The position numbers and the translations under genes are program-made. The notes beneath the pieces were generated by a model. The model made no database searches, had not been told where the DNA came from, and saw only the letters and a program-made list of their open reading frames with translations. Shown piece by piece: positions 1-64,000 of a stretch of 64,000 bases of DNA. The number at the start of each line of letters is the position of its first letter. Position 1 is the first letter of the stretch. Where the stretch lies: assembly GCA_900317325.1 (NCBI GenBank), contig ONGE01000004.1, forward strand, positions 145,590-209,589. The letters run 5' to 3'. Source of the DNA: an uncultured Prevotellaceae bacterium (GTDB lineage Bacteria > Bacteroidota > Bacteroidia > Bacteroidales > Muribaculaceae).

Positions 1-2
1 AG

Positions 3-1376
3 ATGTCTTTGTCAGAATTGATCGGTAAAGGTTTGCCAGTGGTTTATATTGAGACTGTTGACGGTGTGAAGCCCACGTGCGATACCGTTTATGCCCCTCC
101 TGGCTGCTGGGGCGAAACCGTCAACTCTGAGAAAGTACCCGGACGCCTCGTCATCTATGACCGTGTCGCCGGTATGGACAGTATGCTGTACGACAGCGGT
201 GACTATGAGAAAAACGTCGGCGGCATGACCATCAAGGTGCGTGGTAACACCAGTGCCGCCACCGATGAGAAGAAACCTTACAAAATCAAGCTGCAAAAGA
301 AGGCCGACCTGTTGCTTCGTGGCGTGGACTCGGTGTATAAAGACAAGGAATGGCTCTTGCTCAAGGACCCGTTTGTGTTCACCAATACGGCTTTCCGCAT
401 CAGTGAGATGGTGGGCATGATGTGGGTGCCTGGGCACCGTTATGTGAACGTTGTCATCAACGACGATTATCACGGCATCTACTTGTTGACCGAGGCGGTG
501 AAACGCAATCCCGATTGCCGCTTGAATGTGGACAAGAACTGTGGTTACATCTTCGAGTGTGACCTGTACTGGTGGAATGAGAGTGTATATGTCAGGTCCA
601 ATGAGGCCCCCAGTTACAATTACACCTTCAAGTACCCCGAGGATGAAGATATCACCCAGGAACAGCTGGATTATGCCCAGACGATGGTAAGAGCCTATGA
701 GGCATCGCTCACCCAAGACAACTACCCTGACCTGATCGACGTGAGGTCGTTTGCTGCCTGGTGTCTGGTGCATGACATTGTAGGCACTAAGGATGGTGGT
801 GGCTGCAACCGCTTCTACTCCAAGTATGACACCACGGCCCAAAGCAAGATTTTCATGCCTGTGGCATGGGACTTTGACTTGGCTGAACGCACCACCGGGG
901 CCTGGTCGCGTATCCATGAGGTTTACATGAAGAAGCTGTTCAATAACCCCAACCGTGCATTTGTCCATGAGTATATACGTCTGTGGTGCCAGATGCGTGA
1001 TACCTGTTTGAGTGACGTCCACTCATACTACATGAACTTTGTGAATTCTCCGTTGGGCAGGGCTTTGCAAGACTGCTATCACCTCGACAACAAGGTGTGG
1101 GATACCAATAGGTGGTTCCAGAACGCAGCAACCGACCGCTTGATGTGGTTACAAAGGCGTTATAGTTGGTTGGACTCGAATATCATGTCGTTCCATGTAC
1201 CTAACGACGTGAACATCGATGGCGTGGTGAACATCTCCGATGTGACTGAGCTCATCAAAATGGTGATGGGGAGCACACGCTCGTTGATAACGGGTGACAT
1301 CAATGGCGATGAGGAAGTCAACATCAGCGATGTCACGTCACTCACCAATCTGCTGTTGAATAGCATCAATGATTGA
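3..1376 (+). CDS. CotH-kinase-like secreted protein with C-terminal dockerin (5' end cut by window)
   Basis: The frame is open from the window edge and aligns with the next gene from its residue ~45 onward, so the first ATG is internal and the signal peptide lies outside the window. The body (residues ~10-380) matches the CotH kinase fold seen in Bacteroidales exported proteins: a KVRGNTSA-type segment, KKPYKIKLQKK, a DVRSFAAWCLVHDI helix and the VAWDFDLAERT acidic motif. The last ~60 residues are two dockerin-type calcium-binding repeats (DVNIDGVVNISDVTELI and DINGDEEVNISDVTSLT). CotH proteins can act as protein kinases or surface structural proteins; substrate unknown. It overlaps the next gene by 8 bases, so the two are probably translationally coupled paralogues from a tandem duplication. 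Confidence 0.85.
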   Translation: MSLSELIGKGLPVVYIETVDGVKPTCDTVYAPPGCWGETVNSEKVPGRLVIYDRVAGMDSMLYDSGDYEKNVGGMTIKVRGNTSAATDEKKPYKIKLQKKADLLLRGVDSVYKDKEWLLLKDPFVFTNTAFRISEMVGMMWVPGHRYVNVVINDDYHGIYLLTEAVKRNPDCRLNVDKNCGYIFECDLYWWNESVYVRSNEAPSYNYTFKYPEDEDITQEQLDYAQTMVRAYEASLTQDNYPDLIDVRSFAAWCLVHDIVGTKDGGGCNRFYSKYDTTAQSKIFMPVAWDFDLAERTTGAWSRIHEVYMKKLFNNPNRAFVHEYIRLWCQMRDTCLSDVHSYYMNFVNSPLGRALQDCYHLDNKVWDTNRWFQNAATDRLMWLQRRYSWLDSNIMSFHVPNDVNIDGVVNISDVTELIKMVMGSTRSLITGDINGDEEVNISDVTSLTNLLLNSIND

Positions 1377-2862
1377 TAGCGCGATGAGAAGAGTTATTGC
1401 GCTGATGTCGGTCATGGGGTTGCTGATATGCCCCATGAGGGCTCTTGCCGACACGTCAACGACGATGATCACCCTAGGTGACACCGTGCAGATGACGCTG
1501 AGTGCCATCATCGAACAGGGACTGCCGGTAATTTATGTCGAGACTGTTGACGAGGAGGAACCGACGTGTGACTATGTATCGGCCCCTCCCGGATGCATGG
1601 GCTATTCGATTGCCAATGCGACAAAGGTGCCTGGCCGACTGATTGTGTACAGTCGCATCGGCGACATGGACAGTGTGCTGTATGACAGCGGCGATTATGA
1701 GAAGGATATGAGCGGCATGACCATCAAGCTGCGTGGCAACGCGACGGCCTACGATGTCAAGAAACCTTACAAGATCAAGCTTGAGAAGAAAAAGGACCTG
1801 CTCTTCAGGGGCAACGAAAGCCTGTACAAGGACAAGGAATGGCTGTTGTTGAGGGATGATTACATGACCACCGCCACAGGCTTAAAAGTGAGTGAACTGG
1901 TGGGTATGCCGTGGACTCCGCAATATCATTATGTGAATGTGATCATGAATGGTCGCTACCGCGGCGCCTATCTGTTGTGTGAATCGGTGAAGCGCAATCC
2001 CGATTGCCGCTTGAATGTGGACAAGGATTGGGGCTTCATCTTTGAACTTGACCCTTACTGGTGGAACGAGGACTTGTATGTGAACTCGTCGAAGTCGCCT
2101 TCCTATAATTACACGTTCAAGTATCCCGACAGCGACGACATCCTTCCCGAGCAGCTGGAGTATATGCAGGGACTTGTGACGGCCTTTGAGACCAGTTTGA
2201 GCCAGCAGAATTATCCCGACTTGATTGACGTGAGGTCATTTGCCGCCTGGTGTCTGGTGCATGACATCGAGGGTACCAAGGACGGTGGTGGATGTAACCT
2301 GTATTTCATGAAGTATGACACCACGGCCCAGAGCAAGATTGTGATGCCGCTGACGTGGGATTTTGACATGTCGGAGCGAACCATATCGGAATGGTCGCGC
2401 AGCCATACCGAACACATGAAGGTCCTGTTCAACAATACCAGCAACCGTGCATTCATCGGCGAGTTTGCCGCATTGTGGCGTGAGATTCGCGGCACATTGG
2501 TCAACGACATGAAAGAGTATATGCTGGCCTTTCGCAAGTCCGATGAGGGTGCTGCATTGAGTAAGAGTTTTGCGCTCGACAAGATGGTCTATAACCGCTA
2601 CCTGAGTGTTTTGTCTAATACGATATCGCGCTACACGTGGATACAGGAGCGCATTCCCTGGTTGGATAACGCCATCACTGCTTTGAATCCGCTGGGCGAC
2701 GTGAATGTTGACAGTAGAATCGACATTACCGATGTGACCTTGCTGATACAATCGTTAATGAACGAGGATGCCGGGCCAATGTATGCCGCAGATGTCAACG
2801 AGGACGGTAGTGTGAACATCACCGACGTGACACAATTGGTTTCGATGATTCTTGAATTGTGA
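1369..2862 (+). CDS. CotH-kinase-like secreted protein with C-terminal dockerin
   Basis: 497-residue paralogue of the preceding gene, complete. The N-terminus has a basic start and a hydrophobic stretch ending near ALA (residues ~6-27), a signal peptide. An alternative ATG at 1384 (MRRVIALM) would give a cleaner signal peptide and no overlap. CotH-like body ~45-430 with KPYKIKLEKKKDLL, DVRSFAAWCLVHDI and LTWDFDMSERT. C-terminal pair of dockerin repeats (DVNVDSRIDITDVTLLI; DVNEDGSVNITDVTQLV) ends 5 residues from the stop. There is no T9SS sorting tail. Exported by Sec at least to the periplasm; surface location is inferred from the family and the dockerin. Kinase activity is not proven by sequence. 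Confidence 0.87.
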   Translation: MIDSAMRRVIALMSVMGLLICPMRALADTSTTMITLGDTVQMTLSAIIEQGLPVIYVETVDEEEPTCDYVSAPPGCMGYSIANATKVPGRLIVYSRIGDMDSVLYDSGDYEKDMSGMTIKLRGNATAYDVKKPYKIKLEKKKDLLFRGNESLYKDKEWLLLRDDYMTTATGLKVSELVGMPWTPQYHYVNVIMNGRYRGAYLLCESVKRNPDCRLNVDKDWGFIFELDPYWWNEDLYVNSSKSPSYNYTFKYPDSDDILPEQLEYMQGLVTAFETSLSQQNYPDLIDVRSFAAWCLVHDIEGTKDGGGCNLYFMKYDTTAQSKIVMPLTWDFDMSERTISEWSRSHTEHMKVLFNNTSNRAFIGEFAALWREIRGTLVNDMKEYMLAFRKSDEGAALSKSFALDKMVYNRYLSVLSNTISRYTWIQERIPWLDNAITALNPLGDVNVDSRIDITDVTLLIQSLMNEDAGPMYAADVNEDGSVNITDVTQLVSMILEL

Positions 2863-2910
2863 ATTTCTAGCACAATAGCCTGATGGCTATAACTTTACGA
2901 TAAAAAAGAA

Positions 2911-2943
2911 ACAGACAGGGTTCACACCGTGTCTGTTCTTTTT
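2911..2943 (+). terminator. Rho-independent terminator after the CotH pair
   Basis: The inverted repeat ACAGACA...TGTCTGT encloses a 12-base loop and is followed by a T-rich tract (TCTTTTTC). It closes the two-gene CotH transcript. The rest of the gap up to 3162 shows nothing recognisable. Confidence 0.75.
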
Positions 2944-3162
2944 CAGTGTTCTGAAGCCTAAATACTTTTCTTATAAACCCAAATGCTCATGGTGATTAGA
3001 TGTATAAACAAGCCTAAAAACATTATTCTTTTTTTGATGACGCAAAGAAAAACAATGGATATCAAAACGGCAAATCTTTTCTACCAATCGCCCGTTTTCT
3101 TATGCGAAACGGATGTAATCAGTAAAACGAGGAAATTTTTAGTGTTTTTAGTGGGGATTGCC

Positions 3163-4137
3163 TCAGGGTTTGGGCTGGTAGTTCCGTCCCACAACCGAGC
3201 ACAGGAACCAGCGTCCTGTTAACGAAGCCAGGATGCCCAACTTGTTCTTGAGCCGCACCTTGGGGTCGGTCAGGCATGACCATCTCAGGCGCTTGATGCC
3301 GTTCCAGCATCGGTCTTGAAGTGCCTGATAATCGCCGTTCTTGTCTTGATGGCTCAGCAGCAAGATATTGAAATAGGCACTGAGCGAGCGGCTGCGTATG
3401 GCGTTGTAGTAGCTTTTATCATGCACCAGCAGTTCCTTTTCCAGGTTCTCGCACACATCGAGCACATCGCTGCGGCGCGGCGAGAACACCCTCATGCTGT
3501 TGCTCCCGTGTTGACGGTAGCCGTACAGGACTTGACTGGTGGTCACGATATGATCGCATTTCTTGAGCAACGGGTAGATGATGGCCAGGTCCTCATAGAT
3601 GATGCCCAGCGGGAATCGGATGCCCTCGAACAATGATGCTTTGAACAGGCGTCCCCACGGCGAATGGGTGAGGCCCTGCTGATAGAACACGGCCATGATG
3701 GCCTCATGCTGGTTGTAGTGGTGTATTTCAGGCTTAGCGACAGTGGGAAAATCGGGTTTGTCGCCATAGAAGGGGATATAAGCGCCGACGGCGATGTCGG
3801 CATCGTCGCGTTGTTGCAGTTGGAGTAGGCTCTCGGCAAAGTTGGGGTGCAGCACGTCGTCACTGTCCACCATCATGACCAGTTCGCCGGTCATGGCGTC
3901 CAATGCGGTGTTGCGTGCTGCCGAATGCCCGCCGTTGGGCTGATGGATGACACGGATGCGCTCATCGCGCTCGGCCCACAGGTCACATTTCTGGCCGGTG
4001 CTGTCGGTGCTGCCGTCATCCACGACGATGATCTCAAGGCAGTGGTAACTCTGGGTCGTAATGCTCTCCAAGCATTGATCCAGAAACGCCTCGGCATTAT
4101 AGACGGGCACGATAACCGATATCAGCGGCTCCATCAT
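3163..4137 (-). CDS. Glycosyltransferase family 2
   Basis: About 324 residues. The N-terminal GT-A fold is clear: PLISVIVPVYNAEAFLDQCL, then VVDDGSTDSTG, and MVDSDDVLHP, which supplies the metal/nucleotide-binding DxD-like motif (SDD). The family moves a sugar from a nucleotide-sugar donor to a glycan or lipid acceptor at the inner face of the membrane, usually for cell-surface polysaccharide; donor and acceptor cannot be read from sequence. The start is ambiguous: GTG 4140, ATG 4137 and ATG 4134 are consecutive, with no Shine-Dalgarno. It stands alone downstream of the cysS terminator. Confidence 0.88.
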   Translation of the reverse strand: MMEPLISVIVPVYNAEAFLDQCLESITTQSYHCLEIIVVDDGSTDSTGQKCDLWAERDERIRVIHQPNGGHSAARNTALDAMTGELVMMVDSDDVLHPNFAESLLQLQQRDDADIAVGAYIPFYGDKPDFPTVAKPEIHHYNQHEAIMAVFYQQGLTHSPWGRLFKASLFEGIRFPLGIIYEDLAIIYPLLKKCDHIVTTSQVLYGYRQHGSNSMRVFSPRRSDVLDVCENLEKELLVHDKSYYNAIRSRSLSAYFNILLLSHQDKNGDYQALQDRCWNGIKRLRWSCLTDPKVRLKNKLGILASLTGRWFLCSVVGRNYQPKP

Positions 4138-4157
4138 CACTAATCATTAATCATTAA

Positions 4158-4195
4158 TAAAACACGCAGCCCCACATTAGGGACTGCGTGTTTAT
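4158..4195 (-). terminator. Terminator downstream of cysS
   Basis: Read on the minus strand, AACACGCAG pairs with CTGCGTGTT around a ~14-base loop and runs into a T-rich stretch. It lies between cysS and the glycosyltransferase gene, separating the two transcripts. Confidence 0.7.
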
Positions 4196-4199
4196 TCAA

Positions 4200-5675
4200 T
4201 CACTTCACTTTCCACTCAAAGCCGTCCTTGGTGTCCTTGACCTCGAAACCGAATTCGGCGAGCTTGTCGCGAATCAGGTCACTGGTGGCCCAGTCCTTGG
4301 CAGCCTTGGCGTTGCGGCGCATCTCCAGCAGCAGGTCAACGGCCTGACGGTAGGGCTCCAGATTCACGCTGTCGCCACCGGCGGCATCGTCGCGGATGCC
4401 CAGCACGTCGAACAGGTAGGTCTGGAACACGCTCTTCAGCTCGTCGATGTCGGCCTGGCTGAGGCTGGCATGACCGTCGTTGGCCTGGTTGATGACCTTG
4501 CAGGCATCAAACAAGGTGGCAATGACCGTCGGGGTGTTCAGGTCGTCATTCATCGCATCGGCGCAACGCTCACGATAATTGTCGAGCTTGAGCGATGACT
4601 GCTGCGCGGCGGTGAGGCCATTGAGGCGGTGCCAGCCGTCAAGCATGCGCTCCAGCGCCTTCTCGGCAGCCTGCAGAGCCTCGTTGCTGAAGTCCACAGT
4701 GCCGCGGTAATGGGCCTGAAGGATGAAGAAGCGGATGGTCATGGGCGTGTAGGCCTGAGTCAATGCGGGATGGTTGCCCGTGAAGAACTGCTCCAGGGTG
4801 ATGAAGTTGCCCAATGACTTGCCCATCTTCTGCCCGTTGATGGTGATCATGTTGTTGTGCATCCAGTAGCGCACCATCTCGTCACCCTGGCTGGCAACGG
4901 CCTGTGCAATCTCGCACTCGTGGTGCGGGAACACGAGGTCCATGCCACCGCCATGGATGTCGAAATGCTTGCCCAGATACTTGCGGCCCATGGCGGTGCA
5001 CTCGCAGTGCCAGCCGGGGAAACCGTCGCTCCAGGGCGACGGCCAGCGCATGATGTGCTCGGGCTGTGCTTTCTTCCACAGGGCGAAGTCGGCCTGGTTG
5101 TGTTTTTCACCCACGCCCTCGAGTTCGCGGCTGGCGTTCAGGATGTCGTCAAGGTTGCGGCCCGACAGCACGCCGTAGCGGTGGTCGCGGTTGTAGGCCT
5201 CGATGTCAAAATAGACGCTGCCGTTGCTCTCGTAGGCATAGCCGTTTGCCATGATCTGCTTCACCAGTTCCTCTTGCTCGATGATGTGTCCCGTGGCATG
5301 AGGCTCGATGCTGGGAGGCAGCACGTTCAGGGCCTGCATGGCGGCATGGTAGCGGTTGGTGTAGTACTGTGCCACTTCCATGGGCTCGAGTTGCTCGAGA
5401 CGGGCCTTCTTGGCGATCTTGTCTTCACCTTCGTCGGCATCATGCTCCAGGTGGCCCACATCGGTGATGTTGCGCACGTAGCGAACCTTGTAGCCCAGCT
5501 GCTGCAGGTAGCGGAACAACACGTCGAACGTGATGGCCGGTCTGGTGTGACCCAGATGAGGATCGCCGTAGACCGTGGGACCGCAAACATACATGCCGAC
5601 CATGGGCTCGTTCAGGGGCTGGAAGTGCTCCTTGCGCCGCGTCAGTGTGTTGTATATGTACAAGGGATGGTTCAT
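4200..5675 (-). CDS. cysS: Cysteine--tRNA ligase
   Basis: 491 residues, normal for the family. Class I aminoacyl-tRNA synthetase charging tRNA-Cys with cysteine using ATP, in the cytoplasm. Visible hallmarks: [18 protein letters not shown] near the N-terminus (zinc-ligand Cys and the HIGH-like LGH motif), GWHCECTAM and HHECEIAQ (remaining zinc ligands), and KMGKSLGNF (KMSKS loop). The C-terminal DALR-like helical domain follows. The ATG at 5675 is the only sensible start, directly before the conserved N-terminus. A four-copy 9-mer repeat occupies the gap to the upstream DUF3467 gene. Confidence 0.98.
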
Positions 5676-5692
5676 AATCCTTACAATGTTTG

Positions 5693-5728
5693 TTTTCTAG
5701 ATATTCTAGATTATCTAGAGAATCTAGA
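5693..5728. repeat. Four tandem 9-bp TCTAGA-containing repeats
   Basis: Four consecutive 9-mers, each ending in TCTAGA on the plus strand (TTTTCTAGA, TATTCTAGA, TTATCTAGA, GAATCTAGA). They fill the short gap between the DUF3467 gene and cysS, both transcribed leftward. Function unknown. Confidence 0.8.
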
Positions 5729-5750
5729 ATTCCTGATTTTTAAACTGGAA

Positions 5751-6080
5751 TCAAGCCTGGCCTTTGGGCAGGGGAAAATCCATGATGCCGCCCTGATTGC
5801 CGGCGGGACGCATGATCTTGATTTCGCCGAAGTTGCTCTCGTAGCGGCGGATGTTGTCCTGCAGCGCGAGCATCAGCTCCTTGGCGTGCTGGGGAGCCAT
5901 GATGATGCGGCTCTGAACACGTGCCTGCGGCATGTTGGGACCGCGCAGGATCATATCGATAAAGAAATCGTTGGGACCATGGGCAATCATAGCCATGTTG
6001 GCATAGCGGCCTTGCAACTCTTCCTTGGGGATTTCAATCTTAATTTGGTTCTGGTTGGGATTCTGATTTTCGTTTGCCAT
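5751..6080 (-). CDS. DUF3467 family protein
   Basis: 109 residues. An Asn/Gln-rich N-terminus (NQNPNQNQIKIEIPKEE) precedes a compact domain with the family signature: YANMAMIAHGPNDFFIDMILR, then VQSRIIMAPQHAKELMLALQDNI. DUF3467 proteins are small cytoplasmic proteins, common in Bacteroidetes, of unknown function. No signal peptide. It is codirectional with the lolD/lipoprotein pair upstream and cysS downstream. Confidence 0.88.
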   Translation of the reverse strand: MANENQNPNQNQIKIEIPKEELQGRYANMAMIAHGPNDFFIDMILRGPNMPQARVQSRIIMAPQHAKELMLALQDNIRRYESNFGEIKIMRPAGNQGGIMDFPLPKGQA

Positions 6081-6107
6081 AATGTTTTAATTATGAATAA
6101 ATGATTG

Positions 6108-6773
6108 TTATTTAGTAAAATCGTAATACTCGGTTTCAGGAAATGTCACGTCGTTGAGGTGGATGCGCAAGCAGCGGAACGAGTCTTTGCGCCACAACGC
6201 GCCCACATTGAACGACGCGTAGCAATCACGCCAAAAACTGGCGTGTTCGCCTCTCAGGTCATGTACCAGATAGCAGTGCACGGTGTCGCTGGCCACAGTC
6301 GACGCATCGGCAACGAGCATGAAGGTGCGTGTCTTGCCGGTGAACTCGACCTGGCAGTGCAGGTTGATGAACTCGCCAGTGCGCCACAGGCTGCGCAGCT
6401 TCACTGCTTGTTGGGGCAGGCTGTCGGGCGACGCTTGGGTCTGCCGCAGCGAGTCGCTGATGATGCCGCTGCAGCCGTACACCTTGATGTCGCGGCTGTC
6501 ACTGGCGCGATTGTCGGCAAAGTCGTAGCGCAGCAACACGCGTTGATGGGTCTTGACATCGCTGACGGTGACGTTGGACTGCAGCTTGACCGATGCCGAG
6601 TCGCCGTGCCCCACATACTCGAACACCGCGCCGCGGTCGTTCTGGCCCAGGTAGGTCACGATGTCATAGCGATAGTCGGTATAGGCACGGTCGACGTCCT
6701 CCTGCTTGTCGCACGAGACAAAGGCGAGCAGAGCCGCCAACAGCAATATGGGCAGATAATGGAGTCTTTTCAT
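6108..6773 (-). CDS. Putative lipoprotein, NigD-like
   Basis: 221 residues starting with a lipoprotein signal (hydrophobic run, then LLAFVSC with the lipobox Cys at ~20). The mature part begins with acidic residues (DKQEDVDR) and contains a two-domain beta pattern with a [12 protein letters not shown] motif, resembling NigD-like lipoproteins of Bacteroides. That assignment is tentative. It overlaps the upstream ABC ATPase gene by 4 bases (ATGA), so translation is coupled. Role unknown; an envelope location is supported by the lipobox. Confidence 0.75.
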
Positions 6774-7456
6774 CGGGCTGTGCGGATGGTTTGTTCTACT
6801 ATCATGCCGTCGCGCATGTGCAGCGTGCGGTCGGCTTGGGCGGCGAGATCCTCATCGTGGGTCACAATGATGAACGTCTGGCCCAGGTCCTCGCGCAGGT
6901 CAAAGAACAATTGGTGCAGTTCCTGTTTGTTCTGGCTGTCGAGGCTGCCCGACGGCTCGTCGGCAAGAATGACCTTGGGATTGTTGATGAGCGCACGGGC
7001 TACCGCAACACGCTGGCACTCGCCGCCGCTCAGTTGTGACGGCTTGTGGTTCAGTCGGTCGGCCAGATGCAGTTTTTCCAGCAGGTGCCGCGCGCGGTTC
7101 ATCGCATCGTTGCGGTTGTCACCACCCAGCAGCGCGGGGATGGCGACATTCTCGAGCATGGTGAATTCGGGCAGCAATTGGTGGAACTGGAAGACAAAAC
7201 CGATGTTACGGTTGCGGAAGTGAGCCAACTCCTTGTCTTTCAACGCGAGAACGTTCTTGCCCTCGTAGCGCACCTCGCCCTGCTGCGGCAAGTCGAGCGT
7301 GCCGATAATCTGCAACAGCGTTGTCTTGCCGGCCCCGCTGGGACCCACAATCGACACGATTTCGCCTTGAGCGATATCAAGTTCCACGCCCCGGAGCACC
7401 TCCAGGTCGCCATACCTTTTCACTATGTTCCTTGCTTCAATCATCAACGATGACAT
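6770..7456 (-). CDS. lolD: ABC transporter ATP-binding protein, LolD type
   Basis: 228 residues, the usual LolD length. Walker A is GPSGAGKTT (residues ~37-45), the Q-loop lies in [13 protein letters not shown], the ABC signature is [15 protein letters not shown], and Walker B is [12 protein letters not shown]. LolD powers the LolCE/MacB-type complex that extracts lipoproteins from the inner membrane for outer-membrane delivery. No permease is encoded nearby, so the LolC/E partner must be elsewhere. LolD and FtsE/MacB ATPases are similar, so the name is likely rather than certain. Start ATG 7456; an internal ATG (MIEARN) at 7444 is possible. Confidence 0.85.
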
Positions 7457-7470
7457 TTCGTTTAAGAGTG

Positions 7471-7478
7471 CAAAGATA
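7471..7478 (-). promoter_or_regulatory. -7 box upstream of lolD
   Basis: TATCTTTG on the minus strand fits the Bacteroidetes -7 consensus TANNTTTG and lies 15 bases upstream of the lolD start. No good -33 element is at the usual spacing, so it is a moderate call. Confidence 0.5.
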
Positions 7479-7523
7479 ACAAAAAACTAGGAACAAAACA
7501 CGTTTTTTATGGAAACTTTGTTG

Positions 7524-7531
7524 TACCTTTG
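7524..7531 (+). promoter_or_regulatory. -7 box of metK
   Basis: TACCTTTG matches the Bacteroidetes -7 consensus, giving metK a 5' leader of about 140 bases. The upstream -33 region is T-rich but has no clear TTTG at 19-21 bp. The leader was examined for a SAM riboswitch without success. Confidence 0.6.
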
Positions 7532-7678
7532 CAGCCACATTTAATGACAACGTATTGTAACAGTGGACAAATTTGGCTGCTTGCAACCACTTGAAAAAAT
7601 GCTAAAACTGCGATAATCAATCACTTTATCGGTTTCTTTAGCGTTCATGTTCCACACGAATTTTAATTATTTGGTACA

Positions 7679-8944
7679 ATGAACAGTAAGAATTATCTAT
7701 TCACGTCGGAGAGCGTGTCTGAAGGGCACCCCGACAAAGTCGCTGACCAGATCAGTGACGCTATTCTTGACAAGTTTCTCGCCTTTGACCCGCAGGCTCA
7801 TGTGGCCTGTGAGACGCTGGTGACGACGGGACAGGTCGTCATCTCGGGCGAGGTGACCACCAACGTGTACATCGACTTGCAGCGTACCGCTCGCGAGATG
7901 ATCCAGAAAATCGGTTACACCAAGAGCGAGTACCAGTTCGACTTCAACTCGTGCGGCATCCTCAACAGCGTGCACGAGCAGAGCGGCGATATCAAGCAGG
8001 GTGTTGACAAGGCCGAGGACAACCAGGCCGACCAGGGCGCTGGCGACCAGGGCATGATGTTCGGTTTTGCCTGCAACGAGACTCCCAACTACATGCCGTT
8101 GACGCTCGACTTGGCCCATGCCCTCATGCGAGAGCTGGCCGACATCCGCCACAACCACCTTGAACTGATGCCCTACCTGCGCCCCGATAGCAAAGCTCAG
8201 GTGACCGTCGAGTATGACGGCGAGACGCGTCGTCCGTTGCACATCCACACCATCGTGGTGAGCACTCAGCACGATGAAGATGTGGACCAGAAGCGCATTG
8301 CCAGTGATGTTCACAATATTCTCATTCCCAGGACACTGATGCACTATAGCGAGGACATTCGTGCCATGTATGACGACAAGACCGAGGAGTTTGTCAATCC
8401 CACGGGCAAGTTCGTCATCGGCGGACCTCACGGTGACACGGGTCTCACGGGCCGCAAAATCATCGTGGACACCTATGGTGGACGTGGTGCTCACGGCGGT
8501 GGCGCTTTCAGTGGCAAGGACCCCAGCAAGGTGGACCGCAGCGCGGCTTACGCTTGCCGCCATATCGCCAAGAACGTCGTTGCCGCCGGCATAGCCGACG
8601 AGGTGCTCGTGCAGGTGGCTTATGCCATCGGCCGTGCCGAGCCGGTGAGCTTCTATATCAACACCTATGGTACTAACCATGTGGGAATGAGCGACGCCGA
8701 GATTGCCGACATCCTCAAGAAGTTGTTCGACATGCGTCCTGCTGCCATCATCGAGCGGCTGAAGTTGCTCAATCCTATCTACACCGAGACGGCCGCCTAT
8801 GGTCACATGGGCCGCAAGTATGAGTTGAAGGTGAAAAAGTTTGAGTCGCTCTACAACGAGACCAGGGAGGTCGAGGTTGAACTCTTCACTTGGGAGAAGC
8901 TCAACATGACCGAGACCCTGCGCGCCGCATTCGGCCTCATGTAA
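7679..8944 (+). CDS. metK: S-adenosylmethionine synthase
   Basis: 421 residues. Makes S-adenosylmethionine from methionine and ATP in the cytoplasm. Diagnostic motifs: [24 protein letters not shown] at the N-terminus, [17 protein letters not shown] (the GAGDQG signature), and [19 protein letters not shown] (GGGAFSGKD). The slightly extended length is common in Bacteroidetes. It converges with recA, and a bidirectional terminator plus a decamer repeat lie between them. Confidence 0.98.
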
Positions 8945-8960
8945 CGAGCCAGCAGGCCCT

Positions 8961-9036
8961 GTCAGACCTTGTCTGACCTGGTCTGACCTAGTCCGACTTA
9001 GTCTGACCTTGTCCGACAATTCCGACCCTGTCCGAC
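8961..9036. repeat. Decamer repeat array, consensus GTCYGACYTN
   Basis: Six copies in perfect 10-bp register from 8961 to 9020 (GTCAGACCTT, GTCTGACCTG, GTCTGACCTA, GTCCGACTTA, GTCTGACCTT, GTCCGACAAT), then two more shifted by one base. The same unit forms an array at 63401-63480. It lies between the metK stop and the shared terminator. Confidence 0.85.
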
Positions 9037-9058
9037 GCCCCCTGCTCAACCAGAGGCA

Positions 9059-9096
9059 AGAAAAAAAAGCCACGGGACTCCCGTGGCTTTCTTTGT
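9059..9096. terminator. Bidirectional terminator between metK and recA
   Basis: A perfect 9-bp stem GCCACGGGA/TCCCGTGGC with a 1-base centre is flanked by an A-run on the left and a T-rich run on the right, so it can terminate both convergent genes. Confidence 0.85.
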
Positions 9097-9108
9097 TGTG
9101 TCGTGGGG

Positions 9109-10152
9109 TTACTTGGCCTTCATGGCCTCCTTGATCTTGGTCTCGAGTTCCTCGGCCAGCTCGGGGTTGTCGGCCACCATCTGCTTGGCGGCGTCACGAC
9201 CTTGACCCAGCTTGGTGCCCTCGTATGAGAACCAGGCGCCGCTCTTCTTGACGATGCCGAACTCGACACCCAGGTCGATGATCTCGCCCACCTTGCTGAT
9301 GCCCTCGCCGAAGCGGATTTCAAACTCGGTCTTGCGGAAAGGAGGAGCCACCTTGTTTTTCACCACTTTCACCCTGGTGAGGTTGCCCACTACCTGGTCG
9401 CCGTCCTTGATTTGGCCGGTGCGACGGATGTCCAGGCGCACACTGCTGTAGAACTTCAGCGCGTTACCACCAGTCGTGGTTTCTGGGTTGCCGAACATCA
9501 CGCCCAGCTTCTCACGCAGCTGGTTGATGAAGATGCAGCAAGTGTTGGTGCGGCTGATGGTGGCTGTCAATTTCCTCAGGGCCTGACTCATCAGGCGGGC
9601 CTGCAGACCCATCTTGCTCTCACCCATCTCGCCCTCGATTTCGGCCTTGGGGGTCAGGGCAGCGACACTGTCGATGACAATGATGTCGATGGCGCTACTG
9701 CGGATGAGCTGGTCGGCAATCTCCAGAGCCTGCTCACCATTGTCGGGTTGGCTGATCCACAGGTTGTTAACGTCAACGCCCAGCGACTCGGCATAGAAGC
9801 GGTCGAAGGCATGCTCGGCATCGATGATGGCGGCGATACCACCCATCTTCTGAGCCTCGGCGATGGCATGGATAGCCAGCGTGGTCTTACCTGATGACTC
9901 GGGGCCGTAGATCTCGATGATGCGGCCGCGGGGATATCCGCCCACGCCCAGTGCATTGTCCAAACCGATGGAGCCGGTGGGGATGACCTCGATGTCCTCG
10001 ATGTGGTCGTCGCCCAGCTTCATGATCGACCCGCTGCCGAAGGTCTTGCCGATTTTATCCATGGCCACCTGCAGGGCCTTGAGCTTCTCGGGAGAAACCT
10101 CCTTGCGCTGCGGCTGGTTGGTTCCTTCCTGATTCATGATTTCTTCTGCCAT
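9109..10152 (-). CDS. recA: Recombinase RecA
   Basis: 347 residues from ATG 10152 (an in-frame TTG at 10158 is less likely). Homologous recombination and SOS coprotease; binds single-stranded DNA and ATP. Walker [10 protein letters not shown], the [17 protein letters not shown] segment, Walker [11 protein letters not shown], and the loop [20 protein letters not shown] are all present, as is [21 protein letters not shown]. Single gene transcribed leftward; a TAACTTTG box lies 48 bp upstream. Confidence 0.98.
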
Positions 10153-10199
10153 TTTCAATAGTGTTTTATGATGTGATTTTTGATTGTCAATCCAACTTG

Positions 10200-10207
10200 C
10201 AAAGTTA
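10200..10207 (-). promoter_or_regulatory. -7 box of recA
   Basis: TAACTTTG on the minus strand matches TANNTTTG, 48 bases before the recA start. No convincing -33 element or LexA-type palindrome was seen. Confidence 0.55.
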
Positions 10208-10300
10208 CAAAAAATATCTGTATGATGGCCCGTTCTTGCCAGGAAAAAAATGATGAAAAAAAATTAATGTAATAAGCGCTCCGTTTTCAGGAATAATTTG

Positions 10301-10308
10301 TACTTTTG
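10301..10308 (+). promoter_or_regulatory. -7 box of the 840-residue secreted protein gene
   Basis: TACTTTTG fits TANNTTTG and lies ~53 bp before the ATG at 10361. The -33 region has a T-run (CCGTTTTC) but no exact TTTG. Confidence 0.5.
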
Positions 10309-10360
10309 TCAAATTTAAGTCGAAAAAGTCCATTATTAACCATTTAATTTTATCATTGCA

Positions 10361-12883
10361 ATGAGGAAAGTATTTACGTTATTAACCATGTGTATGCTGG
10401 CAAGCATGGCTTGGGCCGGTGTAATCACATTTGATCCTGCGGTTGACAAAGGCACGGCTGGCGAACAGGCCTCGGCCTATGAAGTAACTAAGGAGAATGT
10501 GACTATCCGTGTGTCCAATGGCTTGGTTGCTGCCGACAAGGGCGTTTGGGCCTATCGTGTCTACAAGGGCCAGACGATGACCTTCACTTGTGAGGATGCT
10601 TCAATCCTTAAAATTGAGGTTGAATGCGTTGCAAACGGTGTCGAAAAGTATGGCCCCGGTTGCTTCACTACTGACCTTCCCGCTTACACCTATGAGGAAA
10701 GTGGTCCCAACGGCACTTGGGCTGGCTCGGCCAACAGCATCGTTTTCACGGCATCGTCCAATCAGGTGCGTGCCACCAAGATTGTCGTTACCACTGGCGA
10801 GGCTGGTCTTGTTGCTCCCGTTATCTCACCTGCCGGAGGCAAATTCTACCTCCCCTTTAATGTGAGCATCACTTGCCCCACTCCCAACGCTCAGATTTAC
10901 TACACCACCAATGGCAGCACGCCCACCACTGGCTCGACCCGTTACACGGCTCCCTTCAGCGTAAGTACTAACACTACCGTGAAGGCCATCTCGGTTCTTG
11001 ACAGCGATGTCAGTGATGTGGTAAGCGCTGAATTTACCTATGGTGGCGATGCAACCAGGGTTGCTAACATTGCTGCCTACAAGGCTGTTGCCGACGAGAC
11101 CCTCGTTGTCTTCACCAATCCCGTGACTGTGCTGGCTCAGAGTGGCAGCCGCATGTTTGTGCAGGATGATACGGGCAACGCACTCTTCTTTGGCAATGCT
11201 GGCCAGAACTACAAGAATGGTGACGTCATTCCCGCTGGCTTTGCTGGCGTGAAGACGACCTGGGACGGTGAAGCCGAATTGAAGGACCTCGAGTGCTTCA
11301 TAGCCCCGACAAGCAATAGCCCCGTTGCTCCTCTGGAGATTACTTGCAACCAAGTGAGCGGTAACCTCTTCGGCAAATATGTGCTGTTGAAGAATGTCAC
11401 CTTTGATGTGTCTGCCAAGAAAGTCCAGGATGAATCGGGTGAGGCTCCCTACTATTGCAACATGAACATCTCTAACGACGACATTCTTGCAGGTCACACC
11501 TATAACCTGTGGGCTATCGTTGGCTCTTATGGTAAGCAGAACACCACCTATCAGTTGCTGCCTATTAAGCTTGAGGACCTTGGTGGCGAAGAGCCTCCCA
11601 TCGAGGGTGTTGCCCTGTGTGAGTTGGGCGATATCGCCGATGGAACGAAGGTGACTATCAAGAACGACGCTATCGTATTGGGTCAGGTGGGCAGCTACCT
11701 CTACCTTAAGGATACAGAGTGCGGCTTTGGTCTCGCTTATGGCTCCTGCGGTAAGACTTATAAGCCTGGTGATGTAATCCCCGCTGGCTTTGGCGGTGAG
11801 AAAAGCACCTATGACATGGAGCCTGAGTTGAAGAGCCTCACCGGCTTCCAGGCTGCCAAGAGCAACATCGGCGGCGTTAATGCCCTCGAGGCCGCAGCAC
11901 GTCTCACCCGCATCAGTGAGATCGGTCATGACATCTGGGGTCAGTATGTCAAGATTGAGAACGTCTTCATCGATCTCGATGGCAAGACCTTCCGTGATGC
12001 CGATGGCAACGCAATCGGTTACTACGACCGCTTCAGCATCCAGTATCCCTCGGATCTGAGCAAGCCCTACACGGTATATGCCATCGTGGGTTCCTTCAGG
12101 ACCAACTATCAGTTGCTGCCCACTCGCATCGACTTCAAGGAGCCTCCTGTGAATGTTGCTTGCATCGAAGAACTGTATGCACAGAATCAAGGTACGGTTG
12201 GTCACTTCACCACTCCGCTGACCGCAGTTTATCAGAATGGTCCCAGACTGTACGTAAGGGATTACGACGACCATTTCACCCTGGTTTACGGTTCCTTGAC
12301 TGCCACCTTCGAGAATGGTGACTACATCAACGGCGCTGAGGCAAGCTGGACTCTTTACCAGAATAACAAGCAGCTGAGCCCTGTTGCCGAGACCTTCGTA
12401 GTCGCTGGTCACAGCACTCCCGTTGAGCCCGAGTACATGTCAATTGAGGAAGTTTCGGCCGACATGATTCATCGTTTCTTAGCTTTCGAGGTAGTGACTA
12501 TCGAATGCGTTGAGGAAAATGGCAGAAAGAACTACACCATGTATGACGAGACTGGCTCGATGATTCTGTACGATCAGTTCCATGAGTTGGAAAAGATCCA
12601 GAATTTTGACACTGACTTCTATGTTGAAGGCTTCTTGACGGTTTACAATGGTACGCTGGAGCTCTATCCCACCAAGGTTCAACCTCTTAACGACTGTGGC
12701 CTCAAGGGTGACGTGAATGGTGACGATGAAATCAACATCGCTGACGTGAATGCCTTGATCGACATCATCCTGAGCGGTAAGACTCCTGATGACTGCACCA
12801 TGTGGCGTGCCGATGTGGCTGCCGACAACGAGCTCGGTATCGCTGACGTGAATGCCTTGATCGACATGATCTTGAAGATGTAA
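10361..12883 (+). CDS. Large secreted multidomain protein: chitobiase-like domain, three OB-like modules, C-terminal dockerin
   Basis: 840 residues. Signal peptide ~1-19 (MRKVFTLL...AWAG). Residues ~20-140 are a beta-rich domain with an FTASSNQVRATKIVVTT segment. Residues ~148-225 are a CHB_HEX_C-like fold (PVISPAGGKFYLPFNVSI, YYTTNGSTPT, TTVKAISVL). Then three similar modules (~235-400, ~415-590, ~600-770) share a pattern of OB-like beta strands: LVVFTNPVTVLAQSGSRMFVQDD, NGDVIPAGFAG, AELKDL, and YQLLPIKLEDL. The C-terminus is a dockerin pair (DVNGDDEINIADVNALI; second copy degenerate, DVAADNELGIADVNALI), ending 4 residues from the stop. Enzymatic function is not evident; a binding or scaffold role is plausible. 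The next gene is a diverged paralogue, so they form a tandem duplicate. Confidence 0.88.
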   Translation: MRKVFTLLTMCMLASMAWAGVITFDPAVDKGTAGEQASAYEVTKENVTIRVSNGLVAADKGVWAYRVYKGQTMTFTCEDASILKIEVECVANGVEKYGPGCFTTDLPAYTYEESGPNGTWAGSANSIVFTASSNQVRATKIVVTTGEAGLVAPVISPAGGKFYLPFNVSITCPTPNAQIYYTTNGSTPTTGSTRYTAPFSVSTNTTVKAISVLDSDVSDVVSAEFTYGGDATRVANIAAYKAVADETLVVFTNPVTVLAQSGSRMFVQDDTGNALFFGNAGQNYKNGDVIPAGFAGVKTTWDGEAELKDLECFIAPTSNSPVAPLEITCNQVSGNLFGKYVLLKNVTFDVSAKKVQDESGEAPYYCNMNISNDDILAGHTYNLWAIVGSYGKQNTTYQLLPIKLEDLGGEEPPIEGVALCELGDIADGTKVTIKNDAIVLGQVGSYLYLKDTECGFGLAYGSCGKTYKPGDVIPAGFGGEKSTYDMEPELKSLTGFQAAKSNIGGVNALEAAARLTRISEIGHDIWGQYVKIENVFIDLDGKTFRDADGNAIGYYDRFSIQYPSDLSKPYTVYAIVGSFRTNYQLLPTRIDFKEPPVNVACIEELYAQNQGTVGHFTTPLTAVYQNGPRLYVRDYDDHFTLVYGSLTATFENGDYINGAEASWTLYQNNKQLSPVAETFVVAGHSTPVEPEYMSIEEVSADMIHRFLAFEVVTIECVEENGRKNYTMYDETGSMILYDQFHELEKIQNFDTDFYVEGFLTVYNGTLELYPTKVQPLNDCGLKGDVNGDDEINIADVNALIDIILSGKTPDDCTMWRADVAADNELGIADVNALIDMILKM

Positions 12884-13022
12884 TTCACTGCACAGTTCAA
12901 CTGACCATAGCATGAAGCAGCTGAAACGAAAATACGTTAGCCTGGATGCCGCTAGCCCTGTAGGGCTGGTAGGGTACCATGTGACGTTGACGTGTGCTGC
13001 CGCCATGCCATGAACATGATTC

Positions 13023-13057
13023 AATCGGGACTCACTGTGTGGGTCCCGATTTCTTTT
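13023..13057 (+). terminator. Rho-independent terminator
   Basis: AATCGGGAC...GTCCCGATT stem followed by TCTTTTTC, ~140 bp downstream of the 840-residue protein gene. Confidence 0.8.
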
Positions 13058-13143
13058 TCAAGCTGTAAGACACAGCTTTATAAAAAGTATCATAATTTTT
13101 TCTTCCCATTTCACTAGCGTTTTCGCTTTATTATCTCAGCACA

Positions 13144-15642
13144 ATGAAAAAAGTAATCTCTCTATTGTTTGCTTGCCTGCTGTCTCTCACAATGTCGGCA
13201 ACAACCCTTGTCGTGGTCTTTGACGCCACTGTAGACGTGGGTAACGGCTCCACAACAGCCGAACCGTTCATGATTGAAAAAGATGGAGTTACCATGTCGG
13301 TCTCCAATGGTCTTGCCAACGGCAATCAATATCGCATCTACAAGGGACAGACGCTCACCATCTGCAGCGCTGTTGGACCTATTATCAACATCGACTTCCA
13401 TTGCGTGGCGATGGATAATGAAAAATACGGCCCTGGATGTTTTGTAGCCAATGTGGGCGATTATGCCGCTGAAGGCTATGACGGCCATTGGAGCGGTCTT
13501 TCCCAGTGTGTGACCTTCACTGCCGCATCCAATCAGGTGCGCATTACCAAAATCGTGGTCACTGTTCAAATCGACGGTGTGGTTCCTCCCACGATAAGAC
13601 CGGCAGGCGGCACTTACTATGAGCCCATCAATGTAAGCATTACCAGTGTTGAGCCCGAGGCCGTGATCCACTACACGGTCGATGGCAATATGCCCACCGC
13701 CGACTCTCCTGTTTACAGCGCCCCCTTCATGCTCGACAGCGATGCTACAGTCCAAGCTGTGGCCGTACTGGATGGCGAGACAAGTGCTGTGTCGACTGCC
13801 CGATATGTGTTCAATTCTCAAGGGCCCTATGTCCTTGTTGACAGCATCAAGCAGCTGAAGGAGCTTGACGACAATACCAGAGTTAAATTCAATAATCCTG
13901 TGCAAGTCATCGCTCAACTTGGTTATTACATGTGGGTCAAGGATAATAGCGATTGTATCCAACTGTACGGCAATGCTGGCCAGAGCTACGTGCCTGGTGA
14001 TATGATTCCAGCCGGCTTCATGGGGACCAAGACGGTTTATCAAGGTGTGGTCGAATTGAAAGAACTCAGCGATTTCCGACCTGCAATAGACTACAAGCTA
14101 TTGGAAGCCGAGGTGGTCACCATTCCTGAACTGAATGACGATTTGCTGTCACACTATCTGCTCATCAAAGATGTGGCGTTCAGCTACGATGGCACCAATT
14201 ACTACATCACCGATGCCGAGGGCAACACTTGTCCGTTGTATTTGAGAGACTCCAACTTTCCTGCACCAGACAATCTCGTGGGACGCTGGGATGTATATGT
14301 GGTCTTGAGTGCCTATAGGGGCGTTTATCAGTTGATACCCGTCAATAACCCAGTTCATGGCTTCGATCCCTTTGGATTTGGGGATATCTACAATCCCGGT
14401 ATTCCCAATGGCACGAAGTTGATGTTCGGCTATGACGCCACGGTCCTGCTCCAATATGGCAGGTACCTGTATGCACGTGACATGACGGGCTATGCGTTGA
14501 TTTATGGCGATACGCAACAAACCTACAACCAGGGTGATGTCATTCCTGCAGGCTTTACGGCAACCAAGACGACTTACCAGGATATGCCGGAATTGACTAA
14601 TCCCGAGAACTTCATGCCCGCTACCGGCCAAGTGGAACTCGATGCCGAAGACTTGGAATTGGAAGACATCGATGTGTTTAAATTCTGCCATTATGTGAAG
14701 GTGGCGCAGGTGATGATTTCGCCCAACAACGATAGCCCGAACGGATCGGGCATATTGACCGACGGCTACGGTGACACGCTTAACTATTACGACCCCCTCG
14801 GTCTATTGCGACAAGGCGTCCTTGAATCGGGGAAGTGGTACACGGTCTATGGCGTTGTGGGGCTATACCGCCAGCAGCCTGAATTTATACTCACACGTGT
14901 TGAGGGATTGGCTCCGCTACCATTGACCGATGTGGCTGACCTGAGTGAATTGTATGACCTGGACATGTTACATCCGGCGCATTTCACTACGCCGCTCATA
15001 GCTGTATATCAGAATGGTCCTGAGTTGTATGTCAAGGATGCTCAGGGATATTTTGGCCTTGTTTACGGTAACCTGGAGAATACTTTCAACAATGGCGACA
15101 TCATCAATGACGCGGTGTGCTCGTGGTCAGAGTTTGATTGGCGCCGAATCCTGAATCCTGATGCCGCTACGTTTGTCTCCAGCGGTTCGGGTCCTGCCGT
15201 TGAGCCAGAGATGCTCCCCATCGAGGAAATCTCAAGAGACATGGAGTATTCTTACCTGAAATTCGAGGGCGTGACATTGGTCAAGGTTGATGACTATGGT
15301 CGCTATAGGATGAGTGACGGGATGGAAGAAATAAGGGTTACTTGGCCAGGGACGTTGCCTAAGCCCAGGAGGTTAAACTTCCCTTGTACTTATTCTGGTG
15401 AAGTGACAATTGCCGATGTCAATTTCTTGATTGATGTGATTCTGGATGAACCTAAGTTTTGGGACGGAAAATACGACGTGACTGGAATATTGTATGTTGA
15501 CAAATATGCAATGAGTGTCAAAGCCCTTATGGTTACAATCCCAGACGACGCATATGACTTAAATAGCGCTGACCTGAATGGTGACGGGGAAATCAACGTT
15601 GCCGACTTGAATGAATTGATCGGCATTATCCTTGTAGAATAG
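13144..15642 (+). CDS. Large secreted multidomain protein, paralogue of the preceding gene, with a rearranged dockerin
   Basis: 832 residues. Signal peptide ~1-19 (LLFACLLSLTMSA). Same order as the upstream paralogue: N-terminal beta domain, chitobiase-like domain (~145-225, TIRPAGGTYYEPINVSI, HYTVDGNMPT) and three OB-like modules with the conserved IPAGF and YQLIPV motifs. The end differs. One dockerin half (GEVTIADVNFLIDVILDE, residues ~752-769) sits inside the last OB-like module, which then resumes (KYDVTGILYVDKY). A single intact repeat (DLNGDGEINVADLNELI) closes the protein. The gene is complete and in frame, so the rearrangement did not break it. Ligand unknown. Confidence 0.87.
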   Translation: MKKVISLLFACLLSLTMSATTLVVVFDATVDVGNGSTTAEPFMIEKDGVTMSVSNGLANGNQYRIYKGQTLTICSAVGPIINIDFHCVAMDNEKYGPGCFVANVGDYAAEGYDGHWSGLSQCVTFTAASNQVRITKIVVTVQIDGVVPPTIRPAGGTYYEPINVSITSVEPEAVIHYTVDGNMPTADSPVYSAPFMLDSDATVQAVAVLDGETSAVSTARYVFNSQGPYVLVDSIKQLKELDDNTRVKFNNPVQVIAQLGYYMWVKDNSDCIQLYGNAGQSYVPGDMIPAGFMGTKTVYQGVVELKELSDFRPAIDYKLLEAEVVTIPELNDDLLSHYLLIKDVAFSYDGTNYYITDAEGNTCPLYLRDSNFPAPDNLVGRWDVYVVLSAYRGVYQLIPVNNPVHGFDPFGFGDIYNPGIPNGTKLMFGYDATVLLQYGRYLYARDMTGYALIYGDTQQTYNQGDVIPAGFTATKTTYQDMPELTNPENFMPATGQVELDAEDLELEDIDVFKFCHYVKVAQVMISPNNDSPNGSGILTDGYGDTLNYYDPLGLLRQGVLESGKWYTVYGVVGLYRQQPEFILTRVEGLAPLPLTDVADLSELYDLDMLHPAHFTTPLIAVYQNGPELYVKDAQGYFGLVYGNLENTFNNGDIINDAVCSWSEFDWRRILNPDAATFVSSGSGPAVEPEMLPIEEISRDMEYSYLKFEGVTLVKVDDYGRYRMSDGMEEIRVTWPGTLPKPRRLNFPCTYSGEVTIADVNFLIDVILDEPKFWDGKYDVTGILYVDKYAMSVKALMVTIPDDAYDLNSADLNGDGEINVADLNELIGIILVE

Positions 15643-15660
15643 TAAAAAGTAAGCGTTCAA

Positions 15661-15701
15661 CATCAATCGGGGCTTCGCGCTTAGCGAGGCCCCGATTGAT
15701 G
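15661..15701. terminator. Strong hairpin between convergent genes
   Basis: A perfect 13-bp inverted repeat (CATCAATCGGGGC / GCCCCGATTGATG) separated by 15 bases lies 18 bp after the stop of the left gene and 21 bp before the stop of the M48 protease gene. There is no T-run on either side, so it may be an atypical or RNA-stabilising terminator. Confidence 0.55.
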
Positions 15702-15721
15702 TTGATGGGTCAAGGTGAATG

Positions 15722-16954
15722 CTATCGATGCCTGATGGCGCGGATGCGCTGCGCCAGGGTGGGGTGGGAGTAGCTGAACCACACCACCAGCGGGTGAGGT
15801 GTGAGGTTGCTCAGGCCGTGGCTCGCCAGTTTCTTGAGCCCGCTGATGAGGGTCTCGCCATGGCCGTGGCTGGCGGCGAAAGCGTCGGCACGATACTCGG
15901 CACGGCGCGAGATGGCGTTGCCCAGCGGGTTGAGCAGCAGGTCGATGGGCGAGAACAGCAGTGAGAAGGCTACCAGCGCTAGAATGAACGACGGTGCGGT
16001 ACCTCCCAGGGCTGCGGGCAGGTCGGGATTGCTCACCAGCAGTGAGAAGATGAACAGGTTCACAGCCAGCATGCCGATGGTGATGAACATGTTCTTGAAC
16101 GTGTCGTGGTGCTTGTAGTGACCGAACTCGTGAGCCAGCACGGCAACGATCTCGTCGGTGGTCATCTGGTCTTGCAGGGTGTCATAGAGCACAATGCGCT
16201 TCTTGGGGCCGAAGCCCGTGAAATAGGCATTGGCCTTGGTCGAGTGCTTGCTGCCGTCGATGATGTAGATGTCCTTGAACTTGGAGCCGAAACGCTCCAG
16301 TGCCGCTGTGATGGCCTCGCGCAACTCGCCCTCGGGCAGCGGCGTCTGCTTGTTGAACAGGGGGACAATCAGGTTACTGTAGAACATCGAGAAGAAGATG
16401 ACAAATGCTGCGCACACCAGTGTCGCCCAGATCCAGAACTGCTGGCCGAAGGTTTGATACAGCCAGTAGAGCACGGCCATCAGCACAGCGCTCAACGCGG
16501 TCGAGATGATGAACGACTTGAGCGTGTCGAGCCAGAAGGTCTTGTGTGTCGTGCGGTTGAACCCGAAGCGTTCCTCGATGACAAACGTCGAGTAGTAGCT
16601 GAACGGCAAACCGATGATGGTGTTGAACAGATTGTATATTACCAGGAACAGGATAACCTGTAGCACGGGCACATCGGTCCATGACTTGCACTGGTTATCG
16701 AGCCACCCCAGCAGCCCGAAGCCCAGGATGACTAGCGTCAGCGTGAACGACAGGCAGCGCGCGATGAGCGACACCCGCTTGTTGGTGCGCATGTAGTCCT
16801 GCTGCTTGCGGTACTTCTCCTCGTCGTACAGCCCCTCCAGCTCCGGCGGCACGGGATGTGTCATCCACCGCGTGTTCAGCCACGACAGCACGCTGCTCAC
16901 GATGAATTCCAGCGTGACAAAAGCGATAATCAACAATAACAATGTCTGTGCCAT
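15722..16954 (-). CDS. M48 family metallopeptidase (Ste24/CAAX-protease type)
   Basis: 410 residues. Membrane zinc endopeptidase of the Ste24 type: N-terminal hydrophobic helix (AQTLLLLIIAFVTLEFIVSSVL), the characteristic loop PFSYYSTFVIEERFGFNRTT, paired membrane segments ~60-85, 100-120, 145-195, the zinc motif HEFGH (H275, H279) in VLAHEFGHYKHHD, and the third ligand region RRAEYRADAFA (~353-363). It probably degrades or processes membrane proteins; bacteria lack classical CAAX prenylation, so the native substrate is unknown. It precedes a small membrane-protein gene that has its own promoter. Confidence 0.93.
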   Translation of the reverse strand: MAQTLLLLIIAFVTLEFIVSSVLSWLNTRWMTHPVPPELEGLYDEEKYRKQQDYMRTNKRVSLIARCLSFTLTLVILGFGLLGWLDNQCKSWTDVPVLQVILFLVIYNLFNTIIGLPFSYYSTFVIEERFGFNRTTHKTFWLDTLKSFIISTALSAVLMAVLYWLYQTFGQQFWIWATLVCAAFVIFFSMFYSNLIVPLFNKQTPLPEGELREAITAALERFGSKFKDIYIIDGSKHSTKANAYFTGFGPKKRIVLYDTLQDQMTTDEIVAVLAHEFGHYKHHDTFKNMFITIGMLAVNLFIFSLLVSNPDLPAALGGTAPSFILALVAFSLLFSPIDLLLNPLGNAISRRAEYRADAFAASHGHGETLISGLKKLASHGLSNLTPHPLVVWFSYSHPTLAQRIRAIRHR

Positions 16955-16981
16955 TTTATTCCTGCTTTGTTGCCCAAATGG

Positions 16982-17566
16982 TTATTCGCTTATCGCGGTT
17001 GTTGATTGTTTCTCTTTTTCCTCGAGGACGCGTAGCTTCTCGATGTCCATGTCGTCAGGATCTCCCTTTCCTGAATACTTCAGGAGCCACCACAGTCCGC
17101 TGATTAAAGCAACGACACCGATTGCAGCCAAAACGATCAGATACCAGGGGCTCTTGTCCAATAGCCACAAGACGACAGCAAGCGTGAAACACAATGTCGT
17201 GGTGAGGATGATCAGCTTGGAGAAAAGGGAGTCGGCGCCAAGCAGCTTGAGCAGGTGCTGCATCTCACTGGCTGATGAGGAGCAACGGATGCGTTCATAG
17301 ATGAAGGCATAGAACACCATGACCAATGCAAACACCAGCATCAGTGCAATCAGTGGACACAAATATAGTTTGCTGTCGTTCACGTCGTCAAATTTGATGA
17401 TGCCGTTAATGGCGAAAATGATGGCCAGAACGCTGTAAAAAACAATATAGAAGCGACAGCCCTTCCTGATGGACTTGAGCAACTGTTCTTTCTCGTTGAC
17501 CTGCTCAGGAGCGAACTCCTCCTGGGTAGGGATTTGAGGCTCATCGATATGATTTTCGGGTTTCAT
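16982..17566 (-). CDS. Hypothetical membrane protein, four predicted transmembrane helices
   Basis: 194 residues, family not recognised. Acidic N-terminus (HIDEPQIPTQEEFAPEQVNEKEQLLKSI) followed by two hydrophobic pairs: ~36-60 and ~68-92, then ~118-135 and ~142-165. The charged tail ends DDMDIEKLRVLEEKEKQ. No signal peptide. A promoter at 17647-17678 on the same strand gives a ~75-base leader. It lies 27 bp upstream of the M48 protease gene, so the two may be cotranscribed. Function unknown. Confidence 0.75.
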   Translation of the reverse strand: MKPENHIDEPQIPTQEEFAPEQVNEKEQLLKSIRKGCRFYIVFYSVLAIIFAINGIIKFDDVNDSKLYLCPLIALMLVFALVMVFYAFIYERIRCSSSASEMQHLLKLLGADSLFSKLIILTTTLCFTLAVVLWLLDKSPWYLIVLAAIGVVALISGLWWLLKYSGKGDPDDMDIEKLRVLEEKEKQSTTAISE

Positions 17567-17646
17567 AATGCATTGATTTTAATAGGTGAAATGACTTGTT
17601 ATTCATCTTCTGTCCTTAAAACGCGGCCAGGTATAATAAAACTTCA

Positions 17647-17678
17647 CAAAGGTAGCATTTTTCTCCATTTTTTGCAAA
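17647..17678 (-). promoter_or_regulatory. Bacteroidetes-type promoter for the membrane protein/M48 protease pair
   Basis: On the minus strand TTTG (17675-17678), 20-bp spacer, TACCTTTG (17647-17654): a near-consensus -33/-7 pair. Confidence 0.7.
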
Positions 17679-17680
17679 CA

Positions 17681-18448
17681 CTAGTTCTCTTTGATGAAAC
17701 ACGGCTGGTCAAGCTCGCTTGATGCAGCGCTGAAAGTGAAACCCTCGTACTGGAATGCCGCCAGTTCTTCGGGATTGGAGAGTCTTTCCTGGAGTATCAT
17801 GCGGGTCATGGCACCGCGGCAGGTCTTGGCCCACACGGCCTGCACCTTGAGCAGGTCGCCCTTGCGCACAAGGAACATGGGCTGCACCACGCGCACCTCT
17901 CGCTTGACGCGCTGCCAGTCCACCAGACGCTGAAATTCCTCGGTGGCGAGGTGGATGAGCACGCTGTCATCGGCCTTGACGCTGTCGATGAGCACCTGGG
18001 TCAGGCGAGGCTTCCAGTAGTCAAACAGGGTGCCGCCTCCCGCGTCGGGCAGTTCTACATGACCTTCCAGCCTGTAGGGGCGTAAGTCGTCGAGCGGTCG
18101 CAGCAGGCCGTACAAGAACGACATCACCCACAGGTGGCCTTGGCCGTGGAGCAGCGTGGGTGTGTCCAATGTTTCGGCCTTGAGGTGCTTGTAGGCCTGG
18201 CCATGATAGGCGAGGATGGCGGGCAGGGGCTCGTGAGGGTCTTCAAAACGCAGGTACCGCAAGCGGTTCTGTGATGCGATGGCTTGGGAGCAACCCAGCA
18301 TCTCGGCAAGTGCCTCGGCTGGGTACTGCATCATGTCACGGGCAAGCGTCTGCGCCTCCTGCAGGAACTGCGGAGTCGTGGCCGCAATGCCCTCGGGCAC
18401 CGTGGCCCGGTCATTCATGATCTTGGCACTGGCAAGTATGATCTGCAT
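17681..18448 (-). CDS. yaaA: Peroxide stress protein YaaA family (DUF328)
   Basis: 255 residues, normal for the family. Starts MQIILASAKIM, followed by the helical region LARDMMQYPAEALAEMLGCSQAIA and conserved segments PAILAYHGQAYKHL, LWVMSFLYGLLRPLD and PYRLEGHVELP. In E. coli YaaA lowers free intracellular iron under peroxide stress and binds DNA; the same role here is by homology. Cytoplasmic, no signal peptide. The stop is 3 bases from the promoter of the downstream gene. Confidence 0.93.
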   Translation of the reverse strand: MQIILASAKIMNDRATVPEGIAATTPQFLQEAQTLARDMMQYPAEALAEMLGCSQAIASQNRLRYLRFEDPHEPLPAILAYHGQAYKHLKAETLDTPTLLHGQGHLWVMSFLYGLLRPLDDLRPYRLEGHVELPDAGGGTLFDYWKPRLTQVLIDSVKADDSVLIHLATEEFQRLVDWQRVKREVRVVQPMFLVRKGDLLKVQAVWAKTCRGAMTRMILQERLSNPEELAAFQYEGFTFSAASSELDQPCFIKEN

Positions 18449-18719
18449 AAAACGCTATTCTCAATGATTGTCTTTCAATCCGCTAAATTACAACAAATGC
18501 ACTGAATATCCGACTCTGGAGAGCAAAAACCTGATTCACCCCTCTCGTATAGACGGTGTCATTGGTATCGGCCCTGCTTTCCTTTTCGGTCCTGAAATGG
18601 GCAGTTCTGCTCCGCATTTTACGGGAAAATCGGGAGTGCTAGTCCGCCTTTTCAGTGTTTTTCCTCTCATCGCTCTTGGCTTTGGGCAGTGGGGCGTGGT
18701 GGAGATTTTTGCCGAAATG

Positions 18720-18750
18720 TTGGTTAGGTCTAAAATGCGTTGTACCTTTG
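18720..18750 (+). promoter_or_regulatory. Promoter of the 203-residue lipoprotein gene
   Basis: TTG (18720-18722), 20-bp spacer and TACCTTTG (18743-18750), 28 bp before the start codon. Confidence 0.7.
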
Positions 18751-18778
18751 CAGTATCACATAGATTAAACCTGAAGAT

Positions 18779-19390
18779 ATGAAAAAGATGAAATTTTGGA
18801 TGATGGCCGCCATCCTGCTCTGCGGCTTTGCTAGTGTGACTTCGTGCAATGGCAATGCCGGCGCTGAGAAGGCCGAGAAAGAAACAGCCAGTGTTGATCT
18901 GGATGCATCCATTACGTCGGCTATCGACAAGTATCTGGTTGACTCGATCGGCAAGCATTATGCCGGTACTGGTATGTGCATCCCCTCTGTGTCTTATCAA
19001 ACCAATGAAATGAGTAACGATAGCTTGACGGTGTGGGGTGACTACTGGGTATATAAGTACAATATCGTGGGTGATACCCTGAAGTGTGTATCGGGTGGAA
19101 ACCATGCAGGAAAAATGTTGCTTCTCAAGAATGTGAAAGGTAAATACCGCGTGGTATCATTTGAGCAGGTCGAGGACGGTCATGGCAATATGGAGAGTGC
19201 AAAGCGCATTTTCGGTAAATACTATGATGATTTCCATGCCGCTAACAGCGATGAGAATAAACGTGAGGAAATCCGTGCCGCAGCAATCGCCGACTTTGTG
19301 CAAGCCAAAAAGCTGTTCGTCAAGCACTATCAGGACTACGGCTGGCCCGCCAAGAAAATTCCCGTTGACACCGTTAGCACGGAAAAGTAA
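18779..19390 (+). CDS. Hypothetical lipoprotein
   Basis: 203 residues. Lipoprotein signal: MKKMKFWMMAAILLCGFASVTSC with the lipobox Cys at residue 23. The mature protein has an acidic linker (GNAGAEKAEKETASVD), an N-terminal helix, a beta region (TVWGDYWVYKYNIVGDTLKCVSGGNHAGKMLLLK, resembling an NTF2-like or SnoaL-like sheet) and a C-terminal helical segment with Lys-rich ends. Family not recognised. Own promoter; cinA follows after 94 bp taken up entirely by a heptad-repeat element, so the two may be cotranscribed. Confidence 0.75.
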   Translation: MKKMKFWMMAAILLCGFASVTSCNGNAGAEKAEKETASVDLDASITSAIDKYLVDSIGKHYAGTGMCIPSVSYQTNEMSNDSLTVWGDYWVYKYNIVGDTLKCVSGGNHAGKMLLLKNVKGKYRVVSFEQVEDGHGNMESAKRIFGKYYDDFHAANSDENKREEIRAAAIADFVQAKKLFVKHYQDYGWPAKKIPVDTVSTEK

Positions 19391-19484
19391 GTTAGGAGTT
19401 AGGAATTAGGAGTTAGGAATTAGGAATGGCATTTGCCAACAACTAGAAACTAGGGACTAGAAACTAAAAACTAAAAACTGAACA
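19391..19484 (+). repeat. Heptad-repeat intergenic element, copy A
   Basis: Five tandem heptamers TTAGGAR (19392-19426), a small hairpin linker (TGGCATTTGCCAACAA, stem TGGCA/TGCCA) and six heptamers of CTAGAAA/CTAGGGA/CTAAAAA type (19443-19484), in exact 7-bp register up to the ATG of cinA. A second copy with the same architecture is at 42667-42755 on the other strand. Confidence 0.85.
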
Positions 19485-20720
19485 ATGAAATACAGCATTA
19501 TTGCCATCGGTGACGAGCTGCTCATCGGGCAGGTCACCGACACCAACTCGGGTTGGATTGCACGACACATGACGCCGCGCGGCTGGGACGTGAACACCGT
19601 GCAGGTGGTCCCTGACGATGCCCGTCAGATTGAACTTGCCATCGACCGCGCCTTCGCTCAGACCGACGTCGTGCTCATGACGGGCGGCCTGGGACCCACC
19701 AAGGATGACATCACCAAGCCCACGCTGTGCCGCTACTTCGGCGGCGAGATGGTGCTTGACAAGGATGTGGAGCGCAACGTTATGCAGGTGATGGAGCGCC
19801 GGCACCTCAAGCTCAACGAGTACACACGCCTGCAGGCGATGGTGCCCTCGTCGTGCCGCGTGATTCAGAACGAGATGGGTACGGCGCCGCTCATGTGGTT
19901 TGAGCGCGACGGCAAGGTGCTGGTGAGTATGCCTGGCGTGCCCTTTGAGCTGCAAGGCATGATGGAACGTGCCATCATACCGCAGTTGCTCGCCCGCTTC
20001 AACGACGGCGAGGACATCGAGTTCCGCACCTTTGTCGTCACGGGCATCATCGAGTCGGCTCTGGCGATGCAGCTCGATGAGTTCGAGCGCAATATGCCTC
20101 ACGGCATCCACTTGGCTTATCTGCCCGAGGGCGGCATCATCCGCCTGAGGCTGACAGGCTCCTCGACCGACGCCAGCCAGATTAACGACGACATGGATCG
20201 CCTGTCGCGCCAGCTGCACGACATCCTGGACGGCCACATCATCGCCGACGGCGACAAGCGCCTGCCCGAGATATTGGGCGACCGCCTGCGCGAGCGGGGA
20301 CTCACGCTCTCCACTGCCGAGAGCTGCACTGGCGGCAATATCGCTCACGAGATCACAAGCATCGCCGGCAGCAGCGACTATTTCAAGGGCGCAGTGGTGA
20401 GCTATGCCAACGAGGTGAAGATGGCCCTTCTTGGCGTCAACGAGCAGGATATCATTGACCACGGCGTGGTGAGCGAACCCGTCGTGCGGCAGATGGCCGA
20501 GGGCGCTTGTCGCGCCTTGGGCACCGACTGCGCCATCGCCACGAGCGGCATCGCCGGCCCTGGCGGTGGCACGCCCACCAAGCCCGTAGGCACCGTGTGG
20601 ATGGCTGCCAAGTGCGGTGACAGCATCGTCAGTCAGGTCAAGCAGTTGCCCGGCGACCGTTCCCGTGTCATCACCCGAGCCACCCTCGAGGCCCAGCTGC
20701 TCCTGTTGTCACTGTTGTAA
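19485..20720 (+). CDS. cinA: CinA family nicotinamide-nucleotide amidohydrolase / competence-damage protein
   Basis: 411 residues. N-terminal molybdopterin-binding-like COG1058 domain (~1-170: YSIIAIGDELLIGQVTDTNS, LMTGGLGPTKDDITK) and C-terminal CinA amidase domain (~255-411: STAESCTGGNIAHEITSIAGSSDYFKGAVVSY, ATSGIAGPGGGTPTKPVGTVW). It deamidates NMN for NAD recycling and hydrolyses ADP-ribose-type pyrophosphates in characterised homologues. The start is fixed by the conserved MKYSIIAIGDELL, directly after the heptad element. Cytoplasmic. Confidence 0.96.
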   Translation: MKYSIIAIGDELLIGQVTDTNSGWIARHMTPRGWDVNTVQVVPDDARQIELAIDRAFAQTDVVLMTGGLGPTKDDITKPTLCRYFGGEMVLDKDVERNVMQVMERRHLKLNEYTRLQAMVPSSCRVIQNEMGTAPLMWFERDGKVLVSMPGVPFELQGMMERAIIPQLLARFNDGEDIEFRTFVVTGIIESALAMQLDEFERNMPHGIHLAYLPEGGIIRLRLTGSSTDASQINDDMDRLSRQLHDILDGHIIADGDKRLPEILGDRLRERGLTLSTAESCTGGNIAHEITSIAGSSDYFKGAVVSYANEVKMALLGVNEQDIIDHGVVSEPVVRQMAEGACRALGTDCAIATSGIAGPGGGTPTKPVGTVWMAAKCGDSIVSQVKQLPGDRSRVITRATLEAQLLLLSLL

Positions 20721-20777
20721 CTTTACAGCCTTTACAGCCAATGGCGCATAACGTTAGAGACAATACTGTAACATCAA

Positions 20778-20897
20778 GAGGGTGTGTCATAATTGCGACT
20801 CGGTAATATAACCGTGCTATCGCACGGGAAATTAAACAAATTATTAAATTAAAATTGATACTATTATCATATTAATGTTGAATTATGACACACCCTC
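20778..20897. mobile_element. MITE-like element, family 2, copy 1 (120 bp)
   Basis: Perfect 17-bp terminal inverted repeats (GAGGGTGTGTCATAATT at 20778-20794, its complement at 20881-20897) enclose AT-rich DNA with an internal hairpin CCGTGC/GCACGG followed by GGGAAATTAAACAAATTA. The same left-end order (terminal repeat, hairpin, GGGAAATTAA) occurs at 56320-56495. No transposase and no clear target duplication. Confidence 0.75.
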
Positions 20898-20994
20898 CTC
20901 GCGAGGCAGTTCATTGGCGTAATTTGGCGAAGGAGATTGCTTTGGTGATTTCAATGTCCCGAAAGACGTATAGAACCATAAACGTTTACCGATC

Positions 20995-21873
20995 ATGAAG
21001 AGATATATCATATTACTGGTTGTTGCATTGCTGGGTGCTCTGGTGGTGGGCGCCAGTACCGTGCGTGACGATGACGACAAGGATCCGAGCATTCAGCGCG
21101 GCATCCGTCGCCTGCATCCCGAGCGTGAGCGCGCCAAGGCCATTCAGAAGCTCCGCCAGCAGATGTCACGCAAGGCCGACCCTAATGCCGATCCTTGGGA
21201 TACCAGCGACGAGGTGTGGGGCACGGTCGATTTGCCGCCGCTCGACACCAGGGACAGTGCCGCCGTCGAGGGACACCGCCTGAACGGTGCCAACTATCAC
21301 ACCCGCAAGACGGCTGCCGAGCAGGCTGCGCTCGACTCGTTGCTCTCGCTTGATTACAGTATCAAGGAATACGGCTACCGGCGCATGAAATGGCGGGACC
21401 TGCCCGTGACCGCCACGCTGGACCAACTGATGCCCTATTTCGTCCTTGACGAGCACGGCGACTGCTATTCGTGTTATGTCTCACGGGCCAAAGACAGCAA
21501 CGAGGTGTTCTTTGTCTTCACCATCGACGACGACAGCGTGCCCGGCCCGCTGCGCATGTGTGTGCAGTACTGTGCAGACGACCCGCTCGACTTCGACCAG
21601 ATGGTCTTCACGATCGACGGTTATGACTATCCCTACTTTCCTACCGACCACGAGAGCGGCACTATCGACGATAACCTGTATTGGGAGACGAGCGACGATG
21701 TGCTGCAACCCGCCTACAAGGATCTGGTCTATGCCCTGGCCCACAGCAATTGGGTGGCACTTAAGATGATGAGCACTCGCGGCATCCACCATGTGAAGAT
21801 GCTTACCGATGGCCAGCGCGAAGACTTCGCCCACACGCTCGACCTCTACCGCCTCTTGGGCGGCGAACTCTAG
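20995..21873 (+). CDS. Exported protein of unknown function
   Basis: 292 residues, family not recognised. N-terminal hydrophobic segment (YIILLVVALLGALVVGAS, signal peptide or anchor), then a very acidic/basic linker (DDDDKDPS, RRLHPERERAKAIQKLRQQMSRK), a Pro/Asp-rich stretch, and a globular alpha/beta domain ~115-285 with motifs EYGYRRMKWRDLPVT, YFVLDEHGDCYSCYVSRAKDS and FTIDGYDYPYFPTDHESGTI. Two Cys (CYSC) lie close together. It follows the MITE-like element and has no clear promoter. The codon pattern matches its neighbours, so a real gene is likely. Confidence 0.75.
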   Translation: MKRYIILLVVALLGALVVGASTVRDDDDKDPSIQRGIRRLHPERERAKAIQKLRQQMSRKADPNADPWDTSDEVWGTVDLPPLDTRDSAAVEGHRLNGANYHTRKTAAEQAALDSLLSLDYSIKEYGYRRMKWRDLPVTATLDQLMPYFVLDEHGDCYSCYVSRAKDSNEVFFVFTIDDDSVPGPLRMCVQYCADDPLDFDQMVFTIDGYDYPYFPTDHESGTIDDNLYWETSDDVLQPAYKDLVYALAHSNWVALKMMSTRGIHHVKMLTDGQREDFAHTLDLYRLLGGEL

Positions 21874-21972
21874 GCTAGGTGATAACCATCCACTCATCCA
21901 CCCATCCACCCCACTTATGCAACGGATTGCATAACTGTTTTCGGCCGTTTGCACGACTTTTTGCATAATTTG

Positions 21973-22004
21973 TTGGGCCAATATGGAGAAAAAGGTTACC
22001 TTTG
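21973..22004 (+). promoter_or_regulatory. Promoter of the small winged-helix gene
   Basis: TTG (21973-21975), 21-bp spacer and TACCTTTG (21997-22004), 50 bp before the ATG. Confidence 0.7.
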
Positions 22005-22054
22005 CGCCGATTTTTACTAATCATTGATTGTTTTATTAAAGGTTTTATTTATTT

Positions 22055-22258
22055 ATGAACGCAGAAAACATTGGTACTTGGGCTGGTCTCGTGTGGAACG
22101 CCCTGAACGATGCGCAGAAGGCTCTCACTCTGAAGGACCTGCGCAAGGCTACTAAACTCAAAGTGAACGAAATGCACTGCGCCCTGGGTTGGCTCGCCAA
22201 GGAAGGCAAGCTCAACTTCGCCGAGGGCAAGGATGACATCGAGGTTTCGCTGCGCTAA
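22055..22258 (+). CDS. Small winged helix-turn-helix protein (PF10771/DUF2582-like)
   Basis: 67 residues. The pattern GTWAGLVWNALND, LTLKDLRKATKLKVNEMHCALGWLAKEGKLNFAEG fits the stand-alone winged-helix family common in Bacteroidetes: three helices then a beta wing. It probably binds DNA; target unknown. It has its own promoter and a strong terminator 57 bp after the stop, so it forms a single-gene unit. Confidence 0.88.
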   Translation: MNAENIGTWAGLVWNALNDAQKALTLKDLRKATKLKVNEMHCALGWLAKEGKLNFAEGKDDIEVSLR

Positions 22259-22314
22259 GCCGAGAGCGAACAAGATCAACCCCTGGATTAAGAAATAAAC
22301 ATCCACTGATATGG

Positions 22315-22354
22315 CAGTGATGGCGTGGACTAGTTACCACGCCATCACTGTTTT
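22315..22354 (+). terminator. Rho-independent terminator of the winged-helix gene
   Basis: Perfect 14-bp stem CAGTGATGGCGTGG / CCACGCCATCACTG with an 8-base loop followed by TTTT. Confidence 0.88.
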
Positions 22355-22506
22355 GGTACAGTATAACCCACGTTAATAATTGTAGTCCATTTGATGACAT
22401 TGGCGGCAAACAGTGTCAAAAGAGTTGTCGCTGTCGTCCATCCCTTGTTGTCTATGTTGTTTTGGAAAAAGTGTGCGAATGCCTCAATAGATTCAGTTGC
22501 CCAGGG

Positions 22507-22638
22507 AAATCAAAAACCCGTGGCTCGTGGCCACGGGTTATCGTTCTGTAAAACAAACCATTACTAAGCACTTAAAGTCATACGCGGCTTCACAGCTTGC
22601 GATAAAACCATTTATTCCATAGTTCATAAATTTGCTTG
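22507..22638 (-). ncRNA. Candidate small RNA (~130 nt)
   Basis: Read leftward, a consensus promoter (22645-22675) is followed after ~100 bases without a credible reading frame by a hairpin AACCCGTGG/CCACGGGTT (22515-22539) and a T-rich run (TTTTTGATTT). This is a complete promoter-to-terminator unit with no ORF. It does not match an RNA family I can name with confidence; 6S-like or a trans-acting sRNA are possible. Confidence 0.55.
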
Positions 22639-22644
22639 AGTGCA

Positions 22645-22675
22645 CAAAGGTAAACACATTTTTTGGATTTACAAA
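22645..22675 (-). promoter_or_regulatory. Promoter of the candidate small RNA
   Basis: On the minus strand: TTTG (22672-22675), 19-bp spacer, TACCTTTG (22645-22652). Both boxes match the Bacteroidetes consensus exactly. Confidence 0.7.
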
Positions 22676-23353
22676 ACAAAATGATGGAAATTTTCAAAAA
22701 AGAATAATTTATTTTTGTAAATGCTATCCGAAATGGTGTTTAATGGTCCCGAACAGCCATGATATAGTGTATGTCGCGCGGGGTGGGGAAGGCTGCAGTT
22801 GCGGTTTTCGTTTCTTAATTATAGCGTGTGCTGTGTGGTTTGGCAAACTGCAAACCGCGCTGATTGCCATGCCCTGAAGAGTGGGATACGCCTTGTGGCC
22901 ACCGAAAACAGTAGTATTTGTGTTATTTTGATAAAAAATTCTTGGTTTTGCTTGCATTTTGTTTATTTATCCTTTTAATTTGCGACCGTATTAAGGTGTT
23001 TGCCGTCATGTCCCGCCTGGATAACGGAATATGAGCAGCGGCGATGCCATGACCTGATTATTTGAAACTCTAAACATTGACATCATGAAAAAGAGTGTTA
23101 GCACGACCCGCGTGTCACTGGTTGCTTGTTTGCAGTCGGTGCAATTCGTCGTGTAATGTTGTATTGAAACAAAAGCAAAGTGCAAGGTAATTTTTTCATA
23201 AGCGTTTTTTTTGATGGCACACGGGGATTAAGGTTAGAGTTAATGGATGAGATGTTAAGTGTGAATTTATTTGTAAAAATTGGTAAAAGTGCCCCGTGTG
23301 CCTTTTTTGTTTTCCATGTGAATGGAACATCAGCAAGAGCCTTAAAGACAAAA
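22676..23353. other. Non-coding stretch with no recognised feature
   Basis: About 680 bases with mixed composition. The only frame with a signal-peptide-like start is a 23-codon one at 23085-23156 (MKKSVSTTRVSLVACLQS), followed at once by a stop; it could be a decayed gene start. I see no RNA gene, repeat or conserved protein here. Confidence 0.4.
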
Positions 23354-23395
23354 GTGTCAAAAAATCACACACAAAAGTGTCAAAAAATTAGACAC
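23354..23395. promoter_or_regulatory. Twin 19-bp palindromes, operator-like, site 1
   Basis: GTGTCAAAAAATCACACAC at 23354-23372 (degenerate right arm) and GTGTCAAAAAATTAGACAC at 23377-23395, a 23-bp period. They end 49 bp before the -7 box of the next promoter. The same pair occurs at 29299-29340 with the same period and distance. Confidence 0.75.
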
Positions 23396-23418
23396 TTCTC
23401 GTTTTTTGGTGAAAAAAG

Positions 23419-23451
23419 TTTGACACGCCGTGAACACACATTATAATTTTG
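23419..23451 (+). promoter_or_regulatory. Promoter of the scaffoldin-like gene
   Basis: TTTG (23419-23422), 21-bp spacer, TAATTTTG (23444-23451). The leader to the ATG at 23664 would be about 205 bases. Confidence 0.65.
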
Positions 23452-23663
23452 TTGCAACGGGACAGAGGGATGATTCCTGTTCCCGCAGCGAACAAATGGT
23501 GATAAAAACAATAAAATACAGGCTTTATTTGTGGTTAAATATGAGAGGTGCGTCGGCAAGATGCGAGAGTCCCAGGACGCACCTCCCTTTTTGCGCCACA
23601 CGGCTATCGCTATTGCAACAAAACCATAATAACTGATTATTTACTGTCTAAAACGTTTTGATT

Positions 23664-26222
23664 ATGAAGAAATTCTTAATGACTCTAATGGCGTTGTTCG
23701 TGGTCAGTGCGGCCATGGCAGACAGCTATTTGTACATCGAACCGATATCGGTGACCCAAGACCAGCTGGCTGAGGGCCATGTCACCGTGCCGGTGAAGGC
23801 CCATTTCGAGGGGCGCGTGAGCGGCTTCCAGCTGGACATGACCTATCCCCAGGGCATTACAGCCGCTGGCTTTGAGAATGGCCCTAGCATGACCATCCCC
23901 TACATGAACAGTGCAGGCTTGGATAAGACGCAGGAGATCTCACTCTACTCGAATGAGGCCATGACGCGCATCGTCGCTGCAACCATGACCTACGGCTACT
24001 GGTATCCCGCAGATGGCACCATCCAGAACTACGGCGTCATCAAGTGGGAACCCGGCGACTACGAAGAAATGTTCTATCTCACCTTGAATGTCGCTCCCGA
24101 CTTCGAGGGCGGTGACTTGATTATCGAGAGCACCGTCGGCGCGGGCGAGGATGCCCGTGGCGGCACGGTCACCGACCTGGGACAGAGCGGCCAGGTCTAT
24201 ACCACCATGTGCCCCATTGAGGTCATTCCTGCCCCGATCGAGTCTACCCCGATGCCCGAAATCATGTATTACTGTGATGATGATTTCTGCACGATCGAGG
24301 CTATCGGCGAGGGCGAAGTGCATCTCTATATCGATGATGTGGAAGTCGAGAATCCCTACATGATCAGCAGGCTCTACGGCCAGGACCAGACCTTTATTGC
24401 TGCAGCTACCGCTCAGATCGAGGGTTGGCTTATCAGCGAGGTGACCATGATGGAGGTGACTGTGCCCGGTCGCGCGAAGAGGCCGGTGCCCGCCCCTGTC
24501 CTCACCTATACCATTGAAGATGACAGGGTAATCGTGAACATCGAGTGGCCTGAGAGTGACGGTAACCGCAAGCTGTATATCGATGGCTGGAAGTATGACG
24601 CCTCGGTCACCACCCACGAGTTCTATCGCATGGATGAGGATCAGGAAATCAGCATTGTGGCCTATGTGCTCGAAGGTGAGACTTATGCCGCAAGCGAGGT
24701 GCTTGATTATATGCTCACTGTTCCCGCTCTTGTACAGCTCTATGCGCCCGTTCCTACTATCGAGTGCACTTACAACAACGACGCTGCAATCATCACTGCG
24801 GCAGGTGAAGGTGAAATTCACCTCTATATTGATGGACAGGAAGTGGAGAATCCTTGTGTGCTGCCGCGTGGCGAAGTGGATTATCAGGTCGAGGTAACGG
24901 CAATAGCTCGCATCGACGGTATGATCGACGGCAGTTATTCGATGACGCTGATCGTGCCTGCCAAGGAAGTTGAGCCCGATCCAGTGCCCGGCTTCAGCCT
25001 GACCATGGCCGACGCTAAGATTCTGCATGGCCAGAGCATCGTCATCCCCGTGTCGATGACCAACAGCGAGGCTGTCACCGCCTTCCAGACCGACCTGTAT
25101 CTGCCCGAGGGCTTCGAGCTGCAGGATGTGGTACTGTCCGACCGCAAGGCCGACCACCAGCTGCTGACCAGCAACCGTGCCGACGGCAGCGTGCGCCTGC
25201 TGTGCTACTCGCCCACGCTCTACACGTTCGAGGGCAATGAGGGCGAACTGCTCTACATCACCGTCAAGACCCCCGACAATGCGTCCGGCGATTATACCCT
25301 TGAACTGAAGAAGAACTTGCTCACGCTGGCTGGCACCTATGATGAGGTGCGCTGCGATGATACCGATGCCACACTCACCGTGATGGCCTACATCCTGGGC
25401 GACGTCAATGGCGACGGTGTCGTGACCGTGACCGATGTCGTGCTCACCGTGCAGCGTGTGCTTGACCTGAATCCCGATCCGTTCATTTTTGATGCTGCCG
25501 ACGTGAACCGTGACGGCGATATCACCGTGACCGACGTCGTGCTCATCGCCCGCATGGTGCTCTATCCCGAGTTGGTTGACATGATGCGTGCTCCCGCCCT
25601 GGGCGAAATCACCGATGCCATGAGCGGCAACGCCATCGACATCATGCCTGGCGAGACCCGCACCGTGACCATCGCCCTGGACAACGATATCGACTACACG
25701 GCATTCCAGCTCGATGTGCAACTGCCCGACGGCATGACCGCCAGCAACTTCAGCCTGACTGGCCGTGCCGGCAGCCACACCCTGAACACCAATATGATGG
25801 CCGACGGCAGTCAGCGCTTGATGTGCTACTCGCCGATGCTGGCCTCGATCAGCGGCAACGAGGGTGCCCTGCTCACCTTCGAGGTGACTGCAACGGGCAG
25901 CGTGAGCGGTGACATCATGATTGACGGTATCGAGATGGTGAGCGCCGCTTGCCAGACGGTTAACCTCGACAGTTTCGCCATCCAGGTGAATGCCGGTGCC
26001 ACCACTGCAGTGAAGGAGATGACTCAGGGCTTGCGCATCTACACCGATGGCAATAACATCATTGTCGAGAGCCCTGTCAGCCAGCGCATCATCATCAGCG
26101 ATGTGGCCGGACGCTCCTACAGTGTCGACGTGACCGAGGGTCGCCACGTCATCCCCGCCCGCAACTCGGGTGTGGTGATTGTGACCGGTGGCGGCAAGAC
26201 TGCTAAACTCATGATCAACTGA
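23664..26222 (+). CDS. Scaffoldin-like surface protein: cohesin-like domains, internal dockerin, T9SS sorting tail
   Basis: 852 residues from ATG 23664 (an in-frame TTG lies at 23658). Signal peptide ~1-20 (LMTLMALFVVSAAMA). Domain order: a cohesin-like beta domain (~20-190; HVTVPVKAHFEGRVSGFQLDMTYP); three short Ig/chitobiase-like repeats (~200-440; EGEVHLYIDDVEVENP, later EGEIHLYIDGQEVENP); cohesin-like 2 (~445-575; SIVIPVSMTNSEAVTAFQTDLYLP); a dockerin pair (~578-638; DVNGDGVVTVTDVVLTV, DVNRDGDITVTDVVLIA); cohesin-like 3 (~645-775; YTAFQLDVQLPDG). A T9SS type A C-terminal domain (~780-852; GLRIYTDGNNIIVESP, RIIISDVAGRSYSV, GVVIVTGGGKTAKLMI) closes it. The tail predicts T9SS export and surface attachment. 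'Cohesin-like' rests on fold pattern and needs profile confirmation. The next gene starts 16 bp on, probably one transcript. Confidence 0.85.
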   Translation: MKKFLMTLMALFVVSAAMADSYLYIEPISVTQDQLAEGHVTVPVKAHFEGRVSGFQLDMTYPQGITAAGFENGPSMTIPYMNSAGLDKTQEISLYSNEAMTRIVAATMTYGYWYPADGTIQNYGVIKWEPGDYEEMFYLTLNVAPDFEGGDLIIESTVGAGEDARGGTVTDLGQSGQVYTTMCPIEVIPAPIESTPMPEIMYYCDDDFCTIEAIGEGEVHLYIDDVEVENPYMISRLYGQDQTFIAAATAQIEGWLISEVTMMEVTVPGRAKRPVPAPVLTYTIEDDRVIVNIEWPESDGNRKLYIDGWKYDASVTTHEFYRMDEDQEISIVAYVLEGETYAASEVLDYMLTVPALVQLYAPVPTIECTYNNDAAIITAAGEGEIHLYIDGQEVENPCVLPRGEVDYQVEVTAIARIDGMIDGSYSMTLIVPAKEVEPDPVPGFSLTMADAKILHGQSIVIPVSMTNSEAVTAFQTDLYLPEGFELQDVVLSDRKADHQLLTSNRADGSVRLLCYSPTLYTFEGNEGELLYITVKTPDNASGDYTLELKKNLLTLAGTYDEVRCDDTDATLTVMAYILGDVNGDGVVTVTDVVLTVQRVLDLNPDPFIFDAADVNRDGDITVTDVVLIARMVLYPELVDMMRAPALGEITDAMSGNAIDIMPGETRTVTIALDNDIDYTAFQLDVQLPDGMTASNFSLTGRAGSHTLNTNMMADGSQRLMCYSPMLASISGNEGALLTFEVTATGSVSGDIMIDGIEMVSAACQTVNLDSFAIQVNAGATTAVKEMTQGLRIYTDGNNIIVESPVSQRIIISDVAGRSYSVDVTEGRHVIPARNSGVVIVTGGGKTAKLMIN

Positions 26223-26238
26223 TAAAACCCTACAGACG

Positions 26239-26892
26239 ATGATTACCAGAAGTCTATTGTCTATCATTATGGTCGTTGCGGCAACCTTCGGTGCTGCCGC
26301 AACCGACCTCTTTCATATCGAGGATTTCAACATTGAGCCTGGGCAGACGGCACAGGTGGAAATCCTGTTGGATAACGAGGTGCAATACACCGCATTCCAG
26401 AGTGACCTCTATCTGCCCGAGGGGCTTGTCCTCGAGGCGCAGTCGGTGGCGTTGACCGACCGTAAGGCCGACCACAGCATCGCCACCAGTGTGCTGGCCG
26501 ACGGCGGCATCAGAATGATGTCCTACTCGATGTCGTTGCAGCCTTACAGCGGCAACAACGGCACCCTGGTCACCTTCAGGGTCACTGCTGGCGAATCCTT
26601 TGCCGGCCCCTTGACCATCCAGCTCAGGAATACCCGTTTCACCACCCTTCAGGGACGTGAAATCCCTTTTGAGAACACCAGTTGCACTGTGAGCGCCGTG
26701 GCGTTGCTCCAGCCTGGTGACGTGAACGGTGACGGCCAGGTGAACGTCAGCGATGTTTCTACCTTGATCAACAACCTCATGAGCGGCAACGAGGCTGCTC
26801 TCAACCCTCAGGCAGCCGATCTCAACGATGACGGCAGTGTGAACATCACCGACGTGTCGTTGCTGATCAACCTGATCATGAGTGCTGTGTAG
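26239..26892 (+). CDS. Small secreted protein: one cohesin-like domain plus C-terminal dockerin
   Basis: 217 residues. Signal peptide ~1-21 (LLSIIMVVAATFGAAA). Residues ~24-150 repeat the cohesin-like domain of the preceding protein, with close matches: YTAFQSDLYLPEGL, LTDRKADHSIATS, GIRMMSYS, YSGNNGTLVTFRV. The dockerin pair (~156-215; DVNGDGQVNVSDVSTLI, DLNDDGSVNITDVSLLI) ends 3 residues before the stop. With both halves of a cohesin/dockerin pair it looks like an adaptor that could bridge dockerin proteins to the scaffold. Sixteen bases from the upstream gene and followed by a terminator, so it is the last gene of a two-gene unit. Confidence 0.85.
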   Translation: MITRSLLSIIMVVAATFGAAATDLFHIEDFNIEPGQTAQVEILLDNEVQYTAFQSDLYLPEGLVLEAQSVALTDRKADHSIATSVLADGGIRMMSYSMSLQPYSGNNGTLVTFRVTAGESFAGPLTIQLRNTRFTTLQGREIPFENTSCTVSAVALLQPGDVNGDGQVNVSDVSTLINNLMSGNEAALNPQAADLNDDGSVNITDVSLLINLIMSAV

Positions 26893-26965
26893 CACTTTTT
26901 TAAGCGTAAACTCACAATAGCTGAACTTGCTGGGAATTATTCGTAATCTCTGGTATCATTGTCAA

Positions 26966-27012
26966 GACGAGGGTGCGCGGCACCTGTGTAACGCCCCCCC
27001 TCGTCTTTTTTT
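26966..27012 (+). terminator. Rho-independent terminator after the scaffoldin/adaptor pair
   Basis: GACGAGGG...CCCTCGTC stem with a GC-rich loop, followed by seven T residues. Confidence 0.82.
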
Positions 27013-27047
27013 AGATTGACCATTTCACACATTAAATGATAACTATT

Positions 27048-29180
27048 ATGAAAACACAATCTGTTACTGCAACAAGCTCATCGGCCATTTTTCTTGCTAT
27101 GGCGATGGCATTGATGGTCCTCATGCCTGGTACTGCCCATGCATGGGATTTTACTTACAATGGACTGCATTTCGACATCATCGCAGAAGATGAAGTGGAA
27201 GTGACCTACTTTATGAATCCATTAGAGTCGGGCTACGAGGGTAATATTGTCATTCCCGCCGAGGCTACACGATATGATGGCAGCATCTATCGGGTTACCT
27301 CTATCGGTGAACATGCCTTCTACCGTTGCGGTGCCCTTACCAGCATCGTGATTCCAAACTCGGTGCGCAACATCGGCAAGGAAGCCTTCATGGATTGCGA
27401 AGCCTTGACTGTCCTTAATCTGCCCCCCTCGGTCGAAACGATCGGCGAGCAGGCTTTCATGTGGTGTGATGGCCTGACCAGCGTCACGATTCCAGGCATA
27501 GTGCAGACCTTGGGTGTAAATGCATTCTACGGCTGCAAGGGCTTGACTAGTGTGACTGTCGGTGCCCATGAAATCTGTGATGAGGCCTTTATTCACTGTT
27601 CGGCCATTACCGAGGCTCACATCGGCCCAGGTGTCGAAGTCATCGGTGTGGGCCCTTTCACATCGTGTCCCATGCTGACCACGCTCACGGTGGATGAGGA
27701 CAATCCGTTCTTTGATTCCCGTGACGGCTGCAACGCCATTATTGAGACGGCTACGGGTAACCTTGTGCAGGGCTGCCAGACGACAGTCATTCCCCAAGGC
27801 ATTGTGTCGATTGGCGAACAAGCTTACTGGGGACATGATGAACTGACGGAAATCATACTCCCGTCTTCGGTCACAACTATCGGCAGCCGTGCTTTTTCCG
27901 GCACCGGTGTCATCGATGTGACTATCCCTAATACGGTGACGCATATAGGCGATGCCGCATTCTTTGGCTGCCCATCCCTGGAGAGCATCACATTCTCAAA
28001 TGCGATGACTGTCATCAGTGATGAGATGTGTCGCCAATGCGATAATTTGGCGAGTGTGACCATCCCCGATGGGGTGACGCGCATCGGCGATTATGCGTTT
28101 TATATGGCTAGCATTGATAATTTGTCGTTAGGTAATACGATTACCGAAATCGGTAATTATGCTCTTGGCTTTAACGAGTTCACCCAGTTGGATCTTCCTG
28201 CTTCTCTCATAACGATAGGCGATTATGCCTTTCAATCATGCTCAAATCTAACAAGCCTGGTTCTTCCTGACTCGCTTGTTTCGATTGGCGAGTATGCCTT
28301 TACTGATAACACCGAATTGACTTCGGTTTCTTTCCCTCATTCGCTCACGGCAATAGGTCGCTGTGCTTTTTATTCCTGCACCAAATTGGAGCATGTCGTG
28401 ATTCCTAACTCTGTCACGAGTATCGGGCCTTCTCCTTTCAATTCCTGCAGGGCGATGGAGTCTATTGTTGTAGAGGAAGGTAACCCGGTCTATGATTCTC
28501 GAGGAGGCTGCCGGGGCATTATCGAGACCGCCAGCAATAAGTTGGTTCAAGGTTGCAAAAGGACATCGATTCCTGACGGAGTCAATATTATCGGTGAGAA
28601 AGCCTATGCCGCTCAGTGGAATTTGTATTATGTCACGCTTCCCAATTCGGTCAAGGTCATTGAGGATGAGGCCTTCCACACTTGCGCCAATCTGTCTGAT
28701 ATTGTCATCCCCGACTCGGTGATAAGGATAGGCAACTCGGCCTTCGGTAGCTGTGTCAGGCTCAGTAGTGTCACCATTGGCGCTTCGGCTGCCGAAATCG
28801 GGAGTTCCTGCTTTGCCGGTTGCAGGTACCTCACTAATGTGACATGTCGCGCCCTGGTACCTCCCGCCTGTGTGTCAAGCACATTCAACGACCGATACAG
28901 CAAGGCTACCTTGCGCGTGATGCGTCCCTCGCTCGATGCCTACAGGGCTCACGAGGTGTGGAGCCTGTTCTCCAACATCGAGGCGCTGCCGGGAGCAGGC
29001 CCCGGTGACATGAACGGCGACGGCGAGTTCACGGTGAGCGACATCACGCTGCTCATCAACGCCGTCGTTGGAGCCGGTGAAAACGTCGAGTACAATGCCG
29101 ATGCCGATGTGAACGGTGACGGCGACGTGAATATCACCGATGTCATCCAGCTCATCAACCAGATGATGTCTGCGCGTTGA
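27048..29180 (+). CDS. BspA-like leucine-rich repeat surface protein with C-terminal dockerin
   Basis: 710 residues from ATG 27048 (an upstream ATG at 27036 adds MITI). Signal peptide with a long hydrophobic core ends ...GTAHA (~33). Then a short lead domain (WDFTYNGLHFDIIAEDEVEVTYF) and many ~23-residue TpLRR/LRR_5 repeats of the form IGexAFxxCxxLTSVtIPnSV. They are interrupted by a non-repeat insert seen in all BspA-like proteins here (NPFFDSRDGCNAIIETATGNL) and capped by a CRALVPP/Trp segment. The dockerin pair (DMNGDGEFTVSDITLLI, DVNGDGDVNITDVIQLI) closes it. BspA proteins bind fibronectin, fibrinogen or other cells; ligand here unknown. The terminator just upstream leaves little room for a promoter, so expression may depend on readthrough. 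Confidence 0.9.
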   Translation: MKTQSVTATSSSAIFLAMAMALMVLMPGTAHAWDFTYNGLHFDIIAEDEVEVTYFMNPLESGYEGNIVIPAEATRYDGSIYRVTSIGEHAFYRCGALTSIVIPNSVRNIGKEAFMDCEALTVLNLPPSVETIGEQAFMWCDGLTSVTIPGIVQTLGVNAFYGCKGLTSVTVGAHEICDEAFIHCSAITEAHIGPGVEVIGVGPFTSCPMLTTLTVDEDNPFFDSRDGCNAIIETATGNLVQGCQTTVIPQGIVSIGEQAYWGHDELTEIILPSSVTTIGSRAFSGTGVIDVTIPNTVTHIGDAAFFGCPSLESITFSNAMTVISDEMCRQCDNLASVTIPDGVTRIGDYAFYMASIDNLSLGNTITEIGNYALGFNEFTQLDLPASLITIGDYAFQSCSNLTSLVLPDSLVSIGEYAFTDNTELTSVSFPHSLTAIGRCAFYSCTKLEHVVIPNSVTSIGPSPFNSCRAMESIVVEEGNPVYDSRGGCRGIIETASNKLVQGCKRTSIPDGVNIIGEKAYAAQWNLYYVTLPNSVKVIEDEAFHTCANLSDIVIPDSVIRIGNSAFGSCVRLSSVTIGASAAEIGSSCFAGCRYLTNVTCRALVPPACVSSTFNDRYSKATLRVMRPSLDAYRAHEVWSLFSNIEALPGAGPGDMNGDGEFTVSDITLLINAVVGAGENVEYNADADVNGDGDVNITDVIQLINQMMSAR

Positions 29181-29220
29181 GACACATCACGGTTCTCTTT
29201 ACACCTGGATTCCAAAACAA

Positions 29221-29259
29221 AACGGTGTGCCACCATCATGGCGGCGCACCGTTCTTTTT
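29221..29259 (+). terminator. Rho-independent terminator
   Basis: AACGGTGTGCC / GGCGCACCGTT stem (one G-T pair) with an 11-base loop, followed by CTTTTTG, 40 bp after the BspA-like gene. Confidence 0.82.
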
Positions 29260-29298
29260 GTGAGGCAGATAGCTTTCGGACCTCGGCCTCGACCCAAA

Positions 29299-29340
29299 GT
29301 GTCAAAAAATTAGACACTAAGGTGTCAAAAAATTAGACGA
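29299..29340. promoter_or_regulatory. Twin 19-bp palindromes, operator-like, site 2
   Basis: GTGTCAAAAAATTAGACAC at 29299-29317 (perfect arms) and GTGTCAAAAAATTAGACGA at 29322-29340. The 23-bp period and the 49-bp distance to the -7 box are identical to site 1. Confidence 0.78.
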
Positions 29341-29365
29341 TTGCCATAAAAGACGTCTGCTTCTG

Positions 29366-29396
29366 TTGCCCGAGGCGATATCATTGACTAAGTTTG
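29366..29396 (+). promoter_or_regulatory. Promoter of the C10 peptidase gene
   Basis: TTG (29366-29368), 20-bp spacer, TAAGTTTG (29389-29396), about 85 bp before the ATG. Confidence 0.7.
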
Positions 29397-29480
29397 TAAA
29401 CACAATCAGTGTGCCCGAACGGCAGGCTGTAAATCAAACAGTAATCGCCTAATTATTAATCTAACAATACATTGAGAAAG

Positions 29481-32117
29481 ATGAAAAAGAGAACATTTTA
29501 CCTAGCTATCGTGATGGCGCTCAGCGTGGTGATGAGTGCCCTGGCGGCTCCCGTTGACGAGGCCGCTGCCCGCCTTGCTGCCATGCAGGTATTTAATAAC
29601 CCGTCGGGAGCACCCGGCTTCAGGTCTGGTCTGCCCTCGGGCAACCTGCAACTGTTGCGTGCCGAACCCAGCGATGTGATGGCCGGTCAGGCTGCCTATT
29701 TTATCTACAACACCGACAACGCTTTTGTCGTGGTCGCCGGTGATGACCGCGCAGGCATTCTGGCCCGTGGCGGCGCTCCGTTGGACTTGAACCGCATCCC
29801 CTGCGGCCTGCAATGGCTGCTCGAGATGTACAAGGACGAGGTGGACTTCCTGCTGGCGCATCCCCAACTGAATATCACGGCTCCTGCTCTGGGTTCGGGC
29901 ACAAGTGTGGCCCCGCTGTTGACCACCCAATGGGGCCAGGGTTATCCTTACAACAACGATTGCCCTGTTTATAGAGGCACGGCGTGTGTGACAGGCTGCG
30001 CTTGTACTTCGTTGGCTCAGGTAATCAATTACTGGAGGTATGCCGATATCACGTCACCAATCGATGCCTATACCACTTCGTCTTTGGGCATTTATCTTGA
30101 GGAACTGCCGCCTGCCGACTTTGATTGGGACCAGATGATCGAGAACTATTACTACATGCCCTTTGACGATGTTCAGGCTGGCGCTGTAGCGAAATTGATG
30201 CGCTATGTTGGTCAGGCCGAGCAGATGGATTACGCCCCCGATGGTAGCGGAGCCAGTGGCAGTGATGTCTTAAGGGCCGCTTTGAAGTTTGGCTATGACG
30301 AGGGTGTGGCGCTCTTGAACAAGGCGAACTTCCTTGCCGACCAGTGGGCAGGTGTCTTGCAGGCTGAGTTGCAGGCAGGTCGCCCTGTCGTGTATATTGG
30401 CCATGACAAATACTCCGGTGGTGGCCATGCTTTCAATGTGGATGGCTATGACGCCGAGAACGGCCTCTACCATGTGAACTTCGGATGGGACGGTGATGGC
30501 GACACCTACTGTGCCTTGAATGATTTCTCGGCCTACGGTTACACCTTTTCCAATCTCCAGTCGATGCTTATTGGCATCCAGCCCCCCGATAACGTTGAGA
30601 CCGCAGTTACTGTGGCTCCCTCGTCGCTGTTGTTCAACAGCCAGCCGGGCAATCGCGTAATCAAGTCGTTCACTGTCAAGGGCAGTGCGTTGCAGGGTAA
30701 CCTGTCACTGGCGCTTGACGACCCGACGGGTTCCTATGCCATCAACAAGACTACCCTCACTGCCGGTGAGGCTTCCGATATGGCAACCGTGCAGGTGACT
30801 TACAATCCTGCCGGAGTGGGTGTGCATAATGCCAGCGTGATTATCAGCGGTGGCGGCATTGAGCCGCAGACGGTGAGCTTGAGCGGCTTTGCTGTTGATG
30901 TGACCCCGACGATTGAAGTCGATCCGGCTTCGTTGTCGTTTGAAACGACAGTGGGCGAGACCGTGACATCGACCTTCACAGTCAAGGGTGTGAACCTTAC
31001 CTCTGGATTGACGCTTGCGCTCAATGGTGACAGTGAGGACTTTGCCATCGACAAGTCATTCGTCTCGGTTGTTGCGGCTGCCGGGATTGTCACCGTTACG
31101 GTAACCTACGCGCCTGCCGAGGTGGGCGAGTCCGATGCTACAGTGACTGTTACCGGTAGCGGCGCCGAGGCAAAGACGGTGACGCTGCACGGAGTTGCCA
31201 ATGCTCCTGCCGCCCCCGCTCAGCCCGGCTTTACGCTGGACTGCGAGCAGGTGGATTTCGGCTACGGCTTCAACGGCTATGGTGAGAACCGCAAGATTAT
31301 GCTCACAGGTGAGGGCCTCGCCGGCAATCTCACCTTGAAGTTGGTGGGTGGCGACAGCATCCACTTCAGTGTCAGCCCGAGCACCATCACTCCCGAGATG
31401 GCCGCCCAAGGTGTGGAAATCAACCTGCGTTTCTTCCCCTACAACGTGGGACGACTCAGCACCCGCCTGGTCATTTCCAGCCCCGATGTCGCTGACAAGG
31501 AGGTGCCTCTCACTGGCTATGGCATCAAGACCGGCGCCTATCTCTATCCGAGCGCCGATTCGATGAGCTTTGAGACCTCGGTAGGGCACTCCGTTCTCAA
31601 GACCGTAGGGGTGCTCAAGAAGAATTTTGAAGGCTGGATTGCCGCACCTGGAGCTAATCATGCCCCCGGCAGCATGGATCCTGTCCTCCCTGTAGTTTTT
31701 ACTTCGGTGTTCTGCAATATCGAGGGTGATGAGGAAGGTAATTTCAGCATCGTGTCAACTAACATGACTAAGAACTCTGCGGGTTGTGACAGCGTGATCT
31801 TCACCATCTGCTACACGCCGATGGAGGAAGGCACTCACACGGCCAATCTTGTTTTCTCGACGTTGATATTGAACAACCAATATCCTGCTTATCCTGTCAC
31901 GATACCCATCACGGGTGTCGCAACGGGTGACAGTGCTGCCGGTGACCTGAACGGTGACGGCCAGTTGACGGTGAGCGATGTGATTCTGCTCATCAATGAC
32001 CTCATCAGCTCCAATCGCATGGTGACGGCCAATCCTGTTGCCGACATGAACGGCGACGGCGATGTGAACATCACCGATGTCGTCAATCTCATCGACGCTG
32101 TGATGCACGCCGAGTGA
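29481..32117 (+). CDS. C10 family cysteine peptidase (streptopain-like) with Ig-like repeats and dockerin
   Basis: 878 residues from ATG 29481 (in-frame TTG at 29472). Signal peptide ~1-22. A Spi/propeptide-like segment (~23-110; AAARLAAMQVF, YFIYNTDNAFVVVAGDD) precedes the papain-like C10 domain (~140-370). Catalytic Cys is probably C173 in TGCACTSLAQVINYW and the His H316 in GGGHAFNVDGYD, followed by YHVNFGWDGDGD. Three to four ~100-residue Ig-like repeats follow (VAPSSLLFNSQPG; VDPASLSFETTVG; CEQVDFGYGFNG). The dockerin pair (DLNGDGQLTVSDVILLI, DMNGDGDVNITDVVNLI) ends it. Family members include streptopain and interpain A, made as zymogens. Substrate here unknown; extracellular protein degradation or processing of surface partners is inferred. 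Confidence 0.92.
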   Translation: MKKRTFYLAIVMALSVVMSALAAPVDEAAARLAAMQVFNNPSGAPGFRSGLPSGNLQLLRAEPSDVMAGQAAYFIYNTDNAFVVVAGDDRAGILARGGAPLDLNRIPCGLQWLLEMYKDEVDFLLAHPQLNITAPALGSGTSVAPLLTTQWGQGYPYNNDCPVYRGTACVTGCACTSLAQVINYWRYADITSPIDAYTTSSLGIYLEELPPADFDWDQMIENYYYMPFDDVQAGAVAKLMRYVGQAEQMDYAPDGSGASGSDVLRAALKFGYDEGVALLNKANFLADQWAGVLQAELQAGRPVVYIGHDKYSGGGHAFNVDGYDAENGLYHVNFGWDGDGDTYCALNDFSAYGYTFSNLQSMLIGIQPPDNVETAVTVAPSSLLFNSQPGNRVIKSFTVKGSALQGNLSLALDDPTGSYAINKTTLTAGEASDMATVQVTYNPAGVGVHNASVIISGGGIEPQTVSLSGFAVDVTPTIEVDPASLSFETTVGETVTSTFTVKGVNLTSGLTLALNGDSEDFAIDKSFVSVVAAAGIVTVTVTYAPAEVGESDATVTVTGSGAEAKTVTLHGVANAPAAPAQPGFTLDCEQVDFGYGFNGYGENRKIMLTGEGLAGNLTLKLVGGDSIHFSVSPSTITPEMAAQGVEINLRFFPYNVGRLSTRLVISSPDVADKEVPLTGYGIKTGAYLYPSADSMSFETSVGHSVLKTVGVLKKNFEGWIAAPGANHAPGSMDPVLPVVFTSVFCNIEGDEEGNFSIVSTNMTKNSAGCDSVIFTICYTPMEEGTHTANLVFSTLILNNQYPAYPVTIPITGVATGDSAAGDLNGDGQLTVSDVILLINDLISSNRMVTANPVADMNGDGDVNITDVVNLIDAVMHAE

Positions 32118-32194
32118 GCGGGTTGGTGAGATTATCAACACGATGCATGTGATTCAAAGAAATAAATCAGATCAATAAGAGACAATCTGTCAGA

Positions 32195-32226
32195 TTTGAT
32201 TTTTGCAGTGATTTTGATTAAGTTTG
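32195..32226 (+). promoter_or_regulatory. Promoter of the 1513-residue BspA-like gene
   Basis: TTTG (32195-32198), 20-bp spacer, TAAGTTTG (32219-32226). Leader ~75 bases. Confidence 0.7.
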
Positions 32227-32307
32227 CAACCTGATGGGTGCCAATCAATAAATGCAAGGCTGATAGCTCTTAGACATTAACATTATAAAAATTAAAAACA
32301 GAGGCTT

Positions 32308-35300
32308 ATGAAACAACGATTAAATTTGATGTGTCGAGTGGCGGTGTTGTTACTGGCACTGTTGCCGGTGGCACTATCGCTCCAGGCCCAGGATACTTTC
32401 TGGGTGAACGGCATCCGTTATTCAATTGACTACGAGGATGAGTACTATTGGGGCACTCCCGATATCATCACCCTGAGGGTGATTTCGGCCACGGGCAGCA
32501 CGACCTATAGCGGCGAGATCGTCATTCCTGAAACGGTCAAGGTGAACGTGTCGCGTTACGAAGGTTCGTACTATGGCGGTAACTATGATATGTTCTGCCA
32601 GGTCACGTCCATTGGTGAAGATGCCTTCCGCGATTGTACCGGCTTGACAGCTGTCCAGCTCCCCAGGAGCATCAAGAACATCGGCAGGAATGCTTTCTAC
32701 GGCTGTACAGGTCTGAGTGAATTGACCATTCCTAACGGTGTGAGCAGCATCGGAGAGCAGGCTTTCGCTTATTGCACAAGTCTGACGTCAATGACGTTGC
32801 CCAACTCGGTGACCTCGTTGGGATGGAACGCGTTTTACTCGTGTACAGGGCTGAGAAACGTGACGCTCTCCAAGAGCTTGACCAGCCTTAATGGTACCTT
32901 CGTGGGCTGCACGGGCTTGACCACTGTGTCGGTTCCCGCTGGTGTGCAGTCGCTCAACACCACGTTCAACGGCTGTACGGCATTGACGACGGTGCAGTTG
33001 CCTCGATCGCTCAAATCGATTGAAGAAGCTGCGTTTGACGGTTGCTCTTCTCTGGCAAGCATCTATCTGCCCGAGGGTGTGGATTACATCGGCAAGCAGG
33101 CCTTCCGCAACACTGCTTTGACGTCAGTGGAACTGCCGAGCCGTGTGTCCAAGGTGTTCGAGAATGCCTTTGAGGGCTGCACGCAGTTGACCTCGGTCAC
33201 GAGCCGTAACCTCACGCCGCCCGTAATGGTCAACAACACTGCCTTTGACGGTGAGACCTATGGCACGGCAGCGCTTTATGTTCCTGCAGTGGCTGTTGCC
33301 CAGTACAGCGGCGCCGACTGGTGGAAACTGTTTGAAAACATCGAGGGTCAGGTTGCACTCAATACCCACTACGACTTTGAAGCCGGTGGCATCTATTACC
33401 TGATTACCGGCGGCAATACCGTTGAGGTGACCTACAAAGACACGAATTATAACAGCTATAGCGGCAATGTGACCATCCCTGCCAGCGTGACCTACAACGG
33501 CGTGACCTATAGCGTTACTGCCATCGGTACCTATGCCTTCAACAATTGCACGGGTCTGACCTCTGTTTCGATGCCGGCCACCATCACCAGTATCGGCAGC
33601 TTTGCCTTTAATGGCTGCAATGGATTGACATCACTCAACCTCCCCGAGTCGCTTGCCGCCATCGGCGAGAGGGCATTCATGGACTGCTCGGGCGTGACAT
33701 CACTTACCATTCCTGAAAATGTTACCAGCATCGGTGAATATGCGTTTTCAGGCATCAGAGACCTGACGTCCCTCACCTGGAACGCTCGCGAGTGCTGGAC
33801 CAACGGCAACATGATCACCAGCAGCATCGCCACGTTGACCATCGGCGATGAGGTGGTTGTGATTCCAGGGAACCTGGCCTATTGTTCTGCCATCACGACA
33901 GTGGAGATTCCGCAGTCGGTGAAGTTTATTGGTCAGGAAGCTTTCAATGGCTGTAATGGTGTGACATCGCTGACGATTCCCCAGAATGTGGTTGACATAG
34001 GCACTAATGCCTTTGCAAACATCAACAACCTGACCTCGCTCACCTGGAACGCCCGCGAGTGCTGGACCAACGGCAATATGCCCACCTATCGCATCACTTC
34101 GTTGACTATCGGCGATGGTGTAAAGATTATACCCTCCTATCTGGCCCGGAACTCCCAAATCACAACACTGTCGATTCCTGAGAGTGCTACAATCATTGGC
34201 GCATACGCTTTCAATCAATGCCGTGGCTTGACCAGTGTGGTCATTCCTGACAATGTCACCTTCATTGGTAAAAGCGCTTTCTACAGTTGCTATAATGTGA
34301 CAGACCTCACATTGGGCAAGTCGGTGACGACGATCGACGCCTACGCCTTCATAGATTGCCGCATGAACACGCTCACATGGAATGCGCGCAACCTCAGCTT
34401 GGATGATTCAAGCGGGAACAATCAGTACGATTATGGTAACTCGATAGAGAAGCCTGCTATTTTTGATTTCACAGCGGTGTCGCAGTTAACCATCGGTAAC
34501 GAGGTGGAACAATTGCCCAACTATTTCGCCTATCAATCCAGGGTGGCGACTGTGGAGATTCCTAACTCGGTCACTGCTATCGGAAATTTTGCCTTTGCCG
34601 AATGCGACGTGTTGACCGATGTCACACTGCCGACAGGCCTCATCACTATTGGCGAAAGTGCTTTCGAGAACTGTGAAGTGTTGGCTCATGCCGACTTGCC
34701 CAGTTCGTTGACAACGCTAGGTGCACGCGCTTTTTATGGCTGTGGTAGACTCACCAGCCTTGCTGTGCCGGCCTCACTCACCTCGTTCGGCAAGTGGGCA
34801 TTCAACCAGTGTCTTGGCTTGGAAACCATCGTTGTCGATAGCGAGAACCCCGTGTATGACAGCCGTGAGAACTGCAACATCATGTTCAAGACCGTCAACG
34901 ACAGCATCATGTTGATGGGTAAGAATGCAGTGCTGCCCAGCTCGCTGACGGCCATTCCTGACTCGGCCTTCTATGGCCATACCGAAATCACCCACATGGA
35001 GATTCCTGCATCGGTTACAAGGATCGGCAAAGACGCATTCAACGGTTGCTATAACTTGACTTCTGTAACGCTTCCCGATGGGTTGACACAGATGGGAGAT
35101 CGTGTATTCTACGGTTGTTCAAAACTGACTTCGGTCACGCTGCCGACGGCACTGACTCAGATTGGTGAATGCGCTTTCATGCTGTGCTCTAAATTGAATT
35201 CTGTCACGATTCCTGCTTCGTTGACTCAAATCGGTAAACGTGCATTCTCTAATTGTAGAGCTCTGCAGTCGATCACTGTCGAGAGCGGCAATCCGGTTTA

Positions 35301-36849
35301 TGATTCACGTGGCAACTGCAACGCCATTATCGAAACTGCCAGCAACACCTTGACCGAAGGCTGTCTTTCGACGGTAATCCCGTCCACGGTGAAGACCATC
35401 GGACAGTATGCTTTCCAAGGCCGCTCGCCGTCCATTGTCACGATTCCTACTGGTGTTGAGACCATAGCCAGCTATGCTTATTATCAGTGTGATGTTGAGA
35501 ATCTCTCTTTTGGTGAAACACTCAAGTCTGTCGGTTATTCTGCTTTTGGCGGCTGTGACAATTTGACGACAATCTCCTTCGGCAATTCGGTTGAGACCAT
35601 CGGTGATTATGCTTTCAGCGGTTGCGATAAGTTGATGAATATCGATTTTGGTCATTCATTGGTGTCAATCGGTGATTATGCTTTCAGGAATTCTATCAGT
35701 ACTGTATATAGTGACAATCCCTCAATCTACGTCGATGATAACGGTGAAATGTTCATGCTTGTTCAATATGAAGGATACGATGATTATTACTATACACCCA
35801 TCTATAACAATTATGACGGTTGGTATTGGTACCATAACTGGTACGGAGAGGAAATTTGGATATCTGAAGAAGAACTGAACGAATTGATGAATGTCTCAGG
35901 AACGGTTACGATTACACTTCCTGAATCGTTGAAGACCATCGGAAAATACGCTTTCTATGCTTGCAAGGGACTGAGAAGCGTCGTGATGGCTCCGAACTCA
36001 GTGACATCTATAGGTGATGACGCATTCAGTCAGTGCCGCAGTATCGAGAGCATTGTCATTCCCAAGTCTGTTAAGACGTCGGGATATAGTGCTTTCTCCG
36101 GTTGTAAAATAGATTCGGTTTGCATCAGTGACCTCGTGGCATGGTGTGACATCGACTTCAAGAATTCTAATAGCAATCCCGTTAATGGAAGTAAAGGACT
36201 GTATCTGAACGGCGAAAAGATTGTTGACCTTGTGATCCCCGTTGGTGTGAACGCAATCAAGGAAAACGCATTTGTCGGCTGTAAGGGATTGAATAGCGCA
36301 ACGATCGCCAACTCGGTCAAGAGCATCGGATACGATGCATTTTATGATTGCACGGATTTGATGCGTGTGGACATCGGTGACTCAGTGGATTCGATTTCCA
36401 GCTATTCGTTCACTGATTGCACTGGTCTGGTAACTCTTAGCCTGGGTCGCTCGATGAGGTTCATTGGCTACATGTCGTTCTATAACGCTCCCATCGAGAG
36501 CCTGACTTCCTTGGCGACAACGCCCCCCGTCGTTGAGAGCTACAATCCGTTCTCTTGCTATTCGACTGCCACCTTGCGTGTGCCGATGGCTTCGGTCGAG
36601 GCTTATAAGGCCGCCACTATCTGGAAGAAGTTCACTAACGTTGAGGGTATTCCCGGCGGTGGTCCCGGCGACTTGAACGGCGATGGTGAGTTGAGCGTCA
36701 GCGACGTCACGATGCTCATCAATCTCATCATGAGTGCCGGCGAGGAAGGAATCGATGGTAATGGCGTGGCCGATGTGAACGGCGATGGTATGGTTAACGT
36801 CAGCGACATCGTTCTGCTCATCGAAATGGCGCTTAATTCGACCAGATAG
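32308..36849 (+). CDS. Giant BspA-like leucine-rich repeat protein with C-terminal dockerin
   Basis: 1513 residues. Signal peptide ~1-27 (VAVLLLALLPVALSLQAQ). Two or more lead modules of the type FWVNGIRYSID and YDFEAGGIYYLITGGNTVEVTY are each followed by a long run of ~23-residue LRR_5 repeats (IGexAFnxCxxLTSVtIPxSV). Conserved inserts occur (NPVYDSRENCNIMF; NPVYDSRGNCNAIIET), and a Tyr-rich island (~1145-1180; YEGYDDYYYTPIYNNYDGWYWYHNWYG) breaks the solenoid. A repeat block around SLTWNARECWTNGNM is duplicated 267 bp apart. C-terminal dockerin pair (DLNGDGELSVSDVTMLI, DVNGDGMVNVSDIVLLI). Likely a surface adhesin; ligand unknown. Confidence 0.92.
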   Translation: MKQRLNLMCRVAVLLLALLPVALSLQAQDTFWVNGIRYSIDYEDEYYWGTPDIITLRVISATGSTTYSGEIVIPETVKVNVSRYEGSYYGGNYDMFCQVTSIGEDAFRDCTGLTAVQLPRSIKNIGRNAFYGCTGLSELTIPNGVSSIGEQAFAYCTSLTSMTLPNSVTSLGWNAFYSCTGLRNVTLSKSLTSLNGTFVGCTGLTTVSVPAGVQSLNTTFNGCTALTTVQLPRSLKSIEEAAFDGCSSLASIYLPEGVDYIGKQAFRNTALTSVELPSRVSKVFENAFEGCTQLTSVTSRNLTPPVMVNNTAFDGETYGTAALYVPAVAVAQYSGADWWKLFENIEGQVALNTHYDFEAGGIYYLITGGNTVEVTYKDTNYNSYSGNVTIPASVTYNGVTYSVTAIGTYAFNNCTGLTSVSMPATITSIGSFAFNGCNGLTSLNLPESLAAIGERAFMDCSGVTSLTIPENVTSIGEYAFSGIRDLTSLTWNARECWTNGNMITSSIATLTIGDEVVVIPGNLAYCSAITTVEIPQSVKFIGQEAFNGCNGVTSLTIPQNVVDIGTNAFANINNLTSLTWNARECWTNGNMPTYRITSLTIGDGVKIIPSYLARNSQITTLSIPESATIIGAYAFNQCRGLTSVVIPDNVTFIGKSAFYSCYNVTDLTLGKSVTTIDAYAFIDCRMNTLTWNARNLSLDDSSGNNQYDYGNSIEKPAIFDFTAVSQLTIGNEVEQLPNYFAYQSRVATVEIPNSVTAIGNFAFAECDVLTDVTLPTGLITIGESAFENCEVLAHADLPSSLTTLGARAFYGCGRLTSLAVPASLTSFGKWAFNQCLGLETIVVDSENPVYDSRENCNIMFKTVNDSIMLMGKNAVLPSSLTAIPDSAFYGHTEITHMEIPASVTRIGKDAFNGCYNLTSVTLPDGLTQMGDRVFYGCSKLTSVTLPTALTQIGECAFMLCSKLNSVTIPASLTQIGKRAFSNCRALQSITVESGNPVYDSRGNCNAIIETASNTLTEGCLSTVIPSTVKTIGQYAFQGRSPSIVTIPTGVETIASYAYYQCDVENLSFGETLKSVGYSAFGGCDNLTTISFGNSVETIGDYAFSGCDKLMNIDFGHSLVSIGDYAFRNSISTVYSDNPSIYVDDNGEMFMLVQYEGYDDYYYTPIYNNYDGWYWYHNWYGEEIWISEEELNELMNVSGTVTITLPESLKTIGKYAFYACKGLRSVVMAPNSVTSIGDDAFSQCRSIESIVIPKSVKTSGYSAFSGCKIDSVCISDLVAWCDIDFKNSNSNPVNGSKGLYLNGEKIVDLVIPVGVNAIKENAFVGCKGLNSATIANSVKSIGYDAFYDCTDLMRVDIGDSVDSISSYSFTDCTGLVTLSLGRSMRFIGYMSFYNAPIESLTSLATTPPVVESYNPFSCYSTATLRVPMASVEAYKAATIWKKFTNVEGIPGGGPGDLNGDGELSVSDVTMLINLIMSAGEEGIDGNGVADVNGDGMVNVSDIVLLIEMALNSTR

Positions 36850-36886
36850 AGACAAGTGGTCTCTCCATGTATTAGAAGTAGAGTTT

Positions 36887-36923
36887 AAGGTGCGCCGCGC
36901 GTCTTTGCCGGCGCACCTTTTTC
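36887..36923 (+). terminator. Rho-independent terminator
   Basis: AAGGTGCGCCG / CGGCGCACCTT stem with a T-rich tail (TTTCCC). Confidence 0.82.
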
Positions 36924-36947
36924 CCTGACCTGAAAGGGTGAATAAAG

Positions 36948-37010
36948 CACTTGAGCGAATGATATTCTGGATGATGGTATTGCTCAAGTGAAATAATAAT
37001 GCTAATTTTG
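36948..37010 (+). promoter_or_regulatory. Promoter with overlapping inverted repeat upstream of the Ig-like/dockerin gene
   Basis: TTG (36980-36982), 20-bp spacer and TAATTTTG (37003-37010). A 9-bp inverted repeat CACTTGAGC (36948-36956) / GCTCAAGTG (36982-36990) places its right arm immediately beside the -33 element, so it could be an operator. Confidence 0.55.
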
Positions 37011-37046
37011 CATTTTATTAATGAACAACTGTAAAATTCTGAAACA

Positions 37047-37967
37047 ATGATGAGAATAAGACTTTTTTTCGTGGCCGCCTTGCTCCTGGCTATGTTGCAG
37101 GGTTGGGCTGCTCCCGCAGTGATTAATGTGAATGTCGGGGAATTGGACTTCGGCAACCTTGAGGTGGGCTACCCGGTCACCAAGTCATTTATGGTAACGG
37201 GCTCCAATCTCCAGGGCGACATCAATCTGGCAATCGAATCACAGCACAACTTTTACTATGAAGTCACCCCCGAGACCATCACGCCCGAGGAGGCTGCTGG
37301 CGGTGCCGTCGTGACGTTGAAATGCTATCCCATTTCAGATTACCTTCATGGTGCAACCCTCATCCTGACCAGTCAGGATGCCCAGGATGTCCTCATCCCT
37401 ATTACGGCCACGGCCTTTTTCCCCGATATGTTCGTGAACAACCGGGCCGAGAGCTTCACCGGTTTTGCCGGGGGATTCAGTAGACGCACCGGCGTTGTAC
37501 GTTTTGCCGATGCCGAGATTCCGCCCGACCCTAACCCCAACACCCCCATGTTGAATGCCGTTCACCCCGATTACATCGTGCCCGACTACTATTCAATCAG
37601 TGTCGAGGGTGCTGATGCTTCCCAGTTCATGGCCCGAATCGTGAAAGGCAGCTCTATCGCTAAACTCTGTACTGTCGAGATTACTTATGTTCCTCGCAGG
37701 GTTGGCACCCATTCGGCGACGCTCAAGCTCTATTGCAGCCGTGCCGGAGTCCCCCAGGTCACGATTCCGCTCAGGGGCGAGGCTACCGAGGTGCTGGGTG
37801 ACCTGGACGGTGACGGCACGTTGGCTGTGGGTGATGTGACGGGCTTTATCAACCTGATGCTCAGCAATGGCGATATCCCCTCACGCGCCGATCTTGACAG
37901 CAACGGTGCGATTGACATCAGCGATGTCACCATTCTGGTCAACCGCTTGCTCAACGCTGCCGAGTAA
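37047..37967 (+). CDS. Secreted Ig-like domain protein with C-terminal dockerin
   Basis: 306 residues. Signal peptide ~1-20 (LFFVAALLLAMLQGWAA). Residues ~24-125 are an Ig-like/HYDIN-type domain closely resembling those of the C10 peptidase (LDFGNLEVGYPVTKSFMVTGSNLQGDINLAI). A second similar domain (~130-245) holds ISVEGADASQFMARIVKGSS and TYVPRRVGTHSATLKL. The dockerin pair (DLDGDGTLAVGDVTGFI, DLDSNGAIDISDVTILV) ends 5 residues from the stop. It may be an accessory binding protein derived from the peptidase's C-terminal part; function unknown. Confidence 0.87.
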   Translation: MMRIRLFFVAALLLAMLQGWAAPAVINVNVGELDFGNLEVGYPVTKSFMVTGSNLQGDINLAIESQHNFYYEVTPETITPEEAAGGAVVTLKCYPISDYLHGATLILTSQDAQDVLIPITATAFFPDMFVNNRAESFTGFAGGFSRRTGVVRFADAEIPPDPNPNTPMLNAVHPDYIVPDYYSISVEGADASQFMARIVKGSSIAKLCTVEITYVPRRVGTHSATLKLYCSRAGVPQVTIPLRGEATEVLGDLDGDGTLAVGDVTGFINLMLSNGDIPSRADLDSNGAIDISDVTILVNRLLNAAE

Positions 37968-38002
37968 CTGAATGAGTATTTTTTGACATCAACCTTCACA
38001 AG

Positions 38003-38039
38003 GGGTGCGGCAAATTCATCTGCCGCACCCTCTTTTTTT
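38003..38039 (+). terminator. Rho-independent terminator
   Basis: GGGTGCGGCA / TGCCGCACCC stem with a short loop, followed by TCTTTTTTT. Confidence 0.85.
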
Positions 38040-38143
38040 CACATTCCCCATGATTTCATGGTTACACGCCCCCGGCATGACTCCATATTGTGCCCCGTAA
38101 CCCCCTATTTTGAATTAAAAATCTAAAAATGAGGCCAAATCTG

Positions 38144-38174
38144 TTGCACGGATCAAAAAATGGTACTATCTTTG
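38144..38174 (+). promoter_or_regulatory. Promoter of the rpmB-rpmG-DUF4295 operon
   Basis: TTG (38144-38146), 20-bp spacer, TATCTTTG (38167-38174), followed by a leader of about 335 bases. Confidence 0.72.
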
Positions 38175-38179
38175 CAGCC

Positions 38180-38515
38180 GATTTCGCGGCACATGTCTTG
38201 CTGGCGATGATGCTCATGCGTTAGTCAAGTCAAGAGTGTGACACTTGATCGTTGAAACTTCGATGTCAAGGCTATGATGCTAAGTGCCTGGCAGTCAAGC
38301 GTAGGACGATATAAAACGAGCGAGATAACCCTTGCCAGATGAACCCGTAAGGTCGGTGGGCTTCTCACACCGACGGGGCGATGTGGCCTTTGGTTGTCCA
38401 CACCCGGAATATTGTGCTGCGCCTGTGTTTTTCTGTGCACAGGCAGGCATGTAGCGCGCGAGTCGACTCAAGAGAGAATGTAAAACAAGAACAATAACTA
38501 AACGAAACAAGAACT
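38180..38515 (+). promoter_or_regulatory. Long structured 5' leader of rpmB
   Basis: No open frame. It holds clear hairpins: GTCGGTG/CACCGAC near 38351-38373 and GCCTGTG/CACAGGC near 38421-38444. At its 5' end (38187-38209) a 23-base stretch matches the rpsU leader (53867-53889) at 20 positions. This suggests a ribosomal-protein autoregulatory leader; no named Rfam family is assigned. Confidence 0.5.
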
Positions 38516-38773
38516 ATGTCTAAAGTTTGTCAAATCACCGGAAAGAAGGCGATCACGGGCAACAACGTATCGCACTCCAAGCGCAGGACGAAACGTAAAT
38601 TCAACGTTAACGTCTTCAACCGCAAGTTCTATTGGCCCGAGCAGGGTCAGTGGGTACGCCTGACCGTTTCGGCCGCAGGCTTGCGCAACATCAACAAGAT
38701 GGGCCTTGACGCCGCCCTGAAGAAGGCTGCCGCTGATGGTCATCTGACTGAAATCATGGTTATTAACAAGTAA
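38516..38773 (+). CDS. rpmB: 50S ribosomal protein L28
   Basis: 85 residues. [32 protein letters not shown] is the L28 hallmark; a single N-terminal Cys remains. First gene of a three-gene ribosomal operon (rpmB, rpmG, DUF4295), the standard Bacteroidetes arrangement. The 335-base leader upstream may carry autoregulation. Confidence 0.98.
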
Positions 38774-38790
38774 GAAAGGAGTAACGTATT

Positions 38791-38979
38791 ATGGCAAAGA
38801 AAGCAAAAGGCGACCGCGTGCAAGTCATTCTGGAGTGCACCGAGCAGAAGGGTACTGGCGTTCCCGGCATCAGCCGTTACATCACGACCAAGAACCGCAA
38901 GAACACCACCGAGCGTTTGGAGCTCAAGAAATACAACCCCTATCTGAAACGCATGACCGTTCACAAGGAGATCAAGTAA
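38791..38979 (+). CDS. rpmG: 50S ribosomal protein L33
   Basis: 62 residues: [20 protein letters not shown], then [26 protein letters not shown], typical of the Cys-poor (C-) form of L33, with no zinc-binding CxxC pairs. It lies 17 bp after rpmB, with an AAAGGAG sequence ~12 bases upstream of the start. Confidence 0.98.
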
Positions 38980-39013
38980 TCGCAGTACAACCATTTAACG
39001 ACGATATTAAGTT

Positions 39014-39163
39014 ATGGCAAAGAAAGTAGTTGCAACCCTTCAGACTGGTGAAGGACGCTCATGGAGCAAGGTGATCAAGATGGTCCGCTCCGAGAAGACT
39101 GGCGCTTACGTGTTTGAGGAGCGCATGGTCCCCAACGACAAGGTACAGGACTGGCTGAAGTAA
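39014..39163 (+). CDS. DUF4295 family small basic protein
   Basis: 49 residues: MAKKVVATLQTGEGRSWSKV, then KMVRSEKTGAYVFEERMVP. This short lysine-rich protein follows rpmG in Bacteroidetes genomes and is thought to be ribosome-associated from its context; its role is not known. It lies 34 bp after rpmG and is closed by a terminator. Confidence 0.93.
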   Translation: MAKKVVATLQTGEGRSWSKVIKMVRSEKTGAYVFEERMVPNDKVQDWLK

Positions 39164-39192
39164 TTTCACAGTCAACCACAATACACAAGACT

Positions 39193-39230
39193 GCCCGACG
39201 CTGACATTCAGCCGTCGGGCGGTTTTTTTA
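39193..39230 (+). terminator. Terminator of the rpmB operon
   Basis: GCCCGACG / CGTCGGGC stem with a 12-base loop, followed by GGTTTTTTTA. Confidence 0.87.
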
Positions 39231-39318
39231 TATACTGGCGACACCTTGGACAGGCAAGGCAATATCACCACCCGTTCCTCGTTATAAATGTGAATGAACC
39301 GTGCATGAGCCATACGGC

Positions 39319-40932
39319 ATGAAGAAAAACGCGATACATACTATTGTGGCGCTTATCACAATACTGTGGAGCATGAATATGAGTGCTCAGGACGGGCTGC
39401 GGCCCCGCGGCGACGTGAACGGCGACTGGGAAGTGACCATCGCCGACGTGAACATGCTGGTTGACGGCGTGTCGCGTGGGATTGAGTATCATCCGTTCTA
39501 TACCTATGCCTGCGACATCAATGGTGACCGCGAGATCAACATCGCCGACATCAATCTGCTCATCGATGCTCTGTTGGGTACTGAACTGCGGCCCATGCCC
39601 TCTTACTCGGGAACATTGCCCGTTCTCTATATCAATACCGAGGGCGGCCGTGACATCGTCGGCAAACAGAAGGAGGATTGCCTGCATGCTGACTGGTGGC
39701 TGGATGCGATGGGCATCGAGGGATATGAGTCCATCGGGTCGCACGACGCTCCTCTGGGCCTGCTCATCAAGGGGCGGGGCAACTATACTTGGGAGAATTA
39801 CAACAAGAAGCCGTTCACGATCAAACTCGACCAGAAATGCAGCATGCTGGGTATGCCCTCCAATAGGCATTGGGTGTTATTGTGCAATATGGAATACTGG
39901 ATGGGCGATTTGAACGATGCAATACCCTTTGAAATCGGGCGGCGCCTGGGCATGGAATGGGCACCACGACAGGAACCTGTCGAGGTGGTGCTCAACGGCC
40001 AGTACATCGGTCTGTATTTCCTCACCGAGAAGATAAGGATTAACAAGCACCGCATTAATGTCACCGAGCAGGAGAACAAAGAAACCAACCCCGATCTCAT
40101 CACTGGGGGATGGCTATTGGAAATCGATAATTACTACGCCTCTAACCAGATAAACTTGGTCGAGGGCAACGGCTCGGCGCTATGGATCACGCCCCATTCT
40201 CCCGACACGCTGAGTGCCGTCCAGCGGGAATATATCACCGCTTTGCTCACCGATGCCGATGCCGCCATCTACAATCCCGACAAGGAGAGCGAGGAATGGG
40301 AACGATACATCGACTTGAACTCGCTGGCTGTCTATTATGTCGTCGAGGAGATTGTCGATAACCCCGAATCTTTCTCGGGGAGTTGCTATATGCACAAGGA
40401 ACGTGGCGAGGACACAAAGCTGGTTTTCGGGCCGCATTGGGACGGGGGCAGTTGCTATGTGCGCCATGCGGCCAATTTCCACGGTGACCATTTCATCTAC
40501 GATGAAGTGCCCAGTGGCCTTCACCAGCACTGGATTGGGGAGATAGCCAAGTATCCCAGGTTCCAGGCACGGGTTCGCGAATTATGGGCGACATTTTATC
40601 GTGAGATTTATCTGTCAATGGACGACTATGCCTACTCATTAACGTCCCGCATTGAGCAGGCCGGTATGTATGACAACCTGCGCTGGCGTCACTACTCGGG
40701 TGACTACGTCAGCATCACGTTCCGTTATAACCGGTATTTCAGGAGATATTTTCACATGAAGGTAGCCTGGCTCAACAGCCAGTGGGGTGTTGATACGATT
40801 GAAATTCCAGAGTCGCAAGAGCCAGTTCCAGATCCAAATTCGTATCAACAGAATGATGATGGGTGTTCAAACCGCAATACACAAGAATCATCAAGAGGCC
40901 ACGGTGCACATCCCAGAGGAAAACAACGATGA
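39319..40932 (+). CDS. CotH-kinase-like protein with N-terminal dockerin
   Basis: 537 residues from ATG 39319, chosen because a signal peptide begins there (KKNAIHTIVALITILWSMNMSAQ); an upstream ATG at 39301 adds six residues. The dockerin pair comes first (~30-95; DVNGDWEVTIADVNMLV, DINGDREINIADINLLI), opposite to the other CotH proteins in the window. The CotH body (~105-500) has LLIKGRGNYTWENYNKKPFTIKLD, PVEVVLNGQYIGLYFLTEKIRI, LNSLAVYYVVEEIVDNPESF and FGPHWDGGS. The last ~40 residues (after PVPDPN) are low-complexity. A parallel frame from about 40850 to 40958 reads plausible sequence (QEATVHIPEENNDDSG), so a late frameshift may have altered the tail. Confidence 0.87.
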   Translation: MKKNAIHTIVALITILWSMNMSAQDGLRPRGDVNGDWEVTIADVNMLVDGVSRGIEYHPFYTYACDINGDREINIADINLLIDALLGTELRPMPSYSGTLPVLYINTEGGRDIVGKQKEDCLHADWWLDAMGIEGYESIGSHDAPLGLLIKGRGNYTWENYNKKPFTIKLDQKCSMLGMPSNRHWVLLCNMEYWMGDLNDAIPFEIGRRLGMEWAPRQEPVEVVLNGQYIGLYFLTEKIRINKHRINVTEQENKETNPDLITGGWLLEIDNYYASNQINLVEGNGSALWITPHSPDTLSAVQREYITALLTDADAAIYNPDKESEEWERYIDLNSLAVYYVVEEIVDNPESFSGSCYMHKERGEDTKLVFGPHWDGGSCYVRHAANFHGDHFIYDEVPSGLHQHWIGEIAKYPRFQARVRELWATFYREIYLSMDDYAYSLTSRIEQAGMYDNLRWRHYSGDYVSITFRYNRYFRRYFHMKVAWLNSQWGVDTIEIPESQEPVPDPNSYQQNDDGCSNRNTQESSRGHGAHPRGKQR

Positions 40933-40989
40933 CTCGGGAACCCTAATGTCCGTTTGATTACTGTTACCTATGATCTGAAAAAAGTAAAG

Positions 40990-41577
40990 CTACAAGGTGA
41001 GGTCGCGCTGCTGGTCTAGGTGCTTGATGACGCGGGCGGGTACGCCAGCCACTACAGTGTTTGACGGCACATCCTTCACTACAAGCGCTCCGGCGCCGAT
41101 AAGCACGTTGTCGCCCACGGTGACACCGCCCAACACCTTGGCACCACAGCACACCTCCACGTTGTTGCCGATGACTGGTGCCTGCAGGTCGTGATCATAA
41201 CCTAGCGTCACATGGTGATAAATCTTGCAGTTCTCGCCGATGGATTTGGCTGAGATGATGCTACTAAAGCCGTGTTGGAAGATTAAGCCCCCCCCAATTT
41301 CAGTAGTGGCAATATACAAGTGCTGCATGGGGCGCAGCCAACAACTGAACAAAAGTCGCTTGATGCCTATGCGGCGATACAACAGTGAACGGTACTCAGG
41401 AAAGTTGGCGGCTAGGTATGCCATTCCGCTGATTCCATCAGCGATGTGTTGCCATCGACACCACTGAGTCAGGTCGGCAGCGACCAGTTCTTTTTGTGTA
41501 GGGCTCATCATGAGCCACATTAGCCAAGCTACAGGCCACATCATTAGTCCTCGCAGTATAAATAACCTTTTTCGCAT
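40990..41577 (-). CDS. Serine acetyltransferase-like hexapeptide-repeat transferase
   Basis: 195 residues. A hydrophobic N-terminus and helical region (~1-85) are followed by a left-handed beta-helix of hexapeptide repeats (IGGGLIFQHGFSSIISAKSIGENCKIYHHVTLG, IGNNVEVCCGAKVLGGVTVGDNVLIGAGALVVKDVPSNTVVAGVPARVI). This is the LbH_SAT pattern, but the context (two GT4s and a radical SAM enzyme) points to acetylation of a cell-surface glycan rather than cysteine synthesis. Last gene of the leftward cluster, 6 bp after the GT4. Confidence 0.87.
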   Translation of the reverse strand: MRKRLFILRGLMMWPVAWLMWLMMSPTQKELVAADLTQWCRWQHIADGISGMAYLAANFPEYRSLLYRRIGIKRLLFSCWLRPMQHLYIATTEIGGGLIFQHGFSSIISAKSIGENCKIYHHVTLGYDHDLQAPVIGNNVEVCCGAKVLGGVTVGDNVLIGAGALVVKDVPSNTVVAGVPARVIKHLDQQRDLTL

Positions 41578-41583
41578 AGTGTT

Positions 41584-42666
41584 CTATCTTCTTACGTTAT
41601 AATCAGGAAAAAGAATCCGACGGGTGGCGGCGGCAATGGTGTTCCAGTCGTATTTTTCAAGGTCGTAATGTTGAGTCTCGACTGGGGTTTCGAGCAGTCG
41701 GGTGATGGAGGAGCACAGGGCATCGACGTCTTTTACGGCGAAATAGTTCTGCTCGGGCAATTCCACTTGACGGGTGCCGGGGATGTCGCTGCACAGGATG
41801 GGCAACCCATAGGCCATCGCCTCGAGCAATACCATCGGGAAGCCCTCGTTGACCGACGGCAGGACGAAACACCTGGCATGACTGTAGAGCTGGCGCAAGT
41901 CCTCACCGGTAGTGAATCCGGTGAAAATCACTTTATTTTCCGTATCGAGCTTTACCAGCAGTTGGCGATAGGTGCTGTCGTGGTCGCTGGCACCGGCAAT
42001 GACCACCTGGGTCACTTGGGGCAGGCGGTTGGCTGCTTCGACAAGGTACTCAAGGCCCTTCTCGGGCGTGAGGCGTCCCACGGCGAGCAGGTATTGACCC
42101 GGCGTGATGTCGTGCTTCTCAAGAAACGAGGTGGACTCGCTGCGCGTGACGGGGTCGATGCCGTTAGGGATAAAGACGCTCTTGTCCAGGGCTCCGCATT
42201 TCTCCATCTGATGCTTGTTGACGAAAATGACGCGGTTGCTATAGCGCAGCGACAGCCGCTCGCACTGGCGTAGCAGCCAGCGGGCAGGTGCGCTCCACTT
42301 GCTGTGCTCGTAGTTAGGACTGTGGTAGGTGAGCACCACGGGCAGGCCCATCAATCGCACCAGGGGAGCGAACATGCCGGGCCCGATGTTGTGGATATGC
42401 ACCACGTCGGGGCGGTGAAAGGCGATGTGCAGCACGCTCAGCAGCGTGTGCCACACGGCCTCAAAACCCTTGACGCGCGTCGAGGGCAGGTCGATATACT
42501 CGATGTTGGGAAAGGTCTGGGACGATTGCTCGGTCAAATAGGCGCGACGACGATAGAGGCGCACCTTCACGTCCTGCATGTGGGTGTAAAGATGATAGCT
42601 ATGAGCCTCGACACCCCCCTGGATGCCAGGGAAACCGCGCGTGCCGATCACCGCTATCGTCTTCAT
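41584..42666 (-). CDS. Glycosyltransferase family 4
   Basis: 360 residues. GT-B fold: N-terminal KTIAVIGTRGFPGIQGGVEAHSYHLY (a DUF1972/RfaB-like start), PDVVHIHNIGPGMFAPLVRL, then the nucleotide-sugar domain with YLLAVGRLTPEKGLEYLVEAA and the EGFPMVLLEAMAYGLPILCSDI motif containing the conserved EGFP..LLEAMA. Moves a sugar during polysaccharide assembly; donor unknown. The ATG at 42666 directly abuts the heptad element. Confidence 0.92.
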   Translation of the reverse strand: MKTIAVIGTRGFPGIQGGVEAHSYHLYTHMQDVKVRLYRRRAYLTEQSSQTFPNIEYIDLPSTRVKGFEAVWHTLLSVLHIAFHRPDVVHIHNIGPGMFAPLVRLMGLPVVLTYHSPNYEHSKWSAPARWLLRQCERLSLRYSNRVIFVNKHQMEKCGALDKSVFIPNGIDPVTRSESTSFLEKHDITPGQYLLAVGRLTPEKGLEYLVEAANRLPQVTQVVIAGASDHDSTYRQLLVKLDTENKVIFTGFTTGEDLRQLYSHARCFVLPSVNEGFPMVLLEAMAYGLPILCSDIPGTRQVELPEQNYFAVKDVDALCSSITRLLETPVETQHYDLEKYDWNTIAAATRRILFPDYNVRR

Positions 42667-42755
42667 TTTTTTGAGTTTCTAGTCCTTAGTCCCTAGTCCT
42701 TAGTTGTTGGCAATCGCCAACTCCTAATTCCTAATTCCTAATTTCTAATTTGAAT
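42667..42755 (-). repeat. Heptad-repeat intergenic element, copy B
   Basis: Read on the minus strand: TTAGAAA and three TTAGGAR heptamers, linker TTGGCGATTGCCAACAA (hairpin TTGGC/GCCAA), then CTAAGGA, CTAGGGA, CTAAGGA, CTAGAAA, CTCAAAA and the ATG of the glycosyltransferase. Same architecture and gene-relative orientation as copy A at 19391-19484. Confidence 0.85.
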
Positions 42756-43763
42756 TTAGTCCCAGCAGATGTCTTGACCCTTGCGGATGCGCCACTTGTT
42801 CTTGAGGATCCACAGGATGGGTACCCAGGGACGGCGCACCATGTCGTGACGCTCGGTGACGATGAAGGTGCAGTTGCGCTTGCACTGGCGCACCTTTTCC
42901 ATCGCCTCCTTGGCCTTGTCGCTGTTCATGATGTTCTCGAAGGAGTCTTCCTTGATGTTGCCCATCTTCCACTCTTCACCGCTACCGTTGCAGGGGGTCA
43001 CGTTACCCCACGGGTCGATGAAGAAGAAATCGCTCAGCGCGCCGCAGGGCGGACGGTACTCGTCGGTGTCACCGCGCAGGCGGCGGTGAATCGAACGGTT
43101 GAAGTAGGCACGGCCGTAATCCTTCAAGCGGTCCTTGAAATGGCGGCGCTTGCTGGTGAGCAATGCCTTGACAAAAAGCTCATGCTGGCGCAAGGCCTCC
43201 TCGCTCTCGATCTGGTTGTCATCCTTGTGGAAGTACCATGAGTTGTGCACCGCCGAGTTACCCAACTCCACATCCAGTGCCACGCACAGGTCGTAGAGGT
43301 GGAGCAGGTCCATGTAGTTGTCGGGCGAGATGACCACCGAGAAGCCGATATTCTTGCACTTGGTCTTCTTCAACTCCAGCATCGTGCGCAGGGCGTGGTC
43401 AAAGCCATCCTTAATGCCGCGCTTGGCGTCGTTGATCTTGGGCAGACCCTCGACACTCACGCGGATGAGGATATTGGGATATTTATTGGCGAGCTCCACG
43501 ATTTTAGCTGTGTTGTAACCGTTGGTGCTCAGCTCCAGCAGACGAGATTTGGGATAGAGAATTTCGAAGATGCGGTCGATATCTTTACGCAACGTCGGCT
43601 CACCACCCGTGATGTTGATGCGCAACCCCGCGGGCAGTTTCTCATAGTAGGAGGCGTCTATTTCTTCGTTCGGGCTGGTCTGGAACTTCCAGATGTTGCA
43701 CATGTTGCACTGGGCATTGCACCTGAAAGTGGTGATCAGACTTCCCTGAATCACATTCTTCAT
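42756..43763 (-). CDS. Radical SAM protein with SPASM-like C-terminal cysteines
   Basis: 335 residues. The iron-sulfur motif CNAQCNMC (CxxxCxxC, ~14-21) and INITGGEPTLRKDI are typical of radical SAM enzymes. The C-terminal part has extra cysteines (PPCGALSDFFFIDPWGNVTPCNGSGE, QCKRNC) like SPASM auxiliary clusters. Reaction unknown; it could modify a sugar or lipid made by the neighbouring transferases. It lies between two GT4 genes in a leftward cluster, with a -7 box at 43823-43830. Confidence 0.9.
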   Translation of the reverse strand: MKNVIQGSLITTFRCNAQCNMCNIWKFQTSPNEEIDASYYEKLPAGLRINITGGEPTLRKDIDRIFEILYPKSRLLELSTNGYNTAKIVELANKYPNILIRVSVEGLPKINDAKRGIKDGFDHALRTMLELKKTKCKNIGFSVVISPDNYMDLLHLYDLCVALDVELGNSAVHNSWYFHKDDNQIESEEALRQHELFVKALLTSKRRHFKDRLKDYGRAYFNRSIHRRLRGDTDEYRPPCGALSDFFFIDPWGNVTPCNGSGEEWKMGNIKEDSFENIMNSDKAKEAMEKVRQCKRNCTFIVTERHDMVRRPWVPILWILKNKWRIRKGQDICWD

Positions 43764-43822
43764 TTGCTATCGTCAATAAGCCTTATACACTAATTTAACT
43801 TGTGAAAAAGCGAAATATTGTG

Positions 43823-43830
43823 CAAAAGTA
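43823..43830 (-). promoter_or_regulatory. -7 box upstream of the radical SAM gene
   Basis: TACTTTTG on the minus strand, ~60 bp before the ATG. A TTTG at 43855-43858 is 24 bp away, slightly long for a -33 element. Confidence 0.45.
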
Positions 43831-43853
43831 ATAAAAAAATGTGAAGTGGAGTA

Positions 43854-45059
43854 TCAAATTTGGTAGATGTCTTTCAACAGCACGTTCATGTGGGTGGCGG
43901 GGGCGAAGCGTTCAAGGGCTTGGCGGGCGATGGCAGCATGGTCCCATTGGCGGGTCATCGACATGGTGATAGCGGTCGAAAGTGTCTCTTTGTCAAACGG
44001 TTGGAAGACGATACCGTTGGTGGTGTTGATGAGCTCGGGGATGCCGCCCATGTTGGATCCGGCCACAGGGGTGCCGGCGCACAACGACTCGACGACGCTC
44101 AAGGGATTGTTCTCGTACCACTGCGACGGCACGATGCTGAAGCGTGCGCCGGCCAGCAGCCGTGCTACGTCGGGGGCGTCGAGCATGCCCAGGAACTGGA
44201 TGTTCTCTTTGTCGGCATACTTGATGCGCATGGCCGGCTCCAGGGTGCCGCTGCCGGCAACCTTCAGGCGGTAGGGCAGGTGAGAGGCCACCTCCAGCAG
44301 GTCCTCGATGCCCTTCTCGGGCGACAGGCGTCCCACAAAGCAGTAGTAATCCTCGCGTGGCGCACTGGTGTCGATGGCCTGATATTGCTTGAGCTTGACG
44401 GGGTCAAGAAAGTTGTTCAGCACCTTGATTTTGTCGGGGTTGAAACCTCCCGCGATCATCTTGTCGGCCATGAACTGGCTGGGGCAGATGAAAGTGTCGG
44501 TGTTCTGCTGCAGTGTGCGGCGATTCCACTTCATCGCCTCGAGCCATGCCACGCCGCTGGCCGGCAAAGACCCTTTCATGCAACGATGCATGAGCACGTT
44601 GAACTTTGAGCCGTTGAAGCATTTCTCACACGGCTTGCCGTTCAACAGGCAATCGTAGCGCGGGCACAGCAGTTTATAGTCGTGCAAGGTCCACACCACG
44701 CGCACGCCATGCTTGTGGGCCAGTTCTCCCACCACGGGCGACAGGTAGCTGTGGATGTTGTGAAGGTGGACAACGTCGGGCTTGAAGTCGTTGAGCACGG
44801 CCTCGAAGCGCTGGCCTACATCGCCGCGTCCCAGCGTGCGTTGCAGCGCGCGCCACTGGTTGCCCATGCCGCCGCCAAAGTTCACCTGGCTGGCGAACCG
44901 GTCTTGGTAGTGGGCCTGCAGGTTCTTGGGGTACTCCATCGCAAACACCTGAGCCTCCACGCCGTTCTCACGGAGCAGAGCCTCGGTGTTGAGGACAACG
45001 ACACAGTCGCCGCCTCGGGGATAATAAAACTTATTGACCAAGAGTACGCGTTTAGCCAT
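43854..45059 (-). CDS. Glycosyltransferase family 4
   Basis: 401 residues from ATG 45059 (an in-frame TTG at 45065 precedes it). N-terminal KRVLLVNKFYYPRGGDCVVVLNTEALL, PDVVHLHNIHSYLSPVVGELAHKHG, a Cys-rich acceptor-domain loop (CPRYDCLLNGKPCEKCFNGSKF) found in this GT4 subgroup, then FVGRLSPEKGIEDLLEVASHLPY and ENNPLSVVESLCAGTPVAGSNMGGIPE. Probably adds sugar to a surface polysaccharide. First gene of the leftward cluster. Confidence 0.92.
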   Translation of the reverse strand: MAKRVLLVNKFYYPRGGDCVVVLNTEALLRENGVEAQVFAMEYPKNLQAHYQDRFASQVNFGGGMGNQWRALQRTLGRGDVGQRFEAVLNDFKPDVVHLHNIHSYLSPVVGELAHKHGVRVVWTLHDYKLLCPRYDCLLNGKPCEKCFNGSKFNVLMHRCMKGSLPASGVAWLEAMKWNRRTLQQNTDTFICPSQFMADKMIAGGFNPDKIKVLNNFLDPVKLKQYQAIDTSAPREDYYCFVGRLSPEKGIEDLLEVASHLPYRLKVAGSGTLEPAMRIKYADKENIQFLGMLDAPDVARLLAGARFSIVPSQWYENNPLSVVESLCAGTPVAGSNMGGIPELINTTNGIVFQPFDKETLSTAITMSMTRQWDHAAIARQALERFAPATHMNVLLKDIYQI

Positions 45060-45148
45060 AGGCAATCATTACTTGTTGTCGTCACTATTATAACGCACCA
45101 ACAAGTCTTTTATTTTTCAAGAACAAGTTTTTTATCTTTTACGCCTCT

Positions 45149-45206
45149 CCTTAAAAGACCCTAAGGTCCTTAAAGACCTTACGGTGTCCTTAACGACCTT
45201 AGCGAC
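45149..45206. repeat. Short interspersed repeats CCTTAAMGACC
   Basis: Three near-copies at 45149 (one extra A), 45168 and 45188, a ~19-20-bp period, separated by CTAAGG/TTACGG/TTAGCG spacers. They lie between the GT4 promoter region and the ychF stop. Local complementarity (CTAAGGTCCTTAAAGACCTTA) suggests it could fold into a weak hairpin. Confidence 0.55.
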
Positions 45207-45221
45207 ACTTTCAAGCAGGAA

Positions 45222-46325
45222 TCAGACATTGAAGCGGAACACGACGATGTCGCCGTCCTGCATCACATATTCTTTACCCTCGATGTGCAGCTTGCCTGCC
45301 TCCTTGACGGCGGCCTCGCTGCCATAGTGGATGTAGTCCTCGTACTTGATGATCTCGGCACGGATGAAACCGCGTTCAAAGTCGGTGTGGATCACACCGG
45401 CGCACTGCGGTGCCTTGCTGCCGCGACGATAGGTCCAGGCGCGCACCTCCTTGGGACCGGCCGTGAGGAAGGTCTCGAGGTTCAGCAGGGCGTAGGCCGA
45501 CTTGATGATGCGGTTCACGCCGCTTTCCTCCAAACCGATCTCGGCCAGGAACATCTGGCGCTCCTCGTAGTCCTCGAGTTCAGCGATTTCGCTCTCGGTC
45601 TGGGCGGCAACGACCAGGATCTGGGCATCCTCGTCCTTGACAGCCTCGCGCACGGCATCGACATAGGCATTGCCGTTCACCACGCTCTTGTCATCGACGT
45701 TGCAAACATACATCACCGGCTTGTTGGTCAACAGGAACAGCTCGTGGGCGATTTTCTCCTCATCCTTGTTGAGCAGTTCCACCGTGCGGGCGCTGTGGCC
45801 TTGTTCCAGGGCCTCCTTGTAGCGCTTCAACACCTCATACTGCACCTTGGCCTCGCGGTCGCCGCCGGTTTGAGCCTGCTTCTGCACGCGGCTGATGCGG
45901 CTCTCGATGGTCTCCAGGTCTCGCAACTGCAGCTCCAGGTCGATGACCTCCTTGTCGCGCACGGGGTCCACGGTACCGTCGACGTGAGTCACGTTGTCGT
46001 CGTCGAAGCAACGCAGCACGTGGATGATGGCATCGGTCTCACGGATGTTGCCCAGGAACTTGTTGCCCAAGCCCTCGCCGCGGCTGGCACCTTTCACCAG
46101 ACCTGCGATGTCAACGATCTCGACCGTGGTGGGGACGATGCGTGCCGGATTCACCAGTTTGGCGAGCTCGTTAAGACGCTCGTCGGGCACCGTGATCACG
46201 CCCACATTGGGCTCGATGGTACAGAAAGGGAAGTTTGCCGACTGCGCCTTGGCGTTCGACAAGCAGTTGAACAGAGTGGACTTGCCCACATTGGGCAGTC
46301 CCACGATTCCACATTGTAATGACAT
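45222..46325 (-). CDS. ychF: Redox-regulated P-loop ATPase YchF
   Basis: 367 residues from ATG 46325, the conserved start (MSLQCGIVGLPNVGKSTLFN). The frame stays open 49 codons further upstream but that part is not homologous. G1 is GLPNVGKST, G3 DIAGLVKGASRGEGLGNKFL; a TGS-like C-terminal domain follows (RAWTYRRGSKAPQCAGVIHTDFERGFIRAE, GKEYVMQDGDIVVFRFNV). Obg-related, ribosome-associated ATPase involved in stress adaptation. Own promoter at 46359-46390. Confidence 0.97.
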   Translation of the reverse strand: MSLQCGIVGLPNVGKSTLFNCLSNAKAQSANFPFCTIEPNVGVITVPDERLNELAKLVNPARIVPTTVEIVDIAGLVKGASRGEGLGNKFLGNIRETDAIIHVLRCFDDDNVTHVDGTVDPVRDKEVIDLELQLRDLETIESRISRVQKQAQTGGDREAKVQYEVLKRYKEALEQGHSARTVELLNKDEEKIAHELFLLTNKPVMYVCNVDDKSVVNGNAYVDAVREAVKDEDAQILVVAAQTESEIAELEDYEERQMFLAEIGLEESGVNRIIKSAYALLNLETFLTAGPKEVRAWTYRRGSKAPQCAGVIHTDFERGFIRAEIIKYEDYIHYGSEAAVKEAGKLHIEGKEYVMQDGDIVVFRFNV

Positions 46326-46358
46326 AGTTTTATCTCGTTTTTTATGTTTTCTGGATGG

Positions 46359-46390
46359 CAAAGGTACACAATTCCCTCCACACCACCAAA
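46359..46390 (-). promoter_or_regulatory. Promoter of ychF
   Basis: Minus strand: TTTG (46387-46390), 20-bp spacer, TACCTTTG (46359-46366); ~34-base leader. Confidence 0.72.
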
Positions 46391-46504
46391 TGCCGCCATC
46401 CCTGTCACGTTTTCGACGCGAAAAAAAGCAAGAAAAGCTCGTTTTGGCAGCACTTTTTTGCACTTTAAGCAATAAGCGACCAAAAATTGCGTTAATATGA
46501 GTAA

Positions 46505-47263
46505 ATGGACCTGACTAAGCTCCGACATATTGCGATTATGCTGCTGTTGATGGTGTGCGCCGTAGCGCATGCCCAGGATAATGACATGATTCTGAATCGC
46601 CCCTATGCCGATACCAAGAAGGTGCACTTCGGCTTCTCGGTGGGCATGAATTTCCAGAATCTCGCCATTACCAACAACGGCCGTGTCACCGGTGGCGGCA
46701 TTTCGGATAACGGTGAGGAGTGGTACGCCGACGTATCGGCTCACTCGCCGGGCTTCTGTGTGAACGTGCTGGCCGACTACCGTATCGCCGACCACTTCAA
46801 CCTGAGGGTGTCGCCGGGACTGTACTTCGGTAACAAGGTGGTGCGTTTCCTGAACCATCGCGGCGATCCGCAATGGGCCGAGCAAAGCCACTACAAGCAG
46901 AACCAGAACATCAAGTCGACCTATATTGTCGTGCCTGTTGACCTGAAGATGAGCGCCAAACGTTATCACAACATGCGCCCTTATTTCACCGCAGGTGCGA
47001 TGTACGCGGGCGACCTGGCCAGGGATCGCGGTGAGCAATACAAGCTCAAGAACAGCGACGTGATGCTCACGGTGGGCATGGGTTGTGACTTCTATATGCC
47101 CTTCTTCAAGCTGTGCCCCGAAATCAAGTTCTGTTTCGGCTTGAAGAACCTGTTGGATAAGAACCGTCCCGACCTGGAGGACCGTCCCGAGGATTATCAC
47201 TTTACCGAGAGTGTGAACAAGATCAAGAGCGATATGGTGGTGGTCACGTTCTATTTTGAATAA
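46505..47263 (+). CDS. porT: PorT-like outer-membrane beta-barrel protein (type IX secretion)
   Basis: 252 residues. Signal peptide ~1-23 (HIAIMLLLMVCAVAHAQ). LNRPYADTKKVHFGFSVGMNFQNLAI matches the PorT/SprT signature near the N-terminus. Alternating beta strands follow (FNLRVSPGLYFGNKVVRF, STYIVVPVDLKMS, RPYFTAGAMYAGDL) and the C-terminus ends in an aromatic Phe-Glu outer-membrane-type strand (MVVVTFYFE). PorT is needed for secretion and maturation of T9SS cargo in Porphyromonas. First gene of the T9SS cluster; the porP frame begins 8 bp after its stop. Confidence 0.8.
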   Translation: MDLTKLRHIAIMLLLMVCAVAHAQDNDMILNRPYADTKKVHFGFSVGMNFQNLAITNNGRVTGGGISDNGEEWYADVSAHSPGFCVNVLADYRIADHFNLRVSPGLYFGNKVVRFLNHRGDPQWAEQSHYKQNQNIKSTYIVVPVDLKMSAKRYHNMRPYFTAGAMYAGDLARDRGEQYKLKNSDVMLTVGMGCDFYMPFFKLCPEIKFCFGLKNLLDKNRPDLEDRPEDYHFTESVNKIKSDMVVVTFYFE

Positions 47264-47270
47264 TGAAGTA

Positions 47271-48260
47271 ATGTCGTTTAAGTTACTTGACATAAAACAC
47301 TTGCTGGCTGCGATGACAATGGCTGTCGTCGTGGCCCTTGGCGTTTCGGCCCAGTCCGATGCCGCTTTGTCTCACTTCTGGTTGGGCAGGAGCTACTACA
47401 ATCCCGCTGCCGCCGGTGAGTATAACGGCATCCACATGAACGTGGGTAGCCGCATGCAGTGGGTGGACTTCAGGCACGCGCCCATGAACTTCTATGTCAC
47501 CGTGGATGCGCCTTACAAATTCATGGGACAACTGTTTGCGGGCGGTGTGAAAGCCGAGTATGAACGCATCGGTTTGTACACCAACACCCGTATCGGTGCC
47601 CAGATCGCCTACAAGCGCAGGTTCGGACGTCACCTGATGGTCAGTGTGGGCATTCAGCCCGGTGTGTTTTCCCAGACTTTCCGTGGCGCCGAGGCCATCA
47701 CGCCCGCGGCCGACCAGGAGAATCCCGGTAACTCCGATATTATCCCTAACAGTGATGTGTCGGGTACGGCATTCGATGCCAATGTGGGCGCCTTTGTGTC
47801 TCATCCCAAGTTCTGGGCCGGCTTTGCTGTGACTCACGTGACGTCGCCTGGAATCGAGCTCAAGCAGTCCCGCGAGTCGATGGAAGTTTATGAATTCAAG
47901 GTGAGCCGTGGCTATAATTTTATGGCCGGTGGCAATATTCCTATTAATAATACGTTATTTGAAATACAGCCCTCGGGAATGTTCTTTGCCACGGATAAGG
48001 TCTGGACAGCCCAGGTGGCCACTATGGTGCGTTATAACCGCATGCTCAACATCGGTGCTGGTTACCGATGGAAAGATGCAGTGACGGCCTTTATCGGCGT
48101 CAATCTCAAGAACGCTTACATCGGATATGCCTATGACTACCCGGTGTCGGCCATCAGCAAGGCTACCTTCGGCAGCCACGAGGTGTTTGTTACCTATAAT
48201 GTGAAACTCGATAAGCGAGAGAAGAACAAGAACAAACAAAAAAGCGTACGCTTAATGTGA
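47271..48260 (+). CDS. porP: Type IX secretion protein PorP/SprF
   Basis: 329 residues from ATG 47271; an in-frame TTG at 47256 would overlap porT. Signal peptide ~1-30 (AAMTMAVVVALGVSAQ). The PorP/SprF signature is visible: HFWLGRSYYNPAAAGEYNGIHMNVGSRMQWVDF, with APMNFYVTVDAPYK and IGLYTNTRIGAQIAYKRRF. C-terminal barrel strands and basic tail (KRERKNKNKQK-like). Outer-membrane protein paired with GldK. It lies 5 bp upstream of gldK in one operon. Confidence 0.93.
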   Translation: MSFKLLDIKHLLAAMTMAVVVALGVSAQSDAALSHFWLGRSYYNPAAAGEYNGIHMNVGSRMQWVDFRHAPMNFYVTVDAPYKFMGQLFAGGVKAEYERIGLYTNTRIGAQIAYKRRFGRHLMVSVGIQPGVFSQTFRGAEAITPAADQENPGNSDIIPNSDVSGTAFDANVGAFVSHPKFWAGFAVTHVTSPGIELKQSRESMEVYEFKVSRGYNFMAGGNIPINNTLFEIQPSGMFFATDKVWTAQVATMVRYNRMLNIGAGYRWKDAVTAFIGVNLKNAYIGYAYDYPVSAISKATFGSHEVFVTYNVKLDKREKNKNKQKSVRLM

Positions 48261-48264
48261 GAAT

Positions 48265-49707
48265 ATGAAGAAACTAATTTTGATACTGTTGGTCGCTGTG
48301 GCGACCGTGTCCTGCGGATCGGTGCGCAAGGGTGGTACCGGCGGCGGTGAAGTCACCGGTGTCGGAGCCACTGTGTTTAACGAGACCACGCCCTATGGCA
48401 TGGTGCTTGTTGATGTGGGCTCGATGCGCGAGGGGCCAGGGGAGCGTGACTCGATTTGGGGTATCGATTCCACGGCACACGGCATCTCGGTCGACGCCTT
48501 CTGGATGGACGAGATGGAAGTGAGCAATTCCAAGTATAAACAGTTTGTATATTGGGTGCGTGACTCCATCATCCGTGAGCGCCTTGCCGACCCCAACTAC
48601 GGCGGCAACGAGGAGTTCAAGATCGAGGAGGACAAGGAAGGTAATCCTGTCACTCCGCATCTTGACTGGAGCAAGTCTATCCCCTGGAAGAACCCCAGCG
48701 AGGACGAGGAGCGCGCCATCAACAGCGTCTATCGCATCAATCCCATTACCGGGGTCAAGGAACTTGACGCTTCCCAGATGAATTACCGTTATGATGTCTA
48801 TAACCTGACCGAGGCCGCTAAGCGTCGTCACCGCTTCGATCCGGAGCGCCGCGACTACAACACCGACCACGAGGTGGACTTGACGCCTCCCACCATCAGC
48901 AAGGATACCGCCTTTGTCGATGACGACGGCCGCATCATCCGCCAGACCATCACCAGGCCCCTGCAGAGCGACTTCGACTTCCTGAACACCTACATTGTTA
49001 ATATATACCCCGACACCACGTGCTGGGTGAATGACTTTGAGAACGCTTACCAGGAGCCTTATGTGCGCATGTACTTCGCCAACGGCAACTACAACAGCTA
49101 CCCCGTCGTGGGTGTGAGCTGGGAGCAGGCCAACGCCTTCTGCCACTGGCGCACCGAGTTCCTCAAGAAGTCGCTGGGCAATCAGGGCATCTATGTGGAG
49201 CCCTTCCGCCTGCCCACCGAGGCCGAGTGGGAGTTTGCTGCCCGTGCCGGCCAGAACAAGAACAAGTATCCCTGGGACGGCGACCTGCCCCTGACGGTCG
49301 ACGAGGGCTGCTTCTATGCCAACTTCAAGCCCGACGAGGGTAACTACGTCAAGGACGGTTACCTCATCTCGGCTCCCGTGGGCACCTATGAGCCCAACGA
49401 CTACGGCCTGTATGACATGGCCGGTAACGTGAGCGAGTGGACCTCGACCGCCTATACCGAGAGCATCGACCGCATGACCGATGACATCAACCCCGAGTAC
49501 CGCTACTATGTGGCCAAGGAGGATCCTTACAAGATGTCGCGCAAGATTGTGCGTGGCGGTTCCTGGAAGGACGTGGTGCACAACATCCGCGCCGACTTGC
49601 GCATGTGGGAATACCAGAACGAGCAGCGCAGCTACATCGGTTTCCGTTGCGTGCGCTCCAAGGTGGGTATCGTCAAGGGCAAGCGCAAGAACTGCTGCAA
49701 GGACTAA
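48265..49707 (+). CDS. gldK: T9SS ring lipoprotein GldK/PorK
   Basis: 480 residues. Lipobox ATVSCGS (Cys ~17). FGE-sulfatase/SUMF1-like fold: MVLVDVGSM, VDAFWMDEMEVSNSKYKQFVYW, VVGVSWEQANAFCHWRT, RLPTEAEWEFAARAG, YPWDGDLP, LYDMAGNVSEWT, RGGSWKD, YIGFRCVRS. With GldN it forms the periplasmic ring of T9SS; the family is catalytically inactive in this role. The genes run porP-gldK-gldL-gldM-gldN with short gaps. Confidence 0.97.
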   Translation: MKKLILILLVAVATVSCGSVRKGGTGGGEVTGVGATVFNETTPYGMVLVDVGSMREGPGERDSIWGIDSTAHGISVDAFWMDEMEVSNSKYKQFVYWVRDSIIRERLADPNYGGNEEFKIEEDKEGNPVTPHLDWSKSIPWKNPSEDEERAINSVYRINPITGVKELDASQMNYRYDVYNLTEAAKRRHRFDPERRDYNTDHEVDLTPPTISKDTAFVDDDGRIIRQTITRPLQSDFDFLNTYIVNIYPDTTCWVNDFENAYQEPYVRMYFANGNYNSYPVVGVSWEQANAFCHWRTEFLKKSLGNQGIYVEPFRLPTEAEWEFAARAGQNKNKYPWDGDLPLTVDEGCFYANFKPDEGNYVKDGYLISAPVGTYEPNDYGLYDMAGNVSEWTSTAYTESIDRMTDDINPEYRYYVAKEDPYKMSRKIVRGGSWKDVVHNIRADLRMWEYQNEQRSYIGFRCVRSKVGIVKGKRKNCCKD

Positions 49708-49773
49708 TCCACATTATTAGAATAGTAAGAGAGAACAAATCATCACACTCATTTTTTCATAGTTCAAGCAACA

Positions 49774-50751
49774 ATGGGTAAAATCAAGAGATATAAAAAG
49801 AAAGCAGGCCGCTTCCTCAAGAGCGACAGCGGTCAGCGTTTTTTCAACTTTGCCTACAGTATCGGTGCCGCAGTCGTTATCTTGGGTGCCTTGTTCAAGA
49901 TTCTGCACATGCCGGCTGGTAATGCTCTGCTCAGTATCGGTATGGGTACCGAGGTGCTCATGTTCGTGCTCACGGCATTTGACAAGCCCGAGAAAGAGTA
50001 TCACTGGGAGGAAGTATTCCCTGTCCTGGCCAGCCAGAATCCCGAGGATCGCCCCGATTTCAACACGGGCGGCGGTATCTTCATTGGCGGCGCCGGTGGT
50101 AACGGTGAAGGCTATGAAGGCGGCGACGTCAACATCAGCGTTTCCGATGCCAAGAGTGCCGTCGGTCTGCCTCAGGGCGTGAACCTGAGCGAGGAGGACA
50201 CCCAGTCGCTGAGCGAGAGTATCGCCAAGATGGCTGCCGCCAGCGATCAGCTCTCACGCATGGCCGAGTTGACCGATGCCACCCAGCAGTACCTGAGCCA
50301 GATGGCGGGCATCAGCGAGCAGATGCAGAAGCTCCAGGCCACCACGACAGCGCTCAACGAGGTGAGCGAGACGTTGCTCAACAGCTACAAAGCCATTACC
50401 GACAACAGCCAGAACATCTCGAACAGCTCCACGGGTTATGTGGACCAGATGCAGGCTCTCAACCAGAACATCAGCGGCCTGAACACCATCTACGAGATTC
50501 AGCTCAAGAGCATCTCTTCACAGCTCGACAACATCGACCGCGTGAACCGTGGCTTGAAGGACATCCGCGACATGTACGAGAAGAGTGCTGCCGAGAGTGC
50601 CCACTACTGTGACGAGACCGAGAAGATGGCCCGCTACATGAAGCAGCTCAACAGCGTCTATGAGAAGATGGTCAAGGCCATGACCGTGAACATGTACCGT
50701 CCCATGCCCGGCATGCCCGGCATCGAGCCTGACAATGATCAGGACGCGTGA
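49774..50751 (+). CDS. gldL: T9SS inner-membrane motor protein GldL/PorL
   Basis: 325 residues. Two N-terminal transmembrane helices (~27-47 and ~50-70: FFNFAYSIGAAVVILGALFK, ALLSIGMGTEVLMFVLTAF) with the conserved KILHMPAGN loop. The membrane Glu in GMGTEVLMF is the proton-channel residue of the GldLM motor. A Gly-rich linker (~95-125) leads to a long coiled-coil cytoplasmic part. With GldM it powers secretion using the proton motive force. Confidence 0.96.
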   Translation: MGKIKRYKKKAGRFLKSDSGQRFFNFAYSIGAAVVILGALFKILHMPAGNALLSIGMGTEVLMFVLTAFDKPEKEYHWEEVFPVLASQNPEDRPDFNTGGGIFIGGAGGNGEGYEGGDVNISVSDAKSAVGLPQGVNLSEEDTQSLSESIAKMAAASDQLSRMAELTDATQQYLSQMAGISEQMQKLQATTTALNEVSETLLNSYKAITDNSQNISNSSTGYVDQMQALNQNISGLNTIYEIQLKSISSQLDNIDRVNRGLKDIRDMYEKSAAESAHYCDETEKMARYMKQLNSVYEKMVKAMTVNMYRPMPGMPGIEPDNDQDA

Positions 50752-50814
50752 CACCGCAATCTGAACCCGATATTTGACATCAATCCTATTTTAACCGATA
50801 GAGAGAAACAATAG

Positions 50815-52407
50815 ATGGCAACCTCAAAAAATAAGAGCGTCAACCGCATGTCGCCGCGAGAGAAGATGATTAACCTCATGTATATCGTCTTGACGGCTAT
50901 GCTTGCCCTGAACGTGTCGAGCGATGTGCTCAACGGTTTCAGTCAGGTGCAGGACGGCTTGACTCGCTCCAACCGCACCATCATGGCGCGTAACCAGGCC
51001 CTCTATGCCCAATTGCAGGCCTTCAACGAGAAGAACCCCGAGAAAGGCAAGGTATGGCTGGACAAGGCGACCCAGGTGGTGGGTGAAACCGACAAACTCT
51101 ACAACTACATAGACTCGCTGAAGCTTTTGATCGTCAAGACTGCCGACGGTGAAGATGGCGATGTCAACAACATCCGCAGCCGCGACAACACCGAGGCGGC
51201 CAGCGTCGTCATGTTGCCTCCCAAGGAGACTGGACGACCCGGTAATGGCAAGATCCTGAGGTCGCGCATTGACCAGTATCGTCAGTTCGTGACATCCTTT
51301 CTCGATGATCCCGAGAAACGCCAAAACCTGGAGGCTGCTCTCTCGACAGTGCCTCCCAAGGCCCGTGGTGAGGAAATGAGTAAGAAGAACTGGGAAGAGA
51401 CCATGTTCGATAATATGCCCTGTATCGCTGCCGTCACCCTGTTGACCAAGTTGCAGAACGACGTGCGCTATGCCGAGGGTGAGATCCTGAACCAGATGCT
51501 GACCAACGTCGACCTGGGTGACCTGCGTGTGAACCTGGTCAATGCATTCGTCGTGCCCGACTCACGTATCGTGATGCGCGGTACCAAGTACAGCGCCCAC
51601 ATCGTGCTCGCGGCCATCGATACCACCCAGCGACCCATCGTGTATGTCAATGGCTCCCACTTGAACAACAACACGGGCATCTATGAGGTGGCGACCAGCA
51701 AGGCGGGTAATTATGAATACTCGGGCTGGATCGAGGTGCTGGGACGTGACGGTACGGTGACAAAACGCGACTTCAAGTCGAGCTACACCGTCATCGACCC
51801 CCTGGCTACCATCAGCGCCACGATGATGAACGTGCTGTATGCCGGTATCAACAACCCCATCAGCATCGCTGTGCCCGGTGTGCCCGAGGGCAGCATAAGC
51901 GCCACGATGACCAACGGAACGCTCACCAAGAGCGGTGATGGATGGGTGGCACATCCCAGCAAGGTGGGTGCCGAGTGTGTCATCTCGGTGACTGCCGAGA
52001 TGGACGGCCAACGCACCAACGTGGGCAGCACCACCTTCAAGGTGCGCAAGCTGCCTGATCCCACGCCCTTCATCACCTACAAGGACGACAAGGGACAGCC
52101 CAACCGCTACAAGGGTGGCAAGCCCTTCTCCAAGGCCCTGCTGATGGCCGCTGGAGGACTGGATGCCGCTATCGACGACGAAATCCTGAACATCGACTAC
52201 AAGGTCGTGTCGTTTGAGACCGTATTCTTTGACTCGATGGGTAATGCAGTGCCCGAGCTGTCTAACGGCTCGCAGTTCTCCGAGCGACAGAAGGCCGCCA
52301 TGCGCCGCCTGTCACACGGCAAGCGCTTCTACATCTCCCGCGTCAAGGCTACCGGCCCCGACGGCATCACCCGTGACATCTCGCCCATCGAGGTTATCGT
52401 GAACTAG
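50815..52407 (+). CDS. gldM: T9SS motor/periplasmic protein GldM/PorM
   Basis: 530 residues. The short cytoplasmic N-terminus and single TM helix carry the family motif MSPREKMINLMYIVLTAMLALNVSSDVLNGF (~12-42). The periplasmic part is divided into four D domains, with VDLGDLRVNLVNAFVVPDSRIVMRGTKY, NGTLTKSGDGW, and the C-terminal FKVRKLPDPTPFI and ISRVKATGPDGITRDISPIEVIV. It spans the periplasm from GldL to the GldK/GldN ring. Confidence 0.97.
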   Translation: MATSKNKSVNRMSPREKMINLMYIVLTAMLALNVSSDVLNGFSQVQDGLTRSNRTIMARNQALYAQLQAFNEKNPEKGKVWLDKATQVVGETDKLYNYIDSLKLLIVKTADGEDGDVNNIRSRDNTEAASVVMLPPKETGRPGNGKILRSRIDQYRQFVTSFLDDPEKRQNLEAALSTVPPKARGEEMSKKNWEETMFDNMPCIAAVTLLTKLQNDVRYAEGEILNQMLTNVDLGDLRVNLVNAFVVPDSRIVMRGTKYSAHIVLAAIDTTQRPIVYVNGSHLNNNTGIYEVATSKAGNYEYSGWIEVLGRDGTVTKRDFKSSYTVIDPLATISATMMNVLYAGINNPISIAVPGVPEGSISATMTNGTLTKSGDGWVAHPSKVGAECVISVTAEMDGQRTNVGSTTFKVRKLPDPTPFITYKDDKGQPNRYKGGKPFSKALLMAAGGLDAAIDDEILNIDYKVVSFETVFFDSMGNAVPELSNGSQFSERQKAAMRRLSHGKRFYISRVKATGPDGITRDISPIEVIVN

Positions 52408-52444
52408 TCCCAATTGAAAAGATCATAAAGCAATAAACCAGAAT

Positions 52445-53629
52445 ATGAAGAATCTTAGATTGATAATCGCTCTGCTGCTCATCGGCTTGGCTGTTCAGGC
52501 CGGTGCTCAGGTGACCAAGCGCAACGAAGGCGACTCCCGCAAGAAGGACAAGAAGGACGGCGCTGCGGCAATCACCGACCGTCAGCAGTCATTCTACGAG
52601 GTCAAGGAACCCAGTGATGCCGACCTGCAGTGGATGAAGGTCATCTACCGTTCGCTCGACCTGACCAAGGGCAAGAATCCGGCGCTTTACTATCCTGAGG
52701 TGCCCAACGAGGACGGTGAGAACCTCTACTTCATCATCATGCGCCTGCTGGCCAAGAATCAGATCTCGGCCTACGAGTATCTGGTTGACGGACGCGAGAT
52801 GTTCACCGAGGACTTCAAGGTCAAGGTCAATGAGCTGTTCGACCGCTTCTCGATTTACTATACCGAGGCCAAGGGCAGCACAGCCAAGAATCCCATCTAT
52901 GAGTTTGAGGCTGCCGACATCCGTGGCGCCGAGGTGCTCAGCTACTACATCATCGAGAAATGGGAGTTTGACACCCGCAGCAACCAGATGAAGGCGCGCG
53001 TCGAGGCGTTGTGCCCCGTCTTGCACCAGGCCGACGACTGGAGCGGTGAGGCCGTGCCTTATCCCATGTTCTGGGTCAAGCTCAACGACATCCGTCCCTA
53101 TCTGGCACAACAGTATGTCTTCACCGACGATGACAACAACCTGGCCCGCTACAGCATCGATGACTTCTTCAAGCTGAACATGTACACGGGCGACATCATC
53201 AAGACCAAGAACCTGCGCAACCTGTCGCTCAAGCAGATGTTCCCCGAGGAAGAGGCCTACAAGCACGCTCAGGACAGCATCGAGCAGCGTCTGCGCAGCT
53301 TCAACAAGGACCTGTGGGTTCCGCCGTTGGAGGAACTGCAGGCTCGCGCCGAAGCCGAGGAGAAAGCCCGTGCTGAGGCCGAGGGTGAACTCGAAGAGGG
53401 TGAAGAAGGCGCCGAGCAAGTTGAAGGCGAAGCCGCCGACAAGGAAGAGAAGACTGTGACCCGCACCACCAAGCGCGGCAGCAAGTCCTCGACCAGCAAG
53501 AAGTCGAGCAAAGCCAAGGCCAAAGCCAAAGAAAAAGAGAAAAAGGCCAAGATCAAGGAGCGCAAGCCCAAGACCAGTACTCAGACCGTCAATGCCGGCG
53601 TGCGCTCGGTGCGCAACCGCAAGAAATAA
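52445..53629 (+). CDS. gldN: T9SS ring protein GldN/PorN with a lysine-rich C-terminal extension
   Basis: 394 residues, longer than typical GldN because of the tail. Signal peptide ~1-21 (IIALLLIGLAVQAGAQ). Core ~55-300 has DLQWMKVIYRSLDLTKGKNPALYYP, ENLYFIIMRLLAKNQISAYEYL and EAADIRGAEVLSYYIIEKWEFD. From ~300 an acidic/Ala-rich stretch (EEKARAEAEGELEEGEEGAEQ) gives way to a strongly basic one (SKKSSKAKAKAKEKEKKAKIK). It forms the ring with GldK. A terminator follows. Confidence 0.96.
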   Translation: MKNLRLIIALLLIGLAVQAGAQVTKRNEGDSRKKDKKDGAAAITDRQQSFYEVKEPSDADLQWMKVIYRSLDLTKGKNPALYYPEVPNEDGENLYFIIMRLLAKNQISAYEYLVDGREMFTEDFKVKVNELFDRFSIYYTEAKGSTAKNPIYEFEAADIRGAEVLSYYIIEKWEFDTRSNQMKARVEALCPVLHQADDWSGEAVPYPMFWVKLNDIRPYLAQQYVFTDDDNNLARYSIDDFFKLNMYTGDIIKTKNLRNLSLKQMFPEEEAYKHAQDSIEQRLRSFNKDLWVPPLEELQARAEAEEKARAEAEGELEEGEEGAEQVEGEAADKEEKTVTRTTKRGSKSSTSKKSSKAKAKAKEKEKKAKIKERKPKTSTQTVNAGVRSVRNRKK

Positions 53630-53663
53630 TCGAGAAATAATAAAAGAGTTAAATCAGTAGCAA

Positions 53664-53698
53664 AGCACGAGGCAGCACACTGTCTCGTGCTTTGTTTT
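53664..53698 (+). terminator. Terminator of the T9SS operon
   Basis: AGCACGAGGCAG / CTGTCTCGTGCT stem (one mismatch) with a 4-base loop, followed by TTGTTTT. Confidence 0.85.
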
Positions 53699-53753
53699 AT
53701 GGCAATTCATCGCGTGCGGGCTGTTTTTTGCAAAAAAATATTTCACAAAAACC

Positions 53754-53784
53754 TTTGTCGGTTTTGGAAAAATATCTAACTTTG
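53754..53784 (+). promoter_or_regulatory. Promoter of rpsU
   Basis: TTTG (53754-53757), 19-bp spacer, TAACTTTG (53777-53784). It gives a leader of ~185 bases. Confidence 0.72.
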
Positions 53785-53789
53785 CGGCG

Positions 53790-53974
53790 CTAAAAAACGA
53801 AAGGGGGTTGGTTAACCTACTGTAAGAGATTGAAAATCAATACATATCGACCTTTATGACATCGCTCGGCACGTGGCTCGCTGGCGATGCTCCATCTGAT
53901 ATAGGGCCACAACCCAATGAAGAAATTCATCAATTAACAAACAAATAAAACATTAAAAACAAAACAAACTCATT
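53790..53974 (+). promoter_or_regulatory. 5' leader of rpsU with a motif shared with the rpmB leader
   Basis: No open frame. It contains GGTTGGTTAACC-type complementarity at its start, and at 53867-53889 the 23-base stretch shared with the rpmB leader (20 identical; core CTCGCTGGCGATG). The 3' part is A-rich up to the start codon. A likely ribosomal-protein regulatory leader; not assigned to a named family. Confidence 0.5.
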
Positions 53975-54166
53975 ATGATTATTGTTCCCGTAAAGGAAGG
54001 CGACAACATCGAACGCGCCCTTAAGAAATTCAAACGTAAAACCGAGAAGACCGGTGTCATCAAAGAACTGCGTACCCGCCAGGCTTTCCAGAAGCCTTCG
54101 ATCACCAACCGCAAGAAGATGATGAAGGCTGTCTATGTACAGCAGCTCCGCAACCGCGAAGAGTAA
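53975..54166 (+). CDS. rpsU: 30S ribosomal protein S21
   Basis: 63 residues: MIIVPVKEGDNIERALKKFKRKTEKTG, then ELRTRQAFQKPSITNRKKMMKAVY, the Bacteroidetes S21 sequence. A strong terminator follows. In Bacteroidales this gene commonly precedes the xerC-like gene and hpf, as here. Confidence 0.98.
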   Translation: MIIVPVKEGDNIERALKKFKRKTEKTGVIKELRTRQAFQKPSITNRKKMMKAVYVQQLRNREE

Positions 54167-54195
54167 TACCCGATCAACTCACAACAATCATATCA

Positions 54196-54233
54196 AGACA
54201 GGAATCGCCGTCAGGCGGTTCCTGTCTGTTTTG
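54196..54233 (+). terminator. Terminator of rpsU
   Basis: GACAGGAA-CGCC / GGCG-TTCCTGTC stem with a 4-base loop, followed by TGTTTTG. The stretch from here to 54385 shows nothing recognisable. Confidence 0.85.
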
Positions 54234-54385
54234 TGTGTGCCATCTTGTCATAGCACAGTAGGGGGCGCTTCCAGCGACGAGGATAGTATGGGTCTCTCGT
54301 GGGTGATGCAAACCACTTCGCTGTACATTACCCACGTTACTCAAATAATCGCCCTTCGGACGTCTTAGTGTCATCGTGTGTGGTC

Positions 54386-54808
54386 AAACGTCGCGGATGC
54401 CATATTGTTTAAGTTGTTTTAAAAATCTTCGCGTCTTCACGCCTTTGCGTGGGGTCTAAACGTTGCGGATGCCATATTGTTTAACGTGAGTTCGACGAAA
54501 TTATTGACAGTCAATCAGTGCGTTAGCAACTCCCCCTCTAAGATTAGAGGGGGCCAGGGGGCGTTGATTCCACCGATTAAGGTTATTTATCGCTGTATCA
54601 CGAACGCCCCTGCCATCTCCCCCTCCTCCGCCCCTCTCCCCCTCCTCCGCCCTAACGGGCACCTCCCCCCAGGCGGGGGAGGAGTCCCCTCTTAACCAAG
54701 AGGGGAACTGAGTATCAGCACTTTATTTTCGTTGAACTCACGTTTAAGTTGTTTTAAAAATCTTCGCGTCTTAGCGCCTTTGCGTGGGGCCTAAACGCGC
54801 GGATGCCA
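54386..54808 (+). repeat. Tandem 72-bp repeat, two copies plus a third fragment, interrupted by an insertion
   Basis: Unit 1 is 54386-54457 and starts AAACGTCGCGGATGCCA. Unit 2 is 54458-54484 plus 54748-54792, with a 258-bp element and its duplicated TTTAA inserted; removing them gives exactly 72 bp. A third partial copy starts at 54793 (AAACGCGCGGATGCCA). No coding sense. Confidence 0.9.
54485..54742. mobile_element. MITE-like 258-bp insertion with TIRs and 5-bp target duplication
   Basis: Terminal inverted repeats CGTGAGTTCRACGAAAWTA (left 54485, right complement ending 54742, one mismatch in the first 16) are flanked by TTTAA on both sides (54480-54484, 54743-54747). Interior hairpins CCCCCTCT/AGAGGGGG (near 54531) and CCCCTCTT/AAGAGGGG. 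No transposase, so it is non-autonomous. Confidence 0.88.
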
Positions 54809-55013
54809 AGGCAGGGCCTTTGTGTGTGGGTCAATGAGTGCCGATGGTGTGAGGTGTTAAAATGTGCCAAAAGGCTCAAAAGTTATCTTTTTGACAAGAT
54901 TTTTGGCCTAAAATTTGCAATTCATAAAAATAGTTGCTATTTTAGCGACGCAATAGCAGCACGTCCTCGGTCACCTGCCGTGACGGCTGTTGATGTCACA
55001 CAATTGTATGCCT

Positions 55014-55910
55014 ATGAACGCTACTGTGGAACGTTTCCTGCAATACCTGCGCCTCGAGCGCAATCTGTCCTGGAGAACGGTGGACCTCTATCGCCGTGAC
55101 CTTGAGCAGTGGGATGCGTTCGTCACGGGTGGCAACGGCAACCTCGACCTGGCTTCGGTCACCGCCAGCGACATACGCGCATGGCTCATGCAACGGTCGG
55201 CCCAAGGAGACTGTGCAGGCACCTTGCGCCACAAGGTGCAGGCCATCAGGACCCTTTACCGTTACCTGTTGCGACGTGGCGATGTCGCGTCCAATCCGGC
55301 GGCTCAGGTCGATCTGGCCAAGTTGGCCAAGCCCTTACCCAAGTTTGTTCGTCAACCCGCTGTCGATGCCGTGCTGGACGCCGACATCGATGAGGATGAT
55401 TTCACCCAAGTGCGTGACCGTCTCATCGTCATGTTGTTCTATGAGACGGGCATCCGTTTGAGCGAACTCATCGGCTTGCAGGACACGGCTGTCGATACCG
55501 CCAGCCGTGAGCTCAAGGTGCGAGGCAAGCGGGACAAGGACCGCATTGTCCCCTTCGGCGACGAGCTTGTCAATCGGATTGAGCAGTACCGCACCTTGCG
55601 AGCCGCATTGCAGCCCGAGTGCAGCAACCTGCTGGTCACCGTCAAGGGCAAGCCGCTCTATCCCTCGCTGGTCTATCACGTCGTGCACGACTCGCTGGCA
55701 GCCGCTGGTGCTACCGGCAAGCTCAGCCCTCACGTGTTGAGGCACACCTTTGCCAGCGTGATGCTGAACGACGGGGCGCAGCTCAACAGTGTCAAGGAGC
55801 TGCTCGGCCACGAGAGCCTGGCTGCGACACAGGTGTACACTCATGTGACATTGAGTGAACTACAATACAATTACGAACTCGCCCATCCACGGGCACTTAA
55901 AAAAGGAGGT
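55014..55910 (+). CDS. xerC: Tyrosine recombinase XerC-like
   Basis: 299 residues from ATG 55014. Possible alternative starts in frame are 55008 (ATG), 54993 (ATG) and 54990 (TTG). The frame stops with TAA at 55911-55913. N-terminal SAM-like core-binding domain (~1-90; FLQYLRLERNLSWRTVDLYRRDL) and a catalytic domain with the complete set R148 (ETGIRLSEL), K172, H240 and R243 (HVLRHTF), H266 (LLGHESL) and nucleophile Y275. It probably resolves chromosome dimers at dif, or acts as the Bacteroidetes Xer. It overlaps no neighbour; hpf starts 1 bp after its stop, so they are cotranscribed. Confidence 0.93.
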
Positions 55911-55914
55911 TAAT

Positions 55915-56208
55915 ATGGAAATTAAAATCAATGCCATCCACTTTGATGCAACCGAGAAACTGAATGACTTCATCAACAAGAAAGTGGAAAAACTGGGAAA
56001 GTACAATGAGGAGATCTCTAATGCCGAGGTTGTACTCAAGGTCGTGAAACCCGAGACTGCCATGAACAAGGAGGCGTCGGTGCGCTTGAACGTGCCCCGC
56101 AGCGAGGATCTGTTCGCCAACAAGGTAGCCGACACCTTCGAGGAAGCCATCGACAACTGCGTGGACGCCCTGAAACGTCAACTCGAGAAAGGTCGTCGCG
56201 ACAAATAA
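55915..56208 (+). CDS. hpf: Ribosome hibernation promoting factor, short form
   Basis: 97 residues from ATG 55915: MEIKINAIHFDATEKLNDFINKKVEKLGKY, then NKEASVRLNVPRSEDLFANKVADTFEEAIDNCVDALKRQLEK. It binds the 30S decoding region to shut down idle ribosomes in stationary phase. An unusually strong GGAGG Shine-Dalgarno (5 bases before the ATG) decides the start, although an upstream in-frame ATG exists. Only one base separates it from the recombinase stop. Confidence 0.95.
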   Translation: MEIKINAIHFDATEKLNDFINKKVEKLGKYNEEISNAEVVLKVVKPETAMNKEASVRLNVPRSEDLFANKVADTFEEAIDNCVDALKRQLEKGRRDK

Positions 56209-56236
56209 TCCCATCCCCACATATTATTAAAAACAT

Positions 56237-56280
56237 CACGTCCCCTGCCGGCACCAGAGTGCCGGCGGGGGACGCCGTTT
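56237..56280 (+). terminator. GC-rich hairpin after hpf
   Basis: CGTCCCCTGCCGGC / GCCGGCGGGGGACG (one mismatch) around a 7-base loop. The T-tail is weak (GCCGTTTC), so termination is likely but not typical. Confidence 0.65.
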
Positions 56281-56319
56281 CATGCCCGCACAACCAGCAA
56301 GAGCACAATACCCCGTGAA

Positions 56320-56495
56320 GAGGCTGTCTCATCATTGTTTCGCCTGAAAAAATAAACCGCCCTTGTGGGCGGGAAATTAATCAAATTAGAATAAAAATTA
56401 TTCAAATAATTTTGCCTAATTTTATATATGATTTGCGCAATTTCCCGTGCGTAGCACGGTTTATTTCTGCGTCATTGAATTATGCAACACTCTCC
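56320..56495. mobile_element. MITE-like element, family 2, copy 2 (176 bp)
   Basis: Imperfect terminal inverted repeats: left GAGGCTGTCTCATCATTG; right, read inward, GGAGAGTGTTGCATAATT. Each arm carries an internal hairpin (CCGCCC/GGGCGG at 56357; CCGTGC/GCACGG near 56446) next to the shared GGGAAATT...CAAAT segments. It matches the left part of the element at 20778-20897. Confidence 0.75.
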
Positions 56496-56525
56496 AAACA
56501 CCATCGATGTTTTACCAGACACCAT

Positions 56526-56582
56526 TGAATTTGAATTATTTTTATTCTGTTTTTTTGATTTCTCGGCCGTTAGGCCGATTAA
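56526..56582 (-). mobile_element. Degenerate half copy of the family 2 element
   Basis: On the minus strand it reads a hairpin (CGGCC/GGCCG), then GAGAAATC and AGAATAAAAATAATTCAAAT. The last segment is nearly identical to AGAATAAAAATTATTCAAAT in the core of copy 2, 24 bp or more away. Confidence 0.5.
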
Positions 56583-56693
56583 GACTGACTCAAGTGGAGT
56601 TTTGCAACAACTGCTTTGTTATTTGAAGTCGTAGTTTTCTTTTTTTTCTGTCATTTTTTTGCAAGTCTTGCTAGGGATTTCAGGTTTTTTCAG

Positions 56694-56701
56694 TATATTT
56701 G
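56694..56701 (+). promoter_or_regulatory. -7 box of the 1096-residue BspA-like gene
   Basis: TATATTTG, ~78 bp before the ATG. A TTG at 56668-56670 is 23 bp away, slightly long for -33. Confidence 0.5.
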
Positions 56702-56779
56702 CGCAATCACGGCGAGGCTTTATGCTTTGTGGCATTTTCCAGGAAACTATTTTTATTAACCTTTTAACAGATAAGAATT

Positions 56780-59700
56780 ATGAGAAAGACAAAACTACTT
56801 TTCAGGCTGCTTGCCCTCGTGGCCTGCCTGGCGTGCGCCCTCGGCGCCAGCGCCTACGACTTCCAGTCGGGCGGTTTCTATTACAACATCACGGGTGATA
56901 GAACCGTTGAACTGACCTCCAGCTCGTCAGGAACTCAAGCCAGTGATTATCAAGACAGCGTCATCAATATCCCCTCGATGACGTCCAATGCCGGCGTTGT
57001 TTATCAGGTGAAGGCCATTGGCACTAAAGCTTTTTATTGTAACTCTAACATAAAGAGTGTGACCATCCCCAACTCGGTGATAACAATTGGCGATAATGCA
57101 TTTTTTAATTGCACTCAATTGAAAAGCTTGACGATGGGCAACTCGGTGACATCCATAGGCGTCTATGCTTTTTATGATTGTGTTGGTTTGACGAGTGTGA
57201 CCATCCCCAACTCGGTGATAACAATTGGCAACGACGCCTTTTTTAATTGCAATAAATTGGAAAGCGTGATGATGGGCAACTCGGTGAAGACCATAGGCGA
57301 CTATGCTTTTTATGTTTGCTCTAAGTTGACAAACGTGAACTTCCCTAGCTCGGTAACCTCCATCGGCTCTAAGGCGTTTTTTAATTGCAAAATGAAGAAC
57401 GTGACCTTGTCCAACGCTGTGGCCTACATTGGCTCTGAAGCGTTTTCTGTCTGTGATTCTTTGGAGAGCGTGACCATTATTGGAAATGGCGAAACTATTA
57501 TCGCAGCAGAAGCATTCCGGACTTGTTCTTCATTGAAGAGGGTGACCATTGGCAGTGGTGTGGACTCCATTGGTACTTATGCGTTTGGCTATTGCCGCGC
57601 TTTGTCTGACTTGACTATTGAGAATGGATTGAAAAGTATTGGCAGAAATTCTTTTTATAATTGTCCAGCCTTGACAAGCCTGACTATCCCCAATTCGGTG
57701 GTGTCCATCGGCGACTATGCTTTTTATGATTGTTCAGCCGTGGCAAGCCTGACTATCCCCAATTCGGTGGTGTCTATCGGCGACTATGCTTTTTATAATT
57801 GTCAAGCCTTGACAAGCCTGACTATCCCCAATTCGGTGGTGTCCATCGGCAACCATGTTTTTAATGGTTGTTCAGCTTTGACACGCTTGACTATCCCCAA
57901 TTCGGTGACGTCTATCGGCAACTATGCTTTTAATTATTGTTCAGCTTTGGCAAGCCTGACTATCGGCAATTCGGTGACGTCCATCGGCGACTATGCTTTT
58001 AATGGTTGTTCAGCCTTGACCCATCTGACGATTCCGGCCTCGGTAACCATTATTGGACAAGGTGCATTTCGGAATTGCTCTAGTTTGACGAGCATTAAAG
58101 TTGTGGATGGTAATCCGGTTTGGGACTCTCGCAATAACTGCAACGCCATTATTGAGACGTCATCTAACGGGCTGCTAATGGGTTGTATGAACACAATAAT
58201 ACCAGATGATGTGGCCTTTATCGGCGACGTTGCATTTTCTGGTTGCTCTGGATTAAAGAGTATAACAATCCCCAACTCGGTGTCTATGATTGGTAGCTCT
58301 GCATTTTCTGGCTGCACTGGATTAAAGAGTATAACAATCCCCAACTCGGTGTCTCAGATTGGCAACTATGCATTTTCTAGTTGCACTGGTTTGACATCAG
58401 TGACAATTGGTAGTCGAGTGCAATCAATGGGATCTAATACATTTAGTAATTGTCATGCGATATTGAGAGTGAACAGCTTGGCGCACACGCCACCATCTTC
58501 TGGAGGCTGGATCTTCGAAAGCTCTGTCCGCGAGAATGCCCTCCTTTGTGTGCCCAGTGGATGCAAGGAGGCTTATCGGGAAAGTAATTACTGGAAGGAT
58601 TTCATGGTGAGTGAATTTGTCTATGACTTTGAGATGAATGGCATTTACTATGCCATCACGGGCGACAGAACCGTTGCGGTGGTGATGGGCCCTTACAGCG
58701 GCGATATCAACATCCCCACGATGACATCCTACATGGGCACCGTTTATCGAGTGACTTCTATTGCCCACGAAGCATTTTGGCGAAGCAGTGGCGTGACAAG
58801 TGTGACAATACCTGGTTCGGTGACATCCATTGACAATAATGCGTTCACTGAATGCAGTGGGTTGACCAGCATCACCATACCACAGTCGGTGACTTCTATC
58901 GGCTATGTAGCATTTGCTGGCTGCAGTGGCTTGACCAGCATCAATGTAGCAAGCGGCAACACGGTTTATGATTCCCGCGACAATTGTAATGCTATTATCG
59001 AAACAGCCACCAACAGGTTACTGGTAGCTTGCATTAATACGGTGATTCCCAATACTGTGACCACCATCGGCGACTATGCATTTTATAACACAGCGATCAC
59101 GAGCGTGACCATTCCCAATTCGGTGACCAGCATAGAAGGTGGCGCATTCATGTCTTGCAGCGCTTTGAAAAGTGTGATTTGCTTAGCGACGATTCCGCCA
59201 CATATTGAAGTTGGTAGCATCTTTGGCACCTTCGAAGACAACACCTATGAGAACGGCACGCTCTATGTGCCCCAGGGCTGCAAGAGTGTTTATCAGGCTG
59301 CGGACGGTTGGAAAGATTTTTCCACTTTCAAGGAGCTGACTTACGACTTTATGGTGAACGGTATCTGCTATACCATCACGGGCGACAACACGGTTGAGGT
59401 GTGCGAGAATCCTACATTGTATAGCGGCGACTTGGTTGTTCCGATATCGGTGACCTACGACGGCAAGACATATCAGGTGACGGGCATCGGCGATTATGCT
59501 TTTGAGGGCTGCACGGGTTTGACGAGAATAACGATACCCTCGTCGGTGACCTACATTGGCGATGCGGCATTCTCCAACTGCGGCTTGGTGACGTTGACGA
59601 TCCCCAACTCGGTGACCACCATTGGCTGGTTCGCCTTCTCCTACTGTAATGCCTTGTCCAGTGTGACGATCGGCGCCAGTGTGACGAGCATCGGCGAGTA

Positions 59701-60070
59701 TGCCTTTACCAGCTGCCCCAACTTGAATAGCGTTACCTGCCTGGGCACCACACCGCCGACGATTCTTGACGATGTGTTCGATGCCGACTGCTATAGTCGT
59801 GCCTGGTTGCGCGTACCCTCGGGTGCTGTCAATGCCTACAGGCCAGCCACAGGCTGGCGCAATTTCACGCATGTGATGACTTTTGGCACCAAGGGTGATG
59901 TGAACAACGACGGTCAGGTGAATATCACCGACGTGACGACCCTGATTTCGGCAATCATGGCCGAGAGCATCAGCAGCATCAATGCAGATAATGCCGACAT
60001 GAACGGCGACGGCAACGTGAACATCACCGACGTGACGTCCCTGATCAATAAGATCATGAGCGCCAACTGA
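56780..60070 (+). CDS. BspA-like leucine-rich repeat protein with C-terminal dockerin
   Basis: 1096 residues. Signal peptide ~1-25 (LLALVACLACALGASA). Three lead modules of the form YDFxxxGxYYxITGDxTVEL/V (~26, ~616, ~858) each open a run of ~23-residue LRR_5 repeats (IGDYAFYNCSALTSLTIPNSVVS). Conserved inserts (NPVWDSRNNCNAIIET; NTVYDSRDNCNAIIET) and caps (CLATIPPH...LYVPQGCKSVYQAADGWKDF) alternate. DNA of repeats at 57673-58030 is almost identical with a 69-bp period. Dockerin pair at the end (DVNNDGQVNITDVTTLI, DMNGDGNVNITDVTSLI). A likely surface adhesin; ligand unknown. Confidence 0.92.
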   Translation: MRKTKLLFRLLALVACLACALGASAYDFQSGGFYYNITGDRTVELTSSSSGTQASDYQDSVINIPSMTSNAGVVYQVKAIGTKAFYCNSNIKSVTIPNSVITIGDNAFFNCTQLKSLTMGNSVTSIGVYAFYDCVGLTSVTIPNSVITIGNDAFFNCNKLESVMMGNSVKTIGDYAFYVCSKLTNVNFPSSVTSIGSKAFFNCKMKNVTLSNAVAYIGSEAFSVCDSLESVTIIGNGETIIAAEAFRTCSSLKRVTIGSGVDSIGTYAFGYCRALSDLTIENGLKSIGRNSFYNCPALTSLTIPNSVVSIGDYAFYDCSAVASLTIPNSVVSIGDYAFYNCQALTSLTIPNSVVSIGNHVFNGCSALTRLTIPNSVTSIGNYAFNYCSALASLTIGNSVTSIGDYAFNGCSALTHLTIPASVTIIGQGAFRNCSSLTSIKVVDGNPVWDSRNNCNAIIETSSNGLLMGCMNTIIPDDVAFIGDVAFSGCSGLKSITIPNSVSMIGSSAFSGCTGLKSITIPNSVSQIGNYAFSSCTGLTSVTIGSRVQSMGSNTFSNCHAILRVNSLAHTPPSSGGWIFESSVRENALLCVPSGCKEAYRESNYWKDFMVSEFVYDFEMNGIYYAITGDRTVAVVMGPYSGDINIPTMTSYMGTVYRVTSIAHEAFWRSSGVTSVTIPGSVTSIDNNAFTECSGLTSITIPQSVTSIGYVAFAGCSGLTSINVASGNTVYDSRDNCNAIIETATNRLLVACINTVIPNTVTTIGDYAFYNTAITSVTIPNSVTSIEGGAFMSCSALKSVICLATIPPHIEVGSIFGTFEDNTYENGTLYVPQGCKSVYQAADGWKDFSTFKELTYDFMVNGICYTITGDNTVEVCENPTLYSGDLVVPISVTYDGKTYQVTGIGDYAFEGCTGLTRITIPSSVTYIGDAAFSNCGLVTLTIPNSVTTIGWFAFSYCNALSSVTIGASVTSIGEYAFTSCPNLNSVTCLGTTPPTILDDVFDADCYSRAWLRVPSGAVNAYRPATGWRNFTHVMTFGTKGDVNNDGQVNITDVTTLISAIMAESISSINADNADMNGDGNVNITDVTSLINKIMSAN

Positions 60071-60096
60071 TGCCACTTGTCCCGTGATCAGAAGCC

Positions 60097-60156
60097 AAGA
60101 AAGACAATAAAGCGAAAGGCCGAGAATAAGAAAGAATAGTCTTTATTGTCTTTCTT
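60097..60156 (+). terminator. 16-bp perfect inverted repeat between BspA-like genes
   Basis: AAGAAAGACAATAAAG (60097-60112) and its exact complement (60141-60156), separated by 28 bases. It is followed by GTCTTCTG with few T residues, so it is possibly an atypical terminator or an RNA stabiliser. Confidence 0.5.
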
Positions 60157-60210
60157 GTCTTCTGAATCAAGTGTGAAGTGAAAGACTGACAATAAATAAA
60201 AAAAAGGCTT

Positions 60211-63200
60211 ATGAAAACGAGATTTCTATTACTGATGTTTGCCGTCATATTGGCCGCATTGACGGCCAGCGCCTACGACTTCGTGTCGGGTGGTATCTGC
60301 TATACCATCACGGGTGACCGGACTGTTGAGGTGGATGGGATTGACGAAGACTATAGCGGCAGTGTCAACAGCATCACGATTCCCTCGGCAGTGTCCAACG
60401 GCGGCAAAGTCTATCAGGTGACGCGTATCGGTCAAAGTGCTTTTGTCCTTAGATCGGATCTGAGGTCGGTGTCGATTCCTGCCACGGTGACGTCTATAGG
60501 GATGAATGCCTTCTTCTCTTCGGGCTTGACACATATCACCATTCCCCAGTCGGTGACCGCTATTGGAGATAGGGCATTTGCCAAATGCAACAATCTGGTC
60601 ATCATCACTGTGGAGAGCGGAAATGCAGTCTATGATTCCCGCAATAGATGCAATGCCATCATCGAGACAGCGACAAACACGCTGCTGGCCGGTTGCAGAA
60701 CCACCGTGATTCCTAAAACCGTGACTGCCATCGGTAACTTAGCATTTTTTTCATGTACTGGAATGACGAGCGTGACCATCCCTCATGCCGTGACGACCAT
60801 CGGAGACTTGGCCTTTAATGGTTGCTCGGACTTGACGAGCGTGACCATCGGTTGCGGTATGACAAGCATTGGCAGCGGTGCCTTTGGCGGTTGCTCGGCT
60901 TTGACGGCCGTGAACTGCTGGGCTGATGTGCCGCCGACGATTCAATCCGACACCTTTGACGAATCCACCTACTCGAGCGCCACCCTCACGGTGTCGTTTG
61001 ACAGTTGGTCTAAATATCTCACGGGCTACTGGAATAACTTTTCTAACACAGGTCGAAAGTACTATGACTTCATGTTGAATGGTTCTTGCTATTTCATTAC
61101 GGGCGACAACACCGTCAGATTGGCAAGAGGGGGTTCGACAACCAACTGTGTGGGCGAGGTGGTCATTCCCAGCAGTGTGACCTACGAGGGAGTGACCTAT
61201 CAGGTGACTTCAGTTGGCATGGAGGCTTTCTACTACAAGACACTACTGACCAGCGTGAAGATTCCCAACACGGTGACTTCGATCGGCGATGATGCTTTTA
61301 ACATGTGTTATATTTTGGAGAGTGTGGATATCCCCAACACTGTGACCTTTATTGGCCGTGAAGCGTTTGCGGATTGCTATGCGTTGAAGAAAGTCACGTT
61401 ACCCGAAGGGCTGACTGGTCTCAGCTATGCCATGTTTAAAAGTTCTGGCATTACTAGTTTGACGATTCCCAGTACGGTGAGAGTAATAGGAAATGATGTG
61501 TTCTACGGTTGCTCTCACTTGACCAGCATCATCATTCCCGCCGGGGTAACCGATATCTTTTCCGACGCATTTGTTGGTTGTAAAAGATTGATCACTGTCA
61601 CCTGCTTGGCGACTACGCCCCCCGAGTTGGAATGGGATCCAGATCCGTTTAGTTCTTACCAATATGAGAATACCATTCTTTGGGTGCCCAGAGGATGCTT
61701 GAACGCCTATCAGAGAGATGGTTCATGGAATAAATTCCAAACTATCAAAGAGTTCGCCTGCGACTTTGTGATGAATGGGATTTATTACAACATCACGGGT
61801 GACAGGACCGTGGAGGTGACACGTGGCCCATATAGCGGCAGTGTTGACATACCCGCCATGACATCCTACAGCGGCAGTGTTTACCGGGTGACTGCCATCG
61901 ACGAATTTGCGTTCAATGCCTGCAGCCAACTGACCAGTGTGTCGATTCCTGCCTCGGTGACCTCCATCAGCTGTTATTCATTTGTCGGTTGCAATGGCTT
62001 GGAAAGCATCACAGTGGCGAGCGGCAACACGGTTTATGATTCCCGCGACAACTGCAATGCCATCATCGAGACGGCAGGCAATAGGCTGGTTGCGGGCTGC
62101 AAAAACACGGTGATCCCCAGTACTGTCACTGAGATCGGAAACTTCGCTTTCTATGCTTGTACCGAGTTGAACAGCCTGAACCTCCCCAACTCGGTGACCA
62201 GGATTGGGAACAACGCCTTCTCGCAATGCTTCGGTTTGACCAGCATAACGATCCCCAATTCGGTGACCACCATCGGACATGGTGCATTCTCGGAGTGCGA
62301 GTATATGACTGACGTGACCATTGGTTCTGGTGTGACCAGTATCGATGACGAAGCGTTTAATGATTGTTATAGGTTGAAGACGGTGGTCTGCTTCGCGACC
62401 ACACCGCCCGCAATTCAACCAAACACCTTCTATAGCTCCACCTACTCTGGAGGTTCATTGTGGGTGACCGAAGGATGCAAGAGCGCTTACCAAGCGGCCG
62501 CGAACTGGTCGGGCTTCTCTTCTATCAACGAAATCACCTATGACTTCAAGGTGAACGGTATCTGCTATAACATCACCGGCAGCAACACCGTCGAGGTGAC
62601 CTCCAGCCCGATTAAGTATCACGACTCGGTGATCATACCGTCAACGGTGACCTATAACGGCAGGACCTATCAGGTGACTCGTATCGGAACTTACGCCTTT
62701 GAGAACTGCACAGGATTGAAGAATGTTGTGATTCCTAATTCGGTGACCTGCATCGACGATGCCGCATTCTCGGGCAGCTATAGTTTGGGATCGGTAATCA
62801 TTCCCAACTCGGTGACCACTGTCGGCTGGTACGCCTTCTATAACTGTGGCCTGGATAGCTTGACCATCGGCAAGGGAGTGACCACCATCGGCGAACATGC
62901 CTTTGACGGTAACTGGTGGATGAAGACCGTGACCTGCCTGGCTACCGCACCGCCCCCTATTACCGAGAATGTCTTTGACTATGATAACTACGGGCAATGT
63001 ACACTCAAGGTGCCCAGCGGATGCAAGAGTGCCTATCAGGCGGCTGACTTCTGGAAGAACTTCTACATCATACAAGAGCTGAGCGGCAGCCGTGGCGATG
63101 TGAACAACGACGGCCAGGTGAACATCACCGACGTGACGATGCTGATTTCGGCAATCATGACCGAGAACTACAGCACCATCAATGCCGCCAATGGTGACAT

Positions 63201-63270
63201 GAACGGCGACGGCAACGTGAACATCACCGACGTCACCATGCTCATCAACACCGTCATGACATCGAGGTAA
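60211..63270 (+). CDS. BspA-like leucine-rich repeat protein with C-terminal dockerin
   Basis: 1019 residues. Signal peptide ~1-21 (LLLMFAVILAALTASA). Same modular order as the preceding gene: lead modules YDFVSGGICYTITGDRTVEV (~22), YDFMLNGSCYFITGDNTVRL (~288), CDFVMNGIYYNITGDRTVEV (~517) and YDFKVNGICYNITGSNTVEV (~776). Each is followed by LRR_5 repeats, NxVYDSRxxCNAIIET inserts and CLATTPP caps. C-terminal dockerin pair (DVNNDGQVNITDVTMLI, DMNGDGNVNITDVTMLI), nearly identical to that of the upstream paralogue. A recent duplicate of the neighbour is likely. Confidence 0.92.
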   Translation: MKTRFLLLMFAVILAALTASAYDFVSGGICYTITGDRTVEVDGIDEDYSGSVNSITIPSAVSNGGKVYQVTRIGQSAFVLRSDLRSVSIPATVTSIGMNAFFSSGLTHITIPQSVTAIGDRAFAKCNNLVIITVESGNAVYDSRNRCNAIIETATNTLLAGCRTTVIPKTVTAIGNLAFFSCTGMTSVTIPHAVTTIGDLAFNGCSDLTSVTIGCGMTSIGSGAFGGCSALTAVNCWADVPPTIQSDTFDESTYSSATLTVSFDSWSKYLTGYWNNFSNTGRKYYDFMLNGSCYFITGDNTVRLARGGSTTNCVGEVVIPSSVTYEGVTYQVTSVGMEAFYYKTLLTSVKIPNTVTSIGDDAFNMCYILESVDIPNTVTFIGREAFADCYALKKVTLPEGLTGLSYAMFKSSGITSLTIPSTVRVIGNDVFYGCSHLTSIIIPAGVTDIFSDAFVGCKRLITVTCLATTPPELEWDPDPFSSYQYENTILWVPRGCLNAYQRDGSWNKFQTIKEFACDFVMNGIYYNITGDRTVEVTRGPYSGSVDIPAMTSYSGSVYRVTAIDEFAFNACSQLTSVSIPASVTSISCYSFVGCNGLESITVASGNTVYDSRDNCNAIIETAGNRLVAGCKNTVIPSTVTEIGNFAFYACTELNSLNLPNSVTRIGNNAFSQCFGLTSITIPNSVTTIGHGAFSECEYMTDVTIGSGVTSIDDEAFNDCYRLKTVVCFATTPPAIQPNTFYSSTYSGGSLWVTEGCKSAYQAAANWSGFSSINEITYDFKVNGICYNITGSNTVEVTSSPIKYHDSVIIPSTVTYNGRTYQVTRIGTYAFENCTGLKNVVIPNSVTCIDDAAFSGSYSLGSVIIPNSVTTVGWYAFYNCGLDSLTIGKGVTTIGEHAFDGNWWMKTVTCLATAPPPITENVFDYDNYGQCTLKVPSGCKSAYQAADFWKNFYIIQELSGSRGDVNNDGQVNITDVTMLISAIMTENYSTINAANGDMNGDGNVNITDVTMLINTVMTSR

Positions 63271-63307
63271 ACTGCCCTCGTGGTCACAACAAGAGATTTC
63301 ATGTTAG

Positions 63308-63338
63308 TTAGGGCAGGGGCACCAGTCCCTGCCCTAAT
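63308..63338 (+). terminator. Hairpin after the last BspA-like gene
   Basis: TAGGGCAGGG / CCCTGCCCTA stem with an ~8-base loop, followed by the AT-rich ATATATAATG; terminator-like. Confidence 0.6.
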
Positions 63339-63400
63339 ATATAATGTATTATAACGACCGCCCAGCCCCATAGCGTCCTGGCATGACATTACAGCTCCCC

Positions 63401-63480
63401 GTCCGATCCTGTCCGACCTTGTCCGGCCCCGTCTGACTTTGTCCGACTTAGTCTGACCCTGTCTGACCCTGTTCGACCTT
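63401..63480. repeat. Decamer repeat array, second copy
   Basis: Eight consecutive 10-mers in perfect register (GTCCGATCCT, GTCCGACCTT, GTCCGGCCCC, GTCTGACTTT, GTCCGACTTA, GTCTGACCCT, GTCTGACCCT, GTTCGACCTT), the same unit as at 8961-9036. Confidence 0.88.
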
Positions 63481-63666
63481 GTCCTTCCTCGGCGCCTCAT
63501 GGCTCAGGAATTCCAGGCCGTTCAGCCGTTTTTTGTTCAGCGGGGCAGGGTGGTGTGAAAAAATAGTGTTGTGCTGTTGATGTGCGGTAACTTATTGTTA
63601 GATAATTTGTTGCGACGAATCATGGCGGCTGGTTGAAAACTTTTTTGAAAAAAAAGTGCGAAAAAG

Positions 63667-63697
63667 TTTGCCAGTTTAAAAAATGGCAGTACCTTTG
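63667..63697 (+). promoter_or_regulatory. Promoter of the tRNA cluster
   Basis: TTTG (63667-63670), 19-bp spacer, TACCTTTG (63690-63697), 46 bp before tRNA-Thr. Confidence 0.75.
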
Positions 63698-63743
63698 CAT
63701 CCGCAAACGAGATCACCCCGTATCTCCAAGCGCAACGATAGAT

Positions 63744-63817
63744 GCCTCTTTAGCTCAGTTGGCCAGAGCACGTGATTTGTAATCTCGGGGTCGTTGGTTC
63801 GAATCCGACAAGAGGCT
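63744..63817 (+). tRNA. trnT: tRNA-Thr (anticodon TGT)
   Basis: 74-base cloverleaf: acceptor GCCTCTT/AAGAGGC, D-arm AGCTCAGTTGGCCAGAGC, anticodon loop with TGT, T-arm GGTTCGAATCC. CCA is not encoded. Confidence 0.96.
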
Positions 63818-63834
63818 CAAGAACATAACACAAT

Positions 63835-63917
63835 GGGTAGATTCCAGAGTGGCCAAATGGGGCAGACTGTAAATCTGCTGCGTCATCGCTTCGGTGGTTC
63901 GAATCCATCTCTACCCA
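63835..63917 (+). tRNA. trnY: tRNA-Tyr (anticodon GTA)
   Basis: 83 bases with the long variable arm expected for tRNA-Tyr: acceptor GGGTAGA/TCTACCC, anticodon loop CTGTAAA, T-loop TTCGAAT. Eighteen bases follow the previous tRNA. Confidence 0.96.
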
Positions 63918-63925
63918 CATGTTTT

Positions 63926-63998
63926 GCGGAAGTAGCTCAGTTGATAGAGCATCAGCCTTCCAAGCTGAGGGCCGCGGGTTTGAGCCCCGTCTTCCGCT
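63926..63998 (+). tRNA. trnG: tRNA-Gly (anticodon TCC)
   Basis: 73 bases: acceptor GCGGAAG/CTTCCGC, D-arm AGCTCAGTTGATAGAGC, anticodon loop CTTCCAA, T-arm GGGTTTGAGCCCC. In Bacteroidales a Thr-Tyr-Gly-Thr run usually precedes tuf; the window ends here. Confidence 0.96.
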
Positions 63999-64000
63999 CA

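Follow-up and report, generated by a model that had tools for sequence, protein, structure and literature searches.

The genes considered here lie on the forward strand of a 64,000-nucleotide stretch of DNA, called the window below. The scaffoldin-like protein A, which has relatives in loci L063-L078, is encoded at 23664..26222 within an open reading frame extending over 23658..26222, and comprises 852 aa counted from position 23664. Its domains follow the order signal peptide, cohesin-related N-domain (23724..24233), Ig-like repeats, cohesin-like domain Coh2 (24987..25391), dockerin (25395..25562), cohesin-like domain Coh3 (25608..25997), and a T9SS-like C-terminal tail resembling DUF6383 (25989..26219). 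The next gene, at 26239..26892, encodes the adaptor-like protein B of 217 aa, composed of a signal peptide, a cohesin-like domain (26299..26709), and a dockerin (26713..26877). Both frames agree with an earlier note made from the sequence of this DNA. According to Pfam, neither A nor B carries a carbohydrate-binding module (CBM). The scaffoldin and adaptor roles that the note assigned to A and B are consistent with the domain layout and with the retention of the gene pair in 12 of 13 related loci, although the tail of A scores weakly; the cohesins of A/B-type pairs also cluster by position in a tree.

Dockerins were recognized by the Dockerin_1 (PF00404) cut-off of 22.9 bits. Both dockerins of the pair, each anticipated by the note, exceed it: that of A, at residues 578-633, with 39.1 bits, and that of B, at residues 159-213, with 55.5 bits. 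The former belongs to a divergent class with V at repeat position 14, and the latter is client-like (S at position 14, LIN). The window contains 13 dockerins, built of two repeats with D-x-N-x-D-G-like loops; ten are above the cut-off, and a profile made from the genome's own dockerins, and thus trained partly on these 13, finds all of them with 27-84 bits. Among the eleven further proteins for which dockerins had been claimed, eight pass the PF00404 cut-off and are also found by the local profile: CotH proteins at 3..1376 and 1369..2862 with C-terminal dockerins and at 39319..40932 with an N-terminal one, four BspA-type LRR_5 proteins with C-terminal dockerins (27036..29180, 32308..36849, 56780..60070, and 60211..63270), and a C10 peptidase with a Spi inhibitor domain, Ig-like domains, and a C-terminal dockerin (29481..32117). 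The remaining three fall just below it. They are two CHB_HEX_C_1/Fn3_assoc proteins, one with a weak C-terminal dockerin (10361..12883; 20.1 bits, local profile 60 bits) and one with a degenerate dockerin (13144..15642; 18.2 bits, local profile 27 bits), and an Ig-like, choice-of-anchor D-like protein with a C-terminal dockerin (37047..37967; 22.8 bits, local profile 44 bits).

The cohesin fold is a nine-stranded jelly-roll. All cohesin-like domains of the window score below the Pfam Cohesin (PF00963) cut-off of 24.1 bits: Coh2 is the best with 18.4 bits, Coh3 and the N-domain of A, each scanned alone, give no PF00963 match, the domain of B alone gives no Pfam match, and PF00963 does not match protein A scanned whole. 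Over the whole genome nothing exceeds this cut-off, the best score being 22.2 bits. A local cohesin profile gives 168 bits for Coh3, which groups by its position in the tree, and 180 bits for the domain of B, both scores coming from a profile trained on the domains' own family. Profile A1, built from the four window domains only, recovered the genome's other five (E 1e-17 to 3e-9), so that nine cohesin-like domains borne by six proteins are counted in the genome, two weaker A1 matches (E 0.11 and 0.19) being left out of the count. The strong scores of profiles A1 and A2 at the N-domain of A are circular, because this domain was included in both (A2 also contained all nine domains of the genome); profile A11, built without it, recovers eight of the nine. 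The N-domain itself resembles a cohesin only along its first ~45 columns (hhalign 96%, E 2e-9, 44 columns; a partial match of 11 bits to the local profile). Of the three cohesin-like domains that the note saw in A, two are therefore clear and one resembles a cohesin in its first third only.

The relatives of these domains come closer to known cohesins. When ten single domains, nine of them middle domains, were scanned with Pfam, four exceeded the PF00963 cut-off (L064, 30.2 bits; L065, 28.4 bits; L067, 24.3 bits; L074, 33.8 bits), with matches over 108-127 residues, and 13 out of 41 members of the family match PF00963 with E<=0.1. Among solved structures, the best full-length profile match is the NagJ module of Clostridium perfringens (E 0.17, not significant); endonuclease I, which ranked above it (E 0.06, partial), was judged a chance match. 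A PDB search with the cohesin of one relative found nothing, and hhalign against a single CipA cohesin sequence, with 0.4-1.3% probability, was uninformative. These sequence comparisons point to a cohesin clade that is mostly missed by Pfam and borne partly on T9SS-tailed proteins. The sub-threshold Pfam scores and the uninformative comparison with CipA would also suit a distantly related Ig-like or carbohydrate-binding beta-sandwich family, A and B then being ordinary adhesins, but the four relatives above the Pfam cut-off argue against this, as does the company of dockerins, which are found in the same chain or the adjoining gene at 10/10 annotated loci among L063-L075 and co-occur with the cohesin-like domains by genome; such a family is very improbable. 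In the family the co-occurrence amounts to 53/61 versus 30/137 genomes (p 3e-18), with the genus left out to 37/45 versus 30/137 (p 6e-13), and in the order to 12/14 versus 30/184 (p 1e-7), the figures outside the genus partly reflecting a cohesin and a dockerin in one protein, and the genomes being related.

The nearest named relatives of the window's genome are Muribaculaceae MAGs from the ruminant gut. At least 150 dockerin matches are spread over 149 frames of this genome, and since dockerin frames occur on 34 of its 44 contigs, a local dockerin island was rejected. The note had described a locus-scale assembly; the locus is present as described, and the system to which it belongs is genome-wide. 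A signal-peptide-like N-terminus, by a heuristic of our own, is found in 131 of the 137 complete dockerin frames. The dockerin ends no more than 10 residues from the C-terminus in 112 of them, and is followed by more than 40 residues in 18, six of which have it within 40 residues of the N-terminus. Lipoprotein anchoring of the clients was rejected, a loose lipobox pattern being present in 3/137 complete frames. The commonest client domains among 146 dockerin frames are LRR_5 (34), C10 (17), CotH (12), M6 (8), and S8 (at least 6); dockerins are further carried by at least five alpha-amylases, endonuclease I, and one GH53 protein, and no cellulase family is among the client families listed for these frames. 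CotH, BspA-LRR, and C10 proteins, named as clients in the note, are indeed the dominant types, the range being wider than it foresaw. More than 100 secreted adhesins and enzymes thus appear to be dockerin-tagged, the matching cohesins being borne by a few proteins for which a surface location is predicted, and carbohydrate-cutting enzymes appear to be few in this cellulosome-like system. A conventional amylosome or cellulosome, with polysaccharide-degrading enzymes as its main clients, could draw on the amylases and the GH53 protein, and on the association of dockerins with GH13 reported in passages on the Muribaculaceae genus C941 (PMC9863278), but it is extremely unlikely given the prevalence of LRR_5, C10, CotH, M6, and S8 domains and a list of client families that includes no cellulase.

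Repeats 1 and 2 of the dockerins agree with each other at positions 14, 11, 18, 20, and 10 (z 30, 25, 14, 12, and 11, respectively), and no such agreement is seen at positions 2, 4, 8, 15, and 17. The clients fall into two classes, with T or N at repeat position 14, which are never mixed within a dockerin, and both differ from the dockerin of A with its V at this position. Judging from these residues, T-class and N-class clients probably use different cohesins. All 16 sampled congeneric genomes carry 3-19 cohesin-like domains and at least 30 dockerin matches each. Elsewhere the two do not always keep step: G001 has at least 30 dockerins, no cohesin was found in it, and none of its three C10 peptidases ends in a dockerin, and G290 and G391 of the order have many dockerins without A/B-type cohesins. 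In G200 and G244, from other families, arrays of 5-10 A/B-type cohesins occur, whereas the maximum per protein in the window's genome is two clear cohesins and one partial. With ~150 dockerins against only nine cohesin-like domains in this genome, and with dockerins lacking detected cohesins in G001, both domains could be real and serve mainly intramolecular binding or self-association, A polymerising and most C-terminal dockerins being loose calcium-binding tails without a partner. A single dockerin match in 52 of 67 dockerin-bearing genomes outside the genus and the joint presence of Doc and Coh in one chain in L077, L078, and L080 speak for such an arrangement. It is nevertheless unlikely, because agreement between repeats at few positions and two discrete classes are what selection by a partner is expected to leave, client dockerins differ from that of A, and dockerins have expanded at the same C-terminal place across unrelated proteins.

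The least secure element of the original observation is the T9SS tail, which leans on relatives. The isolated tail reaches 20.5 bits with DUF6383 (PF19910), below the cut-off of 23.7; it matches neither TIGR04183 nor Por_Secre_tail, and it also escapes a local profile trained on the tails of C10 peptidases, so that a resemblance to DUF6383 is what stands of the T9SS C-terminal domain claimed in the note. Other cohesin proteins do exceed tail cut-offs (L077, DUF6383 27.1 bits; L233, Por_Secre_tail 38.2 bits), and A/B-type cohesin arrays stand on a Por_Secre_tail protein (38.2 bits) in other Bacteroidales. The genome encodes a full-length SprA (TIGR04189, 2579.6 bits over positions 2-2318 of the 2319-position model). 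The presence of T9SS as the cause of the dockerin expansion was rejected, since 190 of the family's 198 genomes have SprA.

Within the genus, a dockerin forms the tail of 25 of 33 C10 peptidases, 15 of the 33 having been added to the sample for having one, versus 1/42 outside; among unselected C10 tails of two congeners the local profile finds a dockerin in 10/14. Por_Secre_tail is found on 20 of the 42 C10 peptidases outside the genus versus at most one of the 33 inside, and in sister genera DUF6383 and Por_Secre_tail are both present at the C-termini of these peptidases. Dockerins are carried by 5/6 CotH proteins in two congeners versus 0/15 outside, 7 of these 15 having no tail by the local profile. 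Given the contrast between 25/33 and 1/42, the T9SS signal on C10 peptidases of the genus seems to have given way to dockerins, a swap that escaped the earlier note. The presence of dockerins at the site of the sister genera's T9SS tails in C10 and many CotH proteins, together with their extreme C-terminal position in most complete frames, might indicate that dockerin-like C-termini are themselves export or sorting signals, read by T9SS or another system independently of cohesins. Against this stand the 18 complete frames with more than 40 residues beyond the dockerin, six of them with a dockerin near the N-terminus, and the proteins L233, L234, L236, and L237 of other Bacteroidales, in which an internal dockerin is followed by an ending that looks T9SS-like by eye. 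Moreover, dockerins are helical. T9SS signals, in contrast, are described as beta-sandwich domains in the title of PMC4804311, and a sorting role of the dockerin is quite unlikely.

The preferred reading, to which we give a probability of about 60%, is that the genus of the window's genome runs a non-cellulosomal cohesin-dockerin scaffold. If the weak DUF6383-like tail of A is a T9SS signal, T9SS would export A, together with as many as four proteins like it encoded in the genome, and these would sit on the cell surface with their cohesins on display. Clients would then be kept on the surface through dockerin binding and not through a tail of their own, and B would dock onto A, contributing one more socket. 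The divergent dockerin of A may have a partner cohesin distinct from those that receive clients, in which case A and B could cross-link. The scaffold proposed in the note is matched at sequence level by the domains, the weak tail, SprA, and the client types, the client range and the genome-wide extent having been missed. A bolder version, unlikely as it stands, is piggy-back type IX secretion: clients would fold in the periplasm and bind cohesins carried by A or one of its paralogues, and the carrier-client complexes would pass the SprA pore, so that more than 100 dockerin proteins without a T9SS signal would be exported and anchored on T9SS-tailed carriers. If true, one carrier signal would serve much of the surface proteome. 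The apparent exchange of signal for dockerin in any case raises a question of secretion biology, namely the route of tail-less clients across the outer membrane. The scaffold would bring to light surface assemblies of the cellulosome type in a second big group of gut bacteria, here serving mostly peptidases and adhesin-like clients, and two natural dockerin classes with at least three cohesin types would offer new parts for designed protein assemblies.

The system resembles the cellulosomes of clostridia and Ruminococcus flavefaciens in its cohesin-dockerin plug and socket, in an adaptor combining cohesin and dockerin, and in a distinct class of dockerin carried by the protein that serves as anchor. 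It differs from them in that A and B have no CBM, the client families listed include no cellulase, the host has the T9SS pore protein SprA, and its genome encodes no long cohesin array of the kind found on cellulosomal scaffoldins. The cohesin-like module of NagJ (PDB 2jh2, 2ozn), the non-significant structural match mentioned above, has a non-cellulosomal use on a glycosidase that a Gram-positive bacterium secretes, and, unlike the A/B system, involves no T9SS. The planctosome of freshwater Planctomycetes, a host phylum different from that of the window's genome, is mentioned in PMC8542988 as a proposed cellulosome-like system for degrading polypeptides. Closer in host type is Muribaculaceae genus C941 from the cattle forestomach, which belongs to the family of the nearest named relatives of the window's genome and shares with it prevalent dockerins and amylases (GH13 in C941); passages of the C941 paper describe it as 'without cohesion' (its spelling) and infer a non-amylosomal approach (PMC9863278), and the window's genome likewise has no Pfam cohesin above the cut-off. 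Dockerin-bearing genomes without cohesins, including Muribaculaceae, are left unexplained in parts of rumen metagenome papers, PMC9863278 among them, and a Pfam-missed cohesin clade on partly T9SS-tailed proteins could account for some of them. A CTD-anchored scaffoldin of a cellulosome-like complex has already been proposed for Candidatus Stygibacter (Cloacimonadota); passages of that paper describe one scaffoldin, 3,755 aa long, that combines CBMs with tandem cohesins, and name four dockerin enzymes, the C-terminal dockerins being on serine and gingipain-like peptidases, a chitinase, and a GH57 protein (PMC8542988). In the window's genome, by comparison, A and B form a compact module of two genes, the dockerins number ~150 and stand where a T9SS tail would be, and the cohesins mostly escape Pfam. 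What appears to be new here is the apparent exchange of T9SS tails for dockerins on C10 peptidases, the two unmixed dockerin classes, and the putative cohesin arrays on T9SS-tailed proteins of other Bacteroidales.

Protein A (23664-26222, 852 aa) and protein B (26239-26892, 217 aa) are encoded on the same strand, separated by 16 bases, and a dockerin is recognised by Pfam in each of them, as had been claimed from the sequence in an earlier note. Of the dockerins which that note assigned to 13 proteins of the window (A, B and eleven others), ten exceed the Dockerin_1 cut-off and three fall below it (18.2, 20.1 and 22.8 versus 22.9 bits); all 13 are matched, at 27-84 bits, by a local profile trained on the dockerins of the window genome. 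The Pfam Cohesin model gives no match on whole A and 18.4 bits on its middle domain alone, and over the entire window genome its best match reaches 22.2 bits, below the cut-off of 24.1. Among ten single domains of relatives (nine middle domains and the first cohesin of locus L076), four exceed this cut-off, with 30.2, 28.4, 24.3 and 33.8 bits; at E ≤ 0.1 Cohesin is found in 13 of 41 family members and the next-best Pfam family in three. Owing to these matches in relatives, the second and third cohesin-like domains of A (Coh2 and Coh3) and the domain of B can be considered one family, the better scorers of which are Pfam cohesins. The cohesin-like domain proposed for B thus stands, as do two of the three proposed for A; the N-terminal domain of A shares just the first ~45 columns with the family and is treated as cohesin-related, below proof as a cohesin. 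Between the N-terminal domain and Coh2, at 24249-24978, A contains about three Ig-like repeats of ~80 residues (GEGEVHLYIDDVEVENPY / GEGEIHLYIDGQEVENPC), where no Pfam family scores above its cut-off.

The arrangement of the two genes is conserved. At 12 of 13 loci (L063-L070 and L072-L076, with both places on record; L071 is omitted, as its record begins too near its gene) a gene of the order cohesin-dockerin-cohesin-tail precedes one whose product begins with a cohesin and likewise contains a dockerin. At L068 just the last part of the first gene lies within the open frame, at L072 the dockerin is located farther downstream, and at L069 and L072 the second gene extends into a further domain. 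By eye, the second-gene endings after the dockerin resemble FGE-sulfatase-type domains at L069 (5929-7344), L071 (683-2065) and L072 (5932-8568); the Pfam FGE-sulfatase domain occurs in seven dockerin frames of the window genome. L076 has a variant layout, dockerin-cohesin-tail followed by two cohesins and a distant dockerin, and variant layouts are also found in L077, L078 and L080. In a tree of 57 cohesins those of B form one group (96/79), with one L077 cohesin within it, while the third-position cohesins of A (100/99) and the second-position ones (100/97) each form a single group comprising every locus except L078. This grouping by position rather than by species suggests that three cohesin kinds have been maintained separately.

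The window genome is a draft of 3.47 Mb in 44 contigs. Its nearest named loci come from MAGs labelled Muribaculaceae or unclassified Bacteroidales, obtained from goat, roe deer, water buffalo and red deer or belonging to the RUG series of cattle rumen; other labels are carried by the related loci L068 and L078 (Prevotellaceae) and L077, L080 and L081 (Bacteroidaceae). SprA is present at full length, and contig C18 (29711-31042) holds a further, incomplete SprA-like stretch interrupted by two in-frame TGA stops. Nine cohesin-like domains were found in six proteins: three in A (one of them partial), one in B, two in L145, one in each of two L154 proteins and one in L050 (214 aa). With E values up to 1, Dockerin_1 has at least 156 matches, a lower bound, since 150 of 288 candidates were scored; the analysis rests on the 150 listed, located in 149 reading frames, of which 137 are complete within the stretches retrieved. 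By our own heuristic, 131 of these 137 have a signal-peptide-like start. The dockerin ends within 10 residues of the C-terminus in 112, 11-40 residues from it in seven and farther away in 18, including the cohesin-bearing A, L145 and both L154 proteins; in six of the 18 it lies within 40 residues of the N-terminus. A domain scan of 146 frames (three shorter than 60 aa dropped, cohesin proteins kept; three sets, E 1e-5) gave Dockerin in 140, LRR_5 in 34, Peptidase_C10 in 17, CotH in 12, DUF285 in nine, M6 in eight, FGE-sulfatase in seven, S8 in at least six, alpha-amylase in at least five, endonuclease I in four, GHL10 in three, and peptidyl-arginine deiminase and GH53 in one each; these are the families listed, and 16 single-member families lie outside the listing. 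In relatives of Porphyromonas, several of the client families are substrates of T9SS.

Of 59 family genomes tested, 57 encode C10 peptidases. Their C-termini were compared between 42 from outside the genus of the window (40 genomes, one each, three from G001) and 33 from within it: 18 from G017 (eight), G040 (six) and the window genome (four), plus 15 dockerin-tailed ones of the window genome, 19 of whose 22 C10 C-termini are thus in the set. At E 0.1, Pfam Dockerin is found on 25 of these 33 tails, 15 of which were included as dockerin-tailed, versus one of the 42 outside; among the 14 tails of G017 and G040, sampled irrespective of dockerin, the local profile matches ten. The sole dockerin-ended C10 outside the genus is L212 (genome G036, genus g9). 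Por_Secre_tail shows the opposite distribution, 20 of 42 outside versus at most one of 33 within the genus (it is absent among the 25 of 29 families listed). The other outside tails match neither model, many being tail-like by eye, and within the genus L222, L226 and L227 retain a T9SS-like tail by eye. CotH proteins bear a dockerin in five of six cases in two congeners and in 12 frames of the window genome (14 CotH matches), versus none of 15 outside the genus, where the local tail profile matches eight and misses seven. To judge from these C-termini, on C10 and CotH proteins the dockerin occupies the place where sister genera often have a predicted T9SS signal. Because dockerin-ended C10 and CotH proteins are rare outside the genus, we infer that the tail was lost and the dockerin gained.

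The T9SS C-terminal domain claimed for A is less clear-cut: the tail is DUF6383-like, yet scores under the cut-off of that family and is missed by the local tail profile, which was trained on C10 tails. L145 and one L154 protein are likewise unmatched, though their endings, as that of A, resemble the rest by eye; L050 and the other L154 protein give weak matches of 15 bits each. Since C10 C-termini in sister genera carry DUF6383 (4/42) as well as Por_Secre_tail, and related cohesin proteins have tails above the cut-off (L077, DUF6383, 27.1 bits; L233, Por_Secre_tail, 38.2 bits), a T9SS signal is the natural but unproven reading.

The two repeats were compared in 135 different dockerins of the window genome, A's own excluded and L145's misfitting the search pattern. 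They agree far above shuffles at positions 14, 11, 18, 20, 10, 7 and 16 (z 30, 25, 14, 12, 11, 9.5 and 8.5). Agreement is mild at 3, 5, 9, 19 and 21 (z 3-5) and absent at 2, 4, 8, 15 and 17, where z stays within -1 to 1. At position 14, 67 dockerins carry T in each repeat and 41 carry N in each, with a T/N mix in no frame. A simple recent duplication would make every position agree. The pattern fits a putative two-fold symmetric partner site with two specificities, the agreeing positions probably being those of binding, and in this it resembles cellulosomal dockerins, which are two-fold symmetric and have a dual binding mode. The dockerins of A (VTDVVLTVQ) and L145 constitute a third kind.

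From this anatomy, A and its paralogues would leave the cell via T9SS and remain on the surface, where their cohesins would hold the dockerin-bearing clients; B, combining a client-like dockerin with its own kind of cohesin, could provide extra sockets or A-A links. In the boldest reading the tail-less clients would cross the outer membrane by co-export with a tailed carrier; leakage, vesicles or some other route are the alternatives to co-export.

Of 198 genomes of the family, 61 contain cohesin-like domains and 83 contain dockerins (E 0.001). The window's genus, sampled in 16 genomes, shows 3-19 cohesin-like domains in every one of them, together with at least 30 dockerins each among the matches listed (69-299 first-look candidates); genomes outside it have 0-9 dockerins, G001 excepted. 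This sister-genus genome is dockerin-rich (30 among the matches listed), its three C10 peptidases carry tails other than dockerins, and the cohesin search found none in it. Dockerins are present in 53 of 61 cohesin genomes versus 30 of 137 others (p 3e-18), and without the window's genus in 37 of 45 versus 30 of 137 (p 6e-13), an association inflated by genome relatedness and by proteins bearing both domains. Across the order (198 genomes, E 1e-5) the figures are 12 of 14 versus 30 of 184. In G290 and G391 many dockerins but none of this cohesin family were detected, which argues against it as the sole dockerin partner.

In other Bacteroidales families, arrays of 5 to 10 such cohesins, many with other domains interspersed, are located on very large proteins (L233 2974-14238; L235 3622-14952; L234 8170-13353). 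In genome G200, a 2467-aa protein with Por_Secre_tail (38.2 bits) bears eight, the product of the following gene five, and a 3777-aa protein seven, the latter two proteins being tailed by the local profile; G244 has ten on a protein cut at the contig end. Three of the four array proteins have a T9SS-type tail. Pfam at E 0.01 reports no Cohesin on the 2467-aa or the G244 protein, the two scanned. T9SS-tailed scaffoldins with Pfam-missed cohesins therefore exist elsewhere in Bacteroidales. The neighbours of the array genes encode proteins in which a T9SS-like ending, as judged by eye, comes after an internal dockerin (L234 2-7953; L236 1-2022; L237 4679-7498; L233 1-2790); a single protein may hence carry both dockerin and tail.

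In the literature covered on dockerins and scaffoldins in Bacteroidota and on T9SS, with most subscription papers and preprints lying outside that coverage, the tail swap, the A/B pair and the dockerin classes are undescribed. The accessible parts of published reports mention a Prevotellaceae bin with two cohesins (PMC5830445), Bacteroidetes bins with dockerins (PMC6071333) and some rumen MAGs with dockerins and no cohesin (PMC9763041). A rumen genome with a T9SS cellulase is described, in the part available, as lacking cohesins and dockerins, in agreement with other Bacteroidetes (PMC5831590), which argues against such systems being usual. Muribaculaceae C941 is likewise dockerin-prevalent, reported, as far as the accessible text goes, without cohesin (PMC9863278). 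A cellulosome-like complex that combines a CTD-bearing scaffoldin with dockerin peptidases has been proposed, in the part of the report available, for Cloacimonadota (PMC8542988).
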